A stretch of 64,000 nt of DNA from Devosia sp. FJ2-5-3. GTDB lineage: Bacteria > Pseudomonadota > Alphaproteobacteria > Rhizobiales > Devosiaceae. The stretch is taken from contig NZ_CP104007.1 of assembly GCF_029201545.1 (NCBI RefSeq), positions 1,398,501 through 1,462,500 of the forward strand, written 5' to 3'. A program made the translations under genes and the position numbers. The notes beneath the pieces were generated by a model. The model saw nothing but the letters and a program-made list of their open reading frames with translations, ran no database searches and was not told where the DNA came from. Of the stretch, positions 1 to 64,000 are shown piece by piece (the stretch's first letter is position 1; every line of letters begins with the position of its first letter).

Positions 1-202
1 CGGCCATGTCGAGGGGCAGGGCGGCGACACCACCCTTGCCGGGCGCCGCCGTCACGGTTTCCAGTGCTGCCGCGAGCCGATCCTGATCCCGGTCGGCAAT
101 CACCACATTGGCGCCCTGCGCCTTGAGCAGGAGGCATGTGGGTGTGCCCAGGTAACCGGCACCGCCGGCCACAAGCACTGTACGTCCATCCATCTGGAAC
201 AT
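1..202 (-). CDS. SDR-family oxidoreductase, N-terminal part (cut by window edge)
   Basis: The reverse strand reads MFQMDGRTVLVAGGAGYLG and continues open to base 1, so only about 67 residues are present. The glycine-rich GGAGYLG is a Rossmann nucleotide-binding loop, and 'VVIADRD' about 20 residues later fits the second beta strand, whose acidic residue usually selects NAD. This supports a short-chain dehydrogenase or NAD-dependent epimerase. The start could be the ATG at 202 or the in-frame ATG at 193. It lies 10 bases downstream of the Gfo/Idh/MocA gene on the same strand, so the two are probably co-transcribed. The substrate cannot be told from this fragment. Confidence 0.7.
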   Translation of the reverse strand, partial: MFQMDGRTVLVAGGAGYLGTPTCLLLKAQGANVVIADRDQDRLAAALETVTAAPGKGGVAALPLDMA

Positions 203-212
203 TGGTTCTTCT

Positions 213-1220
213 CTACTGATCGAGGGAGACGATCGTGCGGTCGGTCCAGCTGCGCTTTGCGCCCAGCGCGACCATGAGATTGAGCCGCGCTTCTTCGAGC
301 GTGGCCAAATGGCAGGGCTTGCCCTCGAGGGCATCGAGCATGGCATTGGCCTGGATGGAGAACCGGGCCTGGTGGGCTTCGGTCGGCACCAGCCCGTCCA
401 TGAAGTCGTGCGTTTCCTTGTCCTGGCCGCTGTCGTCGTCGGCAAAGCTCAGGATCGAGTGGTTGAGCGTCAGATTGCCCTTGGTGCCGATGAATTCGGT
501 TCGGGCGATATTGGGCTTCTGGAACTGGTTGATGGTGACATTGGCCATCGCCCCGCTTTCGAAGCAGATATTGACGAGGCAGGTGTCCTCGGTCTCGGTG
601 CCCTGGAGCACGAGACGGTCATGCATCGCGCCTACGGCGACGGGCCGACCCATCAGCCAGATCAGCATATCGAAGGTGTGGCTGGCTGCATCGAGAATGG
701 CGCCGCCACCCATTTCCGGGCGAGCATAATAGGTGCGCTGGAAGTCCGGGCGATATTTGGGAAATTCCTGGCCCGAATTGGCATAGACCAGTCGCAGATC
801 GCCGATCTTGCCGTTTGCAATACCCTCGCGCACGGCCAGCAATTCGGGAGCGATGCGTCGGATATAGCCGACACGCGCCAAAACGCCCGATTTCCTGACG
901 GCCTCGATGGCGGCGTCGACGCCGTCCATGGTCACGGCCAGCGGCTTTTCGACCATGAAGGCGAGGCCGGCCTCGGCGCAGCGCTGCATCAATGGCACAT
1001 GCAGATGGGCCGGAGCGCAGATGACCGCGAGATCGTAAGAAGAGAGATCGGCCTCCTCCAGGGCGGCGTAGCTGGCCTCGAGCGGAAACATCTCCTCGGC
1101 CTCGGCGCGCCGTTCCGCGTGCGGCTCGACGATCGACAGGCTTGCCCGCCCTGTCGCCAGATAGCCACGCAGATGCCGGCGGCCAATGCCACCACTGCCG
1201 ATAATCAGAACCCTCTTCAT
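213..1220 (-). CDS. Gfo/Idh/MocA-family oxidoreductase
   Basis: NAD(P)-dependent sugar or cyclitol dehydrogenase of about 335 residues, the usual family length. The N-terminal Rossmann loop GSGGIGRRH is at residues 8-16, and the family signature EKPLA is at 91-95. The C-terminal half carries the typical beta-sheet domain ('GGGAILDAASHTFDMLIWL'). An upstream ATG at 1256 exists, but ATG 1220 is preferred because a GGGGGA sequence precedes it and the Rossmann fold starts at once. It is divergent from the FadR regulator at 1432. Members of this family handle many sugars. One, YjhC/NanOx, converts 2,7-anhydro-sialic acid, which is worth considering given the NanA-like lyase nearby, but that link is only contextual. 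Confidence 0.88.
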   Translation of the reverse strand: MKRVLIIGSGGIGRRHLRGYLATGRASLSIVEPHAERRAEAEEMFPLEASYAALEEADLSSYDLAVICAPAHLHVPLMQRCAEAGLAFMVEKPLAVTMDGVDAAIEAVRKSGVLARVGYIRRIAPELLAVREGIANGKIGDLRLVYANSGQEFPKYRPDFQRTYYARPEMGGGAILDAASHTFDMLIWLMGRPVAVGAMHDRLVLQGTETEDTCLVNICFESGAMANVTINQFQKPNIARTEFIGTKGNLTLNHSILSFADDDSGQDKETHDFMDGLVPTEAHQARFSIQANAMLDALEGKPCHLATLEEARLNLMVALGAKRSWTDRTIVSLDQ

Positions 1221-1266
1221 TCCGTCCCCCATCAAGCGCTGATTGGTGCTTGACACTCCAAAAAAC

Positions 1267-1277
1267 TATGTTGTTAT
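1267..1277. promoter_or_regulatory. Candidate operator half (ATAACAAYATA motif, copy 1)
   Basis: TATGTTGTTAT lies in the divergent region between the Gfo/Idh gene and the FadR regulator. Its reverse complement ATAACAACATA matches ATAACAATATA at 12643-12653 in another divergent promoter region at 10 of 11 bases. Sharing of an AT-rich motif between two control regions of one catabolic cluster suggests a common regulator, possibly the FadR protein at 1432. The motif is short, so this is tentative. Confidence 0.3.
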
Positions 1278-1431
1278 GTTAATGAGATATCTTGGACTGT
1301 CAACACGGGTGCAGCCGTGTTTTTGAAGGAATTCGTTTGGCGAACTTCTGTTTCGTGGGATGAAATTTCTGCCGCTGGCGGAAATATCCCAATTGCGTAG
1401 AATTCGATTTCTGGGAGGGGTCGGGACGATT

Positions 1432-2274
1432 ATGCAGATATCCAGTTTTCCGGGCCCAGTGCGCCCAGATGTCGATCCAAGTGCCAAGTTTGGTCGACCA
1501 GATTTGAGCAAGGGTTCGCCAAACCCGTGCGGACAGCCAGCCAATGGTCCGAGTGCGGTGCCGGATGCTGCCGAGATTGCGTCAACCATCGCCCGGGACA
1601 TTCATTCCGGTGCGCTCGAAGAGGGTGGCATGCTCGCATCCGAGCGTCACCTTTGCGAGCGTTTTGGCGTCGGTCGCTCGATCATTCGCGAAGCGATCAA
1701 GCAGCTGGAGGCGATGAGCCTTGTCGAGCTGCGCAAGGGGCATCGGCCCCGCGTGGTCTATCCTACCCTGGCGCGTCTGCTGGACAGTATTTCGGGCGCA
1801 TCGCGCTTGCTGTTCAGCGGCACCGAGGGCGGCGCCCATATGGAGCAGGCGCGCCTGTTCCTTGAAACCAGCATGGTTCGCTATGCAGCCCAATCCGCCA
1901 CGCCGGCCCAGATCGGCAAGATGGTTGCGGCGATCGAGAAGGCCGATGGCGCGATCGAGGATTTGCCGCGCTTCCGCGATGCCGACGTGGAATTCCACCG
2001 GGCGCTCGCCGAGGTGCCGGGCAATCCGATTTTCATCGCGCTACACGACGCCTTTGTCGGTGGGCTGATGCGGGCCCGGCCCGACCCTACCGAAATCGCG
2101 CGCCATAACCGGCGCAGCAATGACGAGCACAAGGGTGTGGTGCAGGCCATCATCGCCCGCGATGCGGAGGCGGCGGTCACCATCCTGACCAAACACCTGA
2201 CGCGAAATTACGCCGTCTATGTCAATCACGTGCTGGCCCCGATGGGGGGCGGCAATCAAGCGCTGGAGGTTTAG
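1432..2274 (+). CDS. FadR-family (GntR/FCD) transcriptional regulator
   Basis: About 280 residues. A GntR winged helix-turn-helix is at roughly residues 45-110 (core 'LASERHLCERFGVGRSIIRE'). It is followed by an FCD ligand-binding domain whose metal-ligand pattern is recognisable: D..EFH near 'DADVEFHRALAE', then 'EHKGVVQAI' and 'LTKHL'. The ATG at 1432 is chosen over the one at 1360 because GGGAGGGG at 1413-1420 precedes it; the first 40 residues are poorly conserved-looking in either case. It stands just upstream of the ABC importer and NanA-like lyase on the same strand. NanR of E. coli is also FadR-type, so a NanR-like role is possible but not shown. Confidence 0.88.
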   Translation: MQISSFPGPVRPDVDPSAKFGRPDLSKGSPNPCGQPANGPSAVPDAAEIASTIARDIHSGALEEGGMLASERHLCERFGVGRSIIREAIKQLEAMSLVELRKGHRPRVVYPTLARLLDSISGASRLLFSGTEGGAHMEQARLFLETSMVRYAAQSATPAQIGKMVAAIEKADGAIEDLPRFRDADVEFHRALAEVPGNPIFIALHDAFVGGLMRARPDPTEIARHNRRSNDEHKGVVQAIIARDAEAAVTILTKHLTRNYAVYVNHVLAPMGGGNQALEV

Positions 2275-2374
2275 CCGATCACCGACTTCCGCAGCATTGG
2301 CTGCGGCGCCCGGGACTGACGTGGGGTTCGTTCCGGAGCAGAGTTCAAAATATTTTTCTAACAGGGGAACGTAG

Positions 2375-4006
2375 ATGCAATTCAAGAAACTGATCGCTAC
2401 CGGCCTGGCCGTGCTGATGACGTCCACCGCCATTGGCGGCGTGGTCGCTCAGCCGATCAACGAAAATCCATTGTCCGATCCGCGCGTGCGCCAGGCGATT
2501 TCCTACGCCATCGACATGGACACGATCGCGGAGACCATTTTCGAGGGCGCTGCCATTCCGGCCGACGGCCTTCTGCCGGATGGTCCGAACAAGCCGACCG
2601 ATCTCAACCCGTACAAATATGATCCGGACAAGGCTCGCGAACTCCTCGCCGAAGCTGGCTGGGACAGCAATCGCGAACTGGACGTCGTCTTCTATTACGC
2701 CGACCAGGCAACGACCGACCTTATGGCCGCCATGCAGGCCTATCTCGCCGATGTCGGCATCAAGATGAACTACCGCCTGCTCGAGGGCGATATCGGCTCG
2801 CAGATCTCGGTGGTGCCGGATGATCCGGTAAACGGCCCGTCCAAGGTCACCTGGGATATGCTCTACGGTGCCCGCGCCGCGCTGGCCCTGCAGGAATATT
2901 TCAACCGCTATGCCCTGGGCGGCAAGCCGATGATCCCGAACATTCCGCGGATGAACGAGCTGGTGGCCAAGGTCAACGGCACGACGGATCCGGAAATCCA
3001 GCGCGAAGGCTACTTCGAGATGGAGCGGATCATCAACGAGAACGTCTACCAGATCCCGCTGTACTACCAGCAGCTCTACACGTTCGAGAGCACGCGCCTC
3101 AACCGCAACGGTGCCCCATACGGCAACGAGCAGTACAATTACAACTGGGGTGTCGAAGGCTGGACGATCGAGCCCGATGCCAGCGGCAAGGCGGTGATGT
3201 ACACCAATACCGCCCCTGCCCAGTTCTTCGAAGTGCCGTGGCAGAATCTGGGGATCTGGGTCTCCAACAAGTTCGCCTTCGACACCGTTCTCGAATCCGA
3301 CGGCGACCTGCTGCCGATCGGCGGCGAGATGGCTGACACCTATTCCGTTAGCGACGACGGCCTCACCTTCACGGTGACGCTCAAGGATGGCCTGACCTGG
3401 CACGATGGCACCGCCATTACCGGCGATGACCTGGCCTGGTCGATCGGGGCCGCGATGAAGTTCCCGATCACCCATCCCGTGGTCAAGTCGACCCTGGCCA
3501 AGATCGATGGCGCCGAGGCATTCGTGGCCGGCGAGGCCGATGCTGTCTCCGGCGTCAGCGTCGACGGCAATACGGTCACCGTCAAGTTCGCGACGGTCGA
3601 TCCCAATGTGCTGCTGACTTTCAGCCAGTTCGCACCGCTTCCGGCCGCACAGTTCGAAGGTGTCGACCCGATCAATCTCCAGCAGGCTCCCTACTGGCAG
3701 AAGCCGATCGGCTCGGGTCCGTTCAAGATCGATGAAGTCGTGATGAACGACTACACGACGCTCGTGCCGTTCGAGGGCTATCACAAGGGCACTCCGAAGA
3801 TCGAACAGATCATCGCCAGCCCGTCCTATGAAAACGACGCGAACCTGCTCGTCAACGCAACCGCCGGCAAGGCCGATTTCGGCTACACCAAGGTTGCCAG
3901 CGACGTGCCGGCACTCGAAGCGCTGGATCACATGGTCGTGCACCCGATCAACATCCCCTACACGCGCATGCTCTGGATCAACCAGTTCCCGCATCCGACG
4001 AACTGA
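2375..4006 (+). CDS. Circularly permuted family-5 (peptide-type) ABC substrate-binding protein
   Basis: A 543-residue secreted binding protein with an Sec signal peptide (residues 1 to about 25, ending GVVA). The block order is abnormal. Residues about 31-265 ('DPRVRQAISYAID', 'YDPDKARELLAEAGW', 'YQIPLYYQQLYTFES', 'NWGVEGWTIEP') correspond to the usual C-terminal half of DppA/OppA-type proteins. Residues about 272-543 ('VMYTNTAPAQ', 'DGLTFTVTLKDGLTWHDG', 'GSGPFKI', 'YHKGTPKIEQI', 'ADFGYTKVASDVPALE', 'RMLWINQFPHPTN') correspond to the usual N-terminal half. The stop falls exactly where the chain would normally continue into 'NPLSDPRVRQ'. Compare the proteins at 57284 and 58936: there 'TWTFKLREGVQFHRG' is near residue 100 and 'LVRRALMHAID' near 295. 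It has a good RBS (AGGGGAAC) and a permease 80 bases later, so it is probably functional. The ligand is unknown. Confidence 0.93.
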   Translation: MQFKKLIATGLAVLMTSTAIGGVVAQPINENPLSDPRVRQAISYAIDMDTIAETIFEGAAIPADGLLPDGPNKPTDLNPYKYDPDKARELLAEAGWDSNRELDVVFYYADQATTDLMAAMQAYLADVGIKMNYRLLEGDIGSQISVVPDDPVNGPSKVTWDMLYGARAALALQEYFNRYALGGKPMIPNIPRMNELVAKVNGTTDPEIQREGYFEMERIINENVYQIPLYYQQLYTFESTRLNRNGAPYGNEQYNYNWGVEGWTIEPDASGKAVMYTNTAPAQFFEVPWQNLGIWVSNKFAFDTVLESDGDLLPIGGEMADTYSVSDDGLTFTVTLKDGLTWHDGTAITGDDLAWSIGAAMKFPITHPVVKSTLAKIDGAEAFVAGEADAVSGVSVDGNTVTVKFATVDPNVLLTFSQFAPLPAAQFEGVDPINLQQAPYWQKPIGSGPFKIDEVVMNDYTTLVPFEGYHKGTPKIEQIIASPSYENDANLLVNATAGKADFGYTKVASDVPALEALDHMVVHPINIPYTRMLWINQFPHPTN

Positions 4007-4017
4007 TTTGACTGACG

Positions 4018-4045
4018 GGAGCGCCGGCTTCGAGGCCGGCGCTCC
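4018..4045 (+). terminator. Intercistronic stem-loop after the binding-protein gene
   Basis: Perfect inverted repeat GGAGCGCCGGC / GCCGGCGCTCC with loop TTCGAG. It sits 12 bases after the binding-protein stop and 40 bases before the permease start. There is no T-run, so it is more likely an mRNA-stabilising or attenuating hairpin that lets the binding protein be made in excess than a full terminator. Similar hairpins follow the binding-protein genes at 32103, 58876 and 60531. Confidence 0.6.
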
Positions 4046-4085
4046 TCGCATATTTTCCAATTAAGACGGGGACTGGCCAGACACC

Positions 4086-5048
4086 ATGCTGACCTACATC
4101 ATCAGGCGCATCCTGATCCTGATCCCGATGGCATTCGTCATCTGCTTCCTGGTTTATCTGGGGCTTGAGCTCACGCCGGGGGACGCTGTCTCCCACATGA
4201 TCAGTCCCGATATGCTCGGCAGCATGGATCCGGAACGACTAGAAGCCCTGCGCCAGTCGCTCGGGCTCGGTCAGCCTTTCTATGTCCGGTTCTGGTCCTG
4301 GTTCACCAATCTGATCCAGGGCAATTTCGGCTATTCAACCAATGGCGGCGTGCCCATTGCCAACATCATCGCGACGCGCCTGCCGGCCACGCTGGAACTG
4401 GCCGCCATCGCGCTGTTGTTCTCGACGGTGATCGGCTGCATCCTGGGCGTGGTCAGTGCGCTCAAGCGCGGCAGCGCCACCGACAGCGCGCTGACGGTCG
4501 TCGGCATGCTGGGCGTCTCCATCCCCGAATTCTTCTTCGGCCTCGTCGCCATCCTGATTTTCGGTCTCAATCTCGGCTGGTTGCCCGTGGGCGGACGTTC
4601 CATGCCTGGCTATCTGACCTTCTGGGATCGGGTGCCGCATCTGGTCATGCCATCCCTCGTGCTCTCCATCATGCTGACCGCCGGCGTCATGCGTTATGCG
4701 CGCTCCTCCATGCTCGATGCGCTGAGCCGCGATTTCATCAAGACCGCCCGTTCGAAGGGCCTGCCGGAATGGCGCGTCAACGTGCTGCACGGCTTTCGCG
4801 TGGCGCTGACCCCGGTGGTCGTGCTGATCGGCTTCCGCCTGCCGGTGCTCATCGGCGGCTCGGTCATCATCGAACAGGTCTTTCAATGGCCCGGGATCGG
4901 CAATGAGTTCATCTCGGCCGTCCGCTCCCAGGATTATCCGGTGGTGATGACCATCGCGCTGCTCTCGGTGATGGCAGTGCTGATCGCCAGCCTGATCGTC
5001 GACATCCTGACCGCCCTTATCGATCCGCGCGTGCGGCTGGGAGAATAG
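4086..5048 (+). CDS. ABC transporter permease, DppB/OppB type
   Basis: Inner-membrane subunit of about 320 residues. It starts with the classic 'YIIRRILILIPMAFVICFLVY' hydrophobic helix, then the extracellular loop 'ELTPGDAV..', and several further membrane segments. The cytoplasmic coupling loop that docks on the ATPases is visible as 'LSRDFIKTARSKGLPEWRV'. Length and order fit the first permease of a dipeptide/oligopeptide/nickel-type importer. It is separated by 4 bases from the second permease, with which it should form the heterodimeric channel for the ligand delivered by the permuted binding protein upstream. Confidence 0.93.
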   Translation: MLTYIIRRILILIPMAFVICFLVYLGLELTPGDAVSHMISPDMLGSMDPERLEALRQSLGLGQPFYVRFWSWFTNLIQGNFGYSTNGGVPIANIIATRLPATLELAAIALLFSTVIGCILGVVSALKRGSATDSALTVVGMLGVSIPEFFFGLVAILIFGLNLGWLPVGGRSMPGYLTFWDRVPHLVMPSLVLSIMLTAGVMRYARSSMLDALSRDFIKTARSKGLPEWRVNVLHGFRVALTPVVVLIGFRLPVLIGGSVIIEQVFQWPGIGNEFISAVRSQDYPVVMTIALLSVMAVLIASLIVDILTALIDPRVRLGE

Positions 5049-5052
5049 TTTC

Positions 5053-5994
5053 ATGACAGCCCCCATTGCTCGTTCCACTCGCCGTCGCACAAGGCTAGAC
5101 GCCCAGTTCGATCGCATCCGCGCCCGTGAGGAGGCCGGCGAGGCCCGCTCCCGCGGCGGCTCGCGAACATTCAACAAATTCCTCAACAACCGGCTTGCCG
5201 TGGTCGGACTGGTCATCTTTTCGGTGATCATCCTCGCCTCGATCTTCGCACCGCTCCTCACGCCCTACGATCCGAACAAGATCGATTTGCGTGGCATGCT
5301 GCAGGCCCCGTCCTGGGAGCACTGGTTCGGCACCGACCGCACCGGCCGCGACCTCTTTTCGCGCGTGCTCTATGGCGGCCGCATCTCGATCCTCGTGGGA
5401 TTGGGAAGCGCCATCATGGCGGCCATAGTGGGCGTGCTGATCGGGGTCTATACCGGCTATGTCGGCGGCTGGCTCGATGCCCTCGCCATGCGCATCTCGG
5501 AAATCTTCATGTCGTTTCCGCAGATCATCCTCGTGCTGATGCTGGTCTCGATCCTTGGCCAGTCGCTGCTCAATTTGATGCTGATCTTCACGCTCACCGG
5601 ATGGGGCGGAATCTACCGCATGGCCCGGGCGCGCATGCTCAGCCTGCGCGAAGAAGAATATGTGCTGGCGCTGCGCAGCTTCGGGCTGTCCCGGCCGCTC
5701 ATTGCCTACAAGCACATGCTGCCCAATGCCCTCGGCCCGATCATGGTCAACATTACCCTCTCGACGGCGGCGTTCATCCTGCAGGAAGCGGGCCTCAGCT
5801 TCCTTGGGCTCGGCGTGCCGCTCTCCATCCCGACCTGGGGCAATATTCTCAACGTGGCGCAGGACCTTCGCGTGCTGCAGACCAATTGGTGGATCTGGCT
5901 GCCTGTCGGCACCGTGATTTCGCTCTTCGTGCTCAGCGTCAATTTCATTGGCGATGGTCTGCGCGATGCGACAGATCCGACCCAGCAAGGATAA
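5053..5994 (+). CDS. ABC transporter permease, DppC/OppC type
   Basis: Second channel subunit, about 313 residues. An arginine-rich cytoplasmic N-terminus (residues 1-40) leads into 'NNRLAVVGLVIFSVIILASIFAPLL', the typical first helix of DppC proteins, then the loop 'WFGTDRTGRDLFSRVLYGGRISL'-like region (FGTDRTGRD) that is a family hallmark. The coupling motif is near 'ALRSFGLSRPLIAYKHMLP'. It lies between the other permease (4-base gap) and the first ATPase (4-base gap), so translation is probably coupled along the operon. Confidence 0.93.
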   Translation: MTAPIARSTRRRTRLDAQFDRIRAREEAGEARSRGGSRTFNKFLNNRLAVVGLVIFSVIILASIFAPLLTPYDPNKIDLRGMLQAPSWEHWFGTDRTGRDLFSRVLYGGRISILVGLGSAIMAAIVGVLIGVYTGYVGGWLDALAMRISEIFMSFPQIILVLMLVSILGQSLLNLMLIFTLTGWGGIYRMARARMLSLREEEYVLALRSFGLSRPLIAYKHMLPNALGPIMVNITLSTAAFILQEAGLSFLGLGVPLSIPTWGNILNVAQDLRVLQTNWWIWLPVGTVISLFVLSVNFIGDGLRDATDPTQQG

Positions 5995-5998
5995 GGCG

Positions 5999-7009
5999 AT
6001 GACCGATACGCAAGATATCGCCATCAGCGTGCGCGATCTCAAAACCTTCTTCTACACCAATAATCGCTGCAACCGGGCTCTCAACGGCGTCTCCTTCGAC
6101 ATCAAGAAGGGCAAGACGCTGTGCATCGTCGGCGAAAGCGGCTGCGGCAAATCCGTGACCGCCGCCTCGATCATGCAATTGCTGCCCGATCTGTCACGCA
6201 TCGAGGATGGCGAGATCATCTATCACGCCGATCGCGGGGACATTCCGCTCCACGCTCTGGAGAAGAACGGCCGCGACATGCGCCGCATTCGCGGCGGCGA
6301 GATCGCCATGATCTTCCAGGATCCGATGACGGCGCTCAATCCGGTTTATTCGGTCGGCTTCCAGATCAAGGAAAGCCTGCGCTACCATCTCAAAATGGTC
6401 GGGAAGGCGGCCCATCAGAAGGCGATTTCCCTCCTCAAGGAAATGGGGATCGCCCTTCCCGAAAAGCGGGTGAACGACTTCCCGCATCGCTATTCGGGCG
6501 GCATGCGTCAACGCGCCATGATCGCCATGGCCATGGCCTGCAACCCCAAGGTTCTGATCGCCGACGAGCCGACAACGGCGCTCGACGTGACCATCCAGGC
6601 GCAGATCTTCGAGCTCATGGACAAGCTCAAGCGCGAGCACGGCACCGGCATCATGCTCATTACCCATGACATGGGCGTGGTGGCCGAACTCGCTGACGAT
6701 GTGGCCGTGATGTATATGGGCAATATCGTCGAGGCCGGGACGGTGGACGAAGTCCTCCGCAATCCGACCCACCCCTATACCAAGGCGCTCCTCTCCTCCG
6801 TGCCCGTTCTGGGCAAGGGCAAGAGCCAGGACATCAAGGCCATTCGCGGCTCGACGCCCGATCCGCTCAACCGACCCAAGGGCTGCCAGTTCGCCGATCG
6901 CTGCGATTTCGCAATCGATCAGTGCAAGGCCATGCCCCCAGAGACACACATGACATCGACCCATCGGGTCATGTGCTGGCGCTACAAGGAGCTTTCCGCT
7001 CATGAATGA
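5999..7009 (+). CDS. ABC transporter ATPase, DppD/OppD type
   Basis: About 336 residues. Walker A GESGCGKS is at residues 45-52. The signature '[14 protein letters not shown]', Walker B '[14 protein letters not shown]' and the switch histidine 'LITHDMG' follow in order. The C-terminal cysteine region ('[19 protein letters not shown]') is the oligopeptide-type extension, which in relatives can hold an iron-sulfur cluster. An upstream ATG at 5948 lies inside the permease gene; ATG 5999 is preferred because it directly begins the conserved domain after AAGG. The gene overlaps the next ATPase gene by 8 bases. Confidence 0.94.
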
Positions 7010-8042
7010 GGAAAAAGATGTCATTCTCCGCCTGCGCGGGGTGAAGGCGCATTTCCCGGTCAAGGCAGGCGTCTTCAAGCGCACGGTCGGCCATGTGAAG
7101 GCTGTCGACGGCGTCGATATCGACGTCTATCGCGGCGAGGTCCTCGGCCTCGTGGGCGAAAGCGGCTGCGGCAAGACCACGCTCGGCAAGGCCATCCTGC
7201 AGCTGGTGAAGCCCACCGACGGCGAAATCGTCTATAATTCGCCGCAGGGTGAAGAGGCCGATCTGGTCAAGCTCGACAACGAGCAGATGACCCCGTTCCG
7301 CAAGCGCCTGCAGATCGTCTTCCAGGATCCGCATTCCTCGCTCAATCCGGCCTTCACCATTTTCGGCTCGCTCGAAGACCCGCTCAAGAAATACGGGGTC
7401 AAGACGCGCGAGGAGCGCCGCAAGATCATCGGCGACCTGCTCGAAGCGGTGAACATGCGCCGCGAATATATGGACCGCTATCCGCACGAGTTTTCGGGCG
7501 GCCAGCGCCAGCGCATTGGTATTGCCCGGGCGCTCAGCATCGAGCCGGAACTGATCGTCTGCGACGAAGCCGTCTCGGCGCTCGACGTGTCGATCCAGGC
7601 CCAGGTGCTGCAGCTCCTGATGAAGCTCAAGCGCGAGCGAAACCTCACCTATATCTTCATCACCCACGATCTCAGCGTCACCGAATATATCTGCGACCGC
7701 GTCGCCGTGATGTATCTGGGGCGGGTGGTGGAGCTGTGCCGCTCGGAAGATCTCTTTGCCAAAAACCTCCACCCCTATACCGAGGCGCTGCTCTCGGCCA
7801 TTCCAGTGGCGGACCTCGACAAGAAAACCGATCGCATCGTCCTCCAGGGCGACGTGCCGAGCCCGGTGAACCCGCCTTCGGGCTGCCCGTTCCATCCGCG
7901 CTGCCGCTACGCCAAGGACGTCTGCAAGACTGTCGTGCCGCCGCTCAAGCGCTACTCGGTCGACGGGCACGATCACTACGCCTCCTGCCACCTCATCGAT
8001 TTGCCGGAAGCGACGGATGCTCCCGTCGCCATCCCGGCCTGA
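7002..8042 (+). CDS. ABC transporter ATPase, DppF/OppF type
   Basis: About 346 residues. It has Walker A GESGCGKTT, signature '[15 protein letters not shown]', Walker B 'LIVCDEAVSALD' and H-loop 'FITHDLS'. The stretch 'AHFPVKAGVFKRTVGHVKAVDG' near the start is typical of DppF subunits, as is the C-terminal 'CPFHPRCRYAKDVC'. With the DppD-type protein it forms the ATP-hydrolysing heterodimer of the importer. Its start overlaps the preceding gene (ATGAATGA). The following lyase gene begins 22 bases after its stop. Confidence 0.94.
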   Translation: MNEEKDVILRLRGVKAHFPVKAGVFKRTVGHVKAVDGVDIDVYRGEVLGLVGESGCGKTTLGKAILQLVKPTDGEIVYNSPQGEEADLVKLDNEQMTPFRKRLQIVFQDPHSSLNPAFTIFGSLEDPLKKYGVKTREERRKIIGDLLEAVNMRREYMDRYPHEFSGGQRQRIGIARALSIEPELIVCDEAVSALDVSIQAQVLQLLMKLKRERNLTYIFITHDLSVTEYICDRVAVMYLGRVVELCRSEDLFAKNLHPYTEALLSAIPVADLDKKTDRIVLQGDVPSPVNPPSGCPFHPRCRYAKDVCKTVVPPLKRYSVDGHDHYASCHLIDLPEATDAPVAIPA

Positions 8043-8064
8043 TTTTTCCAATTCGGAGCCAAAA

Positions 8065-8994
8065 TTGTCAGCGTCAAAGCTTGCTTCCATCACCGGCGTG
8101 CTGCCGGCCCTGGTGACCCCGTTCGATGAGAACGAAAATTTCGACGAAGGGCGGATGCGCGCCGTCGTCGATTTCCTCATCGGCCGCGGCATTGACGGGC
8201 TTTATGTCACCGGCAGCACCGGCGAAGCCTTCATGATGTCGCCCGAAGAGCGCAAGCGTGCGCTCGAAGTGGTCATCGACGAGACCAAGGGCCGGGTGCC
8301 GGTCATCGCCCATGTCGGCGCCATCAGCACGTACCACTCGTCCGATCTGGCGCGTCACGCCGAAAAGGCCGGCGCCGATGCGCTCTCGGCCGTGCCGCCC
8401 TTCTACTGGGGTTTTTCCCAGGACCAGATTCTCTCCTACTATACCGACATCACGGCTTCGACCGGCCTGCCGATGTGCGCCTATAACGTGCCGCTGGCCG
8501 GGCTCTTCGGCTTCGACATGATCAAGCGTTTGGCCGAAATTCCGGGCGTCGAAGGCATCAAGTACACCGCCACTACCCACCACGACATCATGCGCATCAA
8601 GGCCGAGATCGGGTCCGATTTCGTGCTTTATTCGGGTGCCGACGAGATGGCGATGTCGGGCCTGCATTTTGGTGCCGACGGCATTATCGGCAGCTTCTAC
8701 AACGCCATTCCCGAAATTTTCCTGGCGCTTTACGCGGCGGTCAAGGCTGGCGACATGGCCAAGGCCAAGGAGCTGCAGGAAGTGGGCAATGCCATCATCT
8801 TCTTCACCCTGCCGCGTAATGCCATGGCCGCCCTCAAGCGCATGGTGACCTGGCAGGGCGCCGATGCCGGCTATTGCCGCAAGCCCTTTGGCAATTTCTA
8901 CACACAGGCCGAAGAGGATCAGCTCAAGGCCGAATTCCGCGCCTTCAAGGCCGAACGCAAGATCACGGGCGTCAACTTCCTCGACGTCATCTAG
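8065..8994 (+). CDS. N-acetylneuraminate lyase-like aldolase (DapA/NanA family)
   Basis: A 309-residue TIM-barrel class I aldolase. The motif GSTGEAF at residues 50-56, 'IAHVGAIST', 'GLPMCAYNVP' (Tyr140), 'GIKYT' (Schiff-base Lys166), 'LYSGADE' and the late 'CRKPFG' match N-acetylneuraminate lyase rather than dihydrodipicolinate synthase, whose motif is GTTGE. The likely reaction splits sialic acid or another nonulosonic acid into pyruvate and an amino sugar. The start TTG 8065 is preferred over ATG 8017 (inside the ATPase gene), because CGGAG precedes it and the family begins there. Its place behind a peptide-type ABC importer recalls sialic acid SatABCD systems. Specificity is inferred. Confidence 0.82.
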   Translation: MSASKLASITGVLPALVTPFDENENFDEGRMRAVVDFLIGRGIDGLYVTGSTGEAFMMSPEERKRALEVVIDETKGRVPVIAHVGAISTYHSSDLARHAEKAGADALSAVPPFYWGFSQDQILSYYTDITASTGLPMCAYNVPLAGLFGFDMIKRLAEIPGVEGIKYTATTHHDIMRIKAEIGSDFVLYSGADEMAMSGLHFGADGIIGSFYNAIPEIFLALYAAVKAGDMAKAKELQEVGNAIIFFTLPRNAMAALKRMVTWQGADAGYCRKPFGNFYTQAEEDQLKAEFRAFKAERKITGVNFLDVI

Positions 8995-9006
8995 CCTCCT
9001 GCATGT

Positions 9007-9031
9007 CCACCGCCGGCCTATCCGGCGGTGG
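9007..9031. terminator. GC-rich stem-loop between lyase and unknown gene
   Basis: Perfect 10-base inverted repeat CCACCGCCGG / CCGGCGGTGG with loop CCTAT, 12 bases after the lyase stop. There is no T-run on either side, so it may only reduce or stabilise the downstream transcript. The next gene has its own RBS (AGGAGAGGG) and may share the operon. Confidence 0.5.
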
Positions 9032-9064
9032 GCCGTCTGCGTTGCGAGGAGAGGGGGCCACGCA

Positions 9065-9958
9065 TTGCCAATAATCACTCCATTGACGCTCAATGGCGAC
9101 CGCTCGGTGCGCAGCGGCACCACGAAGGCGCTCGCCGATGCCATCAGGCGCGGCGGCGATCTGCGCATCCGCACCGCTTTTCGCCATAACGAGCATATCG
9201 ACACCAGTTCACCCAATCCGGAACTGGTCGATGAGGTCGCTGAATTCCGCCAGACGTTGCTGCTCGACGATCATTGGTCTGCCGGGATCATGACGCTGCG
9301 CATGCCGGTCGAAATTCCCACCGGCTTCGGGCCGCGCCCGTCGATGTCGTTCTTTCTCTACAATCAGGATGGGCATCAGGCCATCGCGCGGCCATTCCTC
9401 GATGGCCAGCCCGCTTCTGGCACCCTTGGCCCATCCCCGCTCGATGATCACAGCGCCATGCCGCGCTATCACCAGTTCGACAGCTGGGACGCCGGCACCA
9501 ACGCGCCGAGCAGCAATTTCATCTATGACTTCGAGAGCTACACCTTCCTCGTCAACGACCGCTGGCAGGAGGTCTACGCCCATGACAGCGCCGGGAGTCC
9601 CGTCTCTGGTGCACTCTCTGACCTGACCGACGCCTTCCTGCAGGGTTGCCCGATCAAGCTCGCCATTTCCGGCCTATGCGATGATCTCTCGCCGGAAGCG
9701 CCGCTCGCCCACGAAGTCTTCGTCCACGCCGGCTCCTGCTATTACTACACCGAGCAAAAGCTCTTCCTCACCGGCACGCATCCGGTCGTCCGCGTCCGCC
9801 CAGACATGCCGCTGCGCTACACCAGCCAGGGCTGGGATTTCGGCTGGCTTGTCGCCCGCACCGATGGCGAGGTCGAGCGCTGGCTCTGCAATCCCTACAC
9901 CCTCAAATTCGAGCGCAGCCGGACACGGCACGCCATACGCTGGTTGATCGCAAAGTGA
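9065..9958 (+). CDS. Protein of unknown function (about 297 residues)
   Basis: Not recognised. TTG 9065 is the chosen start: AGGAGAGGG at 9048-9056 precedes it and all longer starts run through the lyase gene. There is no signal peptide or membrane segment. Aromatic and acidic clusters are visible, such as 'FRHNEHIDTSSPN', 'MSFFLYNQDGHQAIARPF', 'YHQFDSWDAGTN' and 'RYTSQGWDFGWL', which suggest a soluble beta-rich protein. Its stop overlaps the start of the acyltransferase gene, so the two are translationally coupled and probably act together. It could be a carbohydrate-modifying or sugar-binding enzyme, but nothing in the sequence proves it. Confidence 0.75.
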   Translation: MPIITPLTLNGDRSVRSGTTKALADAIRRGGDLRIRTAFRHNEHIDTSSPNPELVDEVAEFRQTLLLDDHWSAGIMTLRMPVEIPTGFGPRPSMSFFLYNQDGHQAIARPFLDGQPASGTLGPSPLDDHSAMPRYHQFDSWDAGTNAPSSNFIYDFESYTFLVNDRWQEVYAHDSAGSPVSGALSDLTDAFLQGCPIKLAISGLCDDLSPEAPLAHEVFVHAGSCYYYTEQKLFLTGTHPVVRVRPDMPLRYTSQGWDFGWLVARTDGEVERWLCNPYTLKFERSRTRHAIRWLIAK

Positions 9959-10650
9959 CTTTTGACAACGCCAATATTGGCGAGAACACCATCATCGAGC
10001 CAGACGTTTCCATCGGCTTCCGCTACCACCCCGAGTGCGGTCCTGCCTCTGTCGGCCGCCATGGCATCGTGCGCAAGGGCACGATCATCTATGGCGATGT
10101 CCGCATTGGCGATCACTTCCAAAGCGGGCACCACACGGTGATCCGCGCCAAGGTGGCGATGGGCGATTTCTGCGCCATCGGCAATGGCTCAACCATCGAA
10201 GGGCTGGTGCGGATGGGGCAGGGCGTCCGCATCATGTCCCATGTCTACATCCCCTCCCGCACCTGGTTCGGCGACCACGTCTTTGTCGGGCCGGGCACGA
10301 AATTCCTCAATGAGCGTCTCCCGGGGCGTCTCGACGATCCGCCGACGCCGCGCGGCGCGACCATCGAGGATGACGTCATGATTGGCGGCGGCGTCACTAT
10401 CCTGCCGGGTGTCACCATCGGCGAGCGCAGTTTTGTCGCTGCCGGGGCGGTGGTCACGCGCGACGTGCCACCCCGCAGTCTCGTGATCGGGCCGAAGGGC
10501 GAGTGCCGCATCCTGCCGCCGCATCTCGACCGTCCCAACAGTCTGAGGCTGTGCGAAGCGCCGACCGACCTTTGGCATCCCGAGACGGATATTGCCGGGC
10601 TCCACTGGCCGAGCGACTGGGCCGAGAGTTGGGAAGGGGTAACGCAATGA
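9955..10650 (+). CDS. Hexapeptide-repeat (left-handed beta-helix) acyltransferase
   Basis: A 231-residue protein dominated by isoleucine-patch hexapeptides ('IGENTIIEPDVSIG', 'KGTIIYGDVRIGD', 'IEDDVMIGGGVTILPGVTIG') that ends with the usual cap 'GAVVTRDVPP'. Such trimeric enzymes move acetyl or other acyl groups from CoA to sugars or amino sugars; the histidine pair in 'SGHHTVIRA' may be catalytic. It begins with GTG overlapping the previous stop (GTGA) and ends overlapping the next start (ATGA). In an aldolase-rich nonulosonic-acid-like operon it may acetylate or deacylate-protect an amino sugar intermediate, but the acceptor is unknown. Confidence 0.85.
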   Translation: MTFDNANIGENTIIEPDVSIGFRYHPECGPASVGRHGIVRKGTIIYGDVRIGDHFQSGHHTVIRAKVAMGDFCAIGNGSTIEGLVRMGQGVRIMSHVYIPSRTWFGDHVFVGPGTKFLNERLPGRLDDPPTPRGATIEDDVMIGGGVTILPGVTIGERSFVAAGAVVTRDVPPRSLVIGPKGECRILPPHLDRPNSLRLCEAPTDLWHPETDIAGLHWPSDWAESWEGVTQ

Positions 10651-11573
10651 CCGCCGCCAGCACCAGGATTTCGGGCAATTGGGCTTCCCTGCTCCTGCCC
10701 ATCAATAGCGACGACAGCATCGATTATGCCCAGCTCGGCGACGCCATGGACGTGCTCGTCGCGGCCGGTGTCGATGGTATTTATTCCAACGGAACGGCCT
10801 CGGAATTTTACACCCAGAGCGAAGCCGAGTTCGACAAGATTCAGGAGATGCTGGCGAACCGCTGCACCGCCGCAGGCCAGCCCTTCATCATTGGTGCCTG
10901 CCACACAGATGCCCGCCAGTCTCTCGAGCGCGTGCGCCGCGCGGTTGGCCTGAAGCCGCTCGCGATGCAGGTGATCCTGCCCGACTGGTGGCCGGTCGGC
11001 GTCGACGAAGCCCGTGATTTCCTCATGCAGGCTTCGGAGGCCGCGGCCGGCATCCCGCTCATTCTCTACAATCCGCCCCACGCCAAGCGTGTGCTGACGC
11101 CGGCCGAGATTGCCGAGGCGACGCACGGCACTGCCGTTAGCGCCACCAAGCTGACGCTGGGTGGGGAAGGGTGGTACGAGGAGGCGCGCCAGCATCTGTC
11201 CCATCTCGGCGTGTTCGTGCCCGGCCACCATCTGGCGACCGGCATGCGTGAGGGCGTCGCCGCTGGTGCCTTTTCCAATGTGGCCTGTCTCTCTCCGATC
11301 GGCGCCCAGCGCTGGACGGAGATGATGAAGACCGACCTAGCAACCGCCCTCGATATCGAGACGCGCATCAAGGGTTTCGTCATGGGCCATATCCTGCCCT
11401 TTGCCGAGCAGGGTTTTTCCAATGCCGCGCTCGACAAGCTGCTCGCCGCCATTGGCGGCTGGGCCGATGTGGGCACGCGCCTGCGCGGGCCCTATCGTTC
11501 CATTGATCCGGATGCGGCGACGGCGCTGCGCGCCATCGCCCATCAAATGATCCCGGAGATCATGACCCCATAA
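10647..11573 (+). CDS. DapA-family lyase/synthase, second copy
   Basis: A 308-residue class I aldolase-fold protein. The catalytic Tyr is at 141 ('LILYNPPHAKR') and the Schiff-base Lys at 168 ('SATKLT'). The usual GTTGE/GSTGE loop reads 'GTASEF', so specificity differs from both DapA and NanA. It probably cleaves or forms a 2-keto acid with pyruvate as the Schiff-base partner. The ATGA overlap with the acyltransferase gene marks the true start. Its 3' end overlaps the convergent amidohydrolase gene by 14 bases. It shares only low similarity with the lyase at 8065, so it is not a recent duplicate. Confidence 0.85.
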   Translation: MTAASTRISGNWASLLLPINSDDSIDYAQLGDAMDVLVAAGVDGIYSNGTASEFYTQSEAEFDKIQEMLANRCTAAGQPFIIGACHTDARQSLERVRRAVGLKPLAMQVILPDWWPVGVDEARDFLMQASEAAAGIPLILYNPPHAKRVLTPAEIAEATHGTAVSATKLTLGGEGWYEEARQHLSHLGVFVPGHHLATGMREGVAAGAFSNVACLSPIGAQRWTEMMKTDLATALDIETRIKGFVMGHILPFAEQGFSNAALDKLLAAIGGWADVGTRLRGPYRSIDPDAATALRAIAHQMIPEIMTP

Positions 11574-12603
11574 AAGCCCGCACATCTTCGCGCGCAGCAT
11601 CGACCAGCTCGCGCGCTGTGTCGTGGAAGAGGGCATTGCGCTGCTGTTCGGTCAGCCCGAGCTGGCGCGCCCCGCGCTTCATCGCCCGCAATTGCTCGTA
11701 GCGGATATAGGTCATGCGGCTGTCGCAATGGCTGAGATTGAGGCTGTGATTGGTGTCCGAGAGGAACGCCCAGGCATAGCCGAAGGCGATATATTTGCCG
11801 CGCGCCGGGCCGATCATGTCGTCGCTGCCATACATCACCCGGTCGACGCCCACACCGGTGTAGAGCGCGTCGAGCGCATCGGACTCGCAGACGGTGGAGG
11901 TGTCGTACCAGACATTGGGCAGGCCGCGCAGGCTCGCCGCCGCCTTCTCGATGGCCCAGGACGAATAGGAGCGGGCGCAATGGGCAAGGATCCAGCGCAC
12001 GCGCGGGTACTTTTCGCTCAGGCGACGGATCTCGCTGATATTGTCCGGGTCCGAAATCGCCTTGCGCTTGGAAAGATGCATCATCACGATCAGCCCCAGC
12101 TTGTCGGCCAGCGCGATCTGGTGCTCGGGTAGGAAGTCGGTGATCGAGGCTTCCGGCGGATCCCCGTTTGTCGCGTAGACCAGATAGGGCTTTAGGCCGA
12201 TGGCGCCGGTGCGCCGCAGCGTGTCGAGAATGTCATCCTCGGTCATCGTCGGATGCACCATCATCAGCGCGGCCGAATTTTTGGCCTTTTGCATCTCGGC
12301 GGCCACGTAAACATTGGACGCCTCGAAATCGCACTTGCCGGCAAAAGGAAATGGGAACGCCAGCCTCTCGATCTCGCGTCCCGGCATCATCGCCGCGTCG
12401 ACAGCATCGGCGAGTTCCTTGGTGACCTCGGGAAAATGCGTGCCGATGCTGGCCGCATAGGGACCACTTTCCTTGTCCGGGTTGATGTTGAAGGCCCAGC
12501 GATAGATGTGGGTGTGCACGTCAAACACCTTCGCCGGAACGAAGGCATCCAGCTCCTCGGTCCAGATGCGTCGATCGAGATCGGTTGGCGCGAAATCAGC
12601 CAT
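11560..12603 (-). CDS. Amidohydrolase-family (COG2159-like) metal-dependent hydrolase or decarboxylase
   Basis: A 347-residue TIM-barrel amidohydrolase. The metal pair 'DVHTHIY' (His30, His32), the later 'MMHLSKR', 'ILAHCARSY' and the barrel-end 'MYGSDDM' give the usual His/Asp ligand order. Members hydrolyse lactones or amides, or decarboxylate aromatic and beta-keto acids. It is read opposite to the preceding operon and divergent from the class III aminotransferase, with only 75 bases between their starts. That gap holds a clear palindromic operator candidate, so the two are probably co-regulated. Confidence 0.85.
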   Translation of the reverse strand: MADFAPTDLDRRIWTEELDAFVPAKVFDVHTHIYRWAFNINPDKESGPYAASIGTHFPEVTKELADAVDAAMMPGREIERLAFPFPFAGKCDFEASNVYVAAEMQKAKNSAALMMVHPTMTEDDILDTLRRTGAIGLKPYLVYATNGDPPEASITDFLPEHQIALADKLGLIVMMHLSKRKAISDPDNISEIRRLSEKYPRVRWILAHCARSYSSWAIEKAAASLRGLPNVWYDTSTVCESDALDALYTGVGVDRVMYGSDDMIGPARGKYIAFGYAWAFLSDTNHSLNLSHCDSRMTYIRYEQLRAMKRGARQLGLTEQQRNALFHDTARELVDAAREDVRAFMGS

Positions 12604-12620
12604 AATATCCTCCGTTCAGG

Positions 12621-12659
12621 CTTGATCTATCATGTTACACTGATAACAATATAATCAAG
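12621..12659. promoter_or_regulatory. Nested palindromes, candidate operator in divergent promoter
   Basis: TGTTA-N6-TAACA (12633-12648) lies inside an outer pair CTTGAT (12621-12626) / ATCAAG (12654-12659), nearly concentric. The right side includes ATAACAATATA (12643-12653), which matches the motif at 1267-1277 in reverse. The position between the amidohydrolase and aminotransferase starts fits a dimeric regulator that controls both, perhaps the FadR protein at 1432. Confidence 0.5.
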
Positions 12660-12678
12660 TGACATCAGGAGGTTGAGC

Positions 12679-13983
12679 GTGGGAAAAGGGCAGGATCTGT
12701 GGCGCAGGGCCAAGGAGGTCATTCCGGGGGGCAATATGCTGTTGTCCAAGCGGCCGGAAATGTTTCTGCCTGATCAGTGGCCGGCCTATTTCAGCAAGTC
12801 GAAGGGCTGTCACGTGTGGGATCTCGATGGGCGCGAGCTCATCGACATGACCATTATGGGCGTCGGCGCCAACACGCTGGGCTATGGGGATGAGCGCGTC
12901 GATGCTGCCGTGCTCGAGGTCGTCGCCAAGGGCAATATGTCCACGCTCAACGCCCCCGAGGAAGTGGCGCTGGCCGAAAAGCTGATCGAGCTGCATCCCT
13001 GGGCCGACATGGCCCGTTTTGCCCGCACCGGCGGCGAGGCCAATGCCATCGCCATCCGCATCGCCCGCGCCGCGTCCGGTCGCGATGGCATCGCCATCTG
13101 CGGCTATCACGGCTGGCACGACTGGTACCTCGCCTCGAACTTGGGCACCGACGACAGCCTTGCAGGCCATTTGCTGCCCGGCCTCGATCCCAATGGCGTG
13201 CCGGGAAATCTGCGCGGCACCGTCTATCCCTTTGCCTATGACGATATTCCAGCCCTCGAAGCGGTGATCGCTACCGGCAAGGTCGGCGTCATCATGATGG
13301 AAGTCTCGCGAAACTTCGATCCGCCGGCGGGTTATCTCGAGCGTGTGCGCGAGCTGGCCACGGCCAATGGCATCGTGCTGATTTTCGACGAGTGCACCTC
13401 CGGCTTCCGACAGAGTTTTGGCGGTCTGCACAAGAATTACAATGTCGACCCCGACATGGCTGTGTTCGGCAAGGCGCTGGGCAATGGCTATGCCGTCACC
13501 GCCATCATTGGCCGTCGCGCGGTCATGGAATCTGCCCAGACCACCTTTATCAGCTCGACCTTCTGGACCGAGCGCATCGGCTCGGCAGCGGGTCTCGCCA
13601 CGCTCGCCGTCATGGAAGAAACCCAGTCCTGGGACGCTATCACCCGCACAGGGCTCGATATTACCGCCCGCTGGAAAACTCTGGCTGAAAAGCACGGCCT
13701 CAAGCTCACCACGGCAGGACTTCCGGCCCTCACCAGCTTCAATTTCGCTGGCCCCAATTCTGCCGCCTACAAGACATTGATCAGCCAGGAAATGCTGGAT
13801 AAGGGCTATCTGGCTGCCAACAGCGTCTACACCTGCACCGCCCACACGCCGGATATCGTCGATGGCTATTTCCATGCGCTCGATCCGGTCTTTGCATTGA
13901 TCGCCGAATGCGAGGCGGGGCGCGATGTGATGACCCTGCTGCGCGGCCCCATCTGCCATGCCAGCTTCAAGCGGCTCAACTAG
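12679..13983 (+). CDS. Class III (glutamate-1-semialdehyde-type) PLP aminotransferase
   Basis: A 434-residue fold-type I aminotransferase. It opens with 'AKEVIPGGNMLLSKRPEMF', typical of the GSA-aminotransferase branch. 'ARTGGEANAIAIRIARAAS' binds PLP phosphate, 'LIFDECTSGFR' carries the PLP-nitrogen Asp, and 'FGKALGNG' holds the Schiff-base Lys265. Start GTG 12679 is chosen because CAGGAGG at 12666-12672 is 6 bases upstream; the TTG at 12673 abuts it. In nonulosonic-acid and amino-sugar loci such enzymes aminate keto sugars or semialdehydes. Here it is followed 9 bases later by a ureidoglycolate-lyase-like gene. The substrate is unknown. Confidence 0.85.
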   Translation: MGKGQDLWRRAKEVIPGGNMLLSKRPEMFLPDQWPAYFSKSKGCHVWDLDGRELIDMTIMGVGANTLGYGDERVDAAVLEVVAKGNMSTLNAPEEVALAEKLIELHPWADMARFARTGGEANAIAIRIARAASGRDGIAICGYHGWHDWYLASNLGTDDSLAGHLLPGLDPNGVPGNLRGTVYPFAYDDIPALEAVIATGKVGVIMMEVSRNFDPPAGYLERVRELATANGIVLIFDECTSGFRQSFGGLHKNYNVDPDMAVFGKALGNGYAVTAIIGRRAVMESAQTTFISSTFWTERIGSAAGLATLAVMEETQSWDAITRTGLDITARWKTLAEKHGLKLTTAGLPALTSFNFAGPNSAAYKTLISQEMLDKGYLAANSVYTCTAHTPDIVDGYFHALDPVFALIAECEAGRDVMTLLRGPICHASFKRLN

Positions 13984-13992
13984 GTCACGACC

Positions 13993-14466
13993 ATGTCGAT
14001 CACACTCAAGGCTCAGCCGCTCACCGCTGCGGCCATTGCTCCCTATGTCACCCTGCTCGGCTCGGACGACGGCAAGGCCCGGGCCATCCCCGAAGTGATG
14101 GAAAAGGGCGATGTTTCCGGCGCCCATGCTTTCACAGTGCTTTGCCCGCAGCCCGTCACAGGGGCGATTTCGGTCGCCGCGCTGGAGCGCCACCCGCATT
14201 CCACGCAGAGCTTTGTCCCGCTCAAGGCAGGTCGGTGGCTGGTGCTGGTTGCACCCACTGCCGCCGATGGCTCCCCCGATCTTTCCGGCGCCAAGGCTTT
14301 CCTCGCCGGCCCGGAAGACGCCATCTGCATCGGCCAGAATGTCTGGCATGCCGGCCTCACCGTGCTGGATCAGCCGGCGCAGTTCGGCATGATCATGTGG
14401 AAGGCCGAGAGCGAGGAAGATGGCATCCTCTTCCAGCTCGACGCGCCGATCTCAGTCGAAGTCTAG
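13993..14466 (+). CDS. Ureidoglycolate lyase (AllA)-family protein
   Basis: A 157-residue cupin-like protein. The motif 'LERHPHSTQSFVPL' followed by 'WLVLVAP' and 'NVWHAGLTVL' is the hallmark of the ureidoglycolate lyase family, whose members release glyoxylate and urea at the end of allantoin breakdown. No other purine-degradation gene is visible here. The partner is a class III aminotransferase, so it may act on another hydroxyglycine-like or keto acid adduct. The stop overlaps the convergent small gene at 14452-14754 by 15 bases. Confidence 0.82.
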   Translation: MSITLKAQPLTAAAIAPYVTLLGSDDGKARAIPEVMEKGDVSGAHAFTVLCPQPVTGAISVAALERHPHSTQSFVPLKAGRWLVLVAPTAADGSPDLSGAKAFLAGPEDAICIGQNVWHAGLTVLDQPAQFGMIMWKAESEEDGILFQLDAPISVEV

Positions 14467-14754
14467 ATCACCATCCGGCTTGGCCCGCTGCTCCGGTTCG
14501 TCGTTGACGATCTGGGGCGGCGGGCGTACCGACACATAGCACCCGGCGCGCTCGAGCAGCTCGCGCGCCTCGGCCATGTAACCGATATAGTGGCCGGTCC
14601 ATTCTTCGGTTTCCCACGCCTCGGCGGGAGGCAGGGCCCTGTTGCGTTCGCGATCGAAATCCTCGAGCCGTCCGTCGATCGACGCCCAGGCCCGCGCAAA
14701 ACGCTCCACCACTTCTTCACTGAAGCTCTGATTGCGCGGCGCGGGTTTTCTCAT
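14452..14754 (-). CDS. Small hypothetical protein (100 residues)
   Basis: Not recognised. It is a hydrophilic, acidic, mostly helical-looking protein ('SFSEEVVERFARAWASIDG', 'EEWTGHYIGYMAEARELLE') with a proline-rich and acidic tail. The ATG at 14754 is preferred to 14880, since the extension is arginine/proline-rich and out of character. Nothing around it tells its job: it sits convergent to the AllA-like gene and divergent from the GNAT-ACP cassette. It may be a real gene, but coding evidence is moderate. Confidence 0.55.
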   Translation of the reverse strand: MRKPAPRNQSFSEEVVERFARAWASIDGRLEDFDRERNRALPPAEAWETEEWTGHYIGYMAEARELLERAGCYVSVRPPPQIVNDEPEQRAKPDGDLDFD

Positions 14755-14990
14755 GAGGGGGATCCCGGAACTGTGCGGGACCAAACGCCCTATCAATCTC
14801 GTACAAAACTTGGGGGCCCGATGATAGGGGGCGCAGGGAGGGCGGTCGAGGCCGCGCGCTGCCCGTCTCCCACACCTCATACTGACGGCTTAACCATCTG
14901 CGGCGTTCTTTCAGCAAATTGCATCGATATTGGGTAGGAATATTATGGGGTTTCTACCGCACATGTATTTTTCTACGCGATGGCAGGGCA

Positions 14991-15845
14991 ATGGGCGGCG
15001 CATCAATCATTTTCAGTCCCATCGGGGAAGGCAATTTCGCAATTGCTGCTGCGCTGCTGAAGGAGGGATTCCCCAGGCACCAGGATGGCTTCTGGGCGCG
15101 AACGCTGCAGGCGGTTTCTGACTATTCGAAGGCCTCGCAGCTGGGCGCGCCGGGTCATGTCATGAGCGTTGATGGCGAGCCCGTCGGCGTGCTCCTCACC
15201 ATTGGGCGCCGCACTTTCAACGGACCAAAAGTGGTCAATCTCTCCAGCTGGTATGTGCGCCCCAAATATCGCTGGCTGGCGCCGCGCATGCTGATGCGCG
15301 CCACTTCCGAGCCCGCGACCACCTATACCGACCTCACCGCGTCCGAAGAGGCGGCCAAGCTCAACACGCTTCTCGGCTTCCGGACCATTACCGATACGGT
15401 CGCCTATCTTTTCCTGCCCTGGATCGCCCTTTCAAATTTCCGGTCCGGCGCGCATGTGGCGCCGGTGTCAGCGCGATCCCTGGCGCGGCTCGATGAAGCC
15501 GACCGGGCGATGCTCGAATTTCACGCACAGCTGGACTGCATCTGTGCCGTGCTCGAAGACGAAGCGGGTGTGACCCCACTTATTTTTTCGCGGACCTCGC
15601 GCCGCGGTGTGCCGTTCGCGCGGCTGATCTATGCGCGCGATCGCAGTGCTGCCCAGGCCGCTCGCGGCGCCATTGCGCGCTTCCTGATCGGCCGGGGCGT
15701 CTTTCTGCTCTGCCTGTTCGTCAATCGAGACGAGGCCGTGCCGAGCGGATGGCTCGGCCGCGGCGCACCGGTGCAGGTCAAGGGCGAATGGCATGACGGG
15801 CGCATCGACGCGGCCTATTCGGAACTGGCGTTTATGGGCCTCTGA
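14991..15845 (+). CDS. GNAT-fold acyltransferase-like protein of the ACP cassette
   Basis: About 284 residues. The region 'GHVMSVDGEPVGVLLTIG' and 'VNLSSWYVRPKYRWLAPRML' resembles the central strands and the CoA-binding turn of a GNAT acyltransferase, although the classical R/Q-x-x-G-x-G/A loop is degenerate ('RPKYRWLAPRM'). A second, weaker half follows residue 150. ATG 14991 is preferred over the TTG at 14919, since the conserved fold starts there. It lies 18 bases before the ACP gene and is probably the first gene of a four-gene operon. It may transfer the ACP-bound acyl group to an acceptor; this is inferred from position. Confidence 0.65.
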   Translation: MGGASIIFSPIGEGNFAIAAALLKEGFPRHQDGFWARTLQAVSDYSKASQLGAPGHVMSVDGEPVGVLLTIGRRTFNGPKVVNLSSWYVRPKYRWLAPRMLMRATSEPATTYTDLTASEEAAKLNTLLGFRTITDTVAYLFLPWIALSNFRSGAHVAPVSARSLARLDEADRAMLEFHAQLDCICAVLEDEAGVTPLIFSRTSRRGVPFARLIYARDRSAAQAARGAIARFLIGRGVFLLCLFVNRDEAVPSGWLGRGAPVQVKGEWHDGRIDAAYSELAFMGL

Positions 15846-15863
15846 GGCCAATTGGAGGACACT

Positions 15864-16127
15864 TTGAGTGCTGCGGCCATGCTGATCAACGACGATGTCG
15901 AAGCAATCGTCTACGACTATCTGCGCGCGCGCTTTCCCGCGCTTGCGGATTGCGATGCCGATACCCCGCTCATCGAGTCGGGCGCCCTCGATTCCCTCGG
16001 CTTTCTCGAGCTCATGATGTTTCTCAGCGAGAAATTCGGGATCGAACTGACCGATGACGATTTCGATCCGGCCAATCTCGAAACCCCCGGCAATATCATC
16101 GCCTTTGTGCGGCGGGGAACGCATTGA
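15864..16127 (+). CDS. Acyl carrier protein
   Basis: An 87-residue acidic helical protein. The phosphopantetheine site is 'SGALDSLGFLEL' with Ser44. The helix that follows, 'FGIELTDDDFDPANLETPGN', is the usual ACP helix II-III region. Start TTG 15864 is chosen because GGAGGA lies at 15854-15859. The stop overlaps the ligase start (TTGA), so carrier and ligase are made together. It is a stand-alone carrier for an acyl or aminoacyl group, not the fatty-acid AcpP, whose motif is DSLD/DSLDTVEL. Confidence 0.9.
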   Translation: MSAAAMLINDDVEAIVYDYLRARFPALADCDADTPLIESGALDSLGFLELMMFLSEKFGIELTDDDFDPANLETPGNIIAFVRRGTH

Positions 16128-17656
16128 GCCGTTCGCCCTATCTTCTCCATCACCTGCTCGATGGGTCCGCAGATTGCGCTGATGAAGCCATCGTGCATGG
16201 CGCGCGCCGCCTCGATCATGCAGCGCTGGCCAAGGCCGTCGAAAAGTGTGCGGGTCATCTTGCCGAGGCTGGCCTCCAGCGCGGGGAGCGGGTCGTCATC
16301 TTCCTGCCGCGCGGTGTTGAGGAATGCTGGGCCATTTTCGGGATCAGCATGGCCCAGGGCGTTTTCGTTCCGGTCAATGCGCTGCTGAAGGCGCCCCAGG
16401 TGCGCCACATCGTGGCCGATTGCGAAGCGGCCATCGTCATTTCGAGCCGCAGCCTTGCCGAAACCATCGAGCCGGCCCTCGCGGGGCTGGAGAATATTCG
16501 CCTGCTCTATGTCGAGGACATGGACAATCGCGCCGCGCCGCGCCCACCGCGCGAGGTCGCCATCGGCGAGGATCTCGCGGCCATTCTCTACACCTCCGGT
16601 TCCACCGGCCTGCCGAAGGGCGTGATGCTGTCGCATCGCAATCTGCTGGCCGGCACGCGGATCGTGCGCACCTATCTCGGCATCACCGCGAGCGATCGCA
16701 TTCTGTCTCTCTTGCCGTTCAGCTTCGACTACGGGCTCAATCAATTGCTCACCGCCGTCGAACAGAAGGCGAGCCTCGTCATTTTCAGTTTCCGCTTCGG
16801 CGATGAAATCGTCCGGGTGCTCCGCGACGAAGCCATCACCGCGCTCGCCGGCGTGCCCACCATCTGGGCGATCCTCACCAAGGGCGCGCCGCTTCTGCGT
16901 AAAACCGAATTGCCGCATCTGCGCTACATCACCAATTCGGGTGGCCGCGTGCCGGCCGAGACGGTCGAAAGCCTTCGCGCCCTTTTGGGTCAGACCAGGA
17001 TCTTCCTCATGTATGGGCTGACCGAGGCGTTCCGCTCGACCTTCCTGCCGCCCGAGGACATCGAAAAGCGTCCCACCTCGATTGGCCGCGCCATTCCCGA
17101 ATGCGAAATCTTTGCCGTGACTGCCGATGGCCGCCGCGCCCGTCCGGGCGAGCCGGGCATATTGGTCCATCGCGGGCCCACCGTGTCGCTGGGCTATTGG
17201 CGCCGGCCTGAAGAAACAGCCCGCGTCCTGCGGCCCCACCCATTCATCTCGTCCGAGCAGGGTGGGGAAACCGTCTGCTATTCCGGCGATATCGTCGTCG
17301 AAGACGAAGAGGGCTATTTCAGCTTTGTCGGCCGCGATGGCGTGATGATCAAATCCTCCGGCTATCGAATCAGCCCGACGGAAGTCGAGGAAGCCCTGAT
17401 GGCGACCGGTCGTTTTCGCCATGTGGCGGTGATCGGGCTTCCGGATCCACTTGCGGGCGAAAAGGTGCACGCCATAGTCGTTCCCGTGGGCGAGACCGTC
17501 GACACCGGCGAGGTGATGCGCACCCTCGGCGAAAAGCTCGCGAGCTACATGCTGCCGCGCGCCCTCGAGCTCTCCGAAGCGCTCCCGACCACACCCAATG
17601 GCAAGGTGGACTACAAGAGCCTCGTGCGGGAGCGGAGCGACAATGTCGGGGCCTGA
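16124..17656 (+). CDS. AMP-forming acyl/aminoacyl-ACP ligase, exosortase-A-cluster type
   Basis: A 510-residue ANL-superfamily adenylating enzyme. The P-loop 'YTSGSTGLPKG' is at 156-166, 'MYGLTEAFRST' is the A5 region, and the C-terminal catalytic lysine is in 'PNGKVDYKSL'. The phrase 'TEAFRSTFLPPEDIEKRPTS' recalls, from memory, the ligase found beside exosortase-A genes. It is expected to activate a carboxylate or amino acid and load it on the ACP encoded directly upstream. It starts with TTG overlapping the ACP stop and overlaps the decarboxylase gene by 14 bases. Confidence 0.85.
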   Translation: MSRSPYLLHHLLDGSADCADEAIVHGARRLDHAALAKAVEKCAGHLAEAGLQRGERVVIFLPRGVEECWAIFGISMAQGVFVPVNALLKAPQVRHIVADCEAAIVISSRSLAETIEPALAGLENIRLLYVEDMDNRAAPRPPREVAIGEDLAAILYTSGSTGLPKGVMLSHRNLLAGTRIVRTYLGITASDRILSLLPFSFDYGLNQLLTAVEQKASLVIFSFRFGDEIVRVLRDEAITALAGVPTIWAILTKGAPLLRKTELPHLRYITNSGGRVPAETVESLRALLGQTRIFLMYGLTEAFRSTFLPPEDIEKRPTSIGRAIPECEIFAVTADGRRARPGEPGILVHRGPTVSLGYWRRPEETARVLRPHPFISSEQGGETVCYSGDIVVEDEEGYFSFVGRDGVMIKSSGYRISPTEVEEALMATGRFRHVAVIGLPDPLAGEKVHAIVVPVGETVDTGEVMRTLGEKLASYMLPRALELSEALPTTPNGKVDYKSLVRERSDNVGA

Positions 17657-18929
17657 AAGCGCAAAGCTGCCGCACGGGCCCGATATCGCCGGCTCGATCT
17701 TTACCGTCGACGGGCCCGATCTCGTCCTCGGCGGAGTGAGCGTGCGGTCCATCGTGGCCGAAGTCGGGACCCCGGCTTTCCTCTATGACGGCGCCGTCAT
17801 GCGCCGGAGCTATCGCGCCCTCGCCGGGGCCCTGGGCGGCTTTGCCGATATCCACTATTCGGTCAAGGCCAACCCGGCACGGCAGGTAATCGCGCTCTTT
17901 GTCTCCGAAGGCGCCGGCATCGAAATCGCCTCGATCGGGGAATATCGGGCGGCCCTTGGGGCGGGTGCCCTGCCGGAGCGCATCCTCTTTGCGGGCCCGG
18001 GCAAGCGCCGCAACGAATTGCAGGAGGTCATCGCCACCGGCATCGGTGAAATCCATGTCGAGAGCCATGAGGAGATCGAGCGGATCGAAGCCTTCGCCGC
18101 TTCCCTGGCCTGGCGCGTCAAGATTTCCCTCCGCATCAATCCCATGGCCGAGGCCCAGGCCGGCGCCATGCGCATGGGCGGCAAGCCCACGGCCTTCGGC
18201 TTTTGCGAGGAAGATCTGGAGCCGGTCTTTACCCAGCTTTCCCAATGCCACCAGCTCGATCTCGTCGGCGTGCACATTTATGGCGGCACGCAGATCCTCG
18301 ATGCGGCGGCGCTGCTCAATCAATGGCGCCACGGCATCCGCATCGCCGGCGACATCGCCACGAGGCTGGGACGCCCGCTGGATTCCATCGATCTTGGCGG
18401 TGGCCTTGGTATTCCCTATTATGCGGGTGAAACGCCCCTCGATCTGGCCGCCGTCAAGGCTGGCCTGCCCGAATTGTCCTCGCTGCTGAAGTCCGACCCC
18501 AATCTCTCCCGTGCCCGTATCGTTGTCGAACCGGGGCGGTTCCTCGCCGGGCCGGGCGGCATCTATGTCGCCGAGGTCAATTCGGTCAAAGCGGTGCGCG
18601 GCACCAGTTTCGTCGTCACCGATGGCGGCATGCACCATCATCTGGCCGCGTCGGGCAATCTGGGGCAGATCATCAAGCGCGATTTTCCAATCGTCGCTCC
18701 GGCGCGGATGGACGAAACCGATCTTCATCCGATGACCATTGTCGGGCCGCTCTGCACGCCGCTCGATACGCTGGCGCGCAGTGCCCAGCTGCCCGGGCTC
18801 AAGGCGGGGGACCTGGTCGCCGTGCTGCAGTCCGGCGCCTATGGGCCGACCGCCAGCCCCGGCAATTTCCTGAGCCACCCTGCCGCCGTCGAAGTGCTTG
18901 TCGAAGGCGGCAAATTCGCGGTGATCTAG
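17643..18929 (+). CDS. Fold-type III PLP decarboxylase (BtrK / exosortase-A-associated type)
   Basis: A 428-residue alanine-racemase/DAPDC-fold enzyme. The PLP lysine is Lys75 in 'IHYSVKANP', 'DLGGGLGIPY' is the phosphate loop, and 'GPLCTPLD' contributes the second-subunit cysteine. 'DGGMHHHLAASGNLGQ' and 'QSGAYGPTASPGNFLSHP' are features I associate with the exosortase-A-linked branch and with BtrK, which decarboxylates glutamyl groups while bound to a carrier protein. With the ACP and ligase upstream, the likely role is decarboxylation of an ACP-bound amino acid. Diaminopimelate decarboxylase is less likely given the context. Confidence 0.85.
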   Translation: MSGPESAKLPHGPDIAGSIFTVDGPDLVLGGVSVRSIVAEVGTPAFLYDGAVMRRSYRALAGALGGFADIHYSVKANPARQVIALFVSEGAGIEIASIGEYRAALGAGALPERILFAGPGKRRNELQEVIATGIGEIHVESHEEIERIEAFAASLAWRVKISLRINPMAEAQAGAMRMGGKPTAFGFCEEDLEPVFTQLSQCHQLDLVGVHIYGGTQILDAAALLNQWRHGIRIAGDIATRLGRPLDSIDLGGGLGIPYYAGETPLDLAAVKAGLPELSSLLKSDPNLSRARIVVEPGRFLAGPGGIYVAEVNSVKAVRGTSFVVTDGGMHHHLAASGNLGQIIKRDFPIVAPARMDETDLHPMTIVGPLCTPLDTLARSAQLPGLKAGDLVAVLQSGAYGPTASPGNFLSHPAAVEVLVEGGKFAVI

Positions 18930-18938
18930 CAGCGCGGC

Positions 18939-19682
18939 TTACGACTGCCGCTCTTCGCGCATGCCGGAGAGACTGAGGTCGACCAGTGCGATATTGAGCA
19001 GGCGCGCCATCGAGGCAAACGCGCCCTCGCTGTCGCGCAGGCGAATGCGCTCGATCACCTCGCCATGGTTTGGCAGCGAAGCGCCAGGCTCGCGGGCGCG
19101 GGCGATGGTGAGGCGGAATGAATAGGCCAGCGCCGCCCCGATGGTGTTGGACAATTGCTGGAAGACGATATTGCCGCTGGCCCTGAGGAGGGCCGTGTGG
19201 AAGTCGATATCGGCCTTGTTGAACGCCTCGAAATCCTGGCTGGCCTTGTGCATGCTCATGCGGGCAAACGCGTCCTCCATGGGGGCGATGTCGCTGGCGG
19301 TGGCCCTGAGCGCGGCAAAGCGGGCCGCGGCTGGCTCGATCACCTGCCGGGCTTCGATGAGGCTGAGCACCAGTTCGGCGCTCGGGTGCAGCTCCATCGA
19401 CCAGGCCAGCACGTCCGGATCGAGCAAATTCCAGTCTTCGCGGGCCCGCACTACCGTACCGATGCGCGGTCGCGTCGTCACCATGCCCTTGCTGTCGAGC
19501 ACCTTGACCGCCTCGCGCACGGCGCTGCGGCTGACATTGAACGTCTCGCACAGTTCCGGTTCGGAGGGGAGCACGCTGCCGGGCGGGAATTCATTGTCCA
19601 GAATGCGCTGGGCCAGTGTCTTGACCACGTGGCGATGCACGCGCGGCTTGAGGAGTGGCTTGGTCGTGGCGGCCAGGGTCAC
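18939..19682 (-). CDS. FadR-family (GntR/FCD) transcriptional regulator
   Basis: 247 residues. The winged helix at about 20-80 includes 'LPSEPELCETFNVSRSAVRE'. The FCD domain follows with 'NKADIDFHTALLRASGN' and 'HGEVIERI' providing the usual D/H metal-ligand pattern. It ends 9 bases from the decarboxylase stop (convergent). It is read with the SDR and galactonate-dehydratase-like genes, which makes it the best candidate to bind the ATCAGAT-type sites at 21690 and 21837. Sugar-acid FadR regulators such as DgoR and UxuR have this arrangement. Confidence 0.9.
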   Translation of the reverse strand: MTLAATTKPLLKPRVHRHVVKTLAQRILDNEFPPGSVLPSEPELCETFNVSRSAVREAVKVLDSKGMVTTRPRIGTVVRAREDWNLLDPDVLAWSMELHPSAELVLSLIEARQVIEPAAARFAALRATASDIAPMEDAFARMSMHKASQDFEAFNKADIDFHTALLRASGNIVFQQLSNTIGAALAYSFRLTIARAREPGASLPNHGEVIERIRLRDSEGAFASMARLLNIALVDLSLSGMREERQS

Positions 19683-19738
19683 GGCACGCGCTCCTTTGCT
19701 GGCGTTGCTAGGGCGTTGGCGGGCACGCCGGTCCCGCC

Positions 19739-20500
19739 CTAGTCATGATAGAGCACCGAGCGTCCGCCATCGACGGCAATGGATGTCGCATTGATGAAAG
19801 GGGCCTCGTCGCTGGCGAGAAACACCGCTGTCATCGCCACTTCCTCCGGCTTGCCGATGCGCTTGGGCGGGTGGAGGTCATAGGTGCGCCGCCGTTCGGC
19901 CGCCGGGTCGGGGAAAGTGTTCCAATATTCGACGGCCAGATCGGTCTCGATATAGCCCGGCGCAATCGCGTTCACGCGAATGCCCTGCGCCGCATATTCG
20001 ATGCCCAGCGACCGCGTCAGCCCCAGCAGCCCATGCTTGGCGACGGGATAGGGGAAGGTGCCCGGAATAATGGTCGAGGCGTGCGATGAGGCGATGTTGA
20101 CGATGCTGCCCGCCTGCTGGTCCAGCATGGTCGGCAGCACGGCCCGGCACATGCGCCAGACCCCTTCGAGATCGACCGCCATGCAGCGTGCCCATTCGTC
20201 ATCGGTCGTGGCCAGTGGCTCGTGAAACACATTGATGCCGGCATTGTTGACGAGCACGTCGATGCCACCGTTGCGGGCGAGGGTCTCGGCAATGGCGGTA
20301 TCGACAGAGTCCTGGTCGGTCACATCGGTGTGGATGAAAAAGGCATTGTCGCCCAGGCGGGCGGCTGTCTCGGCGCCGGTTGTTTCGTCGCGCTCGGCGA
20401 TGATCACCTGCGCCCCCTCGCGTATGAACGCCTCGGCTATGGCTGCTCCGATGCCGCGTCCCGCTCCGGTGACCACGGCGATTTTCCCCCCAAGGCGCAT
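19739..20500 (-). CDS. SDR-family sugar dehydrogenase (galactose/rhamnose-dehydrogenase-like)
   Basis: 253 residues, a classical SDR. The cofactor loop TGAGRGIG is at residues 11-18, 'NNAGIN' follows, and the catalytic Ser138/139-Tyr151-Lys155 are in 'NIASSHAS' and 'YPVAKH'. 'IAPGYIETDLAVEYWNTFPDP' is common in aldose 1-dehydrogenases and their relatives of this group. It is 4 bases from the dehydratase gene upstream on the same strand. Together they would oxidise an aldose to its lactone/aldonate and dehydrate it. Galactose is the natural guess in view of the DgoD-like partner, but it is not proven. Confidence 0.85.
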   Translation of the reverse strand: MRLGGKIAVVTGAGRGIGAAIAEAFIREGAQVIIAERDETTGAETAARLGDNAFFIHTDVTDQDSVDTAIAETLARNGGIDVLVNNAGINVFHEPLATTDDEWARCMAVDLEGVWRMCRAVLPTMLDQQAGSIVNIASSHASTIIPGTFPYPVAKHGLLGLTRSLGIEYAAQGIRVNAIAPGYIETDLAVEYWNTFPDPAAERRRTYDLHPPKRIGKPEEVAMTAVFLASDEAPFINATSIAVDGGRSVLYHD

Positions 20501-20504
20501 CGAT

Positions 20505-21677
20505 TTACCAATCCACGATTGTCCCGTCTGGCATGACGGCGTTCTGCGTATGCATCACTTCCTGTGCAAAGGGATGCTTGGCGCACTCCGCCTCGTCAAC
20601 CACTATTCCGAGGCCCGGCGCCTCAGGCACTTGCCAGAAGCCGTCGACGCGCCGGATCGGTCCCTGCACCACGTCGAAATACCAGGGCACGGCCCCCACC
20701 ATCTCCTCCTGAATGACATGGTTTGGCGTCGATACGGCAAAGTGCAGCGCCGCCACGCCGGCGATCGGGCCCAGAGGATTGTGAGGGGCAACGCCGATGC
20801 CCAGCGCCTCGGCGCGGGCGGCGATCTTCTTGGCTTCCATCAGCCCACCGCAATGGCAGATATCGGGCTGGACGATGTCGATGGCGCCGGTGGCAAAGAG
20901 CGCGTCGAATTCGCTCCTGTCGATCAGCCGTTCGCCGGTTGCCAGCGGCACCTTGGTCTGCCGCCCCAGCTTGGCCAGGCTCTGGAAGTCGCCGGGTTGA
21001 ACCGGTTCCTCGACGAACATGGGGCGCGCGGGGGCCAGCGCCTCGATATAGGCCAGCGCCGCACCGGCCGATGCCGGACGACCGTGGAAGTCGACCATGA
21101 TCTCGATCTCGTCACCCACGGCGGCGCGCATCGCTTCCATCATCCGGGCGACCTTGTCGATCTGGGGCAGGGGGGCGTGATAGTGCGTATAGGGCACGAA
21201 CACGGCCTTGAACGCCTTGTAGCCGCTCTCGACCACTTCGCGGGCGCGCTCCACCAGCGGATCGATCTCGTCGGTCTCATAGACCGCCCGCATGTCGCCC
21301 ATGCCGAGATGGGTATAGACCGCCACCTTGTCGCGCACCTTGCCGCCCAGCAGTCGCCAGACCGGCACGCCGAAATGCTTGCCCATAATGTCCCAGAGCG
21401 CCATTTCAATGCCCGAGACCGCGCTCATGCCGATGGCGCCGAGCCGCCAGAAACTCTGCTTGGTCATGGCCCGATAAGCCTGCTCGATGTCGCGAGGATC
21501 GCGCCCGATCAGCAGGGGCGCCAGATCATCAATGGCCCCGACGACAGCGCGCGTTTTCCATTCAAGCGTTGCCTCGCCCCAACCGAACAGGCCGGGTTCG
21601 TCGGTCTCGACCTTGACGAACACCCAATTGCGCATTTCCGCATTGACCACACGGGTCGAAATCGCTGTGATCTTCAC
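20505..21677 (-). CDS. D-galactonate dehydratase-like enolase-superfamily enzyme
   Basis: 390 residues, mandelate-racemase subgroup. Metal ligands are Asp196 ('VDFHGR'), the acidic pair 223-224 ('FVEEPVQ') and Glu249 ('GERL'). 'DICHCGGLMEAKKIA' and 'APHNPLGPIAG' match the catalytic strands of galactonate dehydratase, as does the N-terminal 'NWVFVKVETDEPGLFGWGEA'. It would turn an aldonate into its 2-keto-3-deoxy acid. Translation begins at GTG 21677, seven bases after AGGTGCC. It shares a control region with the divergent ABC operon at 21873. Confidence 0.85.
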   Translation of the reverse strand: MKITAISTRVVNAEMRNWVFVKVETDEPGLFGWGEATLEWKTRAVVGAIDDLAPLLIGRDPRDIEQAYRAMTKQSFWRLGAIGMSAVSGIEMALWDIMGKHFGVPVWRLLGGKVRDKVAVYTHLGMGDMRAVYETDEIDPLVERAREVVESGYKAFKAVFVPYTHYHAPLPQIDKVARMMEAMRAAVGDEIEIMVDFHGRPASAGAALAYIEALAPARPMFVEEPVQPGDFQSLAKLGRQTKVPLATGERLIDRSEFDALFATGAIDIVQPDICHCGGLMEAKKIAARAEALGIGVAPHNPLGPIAGVAALHFAVSTPNHVIQEEMVGAVPWYFDVVQGPIRRVDGFWQVPEAPGLGIVVDEAECAKHPFAQEVMHTQNAVMPDGTIVDW

Positions 21678-21689
21678 ACGGCACCTATA

Positions 21690-21732
21690 AATCAGATGAT
21701 TGGATGCTAGGTGACGGTTTTGGTGGGGTCAA
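21690..21732 (-). promoter_or_regulatory. Promoter and operator for the dehydratase-SDR-regulator operon
   Basis: On the reverse strand TTGACC (21732-21727), 17 bases, then TAGCAT (21709-21704) forms a sigma70-like promoter. Directly downstream, at 21690-21701, AATCAGATGATT is a perfect inverted repeat AATCA-N2-TGATT where the +1 region should be. This is a natural position for repression by the FadR protein at 18939. Confidence 0.55.
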
Positions 21733-21818
21733 GGGGTGCCGCTTTCAATCCGTCATCCAGTATTCGAGCGCCTATATACGGCGATCAGCGTGCCCGGCAC
21801 AACAGCGCGCGCTGCCTC

Positions 21819-21847
21819 TTGACAGGCGGATCAAACATCAGATTATT
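21819..21847 (+). promoter_or_regulatory. Promoter and operator for the sugar ABC operon
   Basis: TTGACA at 21819-21824 is followed after 17 bases by the AT-rich ATTATT at 21842-21847. The sequence ATCAGATTATT at 21837-21847 overlaps this -10 and matches ATCAGATGATT at 21691-21701 in 10 of 11 bases. The two copies flank the intergenic region and suggest one repressor for both directions. Confidence 0.55.
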
Positions 21848-21872
21848 TAATCCCAGAAACCGGAGGATTGGC

Positions 21873-22790
21873 ATGGCATCGGGCCACGCTGGGAAGACAC
21901 TGCACCGCATGCGCCGCGACAACGCCTTTTATCTGGCGGTCGCGCCCTTCCTGCTCGTCTTCCTCGTGTTCTCGGTCTTCCCGGTGATCTTCTCGCTCTA
22001 TCTCGGCTTCAATCGCTGGGATGGGTTTTCCGACCCGCAATGGGTCGGGTTCGAGAACTATGCCCGCGCCCTGCGCGATCCCGTGTTCCAGAAGGCGATC
22101 GGCAACACGATTTTCATGTGGTTCTGGTCGACCGTGCTGACCGTGCTCCTGGCGCTGGTCATCGCCGTCCTCGTCAACGACTACGTCGCCTTCGGCAAAA
22201 GCTATTTCCGCATGGTCTTCCTGTTGCCGCTGCTGGTGGCGCCGGCCATCGCGGCAATCGTCCTGCGCATGTTCTTTTCGGCCAATGGCGGCATCGTCAA
22301 TCTGCTCTCCGGCGCCATGAGCGGCACGCCGAGCTATTTCGACTGGCTGGGCTCTGAAGCCTGGATCAAGCCGCTGGTGGTCCTCCTCGTCATCTGGCGC
22401 TGGACCGGCTGGTACATAATCATCTTCATGGCCGCTCTGCAGTCCATTCCGCGCGATATCTATGAGGCCGCGCGCATGGATGGCGTCGGGCGCTGGGCCA
22501 TCTTCTCCCGCATCACCCTGCCGCTGCTGCTCCCCGCCATCGCCTTCGCCACCATCACCGCGACCCTTGGTGGCCTCCAGATGTTCGATGAGCCCTATGT
22601 TCTCACCCAGGGCATGGGCGGCACCAATAACTCGGCGACGACGCTGGGCATGTACCTTTTCGCCACTGCCTTCACGCGCCTCAATTTCGGGCTGGGCTCG
22701 GCCGTCTCCTGGTACATCTTTGCCGCGGTCGTCATCCTCACCCTTGTCTATCAGGCCGGCCTCAAGCGCCTGCGCGGGGCGAGCGCATGA
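21873..22790 (+). CDS. Sugar ABC transporter permease, MalF/UgpA type
   Basis: 305 residues with about six hydrophobic segments. The first is 'FYLAVAPFLLVFLVFSVFPVIFSLYLGFNRWDGF'-like in its FLLVFLVFSVFPVIFS core, typical of CUT1 sugar permeases. The EAA coupling loop is 'YEAARMDGVGRWAIFSRITL'. ATG 21873 has GGAGGA at 21862-21867; a longer frame to 21711 would run through the promoter. It is the first gene of an operon that continues with a second permease, binding protein, GH2 glycosidase and ATPase. Confidence 0.92.
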   Translation: MASGHAGKTLHRMRRDNAFYLAVAPFLLVFLVFSVFPVIFSLYLGFNRWDGFSDPQWVGFENYARALRDPVFQKAIGNTIFMWFWSTVLTVLLALVIAVLVNDYVAFGKSYFRMVFLLPLLVAPAIAAIVLRMFFSANGGIVNLLSGAMSGTPSYFDWLGSEAWIKPLVVLLVIWRWTGWYIIIFMAALQSIPRDIYEAARMDGVGRWAIFSRITLPLLLPAIAFATITATLGGLQMFDEPYVLTQGMGGTNNSATTLGMYLFATAFTRLNFGLGSAVSWYIFAAVVILTLVYQAGLKRLRGASA

Positions 22791-23629
22791 TCCAGATGCT
22801 CCGCAATCGCGAAAAGCGCTTCAACCTTGTCATCACCCTGGTGCTGCTGGCGCTCAGCATCTTCTTCATCCTGCCGCTCTACTGGACGGCCGTTTTCGCC
22901 ACGCGCACCCTCAACGAGGTGTTCCAGTTCCCGCCGCCCCTGTGGTTCGGCGACAATATCGTCCAGAACTACAAGAACATCGAAGCGGTGTTCCCGCCCT
23001 TCCGGCCGATCCTCAATTCCCTCATCGTGGCGGTGCCCAAAACCATCGGGCTCGTGCTGGTCAGTGCACTGGCCGGTTATGGCCTCGCGCGCTACACGCG
23101 CGCGCCCGGCTACAAGATGATCCTCGTCGTCACCTTCGCGACCCTCTTCTTTCCCCCCTCGCTGGCGCTGATCCCGTTCTTTCTGCAGATGAACGCTCTG
23201 GGCTGGCTCAACACCTATTGGCCGCTCATCATCCCCGCGCTGGCCTCGGGCTTTGGCGTCGTCTGGATGTACACTTATATCGGCTCTACCGTGCCCAAGG
23301 AGCTTTACGAAGCCTCCGAGATGGACGGCGCCAAGGGGCTCTCCACCTTCTTCTTCGTGGTCCTGCCGATCATCCGGCCCGGGCTTGCAGCGCTGTCGGT
23401 GTGGACGCTGATCAGCACCTGGAACGACTTCCAGATCCCGCTCGTGGTGCTCAGCGACGGCAGCAAGTTCACCGTGCCGCTGGCGCTCACCACGCTCTCG
23501 ACCACCCATTATTCCGACATGCCGGCGGTGATGCTCGCCACGCTGATGGGCCTTGTGCCGGTCTTCATCCTGTTCGGCCTGCTGAGCCGCCAATTTATCG
23601 CCGGGCTGACCGCCGGGTCGGTCAAATAA
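22787..23629 (+). CDS. Sugar ABC transporter permease, MalG/UgpE type
   Basis: 280 residues, second CUT1 permease. The hydrophobic start 'LVITLVLLALSIFFILPLYW' and the EAA loop 'YEASEMDGAKGLSTFFFVVL' are clear. The stretch 'SALAGYGLARY' is a frequent MalG-type landmark. Its ATGA overlap with the previous stop indicates translational coupling, so the two permeases are made in equal amounts for a heterodimeric channel. Confidence 0.92.
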   Translation: MIQMLRNREKRFNLVITLVLLALSIFFILPLYWTAVFATRTLNEVFQFPPPLWFGDNIVQNYKNIEAVFPPFRPILNSLIVAVPKTIGLVLVSALAGYGLARYTRAPGYKMILVVTFATLFFPPSLALIPFFLQMNALGWLNTYWPLIIPALASGFGVVWMYTYIGSTVPKELYEASEMDGAKGLSTFFFVVLPIIRPGLAALSVWTLISTWNDFQIPLVVLSDGSKFTVPLALTTLSTTHYSDMPAVMLATLMGLVPVFILFGLLSRQFIAGLTAGSVK

Positions 23630-23679
23630 ACCAATTGCCGCGGGGAGCGGCAGGACACTGCAAAGGGAGGATTTGCACC

Positions 23680-24960
23680 ATGAAGACTATTCTGAAAGGA
23701 CTTGCGGCCCTGGCGCTGGCCAGCATCGTCTCGTTGCCTGCCATCGCCCAGGACGCGCCGGATACCAGCATTTCCGGCACGATCAATGTGCTGACCTGGC
23801 CCAATAATGACCGCACCTTCCAGGCGCTTTTGCCCTCGTTCAACGCGGTCTATCCGAACATTACCGTCAATGTTCAGGGCATTCCGCAGGCCAACAGCGC
23901 CTATCTCAACGCTGTGCAGCGCGCCATGCTGGCCGGCGGCGGCACCGACGTGGCCATGATCGAGATCGGCATGATGGCGCTCCTGCGTGACAAGCCCCAA
24001 TGGGTCGATCTCTCGCAGGCGCCCTATAATGCCGGTGAGTTCATCGATGATTTCGCTGGCTTCACCGTCGCCAATGTCACCCTGCCGGATGGCAAGATCT
24101 CCGCTCTCCCCAAGCACACCGGCCCGGGCGGCATGTTCTACCGCTCCGACATTTTCGCCGAAGCGGGCCTCCCGACCGATCCCGCCGAAGTCGGCGCGCT
24201 CTTTGCCGATTGGGACGCCTTTATTGCCGAGGGCCAGAAGCTGGTCATTCCCAATGAGCGCTGGGTGATCGGCAATGGCGAGGAAATCGTCCGCGCCATG
24301 ATGGCTCAGGCGGGTGTCAGCTATTTCAGCGCCGAGGGCGAATTCCAGATCGATGATCCGATCTTCACGACCGCCCTCGAAAAGGTCAAGGAAGCCGCCG
24401 ATGCGGGCATGATCTCGCCCTTCACCGCCTGGAGCCCGGAATGGCAGGGTGCCTTCCAGCGCGGTCAGCTCGCGACTGCTCTCTACGGCAACTGGTTCGG
24501 CGGCCTCTTGAAGCGCGCCTATGCCACCGATCAGGAAGGCAAATGGGCCATTACCCAGGTGCCTGGCGTCGATGGCAATCGCTCCTTCAACTCGGGCGGC
24601 GACTATATCGGTATTCTTGAGGGCAGCCAGAACAAGGAAGCCGCCTGGGCCTTCATCCATTGGGTCGTCACCAATGACGAGAGCCTCAAGCAGCAATACC
24701 AGAACGACGATCTCTTCCCCGCCTACACCCCGGCCACGCAGTCGGAGTGGATCAATTTCGAAGATCCCTATTATGGCGGCCAGAACGTCAACGAGGTTTT
24801 TGCCCCGATCCAGGCCGAGATGGTCCCGTTCACCCTCAACGCACTCGATCCCGTCGCCGCAACGGCCATGGGCACGGCCATCAACAACGTCGCCCGCGGC
24901 GTTCAGAGCGTCGAAGAAGCGCTCGCCGCCGTGAAGGCCGAAGTCGAAGCGCAGATGTAG
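23680..24960 (+). CDS. Sugar ABC transporter substrate-binding protein (family 1)
   Basis: 426 residues. The signal peptide 'LKGLAALALASIVSLPAIAQ' ends at an AIA-Q site. The mature protein begins with 'GTINVLTWPNNDRTFQALLP' and shows family-1 landmarks: 'GTDVAMIEIGMMALL', 'GKISALPKHTGPGGMFYRSD', 'TALYGNWFGGLL', and 'AWAFIHWVVTND'. Block order is the normal one, unlike the protein at 2375. A strong AGGGAGGA precedes the ATG. It delivers the sugar to the MalF/MalG-type pair. The next gene, a GH2 glycosidase, suggests a beta-linked oligosaccharide or glycoside. Confidence 0.92.
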   Translation: MKTILKGLAALALASIVSLPAIAQDAPDTSISGTINVLTWPNNDRTFQALLPSFNAVYPNITVNVQGIPQANSAYLNAVQRAMLAGGGTDVAMIEIGMMALLRDKPQWVDLSQAPYNAGEFIDDFAGFTVANVTLPDGKISALPKHTGPGGMFYRSDIFAEAGLPTDPAEVGALFADWDAFIAEGQKLVIPNERWVIGNGEEIVRAMMAQAGVSYFSAEGEFQIDDPIFTTALEKVKEAADAGMISPFTAWSPEWQGAFQRGQLATALYGNWFGGLLKRAYATDQEGKWAITQVPGVDGNRSFNSGGDYIGILEGSQNKEAAWAFIHWVVTNDESLKQQYQNDDLFPAYTPATQSEWINFEDPYYGGQNVNEVFAPIQAEMVPFTLNALDPVAATAMGTAINNVARGVQSVEEALAAVKAEVEAQM

Positions 24961-24969
24961 GGGCGTCGA

Positions 24970-25077
24970 CCCCCACCTAACCTCCCCCTTCTCAGGGGGA
25001 GGGACCTATCGAGTTTGCCGAAACCATCCCGCCCACTGAACGACTCCTCCCCCTCTCAGGGGGAGGTTGGGTGGGGG
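24970..25077. repeat. Intergenic palindromic repeat (CCTCCCCCT/AGGGGGAGG type)
   Basis: Two small hairpins, CCTCCCCCTTCTCAGGGGGAGG (24981-25002 region) and its relative at 25046-25066, sit inside larger outer arms CCCCCACCTAACC (24970 on) and GGTTGGGTGGGGG (to 25077). The outer arms pair with each other over about 20 bases. It fills most of the gap between the binding protein and the glycosidase gene. The layout is that of a dispersed REP/RPE-like element and could also act as an RNA stabiliser or partial terminator. Confidence 0.65.
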
Positions 25078-25120
25078 TTACTCTTGGCAACCAGACACCG
25101 ACTTCAAGAAGAAGGCTCTC

Positions 25121-27829
25121 ATGCTCACCTCTATCTCCCTCGAAGGCGAATGGGCCTTTGCACTTGATCCCGACAGCTGCGGGGAGGCCGAGCATTGGTT
25201 CAAGGCCGATCTCTCCGACACCATCCAGCTGCCCGGCAGCGTCGACGAGGCGCAAAAGACCCCACTCTCGACCAATCGCACCATGGCCCATCTCAGCCGC
25301 CGCCATCCCTATGTCGGCAAGGCCTGGTACGCCAAAACCATTGAGATTCCCGAGGGGCTGGACGACCACTATTTTCACATCGCCCTCGAGCGCCCGCATG
25401 GCGAGGTCAATATCTGGGTCGATGGCTATAAGCTCGGGCGCGACGAAAGCCTGTCCACGGCCGTGCGCATGCTCATCGGCAAGCTCGCGCCGGGGCCGCA
25501 CAAGATCGTCATGATGATCGACAATGCTCGCTTCGAGGCCGTGGGCGAGGCGATCATTCGGGATCACGCCCTCATGGGCGACGTCGCCCACTCCAAAACC
25601 GAGCACACCCAGACCAATTGGAACGGCGTCGTCGGCTTTCTCCGCATCGAGGCCGCCCGCGCCTCCATCGCCCGTGTCGATGTCTACGCCCCCAGCCGCG
25701 ATATCACCATCAAGGTCGAACTCGATGCTTTCGACCCCGACATTCGCTTCCCTACTTTCTGGACCGAGACGCATCAGGACGAGTTGGTGCTCAGTTTTCA
25801 CATTGCGGGCCGAAATGAGCCTCTCAACGTTAGCAGTCTGCTAGCAGTTGACAGCGCATTTGTGACTTTTGAGCAGACCATCACGCTGCCCGATGACGCC
25901 GCGCTCTGGGACGAATTCGACCCTGTCGTCCATCGCCTCACCGTCGAATGGCTGCGGGATGGCGTCGCTCAAGATCGCCGCGAAACCACTTTCGGCATTC
26001 GAAATTTTACCCGCGATGGCCGCCATCTCAAGCTCAATGGCCGCACTGTTTTCCTGCGTGGCACGCTCGAATGCGCCATTTTCCCGCTCACCGGCTATCC
26101 CCCCCCCGATCACGCCGGCTGGGAAAAAGTCTTCGGTACTGCAAAGGCTTACGGCCTCAATCACATCCGCTACCACTCCTGGTGCCCGCCCAAAGCAGCC
26201 TTCGAAGTCGCCGATCGGCTGGGCATGCTGCTCCACGTCGAAACCCCAGTCTGGCCGGTCCTCGGCGCCGATCCCGCGCTGGATCGCTATATCCACGCAG
26301 AGGCCGAGCGGATCATCCGGGACTACGGCAACCACCCAAGCTTTGTCATGCTTTGCGTGGGTAATGAGGTGAACGGGCGGGGCCTCCATGCCTTCCTCGA
26401 ACGCTTCATCGACAAGTGGAAAAAGGCTGACAGTAGAAGGCTTTATACCGGGGGCTCCGGCTGGCCGACCACCCAACGCGCCGACTATGTGTCCAAGCCC
26501 GAACCGCGCAATCAGCGCTGGGGCGAGGGGCTGGATGGTCGCCTCAACGCCCGCGCTCTGGAGACAAGAACCGACTGGTCCGACTGGGTGGCCTCCGTGC
26601 CCATGGCGCTGGTCAGCCACGAGATCGGCCAGTGGTGCGTCTTCCCAAATCTCGAGGAAATCTCGAAATATTCCGGCGTCCTCGAAGCGCGTAACTTCCT
26701 GACGATCAAGGAGGATCTGGAAGCCAAGGGGCTCGGCCATCTCGCGCACGACTACCTTATGGCCAGCGGCACGCTGCAGACCCAGCTCTATAAGGAAGAG
26801 ATGGAGGCCGCGCTCCGCACCCGCGATATGGCGGGCGTGCAATTGCTGGGCCTCCAGGATTTTTCCGGGCAGGGCACGGCGCTTGTCGGCGTCGTCGACG
26901 CGTTCTGGGATGAAAAGCCCTATGTGACGCCATCCCAATTCCGCGAATTCTGCGCGCCGATTGTCCCGCTGCTGCGTGCCGACGGTTTTGTGCTGACCCA
27001 AGGGGCTCGTTTCACCGGCCTTGCCCAGCTCGCGCAGTTCGCCGGCGAGGATATTGAAAACGTTGAATTATCCTGGTCGCTACAGGATGGGGCAGGGCAT
27101 GTGGTCCGCAGCGGCACTCTATCGGCAGGCCGCCTTGCCACCGGCCAGCTGCACGATATCGGCGAAATCATCATCGATACGACAGGTCTTCCGGCTGCGG
27201 CACGATATGAACTGGTTCTGGCCCTCGACGGCACCGAATATCGCAATCGCTGGGGGCTGTGGGTCATGCCGGCCGCCGCCGGGACACATACCCTGCCGAT
27301 CGTTACTGCGCTCGACGCTGCCGCCCTCGACCGCATCGCAGCAGGGGAATCGCTTGTGCTGTCGCCGCCGCCCGAAACCCTGAGGCCAAACAGCATTCTG
27401 GGGCACACAGCGGCGTTCTGGAACACGCTCTGGACCGACGGGCAGGCCCCGCATACGCTTGGCCTGCTTGTCGACAGCCAGCACCCACTTTTTGAGGAGT
27501 TTCCATCGGCAGATCACACCGACTGGCATTGGTGGGAATTGACCCATCTGCGACGGGCTTTCGACATGCAAGGCCTCAAAAACAAGGCGATTGTTCGTGT
27601 TGTCGATGACTGGAATAGCAATCGAGACCTCGTTCTCTGCGCTGAAATGCGTCTCGGCCAAGGCCGACTTATCCTCGTGGCCTTCGATCTCGAGCATAAT
27701 CTCGACGACCGGCCGGTGGCGCGCACGTTCCGCGCTGCCTTGGCATCCTATTTAAATGGTCAGGCCATTGAGGCGCCGGAGGTGACAAGGCAGACAATCC
27801 TCGATTGGTGGGAGGGCGTACGGCAATGA
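25121..27829 (+). CDS. Glycoside hydrolase family 2 (beta-galactosidase/glucuronidase-like)
   Basis: 902 residues, cytoplasmic (no signal peptide). The order is N-terminal jelly-roll ('[12 protein letters not shown]', '[12 protein letters not shown]', '[15 protein letters not shown]'), immunoglobulin-like domain, then TIM barrel with '[12 protein letters not shown]' and '[11 protein letters not shown]'. The acid/base is Glu416 in 'CVGNEVNG' and the likely nucleophile is Glu501 in 'VSHEIGQW'. A C-terminal part of about 280 residues is less recognisable. ATG 25121 follows AAGAAGAAGG; the frame upstream runs through the repeat. It probably hydrolyses the imported beta-glycoside inside the cell. 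GH2 members cover galactosides, glucuronides and mannosides, so the sugar is open. Confidence 0.9.
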
Positions 27830-28884
27830 GTGCCATCGAACTGTGCCAGGTGCGCAAATCCTATGGGGTGACGCCGGTGATCCATGGCGTCGACCTCAGT
27901 GTGGAAAAGGGCGAGTTCATCGTCTTTGTCGGCCCCTCAGGCTGCGGCAAGTCCACGCTTCTGAGGATGATTGCGGGGCTTGAGGAGATTTCCGAAGGCG
28001 AAGTCCGCATCGATGGCGAAGTGGTCAACGAGATCGAGCCCGCAAGGCGCGGGCTCTCCATGGTTTTTCAGTCTTATGCCCTTTATCCCCACATGAGTGT
28101 GGCGGGAAACATGAGTTTCGGCCTGCGCATGACGGGTACCTCCAAGGCGGAGACCGAGCGGCGGGTGAAGGAAGCGGCGGCGATCCTGCAGCTTGAGCCG
28201 CTGATGAAGCGCAAGCCGAGCCAGCTCTCCGGTGGCCAACGGCAGCGCGTCGCCATCGGCCGCGCCATCGTCCGCCAGCCCAAGGCTTTCCTGTTCGATG
28301 AGCCGCTATCGAACCTCGATGCAGAGCTGCGCGTCGCCATGCGGGTTGAAATTGCCAAGCTCCATCAAGACCTTGGCTCGACCATGATCTATGTCACCCA
28401 TGACCAGGTCGAAGCCATGACCCTTGCCGATCGCATCGTCGTGCTGCGCGCCGGGCGGATTGAGCAGGTCGGCACACCCGGTGACCTCTATGCCGATCCG
28501 GACAATGTCTTCGTGGCCGGCTTCATCGGCTCGCCGCGCATGAACCTTCTCAATGGCACCAGCGACGGCAAGGTCGTTTCGATCAGCGATCTCACCTTCG
28601 CGCCGGCTTTGAACGGGCCCTTGCCTGTGGGGCCGGTAACCATTGGCCTGCGCCCGGAACAATTCGACAGTGCCGAAGGCGAATTGGGCACTTTATCCGT
28701 ATCCGTCGATGTCGTCGAAAACCTCGGCGGTACATCTATCGTCCACGGCCGCCTCGACGAAGGGCAAATTGTTCTTGTCGAACAAAGGGGTAAGACCCGC
28801 GCCAGAGCACAGGACAAGTTTACCGCGCCGTTTGCGCTGGCCGAGGCGCTGATCTTTGACGCGTCTGGTCAAAGGGTGCGGTGA
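27826..28884 (+). CDS. Sugar ABC transporter ATPase, MsmK/UgpC/MalK type
   Basis: 352 residues. Walker A 'GPSGCGKST' is at 36-44, signature '[14 protein letters not shown]', Walker B '[15 protein letters not shown]' and H-loop 'YVTHDQ' follow. The C-terminal TOBE/OB regulatory domain is present ('[11 protein letters not shown]', '[10 protein letters not shown]'). The start overlaps the glycosidase stop (ATGA). It energises the permeases at 21873-23629. Such ATPases are often shared, and the binding-protein operon at 30814 lacks its own, so it may serve that one too. Confidence 0.93.
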
Positions 28885-29066
28885 TCGCCGCTCCAGCAGA
28901 CCCAGTTCCAACGACAGATGCCAACCGATCCTAATTCTATAAATTTTGTAGACTTAATTACCCTGCGGGGCGGCAACTTCGAAAAGCTTTGTTTCGTCGG
29001 CCGCTCCCCCGATCCCGGGACCTCCCCTAAGCTGGTGACATATCATCACGAAGACGGAGGCCATCC

Positions 29067-29621
29067 ATGTCGGTCGTTGATCTTGCCGCCTATCTCCCCA
29101 ATCGGAACCCAGCTGTTCCCGTGCCTGATTTCAAGAGCGCCATGCGCAGTCTGGCAGGCGCTGTCAGCGTCATAACACTTGGAAAAGGCCCCAGCCGTAC
29201 CGGCTTTACCGCCACTTCGGTCTCGTCTTTTTCCACCGAGCCACCCACGCTTTTGGTCAGCCTGAACATGGGCTCATCCTCCTGGGCAGCCCTGCGCGAC
29301 GAAGGGGCATTCGCGGTCAATATTCTGGCACACGATCAGGCGGCGGTGGCCGACAGGTTCGCCGGACGAGGCGGCATCAGGGGCAATGACCGCTATGTGG
29401 GCTGGGAGTGGAGCCGGCTGGAAACCGGAACCCTGGGACTCGATGACGCCGTGGCAGTCATCGATTGCGAACTCGATGAGGCCATTGAACGACACACGCA
29501 CGCGATTCTTCTCGGACGGGTGAGGGGCGTCAAAGTATCTCCGGCACGCCAGCCTTTGCTTTATTGGTCAGGCGCTTATCAGGTGCTGAAGCCGGGGCAG
29601 GAGGGCAGCAGCGCTCGGTGA
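29067..29621 (+). CDS. Flavin reductase-like FMN-binding protein
   Basis: 184 residues. 'FKSAMRSLAGAVSVITLG', 'GFTATSVSSFSTEPPTLLVSLN', 'FAVNILAHDQAAVADRFAG' and 'IDCELDEAIERHTHAILLGRV' are the ordered landmarks of RutF/HpaC-type flavin reductases. They supply reduced FMN to a monooxygenase or transfer electrons directly. No monooxygenase is adjacent in the window, so its partner is elsewhere or unknown. GGAGG precedes the ATG. It stands alone between two catabolic operons. Confidence 0.88.
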   Translation: MSVVDLAAYLPNRNPAVPVPDFKSAMRSLAGAVSVITLGKGPSRTGFTATSVSSFSTEPPTLLVSLNMGSSSWAALRDEGAFAVNILAHDQAAVADRFAGRGGIRGNDRYVGWEWSRLETGTLGLDDAVAVIDCELDEAIERHTHAILLGRVRGVKVSPARQPLLYWSGAYQVLKPGQEGSSAR

Positions 29622-29640
29622 GCGCCGCCATATCGGGTGT

Positions 29641-30534
29641 TCAGGCGATGCCCTTGCCGCCGGTGACTCCGAAGATTTCACCGGTGATGTAGCTGCCTTC
29701 CTGAGAGGCGAGAAGCACATAGATCGGCGCCAGTTCGACCGGCTGGCCCGGTCGCCCGAAGGCGCTGTTCTCCCCGAATTTCACCACCTTTTCAGGAAAT
29801 TGGCCGCCGCTGGGCTGCAGCACGGTCCAGAACGGGCCGGGCGCTACGCCATTGACGCGAATACCCTTTTCGATCAGCTGCTCGGCGAGCGCCTTGGTGT
29901 AGGCGACGATGCCGGCCTTGGTGGTGGCGTAGTCGAGGAGATCGGCGGAGGGCTGGTAGGCCTGCACCGAGGTCGTGTTGATGATCGATGCGCCGGGCGG
30001 CAGGTGCGGAACCGCAGCCCGCGTCAGCCAGTGCAGCGCATAGAGATTGGTCTTCATCGTCTTGTCGAAGTCTTCGCTGGTCACGTCATCAACCGACTTC
30101 CGCGCCTGCTGGCGAGCGGCATTGATGACGAGAATATCGAGGCCGCCGAGTTGCTTGACCGCAGCCGCAACGATGGAGTTACAGGTCTCTTCCTTGGAGA
30201 TATCCCCCGGAAGCGCCACCCCCTTGGTTCCGGCCCTTTCGATATAGCCTATGACCTCGTCCGCATCCTCCATCTCCTCGGGCAGGAAATTGATCGCGAC
30301 GTCAGCACCCTCCCGCGCGAAGGCAATTGCGGCGGCCCTGCCGATGCCTGAGTCGCCTCCGGTGATGAGGGCTTTGCGGCCCAGCAGCCTGCCAAAGCCC
30401 GAATAGCTCTCCTCGCCATGGTCCGGCGCCGGTTTCATCTTGTTGACCAGGCCCGGACGCTCCTGCTCCTGGCGGGGGAAGGGCGGGGCTGGATATTGAT
30501 GGCGCGGGTCCTGCATGGTGAAACGGTCGGTCAT
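29641..30534 (-). CDS. SDR-family oxidoreductase (YghA/YhdG-type)
   Basis: 297 residues. The N-terminal extension 'MQDPRHQYPAPPFPRQEQ' followed by the cofactor loop TGGDSGIG (58-65) is typical of the stress-linked YghA/GsbS-like SDR group. The usual NNAG reads 'INAARQQA', and the catalytic Ser-Tyr-Lys are in 'NTTSVQAYQ' and 'DYATTKAG'. ATG 30534 is preferred over 30564 because GGAGG lies just upstream. It is a NAD(P)-dependent reductase of unknown substrate, probably a general stress protein rather than part of the flanking sugar operons. Confidence 0.87.
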   Translation of the reverse strand: MTDRFTMQDPRHQYPAPPFPRQEQERPGLVNKMKPAPDHGEESYSGFGRLLGRKALITGGDSGIGRAAAIAFAREGADVAINFLPEEMEDADEVIGYIERAGTKGVALPGDISKEETCNSIVAAAVKQLGGLDILVINAARQQARKSVDDVTSEDFDKTMKTNLYALHWLTRAAVPHLPPGASIINTTSVQAYQPSADLLDYATTKAGIVAYTKALAEQLIEKGIRVNGVAPGPFWTVLQPSGGQFPEKVVKFGENSAFGRPGQPVELAPIYVLLASQEGSYITGEIFGVTGGKGIA

Positions 30535-30733
30535 ATCTGCCTCCAAAGGAATCTGGATGGCCAATGCGTGAGGCGAAGCCGACGTTCCCGTTCATCTCAT
30601 GGATCGACGGTCACAACTCGTTTCCAGGCTATGGGCAGCGCGGCAGACCAGAGCAATCCTCGGCTCCCCTGGAGCGTGCAAATCGTATTCTTGGCGTGCG
30701 CGCTATTCCAGCGCCACTCACATAACAGACCTC

Positions 30734-30762
30734 TTGCCCAAGTCGTTATAACGTCATAACAC
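30734..30762 (+). promoter_or_regulatory. Candidate promoter/operator upstream of amino-sugar ABC operon
   Basis: TTGCCC at 30734-30739 is followed after 17 bases by TAACAC (30757-30762). Between them and partly overlapping lies GTTAT-N6-ATAAC (30745-30760), a perfect inverted repeat. It is suitably placed for the HutC-type regulator encoded at 34784. The rest of the 280-base gap (30535-30813) shows nothing recognisable besides the RBS GGAGGATGGGAG. Confidence 0.4.
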
Positions 30763-30813
30763 TAGGACGTGTTGCGGTTTGGAGAAGCCGCGCACGGAGG
30801 ATGGGAGAATACG

Positions 30814-32103
30814 ATGAACGCAAGCAAGGGCTTGAACCTGGCGCTTTTTGGCGCGCTGCTGATGGCAACGACCGCACCGATCCAGGCCGCAGAAATTTCA
30901 TTTCTGACGCATTGGGGACCGGATACGGTCGCGCAGCTGGATGCCGCGATCGACAAGTACGAAGCCGCAAATCCGGGCGATACCATTACCGTTCGCGCGG
31001 TCCCCTTCGGGGATCTGCTGACGACGCTGCGCACTTCGGGTGGTGGCGCGGGCGGCGCAACCATTGCCGGCATCTACGATGCCTGGCTGCCGGATCTGGT
31101 GCGGGACAGCCTCGTCAGCGCAGCGCCCGAGGCGATCGCCAGCGATACCAGGGCCAACTGGCCAGAAGGTGTGGTTTCAGCGGCTTCTGCCGGTGGATCG
31201 CTCTACGGCATTCCCAATGAAATCGACGTCTATGCGTTGAACTACAACAAGCGTCTGTTTGAGGAAGCCGGCATCGCCGAGCCCCCAAAGACCTGGGACG
31301 AGTTCCTCGCAGCGGCCGAAAAGCTGACCGACAAGTCCAAGGGTCAGCAGGGCTTTGGCCTCATCAATTCCTGGGCGGCAGGCGTGCTGCACCCCTTCGC
31401 ATCGCTCCTCGTGTCCAATGGCGGTGATCTCATCGTCGACGGCAAGCCGGTGCTCGACAGCCAGGCTGCCAAGGAGACGTTCGAGCTCTACGAAAAGCTG
31501 ATCACCTCGGGCTATGCCGATCCGGCCATGGCCACCGCCGATGCCAACACCACTGGCCCGTTCCTCGACAATTTCGTCTCGGGCAAGACCGGCATGATCA
31601 TCATGGCGAACTGGTGGGAGTCCGCGCTCAAGGCCGGTATGGGCGATGCTTTTGCCGACGTGGCAACGGCGCCGATCCCGGTCGGTCCATCGGGCGACAA
31701 GGCGCGCTCGATTTCCTATTCCTGGATGACTGTCGTCAATGCGCAGGCATCGGCGGAAGAACAGGATGCTGCCTGGAAGTTCCTGTCCTGGCTGAACGGG
31801 CCGGATTCGGGCGAAGATGGTGCTTCGGCCATGGGCGAGATTCTCATGTCGATGGGCATCCTGCCGTCCCGCACATCCGATGGCGTGGCCTTCGCCGAGC
31901 GTCTCAACGACCCCTTCCTTGAGGGCTATACCCAGACCCTTTCCGACGCCAAGCCGTTCCCGGTGGTGCTGGGCGGACAGGAATTCTCGGAATCGTTGCA
32001 GCAGACGCTGGAGGCCCTGCAGTTCGGCCAGGTTTCCGCCGCCGATGCCCAGGCAAATGCCCAGGCCGACGCGACCGAAATCCTCGAGCGCAACGCGCAG
32101 TAG
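30814..32103 (+). CDS. Sugar ABC transporter substrate-binding protein (family 1)
   Basis: 429 residues. A signal peptide with hydrophobic core 'LALFGALLMATTAPIQAA' leads to 'EISFLTHWGPDTVAQLDAAI'. Family landmarks include 'YGIPNEIDVYALNYNKRLFE', 'WDEFLAAAEKLTD', 'GKTGMIIMANWWESAL' and 'AWKFLSWLNG'. ATG 30814 is chosen for the RBS GGAGGATGGGAG; the upstream ATG at 30769 lacks one. With the ROK kinase and SIS protein downstream, the ligand is probably an amino sugar or its oligomer. It has normal domain order. Confidence 0.92.
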   Translation: MNASKGLNLALFGALLMATTAPIQAAEISFLTHWGPDTVAQLDAAIDKYEAANPGDTITVRAVPFGDLLTTLRTSGGGAGGATIAGIYDAWLPDLVRDSLVSAAPEAIASDTRANWPEGVVSAASAGGSLYGIPNEIDVYALNYNKRLFEEAGIAEPPKTWDEFLAAAEKLTDKSKGQQGFGLINSWAAGVLHPFASLLVSNGGDLIVDGKPVLDSQAAKETFELYEKLITSGYADPAMATADANTTGPFLDNFVSGKTGMIIMANWWESALKAGMGDAFADVATAPIPVGPSGDKARSISYSWMTVVNAQASAEEQDAAWKFLSWLNGPDSGEDGASAMGEILMSMGILPSRTSDGVAFAERLNDPFLEGYTQTLSDAKPFPVVLGGQEFSESLQQTLEALQFGQVSAADAQANAQADATEILERNAQ

Positions 32104-32115
32104 GCGATGATTTGA

Positions 32116-32143
32116 GACAGGCGGGGCCCTGGTCCCGTCTGTC
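32116..32143 (+). terminator. Intercistronic stem-loop after binding-protein gene
   Basis: Inverted repeat GACAGGCGGG / CCCGTCTGTC with one mismatch and an 8-base loop. It sits between the binding protein and first permease genes, as at 4018-4045, and lacks a T-run. A role in protecting the upstream mRNA is likely. Confidence 0.45.
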
Positions 32144-32164
32144 CGTTTCCCAGGCAGTTTCCGG

Positions 32165-33058
32165 ATGATTGGCCGCACTTCCCGCTCCGCTATCGGCATG
32201 CTTGCGCCTGCCACGGGGCTCATCGCCATCTTTGTCTTCGTTCCCATGGCGCTGACCATCGGGCTGAGCTTCACCCAATGGTCGACCCAGACGGGGTTCG
32301 ACACGGCACGATTTGTCGGGCTGGCCAATTTCGCCGATCTCTTCGGGCCGACCTCAATTGGGCGCGATTTTCGCGCGGCCTTCACCAACACCGCGCTCTA
32401 CACCGCCTTGTCTGTCGCGCTGATCCTGCCGCTTTCGGTCATTCTGGGGTTGATGGTCCATCAGACATTTGCGCCGGGCGGCATCGTTCTGCGAACCGTG
32501 CTGTTCTCGACCTATATGGTGCCGATGATCGCGGTGGCGCTGGTCTGGTCCAAGCTCTATTCGCCGACCGAAGGGCCGTTCAACCAGATGCTGGGCTGGG
32601 TCGGCATACCGCCGCAAACTTGGTTGTCGTCACCCAATACGGCGCTTTTTTCCATCGTCCTCCTCAATGTCTGGCAACAGGTCGGCTACTTCACGGTCCT
32701 CGCCGTTGCTGGCCTGACGCAGATCCCGACGACGCTTTATGAAGCGGCGCGGGTGGACGGCGCGTCGGCCTGGTTGCAGTTCTGGAAGATCACCCTGCCG
32801 CTGATGCGCAATACGCTGCTGTTTTCGGCCGTCATCGCGGTCATCAATGCGGTGCAGGTGTTCGAGCCGGTGGCTCTGATCACCCAGGGTGGACCAGTCA
32901 ATTCCACCAATGTCATGACCTATCATATCCGCCGCGTCGGCATTGAGCGGGCGCAGGGTGGCCTTGGTTCGGCCATGGCGGTGACGCTGATGCTGTCGCT
33001 GATCGTGGTCATCGTCCTGCTCTTCGCCTTCTTCCGGGATCGGGAGGAACAACGATGA
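32165..33058 (+). CDS. Sugar ABC transporter permease, MalF type
   Basis: 297 residues. First helix 'TGLIAIFVFVPMALTIGLSF', later hydrophobic segments such as 'LSVALILPLSVILGLMVHQ', and EAA loop 'YEAARVDGASAWLQFWKITL' identify a CUT1 permease. It starts 61 bases after the binding-protein stop behind a stem-loop and overlaps the next permease by 4 bases. Confidence 0.92.
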   Translation: MIGRTSRSAIGMLAPATGLIAIFVFVPMALTIGLSFTQWSTQTGFDTARFVGLANFADLFGPTSIGRDFRAAFTNTALYTALSVALILPLSVILGLMVHQTFAPGGIVLRTVLFSTYMVPMIAVALVWSKLYSPTEGPFNQMLGWVGIPPQTWLSSPNTALFSIVLLNVWQQVGYFTVLAVAGLTQIPTTLYEAARVDGASAWLQFWKITLPLMRNTLLFSAVIAVINAVQVFEPVALITQGGPVNSTNVMTYHIRRVGIERAQGGLGSAMAVTLMLSLIVVIVLLFAFFRDREEQR

Positions 33059-33915
33059 GCAGCACCAAGCGTCCCTATCGTCGCTATCCGGCCAATTGGA
33101 AGTCGTCGCTCCTGTCGCTCGCTATCCTCGTGATTGCGGTTGCCGCTGCCTTTCCGCTGGTGTGGATGGTGCTCTCGAGCCTCAAAACGCCGGCCGAAAG
33201 CATGCAGGTGCCGCCGGTGTGGCTGCCGGGCTCGCCCAATTTCGACGCCTATTTCGAGGTCTCCGAGGTCGTCAGCCTGGGGCGGTCCTTCCTCAATTCG
33301 GCGTTCATCGCACTGGTGACCACGATTGCCATCGTGGTGACGAGCCTGATGGCCGGCTATGCCTTTGCCAAATACAGTTTCGCCGGCCGCGACTGGCTGT
33401 TCGCAGCGCTGATCGCGACCATGTTCCTGCCGCCCATCGTCACCCTGATCCCGCTCTATCGGATGACCGGCTATCTCGGGATCAATGCCAATCTGTTGGG
33501 CGTCGTGGTGCCGCACCTGGCCAATGCCTTCGGCATCTTCCTGATGCGCCAATATATCAAGGGCGTTCCCAACGATCTCATCGACGCGGCTAGGGTGGAT
33601 GGGGCGTCTGAGGTGACCATCCTCTTCAAGATCGTGGCCCCGGCGGTCATGCCGGCCATTGCCGCGCTGACGCTCTTCGCCTTCGTCTATCACTGGAACA
33701 GCTATCTCTGGCCGCTCACGGTCCTGCAAGGCAATACCGACCAATACCCCATCGTCATCTCGCTCTCCCGGCTCCTGAGCTATAATCGCGGGGCGATGAA
33801 CACCGGCCTCGTCATGGCTGGCGCAACGTTGGCCGTGCTGCCGCCTGTGGTGCTCTTCGTCTTCCTCCAGCGCTTTTTCGTCGACTCCATCATGGCGACC
33901 GGGGTGAAGGGATGA
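33055..33915 (+). CDS. Sugar ABC transporter permease, MalG type
   Basis: 286 residues. 'LLSLAILVIAVAAAFPLVWM' begins the membrane part, 'SSLKTPAE' is a typical MalG loop, and 'DAARVDGASEVTILFKIVAP' is the EAA coupling motif. Starts and ends both overlap neighbours by 4 bases (ATGA), with the ROK-family gene next. No ATPase is encoded in this operon, so the complex must borrow one. Confidence 0.92.
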   Translation: MSSTKRPYRRYPANWKSSLLSLAILVIAVAAAFPLVWMVLSSLKTPAESMQVPPVWLPGSPNFDAYFEVSEVVSLGRSFLNSAFIALVTTIAIVVTSLMAGYAFAKYSFAGRDWLFAALIATMFLPPIVTLIPLYRMTGYLGINANLLGVVVPHLANAFGIFLMRQYIKGVPNDLIDAARVDGASEVTILFKIVAPAVMPAIAALTLFAFVYHWNSYLWPLTVLQGNTDQYPIVISLSRLLSYNRGAMNTGLVMAGATLAVLPPVVLFVFLQRFFVDSIMATGVKG

Positions 33916-34787
33916 GCGCGATCCTCGCGATTGACCTTGGGGGAACACGGTGCCGCATCGGGCTGGCACAAGGAGCCAATCCGGCCGGTGTGGACCTGCT
34001 TGAGGATGTGGCGGCGCCAAAAACGCGCGATGACTTTATGGCGCTGGTCCAGGATCGGCTGAAGCGGCACGGGGCAGGGGCCCTGGGGCTCGGCATCCCT
34101 GGCCTTGCGCGGGGATCGGTATGCCGATGGGTGCCGAACCTGCCCTATCTCGATGGTCTCGACCTTGCCGAGGCGCTGCCGGGTATTTCGATCGGGCTGG
34201 GCAATGACGCGCAGCTCAGCCTGCTTGCCGAAGTGCGTGCTGGCGCGGCGCGCGGGACGACAGATGCCGTCCTGCTCGCGGTGGGGACAGGCATCGGCTC
34301 CGCCGTTCTTGCGTCGGGCACGATCATAGCTGGCCATGCCGGTGGTGCCTGTTCCTTTGGCTGGGCCACGGCTGATCTCGCCGATCCGGGCGAGGAGGTC
34401 AGTGGCTGGCTGGAGCGACAGGCGGCTGGCAGGGCGCTCGATCATCTGGCGGCTTCGCTGAACCTGCCGAACGGTCATGCCCTGATGGAAGCGGCCCGCA
34501 AGGGCAACAGCGCGGCTCTTTCGGCTCTTCACTATCCAATCGACGCGCTGGGCGCGGCCATCGGCTCGGCGGTAGCGCTGCTCGATCCGGCGATGGTCAT
34601 CATCGCCGGAGGGGTGGCGGACGCTTTCGATATTCTTGAGCCCCTGCTGCGTCCGGCGGTCGATCGCCGCCTGCCGCCGCATCTGCGCGGCGTCGCCCTG
34701 AAACCGGCCCATCACCGGTCGCGTGCAGGACTTATTGGCGCAGCCTTTGCCGGCGCGTCTGGATCCAATTGGAGGAGGACATCATGA
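33912..34787 (+). CDS. ROK-family sugar kinase-like protein (zinc motif absent)
   Basis: 291 residues of actin-like ATPase fold. 'ILAIDLGGTRCRIGLAQ' is the phosphate-1 loop, 'GLGIPGLARG' and 'GLGNDAQLSLLAEVRAG' hold the catalytic Asp of ROK kinases, and 'AVGTGIGSAVLASG' is phosphate-2. The usual ROK zinc-binding pair CxCGxxGC is missing ('AGHAGGACSFGWATAD' stands in that place). N-acetylglucosamine or glucosamine kinase activity is a reasonable guess given the SIS protein and HutC-type regulator nearby. It lacks an N-terminal DNA-binding domain, so it is an enzyme and not a repressor. BadF/BcrA-type GlcNAc kinase is an alternative. Confidence 0.8.
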   Translation: MSAILAIDLGGTRCRIGLAQGANPAGVDLLEDVAAPKTRDDFMALVQDRLKRHGAGALGLGIPGLARGSVCRWVPNLPYLDGLDLAEALPGISIGLGNDAQLSLLAEVRAGAARGTTDAVLLAVGTGIGSAVLASGTIIAGHAGGACSFGWATADLADPGEEVSGWLERQAAGRALDHLAASLNLPNGHALMEAARKGNSAALSALHYPIDALGAAIGSAVALLDPAMVIIAGGVADAFDILEPLLRPAVDRRLPPHLRGVALKPAHHRSRAGLIGAAFAGASGSNWRRTS

Positions 34788-35533
34788 CCGACCATCCTGC
34801 TGGTCTGGTGCGTCCGGACAGACGTCGCCCCGAGCCGCTTTGGCACCAGGCGGAAATGGCGCTGCGCTATTTGATCGACCGGGGCGAGTGGGCGCCCGGC
34901 ATGCAGATCCCGAATGAAGACAAGCTCTGCGAGATGCTCGGCATTTCTCGGATCACGCTTCGTCATGCGCTGCGTAACCTCGAAGAGGCCGGCATGCTGC
35001 GCCGCGAACATGGGCGGGGCACGTTCGTGCGATCTGCCACCATGGTCGCAGGCGTTCGCGGGCTGACGAGCTTTACCGACGAAATGCAGACCCTGGCGCT
35101 GTCTCCGGGCACGCGCCTGCTCGCCGCGCAGATCATCGGGGCCAGCGGCGCGACCGCCGAGGCGCTGGAAATTGCTGAGGGGGAGGACGTTGTTCAATTG
35201 CGTCGCCTCCGCCTGGGCAATGGCCAGCCTATCGGCATCCAGACCACGCATTTGCCGGCCAGTCGCGTTCCCGGCCTTTTCGAGGCGGCCTCGGAAGTGA
35301 ATTCACTCTATCGCTGGCTCAAGGACAATGCCGGCATCGTCCCGGTCCGGGCCAAGGAAGTCTACCGCGTCGGTGCCGTCGCCAAGGAAGACGCCGGTGA
35401 TCTCGAACTGCCCGCGGGTACGCCCGCCTTCGAGGTCGAGCGCATCACCTTCGACGCACGAAGTCCCTTTGAATTCGCGGTCTCCACCATGCGGGCCGAC
35501 CGCTACGAAATCCGTTCCACTCTTTACGTATAG
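34784..35533 (+). CDS. GntR/HutC-family (UTRA) transcriptional regulator
   Basis: 249 residues. The winged helix (about 25-95) contains 'QIPNEDKLCEMLGISRITLR' and the wing 'REHGRGTFV'. The UTRA ligand domain follows, with 'GEDVVQLRRLRLGNGQPIGI' and 'FEVERITFDARSPFEFAVST', as in NagR and FrlR. UTRA domains sense phosphosugars such as GlcNAc-6-phosphate. GGAGGAGGAC is just before ATG 34784, which overlaps the kinase stop. It probably controls its own operon from a site near 30745. Confidence 0.9.
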   Translation: MTDHPAGLVRPDRRRPEPLWHQAEMALRYLIDRGEWAPGMQIPNEDKLCEMLGISRITLRHALRNLEEAGMLRREHGRGTFVRSATMVAGVRGLTSFTDEMQTLALSPGTRLLAAQIIGASGATAEALEIAEGEDVVQLRRLRLGNGQPIGIQTTHLPASRVPGLFEAASEVNSLYRWLKDNAGIVPVRAKEVYRVGAVAKEDAGDLELPAGTPAFEVERITFDARSPFEFAVSTMRADRYEIRSTLYV

Positions 35534-35552
35534 TCTGAAAGGCAGACCCCTC

Positions 35553-36347
35553 ATGTCGACATTGTTCATCAGCAAGCTTGCGGCCATTGCCGAAAAAGCT
35601 GCAGGCGAAAACGAAGCGGCCTTCGAAGCCGCATCCAAGGCCATGAGCGAGACGCTCGCCAATGGCGGCCTCGTGCACCTCTACGGCTCGGGCCATTCGG
35701 TTCTTCCCGTGCAGGAAACCTACCCGCGCTACGGGTCCTATCTCGGGTTCAACCCGCTGACCGACCCGCGCGTCATGTGGCACAATATTCTGGGCGCCGG
35801 CGGCGTGCGTGAGCTGCTCTGGCTCGAGCGTACCGAGAAATACGCCGAGAAATTCCTCGACCACCAGCCGCTCAATCCCGGCGATACGATCGTCATTTTC
35901 GGCCATTCGGGCAGCAATGCATCGGGCATCGACACGGCGCTCTACGCCAAGGAGCGCGGCCTGACCGTTATCGCGATCACCGCCAAGTCCAACGCCAGCA
36001 AGCCGGCGACCCATTCGTCCGGCAAGCGCCTGCCGCACGCGTCCGACATCGTCATCGATACCGGCGCGCCGGTGGAAGATGCGATCGTCGCCATCGAAGG
36101 CTGGAGCCGTCCGGTTTCCGGTTCATCGACGGTGCTGGCCATGATCATGATGCATGAACTGGTTTCCCGCACGGCGCAGAAGCTGGCCGAGAAGGGGATC
36201 GAGTTGCCGGTGTTCGCGTCCCCGACCATTCCGGGCGTTACGCTGCACGATACCGACATCATCTATGGCCAGTATCGCGAGAAGATGCTCGACGCGCAGT
36301 CCAAGCACCTGCCGCAGTTCAAGAAGACCATGGCCAACGAGGGCTGA
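35553..36347 (+). CDS. SIS-domain phosphosugar-binding protein (UPF0309-like)
   Basis: 264 residues. 'GLVHLYGSGHSVLP' and 'GDTIVIFGHSGSNASGID' are the two SIS loops that bind a phosphosugar; 'AITAKSNASKP' closes the first half. Proteins of this type act as sugar-phosphate isomerases, deaminases or etherases in amino-sugar catabolism. The upstream kinase could make its substrate. It is the last gene of the operon and is followed by a terminator. Confidence 0.87.
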   Translation: MSTLFISKLAAIAEKAAGENEAAFEAASKAMSETLANGGLVHLYGSGHSVLPVQETYPRYGSYLGFNPLTDPRVMWHNILGAGGVRELLWLERTEKYAEKFLDHQPLNPGDTIVIFGHSGSNASGIDTALYAKERGLTVIAITAKSNASKPATHSSGKRLPHASDIVIDTGAPVEDAIVAIEGWSRPVSGSSTVLAMIMMHELVSRTAQKLAEKGIELPVFASPTIPGVTLHDTDIIYGQYREKMLDAQSKHLPQFKKTMANEG

Positions 36348-36372
36348 GGGACGCATTCGGCAATCGTTTGAG

Positions 36373-36404
36373 AGGGGCACGGGCGCTGGCGCGCTCGTGC
36401 CCCT
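36373..36404 (+). terminator. Rho-independent-like terminator after the SIS gene
   Basis: Fourteen-base arms AGGGGCACGGGCGC / GCGCTCGTGCCCCT with one mismatch and loop TGGC, ending in CCCTTTG. The T-run is short, but the stem is strong. It separates the amino-sugar operon from the carotenoid genes. The remaining 127 bases to crtY must hold the crt promoter; I see no clear -35/-10 pair. Confidence 0.65.
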
Positions 36405-36531
36405 TTGCGTCACGAATGACGAACGCCCCGGCCTTGGGCGATCCAAAATCGCTTGCCATGCGTAGACTATTGCACTTGCATGGTGTGGACGCGACGCGAC
36501 CATCGTCGATGCGGCAGGCGGAGGGCTGGAA

Positions 36532-37713
36532 TTGGCGGTTGCGGGGCGCGGTGTCAGGAGGCTTTTGGTGGCCGGCGGCGGATTGGCCGCTGCTCTGATC
36601 GCGCAGCGGCTCAGCCCCTTTCCCAACCTAGAAATCGTCATTCTTGAGGCCGCCAGCGAGCCTTTTGGCGAACACACCTGGTCGTTTCACCTGGCCGATG
36701 TCGGAAAGGCCGATCTTGACTGGATCGATCCGCTTGTTGCCCATCGCTGGGCCGGACAATCGGTGCGTTTTCCGGAGTTTTCCCGGCATCTTCAGTCTGG
36801 ATATGCCACGCTGACGTCTCGGTCTGCCCGGGCGGCGATGTCGCGCCTCGGCAATGTGGAAATTCGCGCCGGCACAGCCGTTTCGGAGGTCTCGCCGGAC
36901 AGCGTCACGCTCGATGGAGGCGAAAAGCTGCCTGCCGATTGTGTGATCGATGCCCGCGGCTATCGCAAGAGCTCTTCACTGGTGCTCGGCTATCAGAAAT
37001 TTGTCGGTCTTGAGGTCGAGACGGCAGAGCCGCACGGCCTTGTCGATCCCGTCATCATGGACGCCTCGGTGGATCAGCTGGATGGCTATCGTTTCGTCTA
37101 TCTCCTGCCGTTTTCGCCCACCCGCGTGCTGATTGAGGACACGCGCTATGCCGATGGCGAAAACCTCGACAAGGCCGAGCTCGAAGCCGCCATCATGGAT
37201 TATGCCCGCCAGCAGGGTTGGACTGTTGCGGAGATCATTCGGCGCGAGCATGGGGTTTTGCCGATTGCGCTTGCCCATGATGCCGAGCGCTTCTGGGCGG
37301 AAGCGCCGGCCGACGTGCCGCAGGCCGGAATGCGGGCTGCGCTGTTTCATCCCACCACCGGATACAGCCTGCCCGAGGCTGTGCGCGTCGCCAATCTGGT
37401 TGCGGATGCCTGGCCCTGCAGCAGCGCGGCGCTTGCCGTCAAGATCAGGGATCACGCCCTCGCGCGGCACCGGGCGCAGCGCTTTTATCGCCTGCTCAAT
37501 CGCATGCTGTTCCTCGCCGCCGAGCCGCATCGCCGACATATCGTCCTGCAGCGTTTTTACCGCCTCCCGCAGCCGCTGATCGAGCGCTTCTATGCCGGGC
37601 AAACAACTCCCGCAGACATGGCTCGCATACTGATCGGCAAGCCCCCGGTGCCGGTCCATCGCGCGCTGGCGTGCTTTTTTGAAAAACCCCTCCTATCTTC
37701 GGAGACATCGTGA
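36532..37713 (+). CDS. crtY: Lycopene beta-cyclase
   Basis: 393 residues, CrtY-type flavoprotein. The dinucleotide loop is 'LLVAGGGLAAALIAQRL', followed by 'FGEHTWSFH', 'VIDARGYRKSS', 'FVGLEVE', 'VDQLDGYRFVYLLPFS' and 'REHGVLPIAL', all landmarks of bacterial CrtY. It folds both ends of lycopene into beta rings to give beta-carotene at the inner membrane. The start is TTG 36532 with GGAGGG 7 bases upstream. The stop overlaps the GTG of crtI, so crtY-crtI-crtB form a tightly coupled operon. Confidence 0.95.
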   Translation: MAVAGRGVRRLLVAGGGLAAALIAQRLSPFPNLEIVILEAASEPFGEHTWSFHLADVGKADLDWIDPLVAHRWAGQSVRFPEFSRHLQSGYATLTSRSARAAMSRLGNVEIRAGTAVSEVSPDSVTLDGGEKLPADCVIDARGYRKSSSLVLGYQKFVGLEVETAEPHGLVDPVIMDASVDQLDGYRFVYLLPFSPTRVLIEDTRYADGENLDKAELEAAIMDYARQQGWTVAEIIRREHGVLPIALAHDAERFWAEAPADVPQAGMRAALFHPTTGYSLPEAVRVANLVADAWPCSSAALAVKIRDHALARHRAQRFYRLLNRMLFLAAEPHRRHIVLQRFYRLPQPLIERFYAGQTTPADMARILIGKPPVPVHRALACFFEKPLLSSETS

Positions 37714-39200
37714 CGACATCAAAGACCGCAGCAGTCATCGGCGCCGGATTTGGCGGCCTGGCTCTGGCCATCCGGCTGCAGAGCGCTGGCATCAAGACGA
37801 CGGTGTTCGAAAAACGCGACAAGCCGGGTGGGCGTGCCTATGTCTATACCGACGACGGCTTTACCTTCGATGCCGGGCCCACGGTGATCACCGATCCCGA
37901 TTGCCTCGATCAGCTGTGGACGATTTCCGGACGCAAGATGGCGGACTATGTCACGCTGCTGCCCGTCGCGCCCTTCTATCAATTGTGCTGGGAAGACGGC
38001 TATCGGTTCGACTACGCCAATGACCAGGCCGAGATCGATCGGCAGATTGGGGCCAAATCACCCGAAGACGTCGAAGGGTACCGTAAATTCCTCGCCTATT
38101 CGGAAGACCTCTTTCGAGAGGGCTATGAGAAGCTCGGGACTGTCCCCTTTCTCAACTTCTTCTCGATGATCAAGGCCGCCCCGCAATTGATGAGGCTCGA
38201 GAGCCACCGGAGCGTCTATTCCAAGGTCAGCCAGTTCATCAAAGACGATCAGCTGCGGCAGGCCTTCAGCTTTCATTCGCTGCTGGTCGGCGGAAATCCG
38301 TTCGAAACGTCGTCGATCTATGGCTTGATCCACGCGCTTGAGCGGCGCGGTGGTGTCTGGTTCGCCAAGGGCGGCACGGGTGCGCTGATCGCCGGAATGG
38401 TCAAACTGTTTGAGGATCTGGGCGGAACGCTCGAACTCAATGCCGAGATCGACCGGATCGAGGGTGGAGCCGACACGGTTACGGGAGTTGCCCTCAAGGA
38501 TGGGCGGCGTTTCAGCTTTGACCAAATCGCCTCAAACGCCGATGTGGTCCACACCTATCGCGACATGATGCGCGGCACGCAGCGTGGCGACGCCAAGGGC
38601 AAGGCGCTGGAAAAGAAGCGTTTTTCCATGTCGCTGTTCGTCGTCTATTTCGGCCTTAAGACGGAGCATCCCGAGCTGAAGCACCACATGGTGCTGTTTG
38701 GTCCGCGCTATCGCGAGCTGATCAAGGACATCTTCCACACCGATGGTCTTGCAGATGATTTCTCGCTCTATCTGCACGCGCCTTCCGTGACCGACGACAG
38801 TCTCGCCCCTCCCGGCCAGAGCGCCTATTACGTGCTGTCACCAGTCCCGCATCTGGGAACTGCCGATATCGACTGGGACGTGGTCGGCCCGCAATATCGT
38901 GACCGGATCCTCAAATACATAAACGACCGCTATATCCCGGGCCTGCTGGACGATCTTGTGACGGTGCGTCACTTCACGCCCTTTGATTTCCGTGACGAAC
39001 TCAATGCGCATCTGGGATCCGCGTTTTCGATCGAGCCGATCCTGACGCAGAGCGCCTGGTTCCGGCCGCACAATCGCGATGACGTCATCGACAACATGTA
39101 TATCGTCGGTGCCGGTACGCACCCGGGGGCCGGCATTCCGGGCGTCGTCGGTTCGGCGAAGGCCACGGCGGGGCTGATGATCGCGGATGCCCATGCATGA
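37710..39200 (+). CDS. crtI: Phytoene desaturase (lycopene-forming)
   Basis: 496 residues. It has the FAD loop 'AVIGAGFGGLALAIRLQSAG', 'EKRDKPGGRAYVY', 'TFDAGPTVITDP' and the C-terminal bacterial phytoene dehydrogenase signature 'YIVGAGTHPGAGIPGVVGSA'. It introduces four double bonds into phytoene to give lycopene. GTG 37710 overlaps the crtY stop (GTGA) and its own stop overlaps crtB (ATGA). Length and motifs indicate an intact enzyme. Confidence 0.96.
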   Translation: MTTSKTAAVIGAGFGGLALAIRLQSAGIKTTVFEKRDKPGGRAYVYTDDGFTFDAGPTVITDPDCLDQLWTISGRKMADYVTLLPVAPFYQLCWEDGYRFDYANDQAEIDRQIGAKSPEDVEGYRKFLAYSEDLFREGYEKLGTVPFLNFFSMIKAAPQLMRLESHRSVYSKVSQFIKDDQLRQAFSFHSLLVGGNPFETSSIYGLIHALERRGGVWFAKGGTGALIAGMVKLFEDLGGTLELNAEIDRIEGGADTVTGVALKDGRRFSFDQIASNADVVHTYRDMMRGTQRGDAKGKALEKKRFSMSLFVVYFGLKTEHPELKHHMVLFGPRYRELIKDIFHTDGLADDFSLYLHAPSVTDDSLAPPGQSAYYVLSPVPHLGTADIDWDVVGPQYRDRILKYINDRYIPGLLDDLVTVRHFTPFDFRDELNAHLGSAFSIEPILTQSAWFRPHNRDDVIDNMYIVGAGTHPGAGIPGVVGSAKATAGLMIADAHA

Positions 39201-40123
39201 GCGACGAAATCATCAGCCGCAGCGAGGAGGCAATCGCCAAGGGGTCGCAGAGCTTTGCGGCTGCGGCGCGCCTCTTCGATCGGCAGACGCGCGATGATGC
39301 CGTCATGCTCTATGCGTGGTGCCGCCATTGCGACGATGTGATCGATGGGCAGACGCTGGGGCACGAGCAGGTCGCAGACTTCCGAAACGGCCAGCAGGCG
39401 CGGCTTGAACAGCTCCGCGCCGAGACAAGCGCGGCTTTGTTGGGTGAGGTCTCGGACAGTTATATTTTCAACGCCCTGCAGCGTGTGGTGGAGCGGCACG
39501 AGATCCCCCATCTCCACCCTCAGGAATTGCTGACCGGCTTCCAGATGGACGTGGAAGACCGTGTCTACGAAACCATCGAGGACACGCTCGAATATTGCTA
39601 CCACGTTGCCGGTGTGGTCGGGGTGATGATGGCCATGATCATGGGTGTGCGGGAGCGCGACGTGCTCGACCGCGCCAGCGATCTCGGCCTTGCCTTCCAG
39701 CTCACCAATATTGCGCGCGATGTGATCGATGATGCGCGCATGGGGCGGGTCTATCTGCCCAGAGAGCTTTTGGCGCGGCACGATATCCGGGAAATCCGAC
39801 CCGACGATCGCGCAGAGTGGCCAAAGCTGCACGCCGCCGCGCTTGAACTGCTGGAACTCGCCGAGGCGTACTACGCCTCTGCCTATCACGGAATGGCCGA
39901 ATTGCCGCCGCGTTCGGCCTGGGCCATCGGTGCGGCCCGGCGGGTCTATCGCGCCATCGGGCAAAAATTGAGGTCAGGCGGGCCGAATGCGTGGGAGCAG
40001 CGCGTCTCTACCTCTCGCAATGAGAAGATGGCGCTTCTGCTCAAGTCCTTGGGAGATGTTGCCTGGACGCGGCTGCCAAGGCGCCAGAGCCCGCGCACCG
40101 GCCTCTGGCAGCGCCCCGCCTAG
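39197..40123 (+). CDS. crtB: Phytoene synthase
   Basis: 308 residues. First aspartate-rich motif 'CRHCDDVIDG' and second 'LTNIARDVIDDARMGRVYLP' bind the Mg-diphosphates of two geranylgeranyl diphosphates; 'YCYHVAGVVGVMMAMIMG' is the conserved squalene/phytoene synthase helix. It condenses GGPP to phytoene, the first committed carotenoid step. Its 3' end overlaps the convergent crtZ gene by 4 bases. Confidence 0.96.
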   Translation: MSDEIISRSEEAIAKGSQSFAAAARLFDRQTRDDAVMLYAWCRHCDDVIDGQTLGHEQVADFRNGQQARLEQLRAETSAALLGEVSDSYIFNALQRVVERHEIPHLHPQELLTGFQMDVEDRVYETIEDTLEYCYHVAGVVGVMMAMIMGVRERDVLDRASDLGLAFQLTNIARDVIDDARMGRVYLPRELLARHDIREIRPDDRAEWPKLHAAALELLELAEAYYASAYHGMAELPPRSAWAIGAARRVYRAIGQKLRSGGPNAWEQRVSTSRNEKMALLLKSLGDVAWTRLPRRQSPRTGLWQRPA

Positions 40124-40647
40124 TGCGTGGCGGGGCGATCTTCGTCCTTGAGAGCCTGTGGGTCATATGAGCGCTTGTTCACTTCAAGCTCCTTGAGCAG
40201 CTTGTCGACTGGCTGGGCATAAACAAAGCCGAACGAGACGCAACCGTCCTTGCCCTGGACAGCATGGTGAAGCCTGTGCGCCTGGTAGACGCGCTTCATG
40301 TATCCCTTGCGCGGAATGTGCTTGAAGGGCCAGCGCTGGTGGACCAGTCCATCATGGAAGAAGAAGTAGAGCATCCCATAGATCGTTACGCCGAGGCCCA
40401 GCCAGGTCAGCGGCCACCAGGCAAAATGACCGAGGGCGAACATGGCGATGGCGACGCCGGCAAAGACCACGGCGTAGAGATCGTTTTTCTCCAGGGCGTC
40501 GTCATGCGGCTCATGGTGGGATTTGTGCCACCCCCAGCCCCATCCGTGCATGATGTGCTCATGCGACCAGGTGGCGAACCACTCCATGAACAGGACGGAA
40601 CCAACCACGAGCCCGGTTGGCACCAGATAGTAGAGAACAGTGTCCAT
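40120..40647 (-). CDS. crtZ: Beta-carotene 3-hydroxylase
   Basis: 175 residues, four-helix membrane di-iron hydroxylase. The histidine clusters HEHIMH (29-34), HKSHH (41-45), 'HDGLVH' and 'HRLHH' are all present. It adds 3-hydroxyls to the beta rings, giving zeaxanthin via cryptoxanthin. GGAGG lies just before the ATG. It is read in the same direction as the ABC-2 pair and crtE, with 66 bases separating it from the permease gene, so it may be the last gene of a crtE-ABC-crtZ transcript. No ketolase (crtW) or glucosyltransferase (crtX) is present in the window. Confidence 0.95.
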   Translation of the reverse strand: MDTVLYYLVPTGLVVGSVLFMEWFATWSHEHIMHGWGWGWHKSHHEPHDDALEKNDLYAVVFAGVAIAMFALGHFAWWPLTWLGLGVTIYGMLYFFFHDGLVHQRWPFKHIPRKGYMKRVYQAHRLHHAVQGKDGCVSFGFVYAQPVDKLLKELEVNKRSYDPQALKDEDRPATH

Positions 40648-40713
40648 TCAGGCCTCCTTCGAGAAACGTCAGAATAATTGGCGCCGACCTCCGGGGCCAG
40701 TGCCGTATGGTCA

Positions 40714-41916
40714 CTAAAGGCGGAGCCGGAGGCGTGATATGACGAGGCTCAGGATCACGCCCACCATGGCGATGCAGATGAGCCATGCCAGTTCCGGGGC
40801 CACCGTCTTGAGCGGCTCGCCGCGCCATAAAATGCCGTGATAGGCTTCGATCGCCCAAGCATTGGGCGTGTACCAGCCAACATCCTGCAGCCAGGGCGGC
40901 ATCATGAAGCGCGGGACCATGGATCCCCCGATCGCCGAGCTGACGAGAACGACGAAGGTGGAGACCGTCTGCGCCTGCTGCTTGCTGGTGCAGGCCGAAG
41001 CCACAGCCAGGCCGAGGCCCGCAGTGGCCGCAGACGCCGATAGGGTCGTCAACAGCCATTCCCCAAGATGGTGGGTGACGTCGACGCGGTAGATCATCGC
41101 CGCGACGAGGAAGATCAACCCCACCTGGAGTACGCCCTGCACCGTGAGGAAAAGGAATTTTCCGAGCACCACAACGTCGGTTCCTGCCGGGCCGACAGCG
41201 ATCCGGTCCACGATACCGGAATGTCTCTCCTCGATCAGCGTGGCGGCGCCCTGCATTGCAGAAAACAACAGGAACAGGATGGCGACGGCTCCGGCATAAT
41301 AGCTGATCGTCGCGCCGGACGAGGTCGCCGAGCCGATATTCTGCAAGGTGATGAGGCCCGGTGCCGCATCAAAACTCGCCGCATCGTCGCTTATGGCCGC
41401 GAGTGCTGCGTCAAGCTGGGCCTGCTGCTCGGGCCGAAAGCCCCCGACCAATTGGCCAATGAGCGGGGCCGTGCGGGAAACGCCGATCTCAGGCAGGTTC
41501 AGGGCGATAAGGTTCTGGACCTGGCCCGAGAGGCTGGCCCCGGCGATCACTTTGGCGGGGTCGACCAGAACAATGATGGGGGAGGAGGCGCCATCCTCCA
41601 GATCACCCGACACAAACAGGCCGACATCGGCCCGGCCGGTCTCCACCATGCGGGCGACATCGTCACGATCGCTAAGGCGTCCGGCTATCACACGAAGGCT
41701 GATGTCGTCGCGAAGGGCGGCTTCAAGCCGCTGAATTATAGGCGTATCGGCCTCTGCGCCATAGGCGACGTGGAGGCGCATTTCTTCCCCGTTCGAGCCG
41801 GAGAAAATGGCCGCGAAGATGATGAATATGATCGGGGGCAAGAGAAATGCCAGGGCGAGCGCGCCGCGATCGCGGATCACGCTGAGCGCCATGACGCGAA
41901 GCATGGAAAGGATCAA
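40714..41916 (-). CDS. ABC-2 type transporter permease
   Basis: 400 residues. The N-terminal helix ('GALALAFLLPPIIFIIFAAIF') is followed by a large soluble periplasmic domain of about 170 residues and then five hydrophobic segments ('SYYAGAVAILFLLFSAMQGAA', 'LFLTVQGVLQVGLIFLVAAM', and others). 'LIEERHSGIVDRIAVGPA' is the ABC-2 coupling motif. This is the layout of YhhJ/YbhR-type exporters, which move hydrophobic molecules outwards. It is coupled to the ATPase gene by a 4-base overlap and placed between crtE and crtZ, so the cargo may be a carotenoid or its precursor. Confidence 0.9.
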   Translation of the reverse strand: MILSMLRVMALSVIRDRGALALAFLLPPIIFIIFAAIFSGSNGEEMRLHVAYGAEADTPIIQRLEAALRDDISLRVIAGRLSDRDDVARMVETGRADVGLFVSGDLEDGASSPIIVLVDPAKVIAGASLSGQVQNLIALNLPEIGVSRTAPLIGQLVGGFRPEQQAQLDAALAAISDDAASFDAAPGLITLQNIGSATSSGATISYYAGAVAILFLLFSAMQGAATLIEERHSGIVDRIAVGPAGTDVVVLGKFLFLTVQGVLQVGLIFLVAAMIYRVDVTHHLGEWLLTTLSASAATAGLGLAVASACTSKQQAQTVSTFVVLVSSAIGGSMVPRFMMPPWLQDVGWYTPNAWAIEAYHGILWRGEPLKTVAPELAWLICIAMVGVILSLVISRLRLRL

Positions 41917-42851
41917 AGAGCTGCCCCCGCGTCGCGCGTCAGCCGTACAAACAGGCTGTCGAGGCCCGGCTCCCGGAAGCGGATTTCGCGGGTCTCGATG
42001 CCCGCATTGTTGAGTGCAATCGACAATCGCTCGAGCGAGTGGGAACTCGCTCCGGTCAGCATGATCCAGCTATAGCCGCCCTTGAGGGGGCTGAAACCGG
42101 CTTTGTGCAGGATTGCCGACTGATCCGCGGACGCCTGATGGCGCAACTCGAGAATAACCTCCCGGCGCGTGCCGAAGGCCTCGGCAATCAGGTCCCGCGG
42201 CTTGCCCTGAGGGCTGATCCTGCCGTCGCGGAGGAAGCCAACCGTGGTGCAAAGGGTCTCGGCCTGGTCGAGGTCGTGGGTGGTCAAGAGTATCCCCATT
42301 CCAGCGTGGCTAAGGTGGACGAGAACATCATGCAGTACATTTCGCGCCTCCACATCGACGCCGACTGTAGGCTCGTCGAGGATGAGCAGGTCAGGGTGAT
42401 GAAGAATTGCGGCGGCAATATTGACCCGGCGCTTCCATCCTCCCGAAAGGATATCCACGCGCTCGTCGATACGGCCACCAATATCGGTGGCATGGCCGGC
42501 CCAATCGATCGCTTCTTCCGTGTCTGCGGCGGAAAGTCCCGACAGGCGTCCAAAGACCTGGAGATTTTCGCGAACGGTGAGGTGTGGGTAAAGCGCCAGT
42601 TCCTGGGGTACGAGGCCGATATGGCGCACGCTCTTTTTGCCGGTTAGTCCCGCTACTTGTATGTGTCCGGAGGTGGCGCGAACCCGCCCGCATATGGTGC
42701 GGATGAGCGTGGTTTTTCCGGCGCCGTTCGGCCCCAGAAGCCCAAAAATCTCCGACCGGGCGAGTTTGAGGTTGAGGCCATTCAGGACATCGCGTTGTCC
42801 GTAGCGCACTGACAGATCGGCCACTTCAAGTGGCTTTGCATCACCCAGCAT
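41913..42851 (-). CDS. ABC-2 transporter ATPase
   Basis: 312 residues. Walker A 'GLLGPNGAGKTTLIR', signature 'LSGGWKRRVNIAAA' (the usual Q is W), Walker B 'LLILDEPTVGVD' and H-loop 'LLTTHDLDQA' mark a CcmA/NodI-type exporter ATPase. A C-terminal domain of about 80 residues follows. It overlaps crtE by 11 bases at its start and the permease by 4 bases at its end, so crtE, ATPase and permease are one transcription unit. Confidence 0.92.
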   Translation of the reverse strand: MLGDAKPLEVADLSVRYGQRDVLNGLNLKLARSEIFGLLGPNGAGKTTLIRTICGRVRATSGHIQVAGLTGKKSVRHIGLVPQELALYPHLTVRENLQVFGRLSGLSAADTEEAIDWAGHATDIGGRIDERVDILSGGWKRRVNIAAAILHHPDLLILDEPTVGVDVEARNVLHDVLVHLSHAGMGILLTTHDLDQAETLCTTVGFLRDGRISPQGKPRDLIAEAFGTRREVILELRHQASADQSAILHKAGFSPLKGGYSWIMLTGASSHSLERLSIALNNAGIETREIRFREPGLDSLFVRLTRDAGAAL

Positions 42852-43767
42852 CAGAGGCGAGCTTGCTCTTGAAGTATTTCGCGATCAAGGCCTGAATGGG
42901 TGCGGAGTTGACGCCGCTGGAGATCAAGGCAGCATCGGCTGCGGCAAGATGTTCCTCGCAGGTGAGGCGCGCCTGGCGGGCGCCGAATATTGATACCAGA
43001 GTGGCCTTCCCCTCGTCCTTGTTCACGTCTTTGCCGATGAGTTTGGGGTCGGCCGACTTGTCGAGAAGGTCGTCCGCGGTCTGAAACGCCAGTCCCAGAT
43101 GGCGTGCGAACCGGCGGACATGATCAATGCGATCCTCCGGCATGTCGGCAAGGACGGCGCCCATTTCAGCGGACGCGACAAAGAGTGTGCCGGTCTTGAG
43201 CCAGTTGAGGTTTTCAATTTCATGCTCGCCCACGAGGCTCGCCCGCCCATTGATGTCGATTTCCTGGCCGGCGACGAGCCCGTTCTGCCCCACGGCATCC
43301 GAGAGAATTGCTGCCAGGCGGGTCCGGGCGGCGGCCGGAATTTCGAGCTCCGAGATCACACCAAACGCGCGGCTCAGGAGTGCTATCGCGCTCAGGATGG
43401 CCGTCGCCTGGCCAAAGGCGACGTGGCTGGATGGCCGTTCGCGTCGCATGCGAGCGTCGTCCATGCAGGGGAGATCGTCCAGGACCAAGGAGGCGGTATG
43501 GACCATTTCCACAGCACATCCCAAGGTCAGGGCGGCCTCTTCCAGATCGGGATCGGGATCGGCGATCATGTAGAGGAGGACGGGGCGAAGACGCTTGCTC
43601 GGCGCCAGAAGAGCATGCCTCATTGCCGCCGCCAGATTTGCGGGCATCGCCTCCGAACCCTCGATCATCCGCTCAAGACAGGCGTCGACGCGATCGCGAA
43701 TTGAGCGTGCGTCTTCAACGGCTTGTCCACCCGTGCGCGCCCCTTCGATGCAATTCCTAGGGATCAT
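42841..43767 (-). CDS. crtE: Geranylgeranyl diphosphate synthase
   Basis: 308 residues, trans-prenyltransferase. The first aspartate motif DDLPCMDD (97-104) and the second 'QTADDLLD' bind the Mg-diphosphates; 'LAPSKRLRPVLLYM' and 'GQEIDING' are further family blocks. In a crt locus it makes GGPP from IPP and FPP/DMAPP for crtB. It is the first gene of the minus-strand unit and divergent from idi, with 145 bases between starts; no clear promoter hexamers were found there. Confidence 0.92.
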   Translation of the reverse strand: MIPRNCIEGARTGGQAVEDARSIRDRVDACLERMIEGSEAMPANLAAAMRHALLAPSKRLRPVLLYMIADPDPDLEEAALTLGCAVEMVHTASLVLDDLPCMDDARMRRERPSSHVAFGQATAILSAIALLSRAFGVISELEIPAAARTRLAAILSDAVGQNGLVAGQEIDINGRASLVGEHEIENLNWLKTGTLFVASAEMGAVLADMPEDRIDHVRRFARHLGLAFQTADDLLDKSADPKLIGKDVNKDEGKATLVSIFGARQARLTCEEHLAAADAALISSGVNSAPIQALIAKYFKSKLASDAG

Positions 43768-43912
43768 CCCGCGTACCCCGGCTTGGAAATGCAGGAGAAG
43801 TGAACCAGAAACGCCGCTACAACGTAAGAGCCAAAGTTATCTGGCCGGGACAAGAAATCGGATGCCCCCGCTCGAAATCTATCGCAGGCTGTCATGCTGA
43901 AGAGGCCCCTCA

Positions 43913-44944
43913 TTGACCATCAACCGTAAGAACGAGCATCTGGATATTGTCCTGGGAGGGCGAGGGGCGTCCTCGATTTCGACTGGCTTTGACGATGTGA
44001 GATTTGAGCACGCTGCCCTCCCAGAAATAGACATGGACACTATCGATCTGGATACGCAGTTTGTCGGCAAGCGGATCAGGGCACCGCTTCTTGTCAGTTC
44101 GATGACGGGTGGTCCGGCGCGGGCGGAAACGATCAATGCCAATCTGGCGGTGGCCTGCGAGGAATTGGGGATCGCCCTGGCCGTCGGGTCGCAGCGCGTG
44201 GCCATAGACAGCGCCGCCGATGGGGGGCTGGGGCAGGACCTAAGGCGGCATGCGCCGACCATCCCTCTGCTCGCGAATTTCGGGGCGGCCCAGCTCAATC
44301 TGGGCTATGGCGCCGATCAGGCGCTGAGGGCCGTGGAGATGATCGGGGCGGACGCGCTGATCATCCACCTCAATCCCCTGCAGGAGGCGGTGCAGCCGGA
44401 GGGCGATCGTAACTGGCTGGGATTGCTCGCAAAAATCGAGACCCTGGCGCGAACACTGCCGGTGCCATTGGCAGTGAAGGAGGTCGGTTCGGGCATTTCC
44501 GGCCTTACGGCGCGCCGATTGGTAGATGCAGGCGTAAGCATAATCGACGTCGCCGGAGCAGGTGGAACGAGCTGGGCGGCGGTCGAGGCGGAGCGGGCAC
44601 AATCGCCGATGCAGGCCGCTATTGCCCGGGCTTTCGTCAATTGGGGACAGCCGACTGCGGCGGCGATTGAAGCGGTGCGGGCGGCCTGTCCGGAGGCGAT
44701 CGTGGTGGGTTCAGGCGGCGTCCGGGATGGGGTCGACGCCGCCAAGGCGATCCGGCTTGGCGCCGATATTGTGGGCCAGGCTGCGGGGGTTCTGACCGCC
44801 GCGACCGAGTCTGCCGAGGCGGTGGTCGAGCATTTTTCGGCCATTATCGGGCAGTTGCGGGTGGCCTGTTTCTGCACCGGATCGGTCGATCTTGCGGCGC
44901 TCAGAGTGGCCCCATTGCAGTCGCAAACGGGCCGAGTTCGCTAG
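43913..44944 (+). CDS. fni: Type 2 isopentenyl-diphosphate delta-isomerase (FMN-dependent)
   Basis: 343 residues. 'RKNEHLDI', '[18 protein letters not shown]', 'GSQRVA', '[14 protein letters not shown]', 'VKEVGSGIS', '[17 protein letters not shown]' and '[20 protein letters not shown]' are the ordered FMN, NADPH and substrate blocks of Fni/Idi-2. It balances IPP and DMAPP for crtE. The best start is TTG 43913 with a weak GAGG upstream. Similar type 2 idi genes accompany crt clusters in Pantoea and Paracoccus. Confidence 0.93.
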
Positions 44945-44992
44945 CAGAACGTTAGCATTTGCGGACGGCGCCTGTGAAAACGCCGCGGCGGC

Positions 44993-45922
44993 TCAAGGTG
45001 CGTTTTTCTGGACGATGCAATTGCCGCCGGCGGCGAGAAGACGCTGGCAAAATTCCTGTGCTTCCTGCCGCGTCTGTCGACCGACCATGGCGGAAAACCG
45101 CATGCGATTGCCGAAGCTCGGATTGCGGACCGAGATCAACATGAGCTGCTCGGGACCGAGGACATTTTTGAAACTGGCCTGGGCGGAGGCGAAACGGGAG
45201 CGGGCGGTGTCGGCGGACGCGTTCTGCGCGATGAGGACGCCCCAGGGCTGCCATTGAGCCGGACTGGCGACGAGGTCGGGCCGGCGGACGGAGCGGGCCA
45301 TATCGAGACAGGCCGCCTGGAAGTCCTTCTCCTTGTCGAGCGTGTAGTCGACGTCCCCTGCGATGTCGGCCAGCCAGATGTCGACGGGGTGGCCGGTGAT
45401 GATCATTACATAATTGCGGGTTTCGAGGGGGAGGCCGCCGCCGGTACCGGCGATGTAGCGGCTGATCCGTCCCTCGCCGCCATTATAGGCCGCGGCGGCG
45501 AGGCCGAGATTGCCGAATTTTTCTTCGAGAAAGCGCAGATATTCGGCGGAGCGAGCCAGGGCCTCGGCAGGGTCGAAGGCATTTCCGAGGCCGCGAAGGC
45601 GCGCCGTGCCGGGCATGAACTGGGCAATGCCCTGAGCACCGGCCGGGCTGAGGGCCGCGGGATCGAAGCGGCTCTCCTGCCAGACGAGGCGGGCGAAGAA
45701 ATCGGCGGGCAATTGCCAGTTGGCGGCATAGGCGGCGATGGCGGCGCAGACATCGGCCCGGTAATTGGCCTCGGTGATGCAGATCTCCTGCTGACCGATT
45801 GTGTGGCAGGTGCCGGGTTCTTCTTCGGCTTTCGTCTGGGCGCGGGCCTCGTGAAGAGCAGGGGACATGAGGAGCAGCAAGAGCCATACGCGCTTCAGCC
45901 ATGTCCGTAAAAACTGCGCCAT
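44993..45922 (-). CDS. Lytic murein transglycosylase with SLT domain
   Basis: 309 residues. A signal peptide ('LLLLLMSPALHEARA') is followed by the SLT domain: catalytic Glu83 in 'WQESRFDP', then 'GAQGIAQFMPGTA' and 'AAAYNGGEGRI'. It cuts the glycan strand of peptidoglycan in the periplasm, forming 1,6-anhydro ends. The last 70 residues ('FSAMVGRQTRQEAQEFCQRL') look like a SPOR-type or similar repeat. It stands alone, convergent to idi, with a 48-base gap that holds no convincing terminator. Confidence 0.9.
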   Translation of the reverse strand: MAQFLRTWLKRVWLLLLLMSPALHEARAQTKAEEEPGTCHTIGQQEICITEANYRADVCAAIAAYAANWQLPADFFARLVWQESRFDPAALSPAGAQGIAQFMPGTARLRGLGNAFDPAEALARSAEYLRFLEEKFGNLGLAAAAYNGGEGRISRYIAGTGGGLPLETRNYVMIITGHPVDIWLADIAGDVDYTLDKEKDFQAACLDMARSVRRPDLVASPAQWQPWGVLIAQNASADTARSRFASAQASFKNVLGPEQLMLISVRNPSFGNRMRFSAMVGRQTRQEAQEFCQRLLAAGGNCIVQKNAP

Positions 45923-46000
45923 GCCTGCATCTTGGCTGGGCCCGGTCCGCCCGGCAAGTCACAGAAGCTTGGTCCGGCCTGACGGGCGCCGGCCCCTCCC

Positions 46001-46678
46001 TCAGGAAAAGAAGGTGTTGAAGCGCTCGTAGGATTGCTTGATGTGGGCGCGCATGGCCGCTTCGGCCCGGTCCTCATCATGGGCTTTGAGGGCGGAAATC
46101 AGATCCGCATGTTCCATATTGGCGGTGGAGGCAGCCTGGTGGTGGTGGAAGAGCCGGAACAGGTGCATGTGGATATGCAGATTGGCGAGCGTCTCCTGGA
46201 CGAGATCATTGCCGCTGGCCTGGGCGATGAGATCATGGAACTGACCATCGAGGCGCGCGAACTCGCTGTAGCTGACCTTGCCCTGGCCGGTCCCGGACAT
46301 TTCCTCGGCCAGCCGTTCGAGGGTGGCGAACTGCTCTTCGGTGATCATGGTCGCCGCCTTGCGGGCCGCATAGGGTTCGAGCAGCAGGCGCAGTTCATAG
46401 AGCTGTTCAAAACGGCCGCGATCCATCTGTGTGGTGGCGCTGAAGCCGATGAGGTGGGTCTTGACCACAAGCCCCTGCGCCTCGAGGCGGGAGAGGGCCT
46501 CGCGAATGGGGGTCTGGGAAACGCCAAGCTCGCGCGCGAGATTGTCGATAGATATTCTCGAGCCGGGCAGAATGCTCTGGCTCATCAGTTGGGCGTAGAT
46601 GGTGTTGTACACCTCATCACCAAGGCGCGGCGGGCGCTTGATCGGATTGGTCGGCATCTGATTGACCGGTGGCGCCAT
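46001..46678 (-). CDS. GntR-family (FCD, VanR-like) transcriptional regulator
   Basis: 225 residues. The winged helix at about 20-75 contains 'LARELGVSQTPIREALSRLE'. The FCD domain shows 'LDGQFHDLIAQASGN', 'HIHMHLFRLFHHH' and 'HADLISALKAHD', with its metal-ligand histidines. ATG 46678 follows AGGAAGGA; the longer frame to 46783 would cross the operator region. It is divergent from the dehydrogenase operon at 46901, and two ATATCCTAT-like sites lie between them, which fits autoregulation and control of the neighbours. Confidence 0.9.
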   Translation of the reverse strand: MAPPVNQMPTNPIKRPPRLGDEVYNTIYAQLMSQSILPGSRISIDNLARELGVSQTPIREALSRLEAQGLVVKTHLIGFSATTQMDRGRFEQLYELRLLLEPYAARKAATMITEEQFATLERLAEEMSGTGQGKVSYSEFARLDGQFHDLIAQASGNDLVQETLANLHIHMHLFRLFHHHQAASTANMEHADLISALKAHDEDRAEAAMRAHIKQSYERFNTFFS

Positions 46679-46717
46679 AGCGCGGAATCCTTCCTGGTTG
46701 AGAGGGGCCGGGGAGCT

Positions 46718-46726
46718 GTATCCTAT
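46718..46726. promoter_or_regulatory. ATATCCTAT-type operator, copy 1
   Basis: GTATCCTAT (followed by CGTAT) lies 40 bases upstream of the GntR/FCD regulator start. It matches ATATCCTAT at 51839 in 8 of 9 bases, and the flanking CGTAT is also shared. It is a candidate binding site for the regulator itself. Confidence 0.5.
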
Positions 46727-46766
46727 CGTATTCCATTTGGAAACGCGGCGAAAAGTGAACTTGCGT

Positions 46767-46818
46767 TTGACATCGCTGCACAAGGCGCATAGTGCTTTGG
46801 CGAAATCGTATAGGATAT
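46767..46818 (+). promoter_or_regulatory. Promoter and ATATCCTAT-type operator, copy 2, for the dehydrogenase operon
   Basis: TTGACA at 46767-46772 gives a good -35, with TAGTGC 17 bases on, or CATAGT at a short spacing, as a weak -10. The operator ATAGGATAT at 46810-46818 (reverse complement ATATCCTAT) follows in the early transcribed region, with ATCGT to its left. Placement downstream of the promoter suggests repression. Confidence 0.45.
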
Positions 46819-46900
46819 ATCAGGCGCTGTTTTATGGTCCCGGTCAAGATCATCGCCGACTGTCCCAAAGCGGAAGTCTGGATTTGGAGAGTGAGTAGAC

Positions 46901-47890
46901 ATGCCCTTAGTGCCTGTCAGTGAAGTTCGGAATCTGGCGGACCGGGTTCTGGCGGCGGCCGGCGTGCCAGCGGACAATGCTCGATTGCAGCGCGAGCTCT
47001 TATTGGACGCCGAGATGCGCGGGATCGCCTCGCATGGTCTTCTGCGCCTGCCGCGGCTTGTCGAACGGATCGCCAATGGCGTGGCCGACCCCGTGACCAA
47101 GGGGCGGCATGAGTGGACCGCGCCGGGATTTCTCCGAGTCGATGGCGAGCAAGGCCTTGGGCCGGTCGTGGCGCAGTCCGCAATCGATGCGTTGATGGAG
47201 CGCGCCGCGATACAGGGTGTCGCCGTGGGCGCGGTGGCCAATGCCAATCATATCGGCATGCTCGGCTTTTACGCCGACCGCGTCGCGACGGCAGGAAAGT
47301 GCCTGATCGCGTTTTCGACCAGCGAGGCCCTCGTGCATCCCTGGGGTGGACGCAGGGCCATGATCGGCACCAATCCCATCGCCATCGGCATGCCGACGGG
47401 CGAGGGCATCTTCATGATGGACACCGCCACCAGCATCATTTCCATGGGGGAGGTGCATGACCACGCCAATCGTGGCGTGGCGCTGCCGCCCGGCATGGCG
47501 ATCGATGCCGAGGGCAATCCGACCACGGACGCAGCGGCGGCGCGGAGCGGCGCGATCTCGCCCTTTGGCGGGGCCAAGGGTTATGCGCTGGGGCTCGCCT
47601 TCGAACTCTTGCTGACGGCTTTGGCCGGGGCGGCGATTGGTCGGGAGGTCAAGGGAACGCTCGATTCCACCGAGCCCTGCAACAAGGCCGACCTTTTTAT
47701 CGTCATCGACCAGTATCTGTCGCCGGTCGCCGGCTTTCTCGATCTGCTGCGGGCGGAGGCGCCTGCCGAAGGGGTCGAGAGCGTTCGCATTCCCGGGGAA
47801 CGTGGAAGGGCCCTGGCGGCCCAGGCGCTCCTCGACGGTATCAATGTTGCCGACGTGATCTGGTCGCGCCTGCAGGAACTGGCCGCATAG
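46901..47890 (+). CDS. LDH2/MDH2-family NAD(P)-dependent oxidoreductase
   Basis: 329 residues. The catalytic His45 is in 'IASHGLLRLPRL'; 'GVAVGAVANANHIGMLGFYA', 'PTGEGIFMMDTATS' and 'GAISPFGGAKGYALGLAFELL' are conserved blocks of the family, which includes malate, ureidoglycolate, sulfolactate and 2,3-diketogulonate (YiaK) dehydrogenases. It oxidises a 2-hydroxy acid to its 2-keto acid, or the reverse. It is first in an operon with an iron alcohol dehydrogenase and an aldehyde dehydrogenase. Confidence 0.88.
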   Translation: MPLVPVSEVRNLADRVLAAAGVPADNARLQRELLLDAEMRGIASHGLLRLPRLVERIANGVADPVTKGRHEWTAPGFLRVDGEQGLGPVVAQSAIDALMERAAIQGVAVGAVANANHIGMLGFYADRVATAGKCLIAFSTSEALVHPWGGRRAMIGTNPIAIGMPTGEGIFMMDTATSIISMGEVHDHANRGVALPPGMAIDAEGNPTTDAAAARSGAISPFGGAKGYALGLAFELLLTALAGAAIGREVKGTLDSTEPCNKADLFIVIDQYLSPVAGFLDLLRAEAPAEGVESVRIPGERGRALAAQALLDGINVADVIWSRLQELAA

Positions 47891-47914
47891 GCCGAGATGA
47901 ATAAGGACTAGATC

Positions 47915-49162
47915 ATGTTTGGTGCATTTCGTTCGCCTCGAACCGTCGTGTTCGGCCATGGCCAGATCGGCTCGCTGGCAGGCCATGTGGCGACGTTGGG
48001 GAAAAAGCCGCTGCTGGTGACTGACCAGCGGCTTGCCGGGGACCCCGTTTTTGGGGGAGTAAAGGCCGCGATGATCGCGGCCGGTCTCGAAGTCGGAGTG
48101 TTTTCCGAGGTCGAGGCAGAGCTGCCGGCCCATTGCCTTGAGGCCGGCATTGCCGCCGCCCGGGACTTCGGCGCCGATGTCATCGTGGGCATTGGTGGCG
48201 GCAGCTGCATCGATGCGGCCAAGATCATCGCGCTGATCACTGCCCATGGCGGACAGATTTCGGACTATTATGGCGAGCTGAAAGTGCCGGGGCCGATCCT
48301 GCCGGTCATCGCCGTGCCGACGACAGCGGGAACCGGCTCGGAGGTGACCCCGGTGGCGGTGATTGCCGACCCGGGAAAGGCCGTAAAGGTCGGGCTTTCG
48401 AGCCCGCATTTGCTGCCGCAGATCGCCATTTGCGACCCCGACCTGACGGCCAGCTGCCCGCCCGGACTTACCGCCTATTCGGGCGCCGACGCGCTGGTGC
48501 ATGCCATCGAGGCGTTCACCACCGCGACGCGTGCGGAAGATCCCAGGATCACGCTCGAGCATGTGTTCGTCGGCAAGAATGCGCTGACCGACGCCTTTGC
48601 GCGGGAAGCGATCGTCAATATCGGGCGGAGCCTGGCGCGGGCGGTTGCGGACGGCAGTGATGCGGCGGCGCGTGCCGATGTCATGCTGGGCGCGACCCAG
48701 GCCGGGCTGGCCTTCGGCACCGCGGGCACCTCGATTTCCCACGCGGTGCAATATCCGGTGGGGGCGCTGACGCACACGGCCCACGGGCTGGGCGTGGCGC
48801 TGATGCTGCCCTATGCGCTGGCGTTCAATCGCGGCCACGCATTGGCCGATATCGCCGAAATCGGGCGCATGATGGGGTTTGCCGAAGCGGAAGACACGGA
48901 CGCCAAGGCCGCCGATGCCTGCATTGCCGGGGTCGCGGCACTGCTCGAAACCATCGGCATTCCTTCGACATTGGCCGAAATCGGGGTCAAGGCCGAGGAC
49001 TTGCCCTGGATCGCCGAGCAATCGCTGGGCGCCAACAGGCTGATCAAGAACAATCCGCGCCCGGTCGACCGGGCAGGCATGGACCTCCTGGTCGCCGCCG
49101 CCTTTGCCGGCGACCGGAGCATGCTCGAAATCAATCCCAAGCTTGAAGGGGTGCGCACATGA
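47915..49162 (+). CDS. Iron-containing alcohol dehydrogenase
   Basis: 415 residues. 'GIGGGSCIDAAKIIAL' binds NAD, 'PTTAGTGSEVTPVAVI' is the family signature, and the metal ligands are in 'YSGADALVHAIEAF' and 'SISHAVQYPVGALTHTAHG'. It probably oxidises a hydroxy acid or alcohol to an aldehyde that feeds the aldehyde dehydrogenase encoded next. Gene order and the ATGA overlap with that gene support the pairing. 4-hydroxybutyrate-type dehydrogenase is one candidate. Confidence 0.9.
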   Translation: MFGAFRSPRTVVFGHGQIGSLAGHVATLGKKPLLVTDQRLAGDPVFGGVKAAMIAAGLEVGVFSEVEAELPAHCLEAGIAAARDFGADVIVGIGGGSCIDAAKIIALITAHGGQISDYYGELKVPGPILPVIAVPTTAGTGSEVTPVAVIADPGKAVKVGLSSPHLLPQIAICDPDLTASCPPGLTAYSGADALVHAIEAFTTATRAEDPRITLEHVFVGKNALTDAFAREAIVNIGRSLARAVADGSDAAARADVMLGATQAGLAFGTAGTSISHAVQYPVGALTHTAHGLGVALMLPYALAFNRGHALADIAEIGRMMGFAEAEDTDAKAADACIAGVAALLETIGIPSTLAEIGVKAEDLPWIAEQSLGANRLIKNNPRPVDRAGMDLLVAAAFAGDRSMLEINPKLEGVRT

Positions 49163-50625
49163 CCACCGATTTCTCCCTTTCCTTCGATCCGGCGAAAATC
49201 CCCAGCAATCTCTGGATTGGCGGGCAATGGCGCGAGGGAAGCGCCGAGGGGCGTCTCGACGTGGTCGATCCGTCCACCGGCGCGGTGATTTCCAGCGTCG
49301 CCAATGCCTCGGTGGAGGATGCGCTGGCAGCCGTCGCCGCGGCCCATGACGCCGCGCCGGGCTGGGCGGCGACCCCACCGCGCAAACGCTCGGACATATT
49401 GCGGCGCTGTTTCGAGCTGATGATCGAGCGCAAGCAGATGCTGGCCGAACTGATCAGCCTCGAAAACGGCAAGGCGCTGCCCGATGCCGAGGGCGAAGTG
49501 GCTTACGCCGCCGAGTTCTTCCGCTGGTTTTCCGAGGAAGCCGTGCGGCTCAATGGCGAGATATCGACGGCGCCGAGCGGGGCCAACCGGATCGTGGTGC
49601 AATACCAGCCGATTGGCGTTTCCGTGCTGGTGACGCCGTGGAATTTCCCGGCGGCGATGGCCACGCGGAAAATCGCGCCGGCCTTGGCGGCGGGGTGTAC
49701 GGTGGTGCTCAAGCCCGCCACCGAAACGCCGCTGACCGCCTATGCGCTGGCCGAGATCTATGCCGAGGCGGGCGTGCCGGATGGGGTGGTCAATGTGATC
49801 ACTACCTCGAAGTCTGGCGCGACAGTCAGCGCCATGCTGCATGATCCGCGCGTGCGAAAACTCAGCTTTACCGGCTCGACCGAAGTGGGTCGCAAGCTGT
49901 TGCGCGAGGCGGCGGACCAGGTGATTTCCTGCTCGATGGAGCTCGGGGGCAATGCGCCCTTCATCGTCTTTGACGACGCCGATCTCGAAAAGGCGCTGGA
50001 TGGCGCCATGATCGCCAAGATGCGCAATGGCGGCGAGGCCTGCACCGCGGCCAATCGCTTCTTCGTGCAGGAAGGGATCATGGAGGCCTTTTCAAAGGGC
50101 CTCGCCGATCGCATGGGCGCGATGAAGCTCGGACGCGGCTATGAAAAGGGCGTGCAGTGCGGGCCGCTGGTCAACCAGGATGCGCTGGAGCGGATCAGCG
50201 GCTGGATCGAGGATGCCAAGGGGCAGGGCGCCAAGGTTTTGACCGGGGGTACGGCGCCGGGCGGAGACGGATTTTACTATCCGCCGACCGTGCTGACCGA
50301 TGTGCCGGTGGACTCGCCGCTGGTGCGCGACGAGATTTTTGGGCCCATCGCGCCGCTCGCCAGCTTCAAGACCGAGGACGAGGTGATCGCGCGGGCCAAT
50401 GACACCGAATATGGGCTGATCGCCTATGTGTTCACCGAGAATCTGAAGCGCGGGCTGGCCGTGTCGGAGAAGATCGAGGCGGGCATGATCGGGCTCAATC
50501 GCGGGCTGGCCTCCGACCCGGCGGCACCATTTGGCGGGGTCAAGCAGAGCGGGCTGGGCCGCGAGGGCGCGCATCACGGCATCCTCGAATTCTGCGAAGC
50601 CAAATATATCGCTGTCAGCTGGTAG
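49159..50625 (+). CDS. Aldehyde dehydrogenase (succinate-semialdehyde dehydrogenase-like)
   Basis: 488 residues. Catalytic Cys295 is in '[11 protein letters not shown]' and the general base Glu261 in '[17 protein letters not shown]'. '[20 protein letters not shown]' and '[20 protein letters not shown]' match GabD-type enzymes. It oxidises a semialdehyde to its acid with NAD(P). It is the last gene of the three-dehydrogenase operon and is followed by a strong hairpin shared with the convergent LacI gene. Confidence 0.92.
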
Positions 50626-50636
50626 GGTTTTCCGGG

Positions 50637-50660
50637 CCGCGGGCGGCTGATCGCCCGCGG
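50637..50660. terminator. Bidirectional terminator hairpin
   Basis: Perfect 9-base inverted repeat CCGCGGGCG / CGCCCGCGG with loop GCTGAT, in the 36-base gap between the aldehyde dehydrogenase stop and the LacI stop. Short T/A-rich flanks occur on the left side. It can serve both converging transcripts. Confidence 0.6.
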
Positions 50661-50661
50661 T

Positions 50662-51738
50662 CTACTGTGTCGGCAGATAAGGGTGGTCGATCCGTTCGGG
50701 GGGCGTTTCGGCCAGCGTCGAATGGCGGACGATCAGCTCTCCGGGCAGGGCGTATTGCGTCGGCGTGAAGGGCTGTCCGGACAATTGCTCGCCGATGAGC
50801 GAAATCGTCTTTTCGACCATGGCGTCCACCGGCTGGCGAAAGGTGGTCAGCGAATAGCGCGGCCATTCGGCCATCGGGATATTGTCGAAGCCGGCGATGG
50901 CGATGTCTTCGGGGATGCGCAGTTTGAGCCGGTCGCAGAGGGCATCGTGGCCGCCAAAGGCCATGACGTCATTGGCGAAAAAGACGGCGTCGGTGCGATT
51001 GGCGCTGCCGATCTCGAGACCGGCGCGATAGCCGGCTTCGTAGCTATATTCCCCGCCGGGCACGGAATGGGTGAGGGTCATGCCCAGTTCGGCGACGCGG
51101 GTGATGAAGGCGTTCTGGCGTTCGAGATTGGTCGAGGTGTGGCTGAGGCCGCCCACGAAGGCGACGCGATGCTTGCCGATGGCGTGGAAATGATCGGCAA
51201 TGGCGCGGGCGCCCTCGACATTGTTGCAGCTGACCGAAGTGAGGCTCTGCTCGGACACGGTGCGGTTGACGAGGACGGCGGCGCGGCCCTCGGTGGCCCA
51301 GCGCAACGATGCGCCCGAGAGCACGGTGGCCGAGATAACGACCACCGCATCCACATTGTATTTGCGCAGGGCGACGAGCTGTTCCTCGATATTGGAGCCG
51401 CGGGTGATGTTGAACATCAGGCTCTGCATGCCGACGCGCTGGAGCTCGCGGGAAAGCTTTTCGATCAGGAACGGATAGAACGGATTGCGCATCTCGGAGA
51501 CGACGATGCCGGCGATGTTGCTGCGGCGCGTCGAGAGCATCGAGGCGATGGCATTCGGCTGGTAGTCGAGCTCCTCGGCGGCGCGGAGAATGCGCTGGCG
51601 CAATTCGGGCGAGATGGACGCGCCGGGGGTAAAGGCGCGCGAAATGGCCGATTGGCTGACGCCCAGCATCTGCGCAAGATCGCGGGCAGTGATGGGCGTC
51701 TTGCGCGGCGCAATGGCAGCATCGGGCGGTGTGCTCAT
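50662..51738 (-). CDS. LacI-family transcriptional regulator
   Basis: 358 residues. The helix-turn-helix and hinge are in 'TARDLAQMLGVSQSAISRAF' (about 17-36) and 'ELDYQPNAIASMLST'. The periplasmic-binding-protein-like sensor follows: 'GIVVSEMRNPFYPFLIEKLS', 'FVGGLSHTSTNLERQNAF', 'VFFANDVMAFGGHDAL' and 'DIAIAGFDNIP'. It is divergent from the CoA-transferase operon. Two TTGCAT-N4-ATGCAA palindromes in the intergenic region, and one before 55690, have the symmetry expected of LacI operators. The effector is unknown. Confidence 0.92.
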   Translation of the reverse strand: MSTPPDAAIAPRKTPITARDLAQMLGVSQSAISRAFTPGASISPELRQRILRAAEELDYQPNAIASMLSTRRSNIAGIVVSEMRNPFYPFLIEKLSRELQRVGMQSLMFNITRGSNIEEQLVALRKYNVDAVVVISATVLSGASLRWATEGRAAVLVNRTVSEQSLTSVSCNNVEGARAIADHFHAIGKHRVAFVGGLSHTSTNLERQNAFITRVAELGMTLTHSVPGGEYSYEAGYRAGLEIGSANRTDAVFFANDVMAFGGHDALCDRLKLRIPEDIAIAGFDNIPMAEWPRYSLTTFRQPVDAMVEKTISLIGEQLSGQPFTPTQYALPGELIVRHSTLAETPPERIDHPYLPTQ

Positions 51739-51797
51739 GGCACCTCACAATTCTTCTTATGCGCATCATAGCTGGATTTCGGCGCTATGCCACAAAC

Positions 51798-51813
51798 TTG
51801 CATACGGATGCAC
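51798..51813. promoter_or_regulatory. LacI-type operator, copy 1
   Basis: TTGCATACGGATGCAC, one base from the perfect palindrome TTGCAT-N4-ATGCAA found 23 bases later. It lies between the divergent LacI gene and the CoA-transferase operon. Confidence 0.6.
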
Positions 51814-51820
51814 AATGATA

Positions 51821-51836
51821 TTGCATACGGATGCAA
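51821..51836. promoter_or_regulatory. LacI-type operator, copy 2
   Basis: TTGCATACGGATGCAA is a perfect TTGCAT-N4-ATGCAA palindrome. The centre-to-centre distance to copy 1 is 23 bases, close to two helix turns, which would let two dimers sit on the same face. The ATATCCTAT site begins three bases further on. Confidence 0.65.
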
Positions 51837-51838
51837 AC

Positions 51839-51847
51839 ATATCCTAT
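51839..51847. promoter_or_regulatory. ATATCCTAT-type operator, copy 3
   Basis: ATATCCTAT followed by CGTAT, as in copy 1 at 46718. It directly abuts the second LacI-type palindrome, so this promoter appears to be read by both the LacI and the GntR/FCD regulator. Confidence 0.55.
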
Positions 51848-51921
51848 CGTATTCGAGGCGCTGTCGTAAGGGAGCCGGTTGAGAAGCCCCGACGACAGCA
51901 TATTTGAGAGGAGCGGAGCCT

Positions 51922-54285
51922 ATGGACGGCGCCTTGGCACATCTGCGTGTCGTTGATTATTCCGACAGTCTTGCCGGTCAGTATTGCGCCCGGCTTTTCG
52001 CCGATTTCGGTGCCTCCGTCGTCCTGGTCGAACCCCCGGGCGGGTCATCGCTGCGTTTGCGCGAGCCCATGGGGCAGGCAGGCGAGTCGCTCCAGTTTTT
52101 TCATCTCAACCACGGCAAGCAGTCGCTGATGCTCGACCGCGCTGCGCCGGCGGATGCCCAGCGCTTCGCCATGCTGCTGCGCGGGGCCGATATCGCCGTA
52201 TTGCCGGCCGATGCCGATGCCGATGCGGTCAGCGCGGCCAACCCCAATTGCATCGTCGTGCAACCGAGCGCCTTCGGGACGGACGGGCCGCGCGCCGATT
52301 GGCAGGGACCGGAAATCGTGCTGCAGGCGCTGTCGGGCATGATGCACAATAATGGCGCCGCCGGGCGCGAGCCGCTGTTCGGCGTTGCCAATCGCGCCGC
52401 CATGGCGAGCGGGGTCGGCGCCTATGTCGGAACGCTGGCGGCGCTGTTTGCGCGCGAGCAGAACGGGGCGGGGCAGGTGGTCAGGATCGATGCCGCCGAG
52501 ACCGCTGCGACCATGTGCTTCCCCTATGTGATGCAGCACATCTACAATGGTTCGGTGCGGCAGCGGACCGAGCAGGCGGTGCAGGCGGGGCAGGTGCTGT
52601 GCCGGGATGGCTGGGTCTGCATCTGGATCTACAATTTCCGCTGGCAGGCGCTGCTGGCGGCGCTCGATCTGCCGGAACTGGAGCACGATGCACGCTTCGC
52701 CGATCCGGCGGAGCGGCGTACGAACTGGGATGCGCTGTTCGCGATCTTCCAGGCCAAGGTTGCCGACATGTCGGCAGAAGACCTGGTCGAAATCCTGCAG
52801 CAGGCGCAAGTCATAGCGGCCAAGGCCTATCGCCCTTCCGAGTTGATGCATAACCGACACCTCGACGCCCGGGATTATTGGGAAGAGATCGAGGGCAAGC
52901 GCATTCTGGGGCCGGCTTTCCGCCTGACGCGGACGCCGCGCCGGGTGCAGGGGGCCGCGCCGGCGCTCGGCTCTGCCCAGCAATTGGCCTGGCCGGCACA
53001 GACCGCAACTGGGGCGGCCTCGGCGGGCCGTCCGCCGCTCGAAGGCCTGCGGGTCATCGAGCTGACGACAGCATGGGCCGGGCCGATGTCCGGGCGCGTG
53101 CTGGCCTATCTCGGCGCCGAATCCATCCATGTGGAAGCGCCCAACCGGGTCAATTCCTGGCGGCTCAACAAGGACCGGCCCAATCCGGTCAATTTCCCAG
53201 ACCGGGAGCCGGGCGCGCGCTGGTATGACCGCTCCTTCCTGTTCAATTCGCAGAACGTCAACAAGCTGAGCTGCATCCTCAATCTCAAGACCGAGGAGGG
53301 GCGCAACACCCTGCGGCGGCTGGTGGAAGTGGCCGATGTGCTGATCTGCAATTTCCGGCCCGGGACGCTGAAAAAGCTGGGGCTGGATTACGACAGCCTC
53401 ACCAAGATCAAGCCCGACATCATCGTCGCCGAACTGCCGGCCTTCGGCGTGCACGGGCCGATGTCCAGCTATGCGGCGCTCGGTCCGACAATGGAAATGG
53501 CAGCGGGCATGTCGGCGATGATCGGCTATCCCGGCGGTCAGCCCGAGGTGACAGGTCCATCCTATCTCGACCCGATCGGGGGCTTCAATGCCGCGGCGGC
53601 AATCCTGACCGCGCTGGTGCATCGGCAGCGGACCGGCGAGGGGCAATATGTGGAAGTGCCCCAGGTCGAGGCGGCGATGCAGCTGATCGGCGCTGAAATC
53701 CTCAAGGCGGGGGAGACCGGGAACGATCCGGCTCCCAATGGCAATCGCGTCAGTTTTGCCAGTCCGCACGATGCGTTTCCAACCAGCGGGCACGATCAAT
53801 GGATCGCCATCGCGGCGCTGGACGAAGGGCAGTGGCAGGCGCTGTGCGCTCAAATGGGTCAGCCGAAACTGGCGTCCGACCCGCGCTTCGCCGACCTTGG
53901 ACGGCGGCGCGACAATGAGGATGAGCTGACCAAGATCATCGGCGACTGGACGCGGGGCCAGGACAAGCACGAGCTGGCGGGCCGGTTGCAGGCGGCGGGC
54001 GTGGCAGCGGCGCCGGTGCAGACACCCAAGGATGTGGCCGAGGATCCCTATCTCGCCCATCGGGGGTTCTTTACCGAACTCGAGCATCCCGATGCGGGGC
54101 GGCACAAGCATCCGAGCCTGCCGATGCATCTCAGCGCCACGCCCGGTGCGCAGGTGCGGTCGGCGCCGCCCTTTGGCTGGCATAACCGGCATGTGCTTGA
54201 AAATGTTTTGAAATTGTCGCCCGAAGAAATTGCCGCCATCGAGGCGAGCGATGCCATGGCGACCGAACCTCTCGAAGGGCACTGA
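51922..54285 (+). CDS. Fused two-domain class III CoA-transferase
   Basis: 787 residues built of two CaiB/BaiF/Frc-type domains. Domain 1 (about 1-350) starts 'LRVVDYSDSLAGQYCARLFADFG'-like with AGQYCARLFADFGASVV. Domain 2 (from about 373) repeats the theme: 'LRVIELTTAWAGPMSGRVLA', 'SQNVNKLSCILNLKTEEG', 'VADVLICNFRPGTLKKLGLD'. By eye, the usual catalytic Asp position in 'GQxVDV' reads Arg in domain 1 ('GQVVRIDAAE') and Glu in domain 2 ('GQYVEVPQVE'). Two-subunit relatives such as BbsEF are encoded by separate genes. It should move CoA between carboxylic acids. ATG 51922 has GGAGCGGAG upstream; TTG 51904 is less likely. Confidence 0.87.
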   Translation: MDGALAHLRVVDYSDSLAGQYCARLFADFGASVVLVEPPGGSSLRLREPMGQAGESLQFFHLNHGKQSLMLDRAAPADAQRFAMLLRGADIAVLPADADADAVSAANPNCIVVQPSAFGTDGPRADWQGPEIVLQALSGMMHNNGAAGREPLFGVANRAAMASGVGAYVGTLAALFAREQNGAGQVVRIDAAETAATMCFPYVMQHIYNGSVRQRTEQAVQAGQVLCRDGWVCIWIYNFRWQALLAALDLPELEHDARFADPAERRTNWDALFAIFQAKVADMSAEDLVEILQQAQVIAAKAYRPSELMHNRHLDARDYWEEIEGKRILGPAFRLTRTPRRVQGAAPALGSAQQLAWPAQTATGAASAGRPPLEGLRVIELTTAWAGPMSGRVLAYLGAESIHVEAPNRVNSWRLNKDRPNPVNFPDREPGARWYDRSFLFNSQNVNKLSCILNLKTEEGRNTLRRLVEVADVLICNFRPGTLKKLGLDYDSLTKIKPDIIVAELPAFGVHGPMSSYAALGPTMEMAAGMSAMIGYPGGQPEVTGPSYLDPIGGFNAAAAILTALVHRQRTGEGQYVEVPQVEAAMQLIGAEILKAGETGNDPAPNGNRVSFASPHDAFPTSGHDQWIAIAALDEGQWQALCAQMGQPKLASDPRFADLGRRRDNEDELTKIIGDWTRGQDKHELAGRLQAAGVAAAPVQTPKDVAEDPYLAHRGFFTELEHPDAGRHKHPSLPMHLSATPGAQVRSAPPFGWHNRHVLENVLKLSPEEIAAIEASDAMATEPLEGH

Positions 54286-54287
54286 GC

Positions 54288-55094
54288 ATGGCCCCGCAGT
54301 TTCCGCGCAGCTATGAGGTCAGGATCCTTCTCAATGACGAACCCCATTACAAGGGGTCCATCCATGATGACGCGGTTGCCAGGGCACGCGGCTACAAGGC
54401 CGCGTTGATCCCCGGCGCCTTTATCTACGGCCATATCAGCCGGGGTGCGATCGAGAGCTGGGGGCAGGACTGGGCCGAGCGCGGCGCCATGTCGGCGCGC
54501 TTTGGCCGGCCGGTCTACAATCATGATGTCATCACGGTCTTCCTGAGCGAACTGATCGATGACGGGGCGTTTGCGCGCAGCCAGGCGCGGGTGGTCAATG
54601 GCGATGGCGAGGAGGTGGCGACGGGGTGGATCGCGCTTGCGCATCACGCGCTGACGCCTCCCGATCCGGCGAGCCTGACGCTCCTGCCCTCGCCGGAGGC
54701 GCCGCCGCCGGTCAAGGCCGGCGAACTGCCGGTCGGCGCTTTCCTCCACAGCCGCCAAAGGGTTCTTACGGCGGAGGATTTTGCCGGATCCCTGGCGGCC
54801 TTCGCCGAAAACCATCCGATCTATAAAGATCCCGGCTTCGTCCATTCGGGCATGTTGATGCGGACGGCCATGGGCGATGTCAATTCGGGCTGGAAATTCC
54901 CGGCGGCAGTGGTGCTGGTCGAGACCGAAACCCAGCATTTCCGGCCGGTCTACCCTGGCCAGACCATCCGCACCGCCGGCACCATCGCCGAAATCTATGA
55001 GCGCAAGGGCAAGCATTATTTCGTCTCGGACGAGGTGTTGCTGGCCGATGGGCAGCCTGCTGCCCGGTTCCGGAGGACCCAGATCTATGGCTAG
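54288..55094 (+). CDS. Double-hotdog MaoC-like protein (dehydratase/hydratase type)
   Basis: 268 residues with two hotdog-like halves. The second half shows 'HFRPVYPGQTIRTAGTIAEI' and 'DEVLLADGQPAARFRRTQIY', typical strands of MaoC/FAS1-type hydratases. The first half has 'IPGAFIYGHISRGAIESWG', where 'GAFIYGHIS' occupies the place of the active-site helix. The canonical D-x4-H hydratase motif is not obvious, so it may be the non-catalytic partner of the next protein. It starts 3 bases after the CoA-transferase stop and overlaps the next gene by 8 bases. Confidence 0.75.
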   Translation: MAPQFPRSYEVRILLNDEPHYKGSIHDDAVARARGYKAALIPGAFIYGHISRGAIESWGQDWAERGAMSARFGRPVYNHDVITVFLSELIDDGAFARSQARVVNGDGEEVATGWIALAHHALTPPDPASLTLLPSPEAPPPVKAGELPVGAFLHSRQRVLTAEDFAGSLAAFAENHPIYKDPGFVHSGMLMRTAMGDVNSGWKFPAAVVLVETETQHFRPVYPGQTIRTAGTIAEIYERKGKHYFVSDEVLLADGQPAARFRRTQIYG

Positions 55095-55530
55095 CAGCTG
55101 GACACAATCGGTCGATGGACTGGTCGCATTTTACGACGTGACGGTGAGCGCAGAGGATATCGCGGTTTTCGCGCGCCTCAGCGGCGACGATTACGAGGCG
55201 CATACCGATCCCGCCATCATGGCGCAGTCGAGTTTCGGCGGGATCATCGCCCATGGGGCTTTGCTGGTCGGCTATATGTCTGCAGCAGGCACGAAAGCGA
55301 TCCGGCAGGCCCGGGAGAAGGGCAATGACTGCGCGCCCGTGGCGCTCGGCTATGAGGGGATGCGGTTCGTGGCGCCCGTCTTTCCCGGCGACGCGCTGCG
55401 CGTGTCCTACAGCGTCAAGACGATCGACGAAGAGCGTCGGCGCTCGGTGGCGGGGATCGAAATAACCAACCAGTCGGGCCGTGTGGTGGCTGTGGCCGAT
55501 CACATCATGAAATGGCTGAAAAGCGAGTAG
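55087..55530 (+). CDS. MaoC-family (R)-enoyl-CoA hydratase
   Basis: 147 residues, single hotdog. 'EDIAVFARLSGDDYEAHTDP' holds the Asp-x4-His hydratase dyad, and 'FGGIIAHGALLVGYMSA' is the overhanging segment. 'VALGYEGMRFVAPVFPGDAL' forms the conserved 'F..PV.PGD' strand. It adds water to an enoyl-CoA. Together with the preceding hotdog protein and CoA-transferase it suggests that an imported acid is handled as its CoA ester. Confidence 0.88.
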   Translation: MASSWTQSVDGLVAFYDVTVSAEDIAVFARLSGDDYEAHTDPAIMAQSSFGGIIAHGALLVGYMSAAGTKAIRQAREKGNDCAPVALGYEGMRFVAPVFPGDALRVSYSVKTIDEERRRSVAGIEITNQSGRVVAVADHIMKWLKSE

Positions 55531-55533
55531 AAT

Positions 55534-55566
55534 ATAGGATATATTGACTCTTGCATGCGGATGCAA
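55534..55566. promoter_or_regulatory. Paired operators: ATATCCTAT-type copy 4 and LacI-type copy 3
   Basis: ATAGGATAT (55534-55542, reverse complement of ATATCCTAT) is followed by TTGCATGCGGATGCAA (55551-55566), a perfect TTGCAT-N4-ATGCAA palindrome. Both motifs found at 51.8 kb therefore recur here, in reversed order, in the 159-base gap before the thioesterase gene. TTGACT at 55544-55549 may be a -35. Confidence 0.6.
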
Positions 55567-55689
55567 AGGGTGCAAGGTTAAGTCTGTGGAGAGCTGGGTC
55601 GGTGCAAGAATAGCCCGCTCGCCAGATCGGGAGAGGATCAACATGCTCGGGAACCGTCTGCGCGATTTCGCGCCACGGATACGGCTGTC

Positions 55690-56133
55690 ATGACGAAACG
55701 TTTGCCGCCGGCCAAACGCGATGATTTCGGCTGGTTTGCCGGCATTACCCTGCGCTGGAACGACATCGACATTTTCGGGCACGTCAACAATGCCCGCTAT
55801 TACGAATTCTTCGACACCACGGTGGTCGGTTTCCTGCATGAGGCCGATCTGGGGCTCGGTACGGGCGGGGCGGCCATGGTGGTGGCCGAAAATGGCTGCC
55901 GTTTCCACCGGGAGGTCAAATTCACCGACACGCTCGAGATGGGGCTGCGGGTCGAACATATCGGCACGTCATCGGTGCGCTACGGGCTGGCCGCCTTCGT
56001 CAATGGCGAGAGCAGCGCGGCCGCGGACGGCTACTTCATCCATGTCTTCGTCGACCCCGCGAGCAAGCGGCCAATGCCGTTCAGCGCGACCGTGCGGAAC
56101 CACCTTTCGTCCATCCAGACAGACCCGGCCTGA
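55690..56133 (+). CDS. Acyl-CoA thioesterase (4HBT hotdog family)
   Basis: 147 residues. The active-site motif 'LRWNDIDIFGHVNNARYYEFF' (core DIDIFGHVNNARY) is that of 4-hydroxybenzoyl-CoA thioesterase-like enzymes. 'CRFHREVKFTDTLEMGLRVE' is the second conserved strand. It would release a free acid from a CoA ester, closing the pathway started by the CoA-transferase. It is first behind the double operator at 55534-55566. Confidence 0.88.
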   Translation: MTKRLPPAKRDDFGWFAGITLRWNDIDIFGHVNNARYYEFFDTTVVGFLHEADLGLGTGGAAMVVAENGCRFHREVKFTDTLEMGLRVEHIGTSSVRYGLAAFVNGESSAAADGYFIHVFVDPASKRPMPFSATVRNHLSSIQTDPA

Positions 56134-56146
56134 GGAGGGGCCGCCA

Positions 56147-57262
56147 ATGTCCAAAGCGTCCAAAATCAAGTCGGTCGATGCCTTCCAGCTGGCCTGGCGG
56201 CCAGAGGATCCGCCGGGTCGGCGTAGCGCCTTCGTGCGCGTTACCACCGAGGAAGGCCTGGTCGGCTATGGCGAGGCTTCGCCCATGTTCGGCGGCGAGC
56301 ACTCGCTGTGGGTGCTGCGCGATGCGGCGGCCTCGCTGGTCGGCGCCGACGTGCTCGACCATTCGGTGATTTATGATCGGCTGCTGCACCGCTACATCAA
56401 GCTGGGGCCGGAAGGCGCGGTGACCGGGGCGCTGGCGGCGCTCGACATTGCGCTCTGGGACATCAAGGGCAAGCTCTTCAACCTCCCCATCTACAAGCTG
56501 CTGGGCGGGGCGTGGCGGACAGAAGTGCCGTTCTATGCCTCGATCGGCGGCAATGCGAGCCGGACAGTCGATGAAACCGTGCGCGTGGTCGAGCAGCGCT
56601 GGCTGGCCGAAAAGCCGGCCGCGATCAAGATCCGCTGGGATGGGGACCGGACGCGCCAAGATTATGACATTCCTGGCGATATCGCCAAGGCCAAGGCCGT
56701 GCGCAAGCTCGTGGGCGACGACTTCCCGCTCGCCTTCGACGCCAACAACCAATATTCGGTCGGCGGCGCCATCCGGGTCGGCCGGGCACTCGAGGAGCTG
56801 GGCTATATCTGGTTTGAGGAGCCGGTGCAGCACTATGACGTGCGCGCCATGGGCGAGGTCGCCCAGCGTCTCGATATCACCGTTTCAGCGGCCGAGCAGA
56901 CCTATACGACCCAGGCGCTGGTCGACATCATCAATGCCGGGGTGCGCATGGTGCAGCCCGATATCGTCAAAATGGGCGGCATCACTGGCCTGATGCAGTG
57001 CGCGGCAATCGCCTACGCCCATGGGGTTGAGCTGGTGCCCCACCAGACCCAGCCTACGATCGGCCACATGGCCAATCTGCATGTGCTGGCCACCATCATG
57101 CACCTGACCAAGCCGGCCGAATTCGCCGATCCGGACGACCGAATGCATCCGGCCTTCGTCAATCCCCCCAAACCCGTCAACGGCAAGTTCCAGATCCCCG
57201 ACGGCCCCGGTCTCGGCCTCGAGCTGAACGAAGAAATACTCGAAAGCAGACGCGTTCGCTAA
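56147..57262 (+). CDS. Enolase-superfamily (mandelate racemase/muconate lactonizing) enzyme
   Basis: 371 residues. The catalytic Lys161 is in 'AIKIRW'; metal ligands are Asp198 ('FDANN'), Glu224/225 ('FEEPVQ') and Glu250 ('AAEQTY'); His299 in 'PHQTQP' is the mandelate-racemase-type base. The N-terminal capping domain has 'GYGEASPMFGGEH'. It could be an acid-sugar dehydratase or racemase. It differs from the DgoD-like enzyme at 20505, whose ligands are VDFHGR/GER. The operon also contains two binding proteins and an importer, probably for the same substrate. Confidence 0.87.
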   Translation: MSKASKIKSVDAFQLAWRPEDPPGRRSAFVRVTTEEGLVGYGEASPMFGGEHSLWVLRDAAASLVGADVLDHSVIYDRLLHRYIKLGPEGAVTGALAALDIALWDIKGKLFNLPIYKLLGGAWRTEVPFYASIGGNASRTVDETVRVVEQRWLAEKPAAIKIRWDGDRTRQDYDIPGDIAKAKAVRKLVGDDFPLAFDANNQYSVGGAIRVGRALEELGYIWFEEPVQHYDVRAMGEVAQRLDITVSAAEQTYTTQALVDIINAGVRMVQPDIVKMGGITGLMQCAAIAYAHGVELVPHQTQPTIGHMANLHVLATIMHLTKPAEFADPDDRMHPAFVNPPKPVNGKFQIPDGPGLGLELNEEILESRRVR

Positions 57263-57283
57263 GCGCGCATTGGAGGACTATCA

Positions 57284-58876
57284 ATGAATTTGAATCGCCG
57301 CAATTTCATGGAGCTGGCTGCAGCTTCGACGGCCCTGACCGCAGTTGGCGTCAGCGCCGCCAGCGCGCAGGGCGACGACACGATCCGGATCGGCATCGCC
57401 GCCAATAATCCGCGCCATTCGGACCCCAACCAGACGACGCAGGGCCCCGATAACTGGGCGGTCGAGCAGCTCTATGAGCAGCTCGTGCGTCCCGATGACG
57501 GCAAGTTTGCGCTGGCGCCGGACGACTACAAGCCTGTGCTGGCCACCGAATGGTCGGTTTCGGAAGACGCCAAGACCTGGACGTTCAAGCTGCGCGAGGG
57601 TGTGCAGTTCCATCGCGGCTATGGCGAGATGACCTCGGAAGACGTCGTCTTCACCTTCCTCAAGGCCAAGGAATTCGGCACGGGCCGGGTGATCTTTGCC
57701 AATATCGAGGATGCGGTGGGCAATGGCCCCTATGAGGTGGTGATCACGCTCAAGCAGCCGGACGTAAATTTCCTCGGCACCACGGTGTTCTCGCTCAATG
57801 CGAACATCGTCTCCAAGAAGGCCTATGAGGAAATCGGGGTGGAGAAGTTCACCACCGACGCCGTGGGCACCGGCCCCTATGAGCTGACGAAGTACGATGC
57901 CGAGAGCGGCACCTATCTCACCCGCTTCGCCGATTATTGGGGCGAGCCGGCCAAGGTCGCCAATATCGAGTGTCTCTATATCGCCGATACCACGGCGCGG
58001 ACGCTGGCGCTGGTTTCCGGCCAGGTGGACATGATCGAGGCCGTGCGTGCGCCGGGCTGGATCGACAGCATCCTGCAGCGCGATCCGAACATGAAGGTCG
58101 ACATGACCGTGCCGGGTTCGTTCAACACCCTGCACGTCAATCTCACTCGCGCGCCATTCGACAATATCCTCGTGCGCCGGGCACTTATGCATGCCATTGA
58201 CCGCAATCTCGTCGCCGAGGCGCTGGCGCCGATGGGCGGCGTGTTGGTCGGCCTGCAGCCGGACTTCTTCCCGCCGGGGCTCAAGACCGAGGACCTGCCC
58301 GAAGAGCTGCGCTACGAGTACGATCCGGAGAAGTCGAAGGCCCTGCTGGCCGAGGCCGGTTTCCCGGATGGCATCAGCTTCGATGCCCTCTGCAGCCAGC
58401 GCGAGGACTATTCCTCGACAATGCTGATCGTGCAGGAACTGATCCGCCCGGCCGGGTTCAACATGAACCTGATCATCGGCGATCACACCGCGTATCACGC
58501 CGACAACCGCTCGGACAAAAACACGCTGGCGATGCACGCCTCGAGCTATCCGCCGATCCCGACGCAGATCTATATCCAGCAGCTCTATTCGAAGGCCGAG
58601 GTGAAGGCCGACGGTTCGGGTGGCGGCAATTACAGCCATTATGGCGTTGCCATGCCGGGTATCGACGATTTGCTCGAGCAGGCTTTGGCCGCCACCAATT
58701 ACGACACTTATGTCGACCTTTGCCGCCAGATCGAGCTGCAGGTGCTGCGTGACCTGCCGCTGATCGGCCTGTCGACCTTGTCATACACCATGGTGCGCAA
58801 TCCGCGCCTCGACCTCGGCTATGAGGTCGAGAGCGGCTATGCGCGCTGGAGACTACACCGCGCCACCAAGGCGTAA
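57284..58876 (+). CDS. Family-5 ABC substrate-binding protein, first of tandem pair
   Basis: 530 residues with a twin-arginine-type signal ('NRRNFMELAAASTALTAVG', cut after SAQ). Order is canonical: 'TWTFKLREGVQFHRG' near residue 100, 'GTGPYELTKYD', 'NTLHVNLTRAPFDNILVRRA' near 295, 'YDPEKSKALLAEAGFPDG', and 'QIELQVLRDLPLIGL' near the end. It would bind the ligand of the transporter encoded at 60588-64000. It is closely similar to the next gene, including long stretches with silent differences. It follows the enolase-family gene by 21 bases. Confidence 0.93.
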   Translation: MNLNRRNFMELAAASTALTAVGVSAASAQGDDTIRIGIAANNPRHSDPNQTTQGPDNWAVEQLYEQLVRPDDGKFALAPDDYKPVLATEWSVSEDAKTWTFKLREGVQFHRGYGEMTSEDVVFTFLKAKEFGTGRVIFANIEDAVGNGPYEVVITLKQPDVNFLGTTVFSLNANIVSKKAYEEIGVEKFTTDAVGTGPYELTKYDAESGTYLTRFADYWGEPAKVANIECLYIADTTARTLALVSGQVDMIEAVRAPGWIDSILQRDPNMKVDMTVPGSFNTLHVNLTRAPFDNILVRRALMHAIDRNLVAEALAPMGGVLVGLQPDFFPPGLKTEDLPEELRYEYDPEKSKALLAEAGFPDGISFDALCSQREDYSSTMLIVQELIRPAGFNMNLIIGDHTAYHADNRSDKNTLAMHASSYPPIPTQIYIQQLYSKAEVKADGSGGGNYSHYGVAMPGIDDLLEQALAATNYDTYVDLCRQIELQVLRDLPLIGLSTLSYTMVRNPRLDLGYEVESGYARWRLHRATKA

Positions 58877-58882
58877 GTGTGT

Positions 58883-58911
58883 GGGGGCGCCGGCGAGGGG
58901 TCGGCGCCCCC
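58883..58911 (+). terminator. Intercistronic stem-loop between tandem binding-protein genes
   Basis: Perfect 10-base repeat GGGGGCGCCG / CGGCGCCCCC with a 9-base loop, seven bases after the first binding-protein stop, with no T-run. Probably a 3' mRNA stabiliser. Confidence 0.55.
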
Positions 58912-58935
58912 ATCAAAATGGGAGGAGGAGACCCC

Positions 58936-60531
58936 ATGACTTTGAACAGACGGAACTTCATGGAGCTGGCGGCAGCAACGACTGCCCTGACCGCAATCGG
59001 TGTCAGCTCGGCACGGGCGCAGAGCGCCGACACGCTGCGCATGGGCATCGCGGCGAACAATCCGCGCCATTCGGACCCGAATTTGACGACCCAGGGGTCG
59101 GACAATTGGGCGACCGAGCAGATGTATGAGCAGCTGGTGCGTCCCGATGACGGTCGTTTCGCGCTGACACCGGAGGAATATCTGCCGACGCTGGCGACCG
59201 AATGGACGCAGTCTGCCGACGCCAAGGTCTGGACCTTCAAACTGCGCGAGGGCGTGCAATTCCATCGCGGCTATGGCGAGATGACGTCGGAAGACGTGGT
59301 GTTTTCCTATGAGCGCGCCATGGCCGGGGGCACCAACAAGACTATCCTCTCCAATATCGAAAGCGTGGTCGCCAACGGCCCCTATGAGGTGACGATCACC
59401 CTCAAGCAGCCGGACGTGAACCTGCTTGGCACCTCGATTTTCAACAACAATACCTCGATCATCTCCAAGAAGGCGTTCGAGGAAATCGGTGCGGACGCGT
59501 TCGTGACCGACGCCGTGGGCACCGGCCCTTATGAACTGGTGGAGTTCGACCCCGAATTCGGCACGCGGATGACGCGGCACGAGGGCTATTGGGGCGACAA
59601 GGCCAAGATCGCCAATGTCGAATGCGTCTATATCGCCGATACGACGGCGCGGACCCTGGCGCTGCTCTCGGGGGAAGTCGACTGCATCGAGGCGGTTCGA
59701 GCCCCGGGCTGGATCGACTCCATCCTGCAGCGCGACCCGACCCTCAAGATCGACATGACGACCCCCGGCTCGTTCAATACGCTGCACGTCAATCTGACCC
59801 GCGCGCCGTTCGACAATCTCCTGGTCCGCCAGGCGCTGATGCATGCCATCGACCGCGAAGCCGTGGCTGCCGCACTGGCTCCGATGGGTGGCACGATGGC
59901 GGGCCTGCAGCCCGACTTCTTCCCGGCCGGCTTCAAGAAGGAAGACCTGCCCGAAGAGCTGCAATATCCCTATGACCCGGAAAAGTCGAAGGCCCTCTTG
60001 GCCGAGGCCGGCTTCCCGGATGGCATCAGCTTCAGCGCGCTGTGCAGCCAGCGCGAGGACTATTCCTCGACCATGCTGATCGTGCAGGAACTGATCCGTC
60101 CGGCCGGGTTCAACATGGATTTGCAGATCATCGACCACACCGCCTATCACGCGGATAATCGCTCGGACAAAAACACCCTGGCGATGCACTCCTCGAGCTA
60201 TCCGCCGATCCCGACGCAGATCTATTTCCAGCAGCTGGCTTCGGGCTCCGAGGTCAAGGCCGATGGCTCGGGCGGTGGCAATTACAGCCATTATGGCGTT
60301 GCCATGCCGGGCATCGATGACCTGCTCGCGCAGGCGCTGACCGCCTCGGACTACGCCACCTATCTCGACCTCTGCAAGCAGATCGAGCTGCAGGTGCTGC
60401 GTGACCTGCCGCTGATCGGTCTGTCGACCCTCGGCTTCACGGCGGTGCGCCGCGCCCAGATCGATCTCGGCTACGAAGTCGAGAGCGGCTATGCGCGCTG
60501 GCGGTTCCATCGCGCGACCAAGACGGTCTGA
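58936..60531 (+). CDS. Family-5 ABC substrate-binding protein, second of tandem pair
   Basis: 531 residues, a paralogue of the previous protein along its whole length. The twin-arginine signal 'NRRNFMELAAATTALTAIG' is nearly identical. Conserved blocks keep their order ('VWTFKLREGVQFHRG', 'GTGPYELVEFDPEFGTR', 'NTLHVNLTRAPFDNLLVRQA', 'YHADNRSDKNTLAMHSSSYP'). Differences cluster in loops such as 'YERAMAGGTNK', which may alter ligand choice. ATG 58936 follows GGAGGAGGAG. Two binding proteins for one permease pair would broaden the substrate range. Confidence 0.93.
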   Translation: MTLNRRNFMELAAATTALTAIGVSSARAQSADTLRMGIAANNPRHSDPNLTTQGSDNWATEQMYEQLVRPDDGRFALTPEEYLPTLATEWTQSADAKVWTFKLREGVQFHRGYGEMTSEDVVFSYERAMAGGTNKTILSNIESVVANGPYEVTITLKQPDVNLLGTSIFNNNTSIISKKAFEEIGADAFVTDAVGTGPYELVEFDPEFGTRMTRHEGYWGDKAKIANVECVYIADTTARTLALLSGEVDCIEAVRAPGWIDSILQRDPTLKIDMTTPGSFNTLHVNLTRAPFDNLLVRQALMHAIDREAVAAALAPMGGTMAGLQPDFFPAGFKKEDLPEELQYPYDPEKSKALLAEAGFPDGISFSALCSQREDYSSTMLIVQELIRPAGFNMDLQIIDHTAYHADNRSDKNTLAMHSSSYPPIPTQIYFQQLASGSEVKADGSGGGNYSHYGVAMPGIDDLLAQALTASDYATYLDLCKQIELQVLRDLPLIGLSTLGFTAVRRAQIDLGYEVESGYARWRFHRATKTV

Positions 60532-60542
60532 TCTTAAAAAAC

Positions 60543-60568
60543 CCGGGCTCCCAGGAGCGGGAGCCCGG
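60543..60568 (+). terminator. Intercistronic stem-loop before the permease genes
   Basis: Perfect 10-base repeat CCGGGCTCCC / GGGAGCCCGG with loop AGGAGC, preceded by TTAAAAAA. It lies 12 bases after the second binding-protein stop and 20 before the permease start; there is no T-run downstream, so read-through is expected. Confidence 0.55.
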
Positions 60569-60587
60569 ACTCTCAAAGGCGGTGCAA

Positions 60588-61523
60588 ATGGCCAGATATC
60601 TGCTCTTACGCTTGGGTGACGCGATCCCCACCCTGTTCCTGGTGCTGACACTGGTGTTCATCGCCATGCGCATCCTGCCCGGCGACCCCGCGCTGGCGGC
60701 GCTCGGCGACGCGGCCCTCCCAGAGCAGCTGGCCGAATTCCGCGAAAGGATGGGGCTCAACGTGCCCCTCTGGCAGCAATATTTCAATTTTATCGGCGGG
60801 GTGCTGACGCTCGATTTCGGGCGCTCGCTGCTGACCAATACGCCGGTGCTGCAGCTGATCGCGCAGAACCTGCCCTATACGATCGAGCTGACCGTGGCGG
60901 CCATGCTGATGGGGATCGTTGCCGGTGTGCCGATGGGCGTCATTGCGGCGACCAACCGCAACAAGGCGCCGGACGGGGTGGTGCGGGTGTTCTCGCTGAT
61001 CGGCTATGCCATCCCCGATTTCTTCCTCGGCGCGATCCTGCTCATCACCTTTTCGCTCAATATGGGCTGGTTTCCGATCAACGGGGCCGGGTCCGATTTT
61101 GCCAGCCGATTGCATCACCTGTTCCTGCCCGCGCTGACGCTGGCCTTCGTCAAGGCCGCCTTTCTCGGGCGCCTGACCCGAACGAGCCTGCTTGAAGTGC
61201 TGGGCAAGGACTATGTCCGCACGGCCCGCGCCAAGGGCGCCAAGGAAAACCGTGTCATCTACCGGCACGGGCTGCGCAATGCGATGCTGCCGATCACGAC
61301 CGGTCTCGGGTTGAGCCTCTTGTCGACGCTGTCCGGTTCGGTGGCGGTGGAGCTGGTGTTCAACCGCCCCGGCATCGGCCGCCTTCTAATCGATGCCATC
61401 GCCCAGCGCGACTATGCCGTGATCCAGGGCGGGGTGCTGGTCTTCGCCGGTTTCGTGGTCCTCATCAATTTGCTGATGGACCTTGTCTATGTCGTTGTCG
61501 ATCCACGCGTGCGGGTGAGCTGA
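60588..61523 (+). CDS. ABC transporter permease, DppB/GsiC type
   Basis: 311 residues. 'YLLLRLGDAIPTLFLVLTLV' and 'RILPGDPALAALGD' begin the protein as in DppB subunits. 'LGKDYVRTARAKGAKENRVI' is the ATPase-coupling loop. ATG 60588 is chosen: AAGGCGG is 6 bases upstream, while GTG 60582 abuts it. It pairs with the permease that begins two bases after its stop. Confidence 0.92.
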   Translation: MARYLLLRLGDAIPTLFLVLTLVFIAMRILPGDPALAALGDAALPEQLAEFRERMGLNVPLWQQYFNFIGGVLTLDFGRSLLTNTPVLQLIAQNLPYTIELTVAAMLMGIVAGVPMGVIAATNRNKAPDGVVRVFSLIGYAIPDFFLGAILLITFSLNMGWFPINGAGSDFASRLHHLFLPALTLAFVKAAFLGRLTRTSLLEVLGKDYVRTARAKGAKENRVIYRHGLRNAMLPITTGLGLSLLSTLSGSVAVELVFNRPGIGRLLIDAIAQRDYAVIQGGVLVFAGFVVLINLLMDLVYVVVDPRVRVS

Positions 61524-61524
61524 T

Positions 61525-62409
61525 ATGAGTGTCATTACCGAAGATACCGTTCGCGTCCCGCCGGTCGAGCCGGGGTTTTTCAGAAGGCTTGGCAAGATAT
61601 TGTTCGGGCGGCCCGAGACGGGTTTTGCCACGCTCATGATCCTGGTCTTCATCCTCGTGGCGCTGTTTGCGCCGATGCTGGCGCCCTATGATCCGCTGGC
61701 CCAGTCGGTGCTCAAGATCAATCGCCTGCCCAGTGCGGACAATTGGCTCGGCACCGATCAGTTCGGCCGCGATGTGTTGAGCCGGCTGATCTACGGGTCG
61801 CGCAATTCGCTGCTGTTCGGCTTCATCTCGCCGGTGCTGGCGGCGCTGTTCGGCACCATGCTGGGGGTGATCGCCGGCTATTTCGGCGGCGTCGTCGACC
61901 GGCTGATCTCGCGCGTCATCGATCTCCTGCTCGCCTTCCCCGAACTGCTGCTGGCGATCCTGATCGCGGCCGTGCTCGGCGGCGGCTTCTGGAACATCAT
62001 CACCGTGATCACCGTGGCGTTCATCCCCGGCTTTGCCCGCGTGGCCCGGGCGCAGACGCTCTCGATAAAGCAGGAGCCTTTCGTCGAGGCGGCCATCGCC
62101 ACCGGCGTGCGCACCCCGATCATCATCATCCGCCACATCATTCCCAATATCATGGCCCCGATCGTGGCGCTGATGACGCTGTGGGTGGCTTCGGCGATCC
62201 GCATCGAGGCCTCGCTGAGCTTTCTCGGCATCGGCACGCGCCCGCCCAATCCGAGCTGGGGCAATATCATCCGCGACGGGCTCAACAGTCTTTTCGGGTC
62301 GCCCTGGCCGATCATCGGCGCCGGTATTGCCATTACCCTGGTGGTGCTCTCGTTCAACCTCGTCGGCGACGCAATCCGCGATGCGCTCGACCCATCGACG
62401 GCACGCTAG
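61525..62409 (+). CDS. ABC transporter permease, DppC/GsiD type
   Basis: 294 residues. The family hallmark 'LGTDQFGRDVLSRLIYGSRN' is present, with hydrophobic segments before and after, and the coupling loop 'EAAIATGVRTPIIIIRHIIP'. 'RIEASLSFLGIGTRPPNPSW' is also typical of the group. It completes the channel of the importer that uses the tandem binding proteins. Confidence 0.92.
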   Translation: MSVITEDTVRVPPVEPGFFRRLGKILFGRPETGFATLMILVFILVALFAPMLAPYDPLAQSVLKINRLPSADNWLGTDQFGRDVLSRLIYGSRNSLLFGFISPVLAALFGTMLGVIAGYFGGVVDRLISRVIDLLLAFPELLLAILIAAVLGGGFWNIITVITVAFIPGFARVARAQTLSIKQEPFVEAAIATGVRTPIIIIRHIIPNIMAPIVALMTLWVASAIRIEASLSFLGIGTRPPNPSWGNIIRDGLNSLFGSPWPIIGAGIAITLVVLSFNLVGDAIRDALDPSTAR

Positions 62410-62418
62410 GAGATGGCC

Positions 62419-64000
62419 ATGAGCGCAATGGACAATATTGCCGACCAGAAATCTCCGAAGGCCGGCGCAGAGCCGGTGCTGTCGGTTCGCGACCTCAAGA
62501 CCTCGTTCCTGACCCAGAAGGGCTGGGTGGAAATCGTCAAGGGCATCAGCTTCGACATCGCGGCGGAGGAAACCCTCGCCGTGGTGGGCGAAAGCGGGTC
62601 GGGCAAGTCGGTGACGGCGCTGAGCGTGATGCGCCTGCTCGACTATGAGATGAGCCGGGTCGAAGGCTCGGTGAAGCTGGCGGGACGCGAACTGCTCTCG
62701 CTCGGGCCCAACGAGATGCGCATGGTGCGCGGCCGGCAGATCGGGATGATCTTCCAGGAGGCGATGACCAGCCTCAATCCGCTGCAGACCGTTGGCCAGC
62801 AGATCGCCGAAGTGCTGACCATTCACGGGCTCTATTCGGGCCAGGAGGCCTATAAGGAAGCCGAGCGGCTGCTCGAACGCGTGCGTATTCCCGGGGCTGC
62901 GTCGCGGCTCAAGGACTATCCGCATGCCCTTTCGGGCGGCATGCGCCAGCGCGTGATGATTGCCATGGCGCTGGCCTGCAAGCCCAAGCTTCTCATCGCC
63001 GACGAGCCGACGACGGCGCTCGACGTGACTATTCAGGCGCAGATCCTGCAGCTGATCAAGCAGTTGCAGAAGGAAGAGGGGATGGGCGTTCTGTTCATCA
63101 CCCACGATATGGGCGTGGTGGCGGAAGTGGCCGACCGGACCGTGGTGATGCTGCAGGGCAAGGCGGTCGAGTCCGACAAGACCGAGAACATCTTTGCTCA
63201 TGCCCAGAACCCCTATACGCGGGCGCTGATCGCGGCCGTGCCGCGGCTGGGTGAAGGCAACAAAAAGGGGCCCCAGCACTTCCCGATCCTCGACCGGGCC
63301 ACGGGCCTCGTGGTGACGGGGCGCGAGCGGCCAGACACGGTGCAACACAAGGCCGAGCCGGTGCTGCGGGTGAAGAACCTCATCAAGCGGTTCGACATTG
63401 CGGGTGGCCTTTTCAGCGGGCCGGTCGGGCGCGTGCATGCGGTGGAAAATGTGAGCTTCGACCTGCGCGGAGGGGAAACCCTGTCGCTGGTGGGCGAGTC
63501 CGGTTGCGGCAAATCGACGACGGGCCGGGCGGTGATGCGGCTGATCGAGCCGCAGAGCGGGGAGGTCAATCTCGGGGGCACCGATATCCGCGCGCTGGAC
63601 AAGGAGCGCATGCGCGACATGCGCCGGCATATCCAGATGATATTCCAGGACCCCTATGCGAGCCTTAATCCGCGCATCAAGATCGGCGATGCCATTGCCG
63701 AACCGTTTTTGACGCACAAATTGGGCACCAAGAAGCAGGCGCGCGACAAGTCGATGGATCTGCTGGAGCGGGTCGGGCTCAATGTCGAGATGGCCGGGCG
63801 CTATCCCTCGCAGTTTTCGGGCGGGCAGCGGCAGCGCATCTGCATCGCCCGGGCGCTGTCGCTCGAGCCCAAGGTGATCGTGGCCGATGAGAGCGTTTCG
63901 GCGCTCGACGTTTCGATCAAGGCGCAGGTGGTCAATCTGATGATGGATCTGCAGGAGCAGTTCGGGCTGTCCTATCTCTTCATCTCGCACGACATGGCGG
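62419..64000 (+). CDS. Fused tandem ABC ATPase (DppD-DppF / GsiA type), 3' end cut
   Basis: The frame is open from ATG 62419 to the window end: 527 residues so far. It contains two ATPase cassettes. The first has '[20 protein letters not shown]' (Walker A), '[16 protein letters not shown]' and '[14 protein letters not shown]'. The second, starting near residue 315, has '[20 protein letters not shown]', '[16 protein letters not shown]' and '[14 protein letters not shown]'. Here one polypeptide does the work of the two separate ATPases at 5999 and 7002. AGGAG at 62408-62412 favours ATG 62419 over 62413. A short C-terminal region after the H-loop 'LFISHDMA' is missing. Confidence 0.94.

Follow-up and report, generated by a model that had tools for sequence, protein, structure and literature searches.

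The gene at positions 2375-4006 (+ strand, stop codon included) of the window, as we call the 64,000-nucleotide stretch analysed here (positions 1398501-1462500 of a host genome that is one contig of 4,192,992 bases), raises the question of how a family-5 substrate-binding protein can carry its two halves in reverse order, and which ligand such a receptor might serve. The single intact reading frame encodes 543 amino acids, arranged as a signal peptide, the old C-terminal half, a short linker and the old N-terminal half. PF00496 is the only Pfam family scoring above threshold in this protein (213.7 bits versus a curated cut-off of 32.4). Instead of being matched once from N to C, as in the canonical order, the profile is matched in two reversed stretches, positions 209-326 in the N-terminal half and positions 5-209 in the C-terminal half, with the break at profile position 209; thus, we file the protein as a member of a permuted sister subclass and not as a canonical family-5 protein. 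The same swap is seen in phmmer alignments against PDB chains, in which residues 20-137 of the query correspond to residues 264-381 of YliB/GsiB and residues 316-505 to 69-240. The alignments with Lmo0135 and 8upi are likewise reversed, and a profile of the family yields the same reversal against PDB sequences. A reading of the sequence alone had proposed a circular permutation in which the old termini are joined at about residues 260-271 and the new ends lie between INQFPHPTN and NPLSDPRVRQ; both the permutation and its breakpoints are borne out by comparison with Pfam and PDB sequences, by alignments of the family and by two structure models.

The signal peptide (residues 1-25; 2375..2449, +) was assigned from the family alignment, its cleavage site being placed by eye in a region of low model confidence. 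It is followed by the old C-terminal half, corresponding to lobe II (residues 27-231; 2453..3067, +), by residues 237-239 (3083..3091, +), which align with the YejA hinge segment 540-542 leading from lobe II to lobe I, and by the old C-terminus with the linker to the old N-terminus (residues 240-271; 3092..3187, +). When aligned to both ends of E. coli DppA, the protein has its old C-terminus at about residue 265 and its old N-terminus at about residue 271, so that the linker itself comprises about five residues (approximately 266-270). The old N-terminal half, corresponding to lobe I (residues 272-523; 3188..3943, +), is succeeded by residues 524-536 (3944..3982, +), which alignment and model assign to the crossing back to lobe II and to the first lobe II strand with its invariant Tyr-Thr-Arg. 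In 230 of 235 proteins the new C-terminus is located 9-12 residues past this motif, the other five deviating from the simple pattern, and conserved residues are present at both junctions in the family alignment. In YejA, the hinge is formed by the segments 282-287 and 540-542, as stated in an excerpt of PMC10924461, and these align with approximately residues 524-529 and with residues 237-239, respectively, of the permuted protein, which places the C-terminal strand 530-536 already in lobe II. The cut is thus situated just past the first lobe II strand, so that both hinge crossings are kept while the exported end is shifted to lobe II. This alignment agrees with the earlier placement of both new termini on lobe II; an architecture with a single remaining hinge crossing was rejected, as the C-terminal strand maps to lobe II. 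Two AlphaFold2 models of permuted proteins from different phyla (pLDDT 89.1 and 90.8) can be matched to family-5 structures one half at a time and in the swapped order, as the sequence-only reading had expected of a structure prediction, and both lobes match structures of cluster C. Lobe II is predicted to consist of approximately residues 27-231 together with the C-terminal strand 530-536 and lobe I of approximately residues 240-523, the chain starting in lobe II, passing over to lobe I and returning to lobe II with its last strand.

The permuted protein is not a lone case. A first homologue search (7,999 candidates scored) provided the best 120 of 2,143 homologues at 53-92% identity, 118 of which covered 94-100% of the query in a single local alignment, and a second search with a query from Christensenellaceae provided the best 120 of 1,380, including 114 new ones. 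In all 235 proteins (234 listed homologues and the window protein) the old C half precedes the old N half, and thus both family-5 halves are reversed within one frame and kept that way across independent genomes. A genome scan, from which the best 80 of 193 encoding stretches were kept, covers at least four phyla, with records from Devosia, roseobacters, marine single-cell Alphaproteobacteria (two titled Pelagibacteraceae), Spirochaetes and Bacillota and one record each from KSB3 and Neomarinimicrobiota. A tree of 38 representatives comprises 24 from Pseudomonadota, six from Spirochaetota, five from Bacillota, one from Fidelibacterota and two that are ungrouped. With few candidates scored per genome and the centre genome counted, the family occurs in at least 2 of 289 genomes of the class, at least 13 of 75 genomes of the genus (one match being shortened) and at least 24 of 110 genomes of the family to which G161 belongs; its distribution is patchy. 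Two permuted loci are found in records titled Euryarchaeota (L046) and Acidobacteria (L016). As the NanE of L046 is 97% identical to that of the marine alphaproteobacterial locus L037 and the gene order of L016 resembles that of alphaproteobacterial loci, these two bins may be mislabelled.

An assembly error, with the halves in truth in normal order, had been named as a possible objection from the outset and was rejected, since the swap is present in 235 of 235 proteins from independent genomes of several phyla. The wider explanation, that the gene is an artefact of assembly or annotation or a decaying pseudogene, could point to a few shortened copies (P0114 with 351 amino acids, P0156 with 412, and one in a Devosia genome). 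Against it stand the uniform order throughout the family, its occurrence in independent genomes of several phyla, the conserved residues at both junctions and dN/dS ratios of about 0.07, 0.13 and 0.15 to three relatives (0.043/0.582, 0.111/0.885 and 0.120/0.806), and we regard it as hardly conceivable. The shortened frames P0114, P0156 and G290:C1:3506556-3507554 lack the first part of the old C half and are attributable to gene decay, contig ends or sequencing errors. Across the entire binding-protein gene runs an antisense open frame of 571 amino acids (2345-4060, -), which is probably a consequence of the codon bias of G+C-rich DNA.

How might such an order have arisen? It might be hypothesized that the family was founded by one ancient permutation, probably through the fusion of two copies and the loss of the outer halves: two copies would have been fused, the N half of the first copy deleted downstream of that copy's signal peptide, and the second copy cut short by a stop past the first lobe II strand. 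This duplication-and-loss route is consistent with the data. As the deletion inside the first of the two fused copies could be in frame, the original signal peptide could have stayed, and the acquisition of a new one, which the sequence-only reading had thought indispensable, would not be necessary. The N- and C-termini lie close together in oligopeptide-binding proteins, according to an excerpt of PMC10924461, which makes a permutation feasible. Both new ends cover about seven canonical positions (YejA 293-299), and as a trace of duplication at the new ends we found this overlap of about seven positions and no convincing shared letters. The window itself harbours two canonical family-5 genes in tandem (57284-58876 and 58879-60531), 79% identical over 529 residues; this pair stems from a recent tandem duplication, and a permutant could arise from just such an arrangement. 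The two paralogues had also been proposed as a direct control of the permutation, which holds for the old C half, with local scores of 113 and 102 compared to 58 and 54 for the best of 200 shuffles. For the old N half the pairwise scores are weak (73 and 61 versus 70 and 59), since the paralogues are too distant, and the control becomes convincing with profiles only. The genome encodes 40 other family-5 proteins; HMMs of the two halves assign 35 of them to the canonical order and none to the permuted order, and detect the N half alone in the other five.

Alternatively, the gene might be a chimera of two different family-5 genes and not the product of permuting a single one. The top canonical protein does differ between the half profiles, being L086 with the N-half profile and L084 with the C-half profile, and a close canonical sister did not turn up among 190 genomes of the class, with few candidates scored in each and the halves restored to canonical order as probe; the best canonical match in these genomes reached 107 bits at 28% identity, compared to 614 and 521 bits for the window protein's own halves. 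However, the ranks of L086 and L084 carry little information, as the distance of both halves from all the canonical proteins seen is large and about the same. In addition, the halves add up to a near-complete single chain, joined by a linker of about five residues and broken at one profile position. We therefore consider a chimeric origin unlikely.

The operon downstream is of the Opp/Dpp type. On the + strand it comprises two permeases (4086..5048, cluster present in 76 of 81 loci; 5053..5994, 69 of 81), the function of which was assigned by eye and position, two Opp-type ATPases assigned by eye (5948..7009, 67 of 81, its true start probably at about 5999; 7002..8042, 71 of 81) and a NanA-like lyase of the DHDPS family (8017..8994), a cluster of which is found in 63 of 81 loci; these counts include the window and some loci that are short contig ends. 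The lyase was identified by NCBIfam, where N-acetylneuraminate lyase is the best family (268.5 bits against a cut-off of 281), and by matches to PDB sequences, of which the best 33 of 60 listed are named N-acetylneuraminate or acylneuraminate lyases. Upstream of the receptor gene lies a NanR-like GntR/FCD regulator (1360..2274, +; Pfam FCD and GntR), for which NanR is the first NCBIfam hit at 208.2 bits, the cut-off being 260; the match begins at residue 72, and the true start is probably downstream of the ORF start. A Gfo/Idh/MocA-type oxidoreductase (213..1256, -; Pfam PF01408 and PF22725) is the divergent neighbour of the operon. Using tblastn over 80 loci, the window's NanA was matched in 70 (29-98% identity, several of the matches at 29-40% being possibly other DHDPS proteins), NanE in 31, NanK in 25 and the NanR-like regulator in 30. 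Among 46 loci of at least 12 kb, dereplicated at 90%, the numbers are 44 for NanA (the exceptions being L023 and L030), 23 for the NanR-like regulator, 22 for the oxidoreductase, 15 for NanE and 10 for NanK. As background, the genome has seven DHDPS-family genes, and 5 of its 40 canonical binding-protein genes have such a gene less than 9 kb away. Neither NanE nor NanK is found in the window gene's own neighbourhood, the NanE-family genes of the genome lying elsewhere. A second DHDPS-family gene and genes for an amidohydrolase, a class-III aminotransferase and a ureidoglycolate-lyase-type protein occupy 10503-14466 of the window, and the corresponding clusters are also found close to the permuted operon in 12, 17, 35 and 8 loci, respectively. 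In Breznakiella homolactica a second permease pair of the same clusters (L072:16868-18762) follows shortly downstream of the permuted operon.

Based on this gene neighbourhood, in particular the NanA-like gene in 44 of 46 loci, the operon likely imports a sugar of the sialic-acid type. The genome also encodes a canonical SatA orthologue, with a match of 540 bits to H. ducreyi SatA over residues 50-527 of 530. It lies at a separate locus (L130; G000:C1:3570000-3588000), together with a permease, a fused permease-ATPase of 710 amino acids, an ATPase and NanA-, NanE- and NanK-type genes; this orthologue is one of the five canonical binding-protein genes close to a DHDPS gene. Thus, a canonical system of the SAT/ST3 type and a permuted system are present side by side. 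That the permuted protein is itself a rearranged SatA was rejected, as the true orthologue lies elsewhere and is no closer to the permuted halves than other paralogues are. SatA structures match residues 30-96 of the query only (44.9 bits), the protein not being orthologous to SatA over its length; SatA is not among the best 50 entries of the structure comparisons, which says nothing either way. The histidine of the Thr-Asp-His stretch of SatA aligns with Gln111 in a YYxDQxT stretch of the permuted family. We take this residue to be the ligand histidine 333, which contacts the Neu5Ac carboxylate (excerpt of PMC11364026), and with Gln111 in its place the permuted receptor must make other contacts; judged from sequence, its ligand may be a different sialic acid or no sialic acid at all.

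It is possible, though somewhat doubtful to us, that the permuted receptor is real and serves a ligand other than a sialic acid, such as a peptide, an opine or another keto-deoxy sugar acid cleaved by the NanA-like DHDPS-family enzyme. Family-5 proteins bind mostly peptides and metals, the lyase scores just below the NanA cut-off, the SatA histidine is not retained, and genes of the Gfo/Idh, short-chain dehydrogenase and HpcH/HpaI types lie near many alphaproteobacterial members. In contrast, NanE and NanK adjoin the permuted gene in marine alphaproteobacterial loci, as does NanE in some Bacillota, and the best PDB matches of the lyase are sialic-acid lyases. Excerpts of a paper on AEGEAN-169 (PMC10308909), a clade that is no more than a guess for these loci, do not mention sialic acid, neuraminate or nanA. 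The oxidoreductase of the window has modest and mixed PDB matches only, and a second upstream oxidoreductase in L001 has none. R. gnavus reportedly uses a Gfo/Idh oxidoreductase for 2,7-anhydro-Neu5Ac, which would be a further candidate ligand.

Taken together, we find it quite probable that the protein is the cluster C family-5 receptor of an importer, with reversed halves but likely an ordinary two-lobe binder, predicted to pass a sialic-acid-type sugar to the importer encoded downstream. The signal peptide would export the permuted protein, and a lipid anchor might be added in some Bacillota members; a lipobox-like pattern is present in 10 of 235 proteins, two of these being proteobacterial signal peptides. 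The exported protein would shut on its ligand by the usual flytrap movement, with lobe II, rather than lobe I, carrying the exported end, and the ligand would be delivered to the permeases and then cleaved by the NanA-like lyase. More than 200 proteins from several phyla share the swap, so that this rare rearrangement is likely to have persisted over a very long period. The farther-reaching proposal is that a widespread subclass of cluster C proteins ('cluster Cc') goes back to a single ancient permutation, which shifted the anchored end from lobe I to lobe II and left the two-strand hinge intact, and that this subclass supplies the receptor for a ninth family of importers of sialic acids (nonulosonates); here we see the chances as evenly balanced. 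A permutation that is fixed across phyla in such a large and well-studied receptor class amounts to an experiment by nature on the interdependence of chain order, folding and hinge motion, and on the question of which lobe may bear the anchor. If the ligand is a sialic acid, an additional importer family would exist in soil, marine, spirochaete and clostridial bacteria. Where names are given, the sources call the listed proteins plain peptide or ABC transporter substrate-binding proteins and thus leave the permutation unmarked.

With DppA, OppA, NikA and YejA (cluster C, PF00496), the protein shares the sequence family, the predicted lobe folds, the hinge and the operon type. It differs from them in a chain reversed around one cut past the first lobe II strand and in an exported end on lobe II. 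Among sialic-acid transporters, eight families are described, three of them ABC systems, with a SatABCD receptor that resembles peptide receptors (excerpt of PMC10017367). SatABCD (SAT/ST3) likewise combines a family-5 receptor and an Opp-type importer beside nan genes (excerpts of PMC10017367 and PMC11364026), but SatA is canonical and has the Thr-Asp-His histidine where the permuted receptor has Gln, and the SatA-type locus of the genome, unlike the permuted operon, features the fused permease-ATPase. Natural permutation is already known in other binding-protein classes, and the family-5 case adds a variant that a broad natural family shares. In keeping with the earlier claim that no family-5 protein of this topology had been described, no circular permutant of this family was found in one library of open-access literature, and the OpuAC paper PMC2861598 contains none of the permutation terms looked for. 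Circularly permuted relations among bilobed binders have been described for glycine-betaine and molybdate binding proteins and CysB (excerpt of PMC2395249); these are small type II proteins related by structure at <24% identity, and the excerpt names no family-5 case. A further parallel is TpMglB-2 (Tp0684), for which the class 'Type Ic / Cluster Bc' was proposed: it, too, is a natural permutation of a binding protein, occurs in several taxa and has kept its function (excerpt of PMC4990184). The window protein, with PF00496 as its sole Pfam family, falls outside the cluster B sugar-receptor family that defines Cluster Bc. TpMglB-2 is a cluster B glucose receptor in which a different cut adds a fourth hinge crossing, as described in the same excerpt, whereas the permuted family-5 receptor keeps both canonical crossings.
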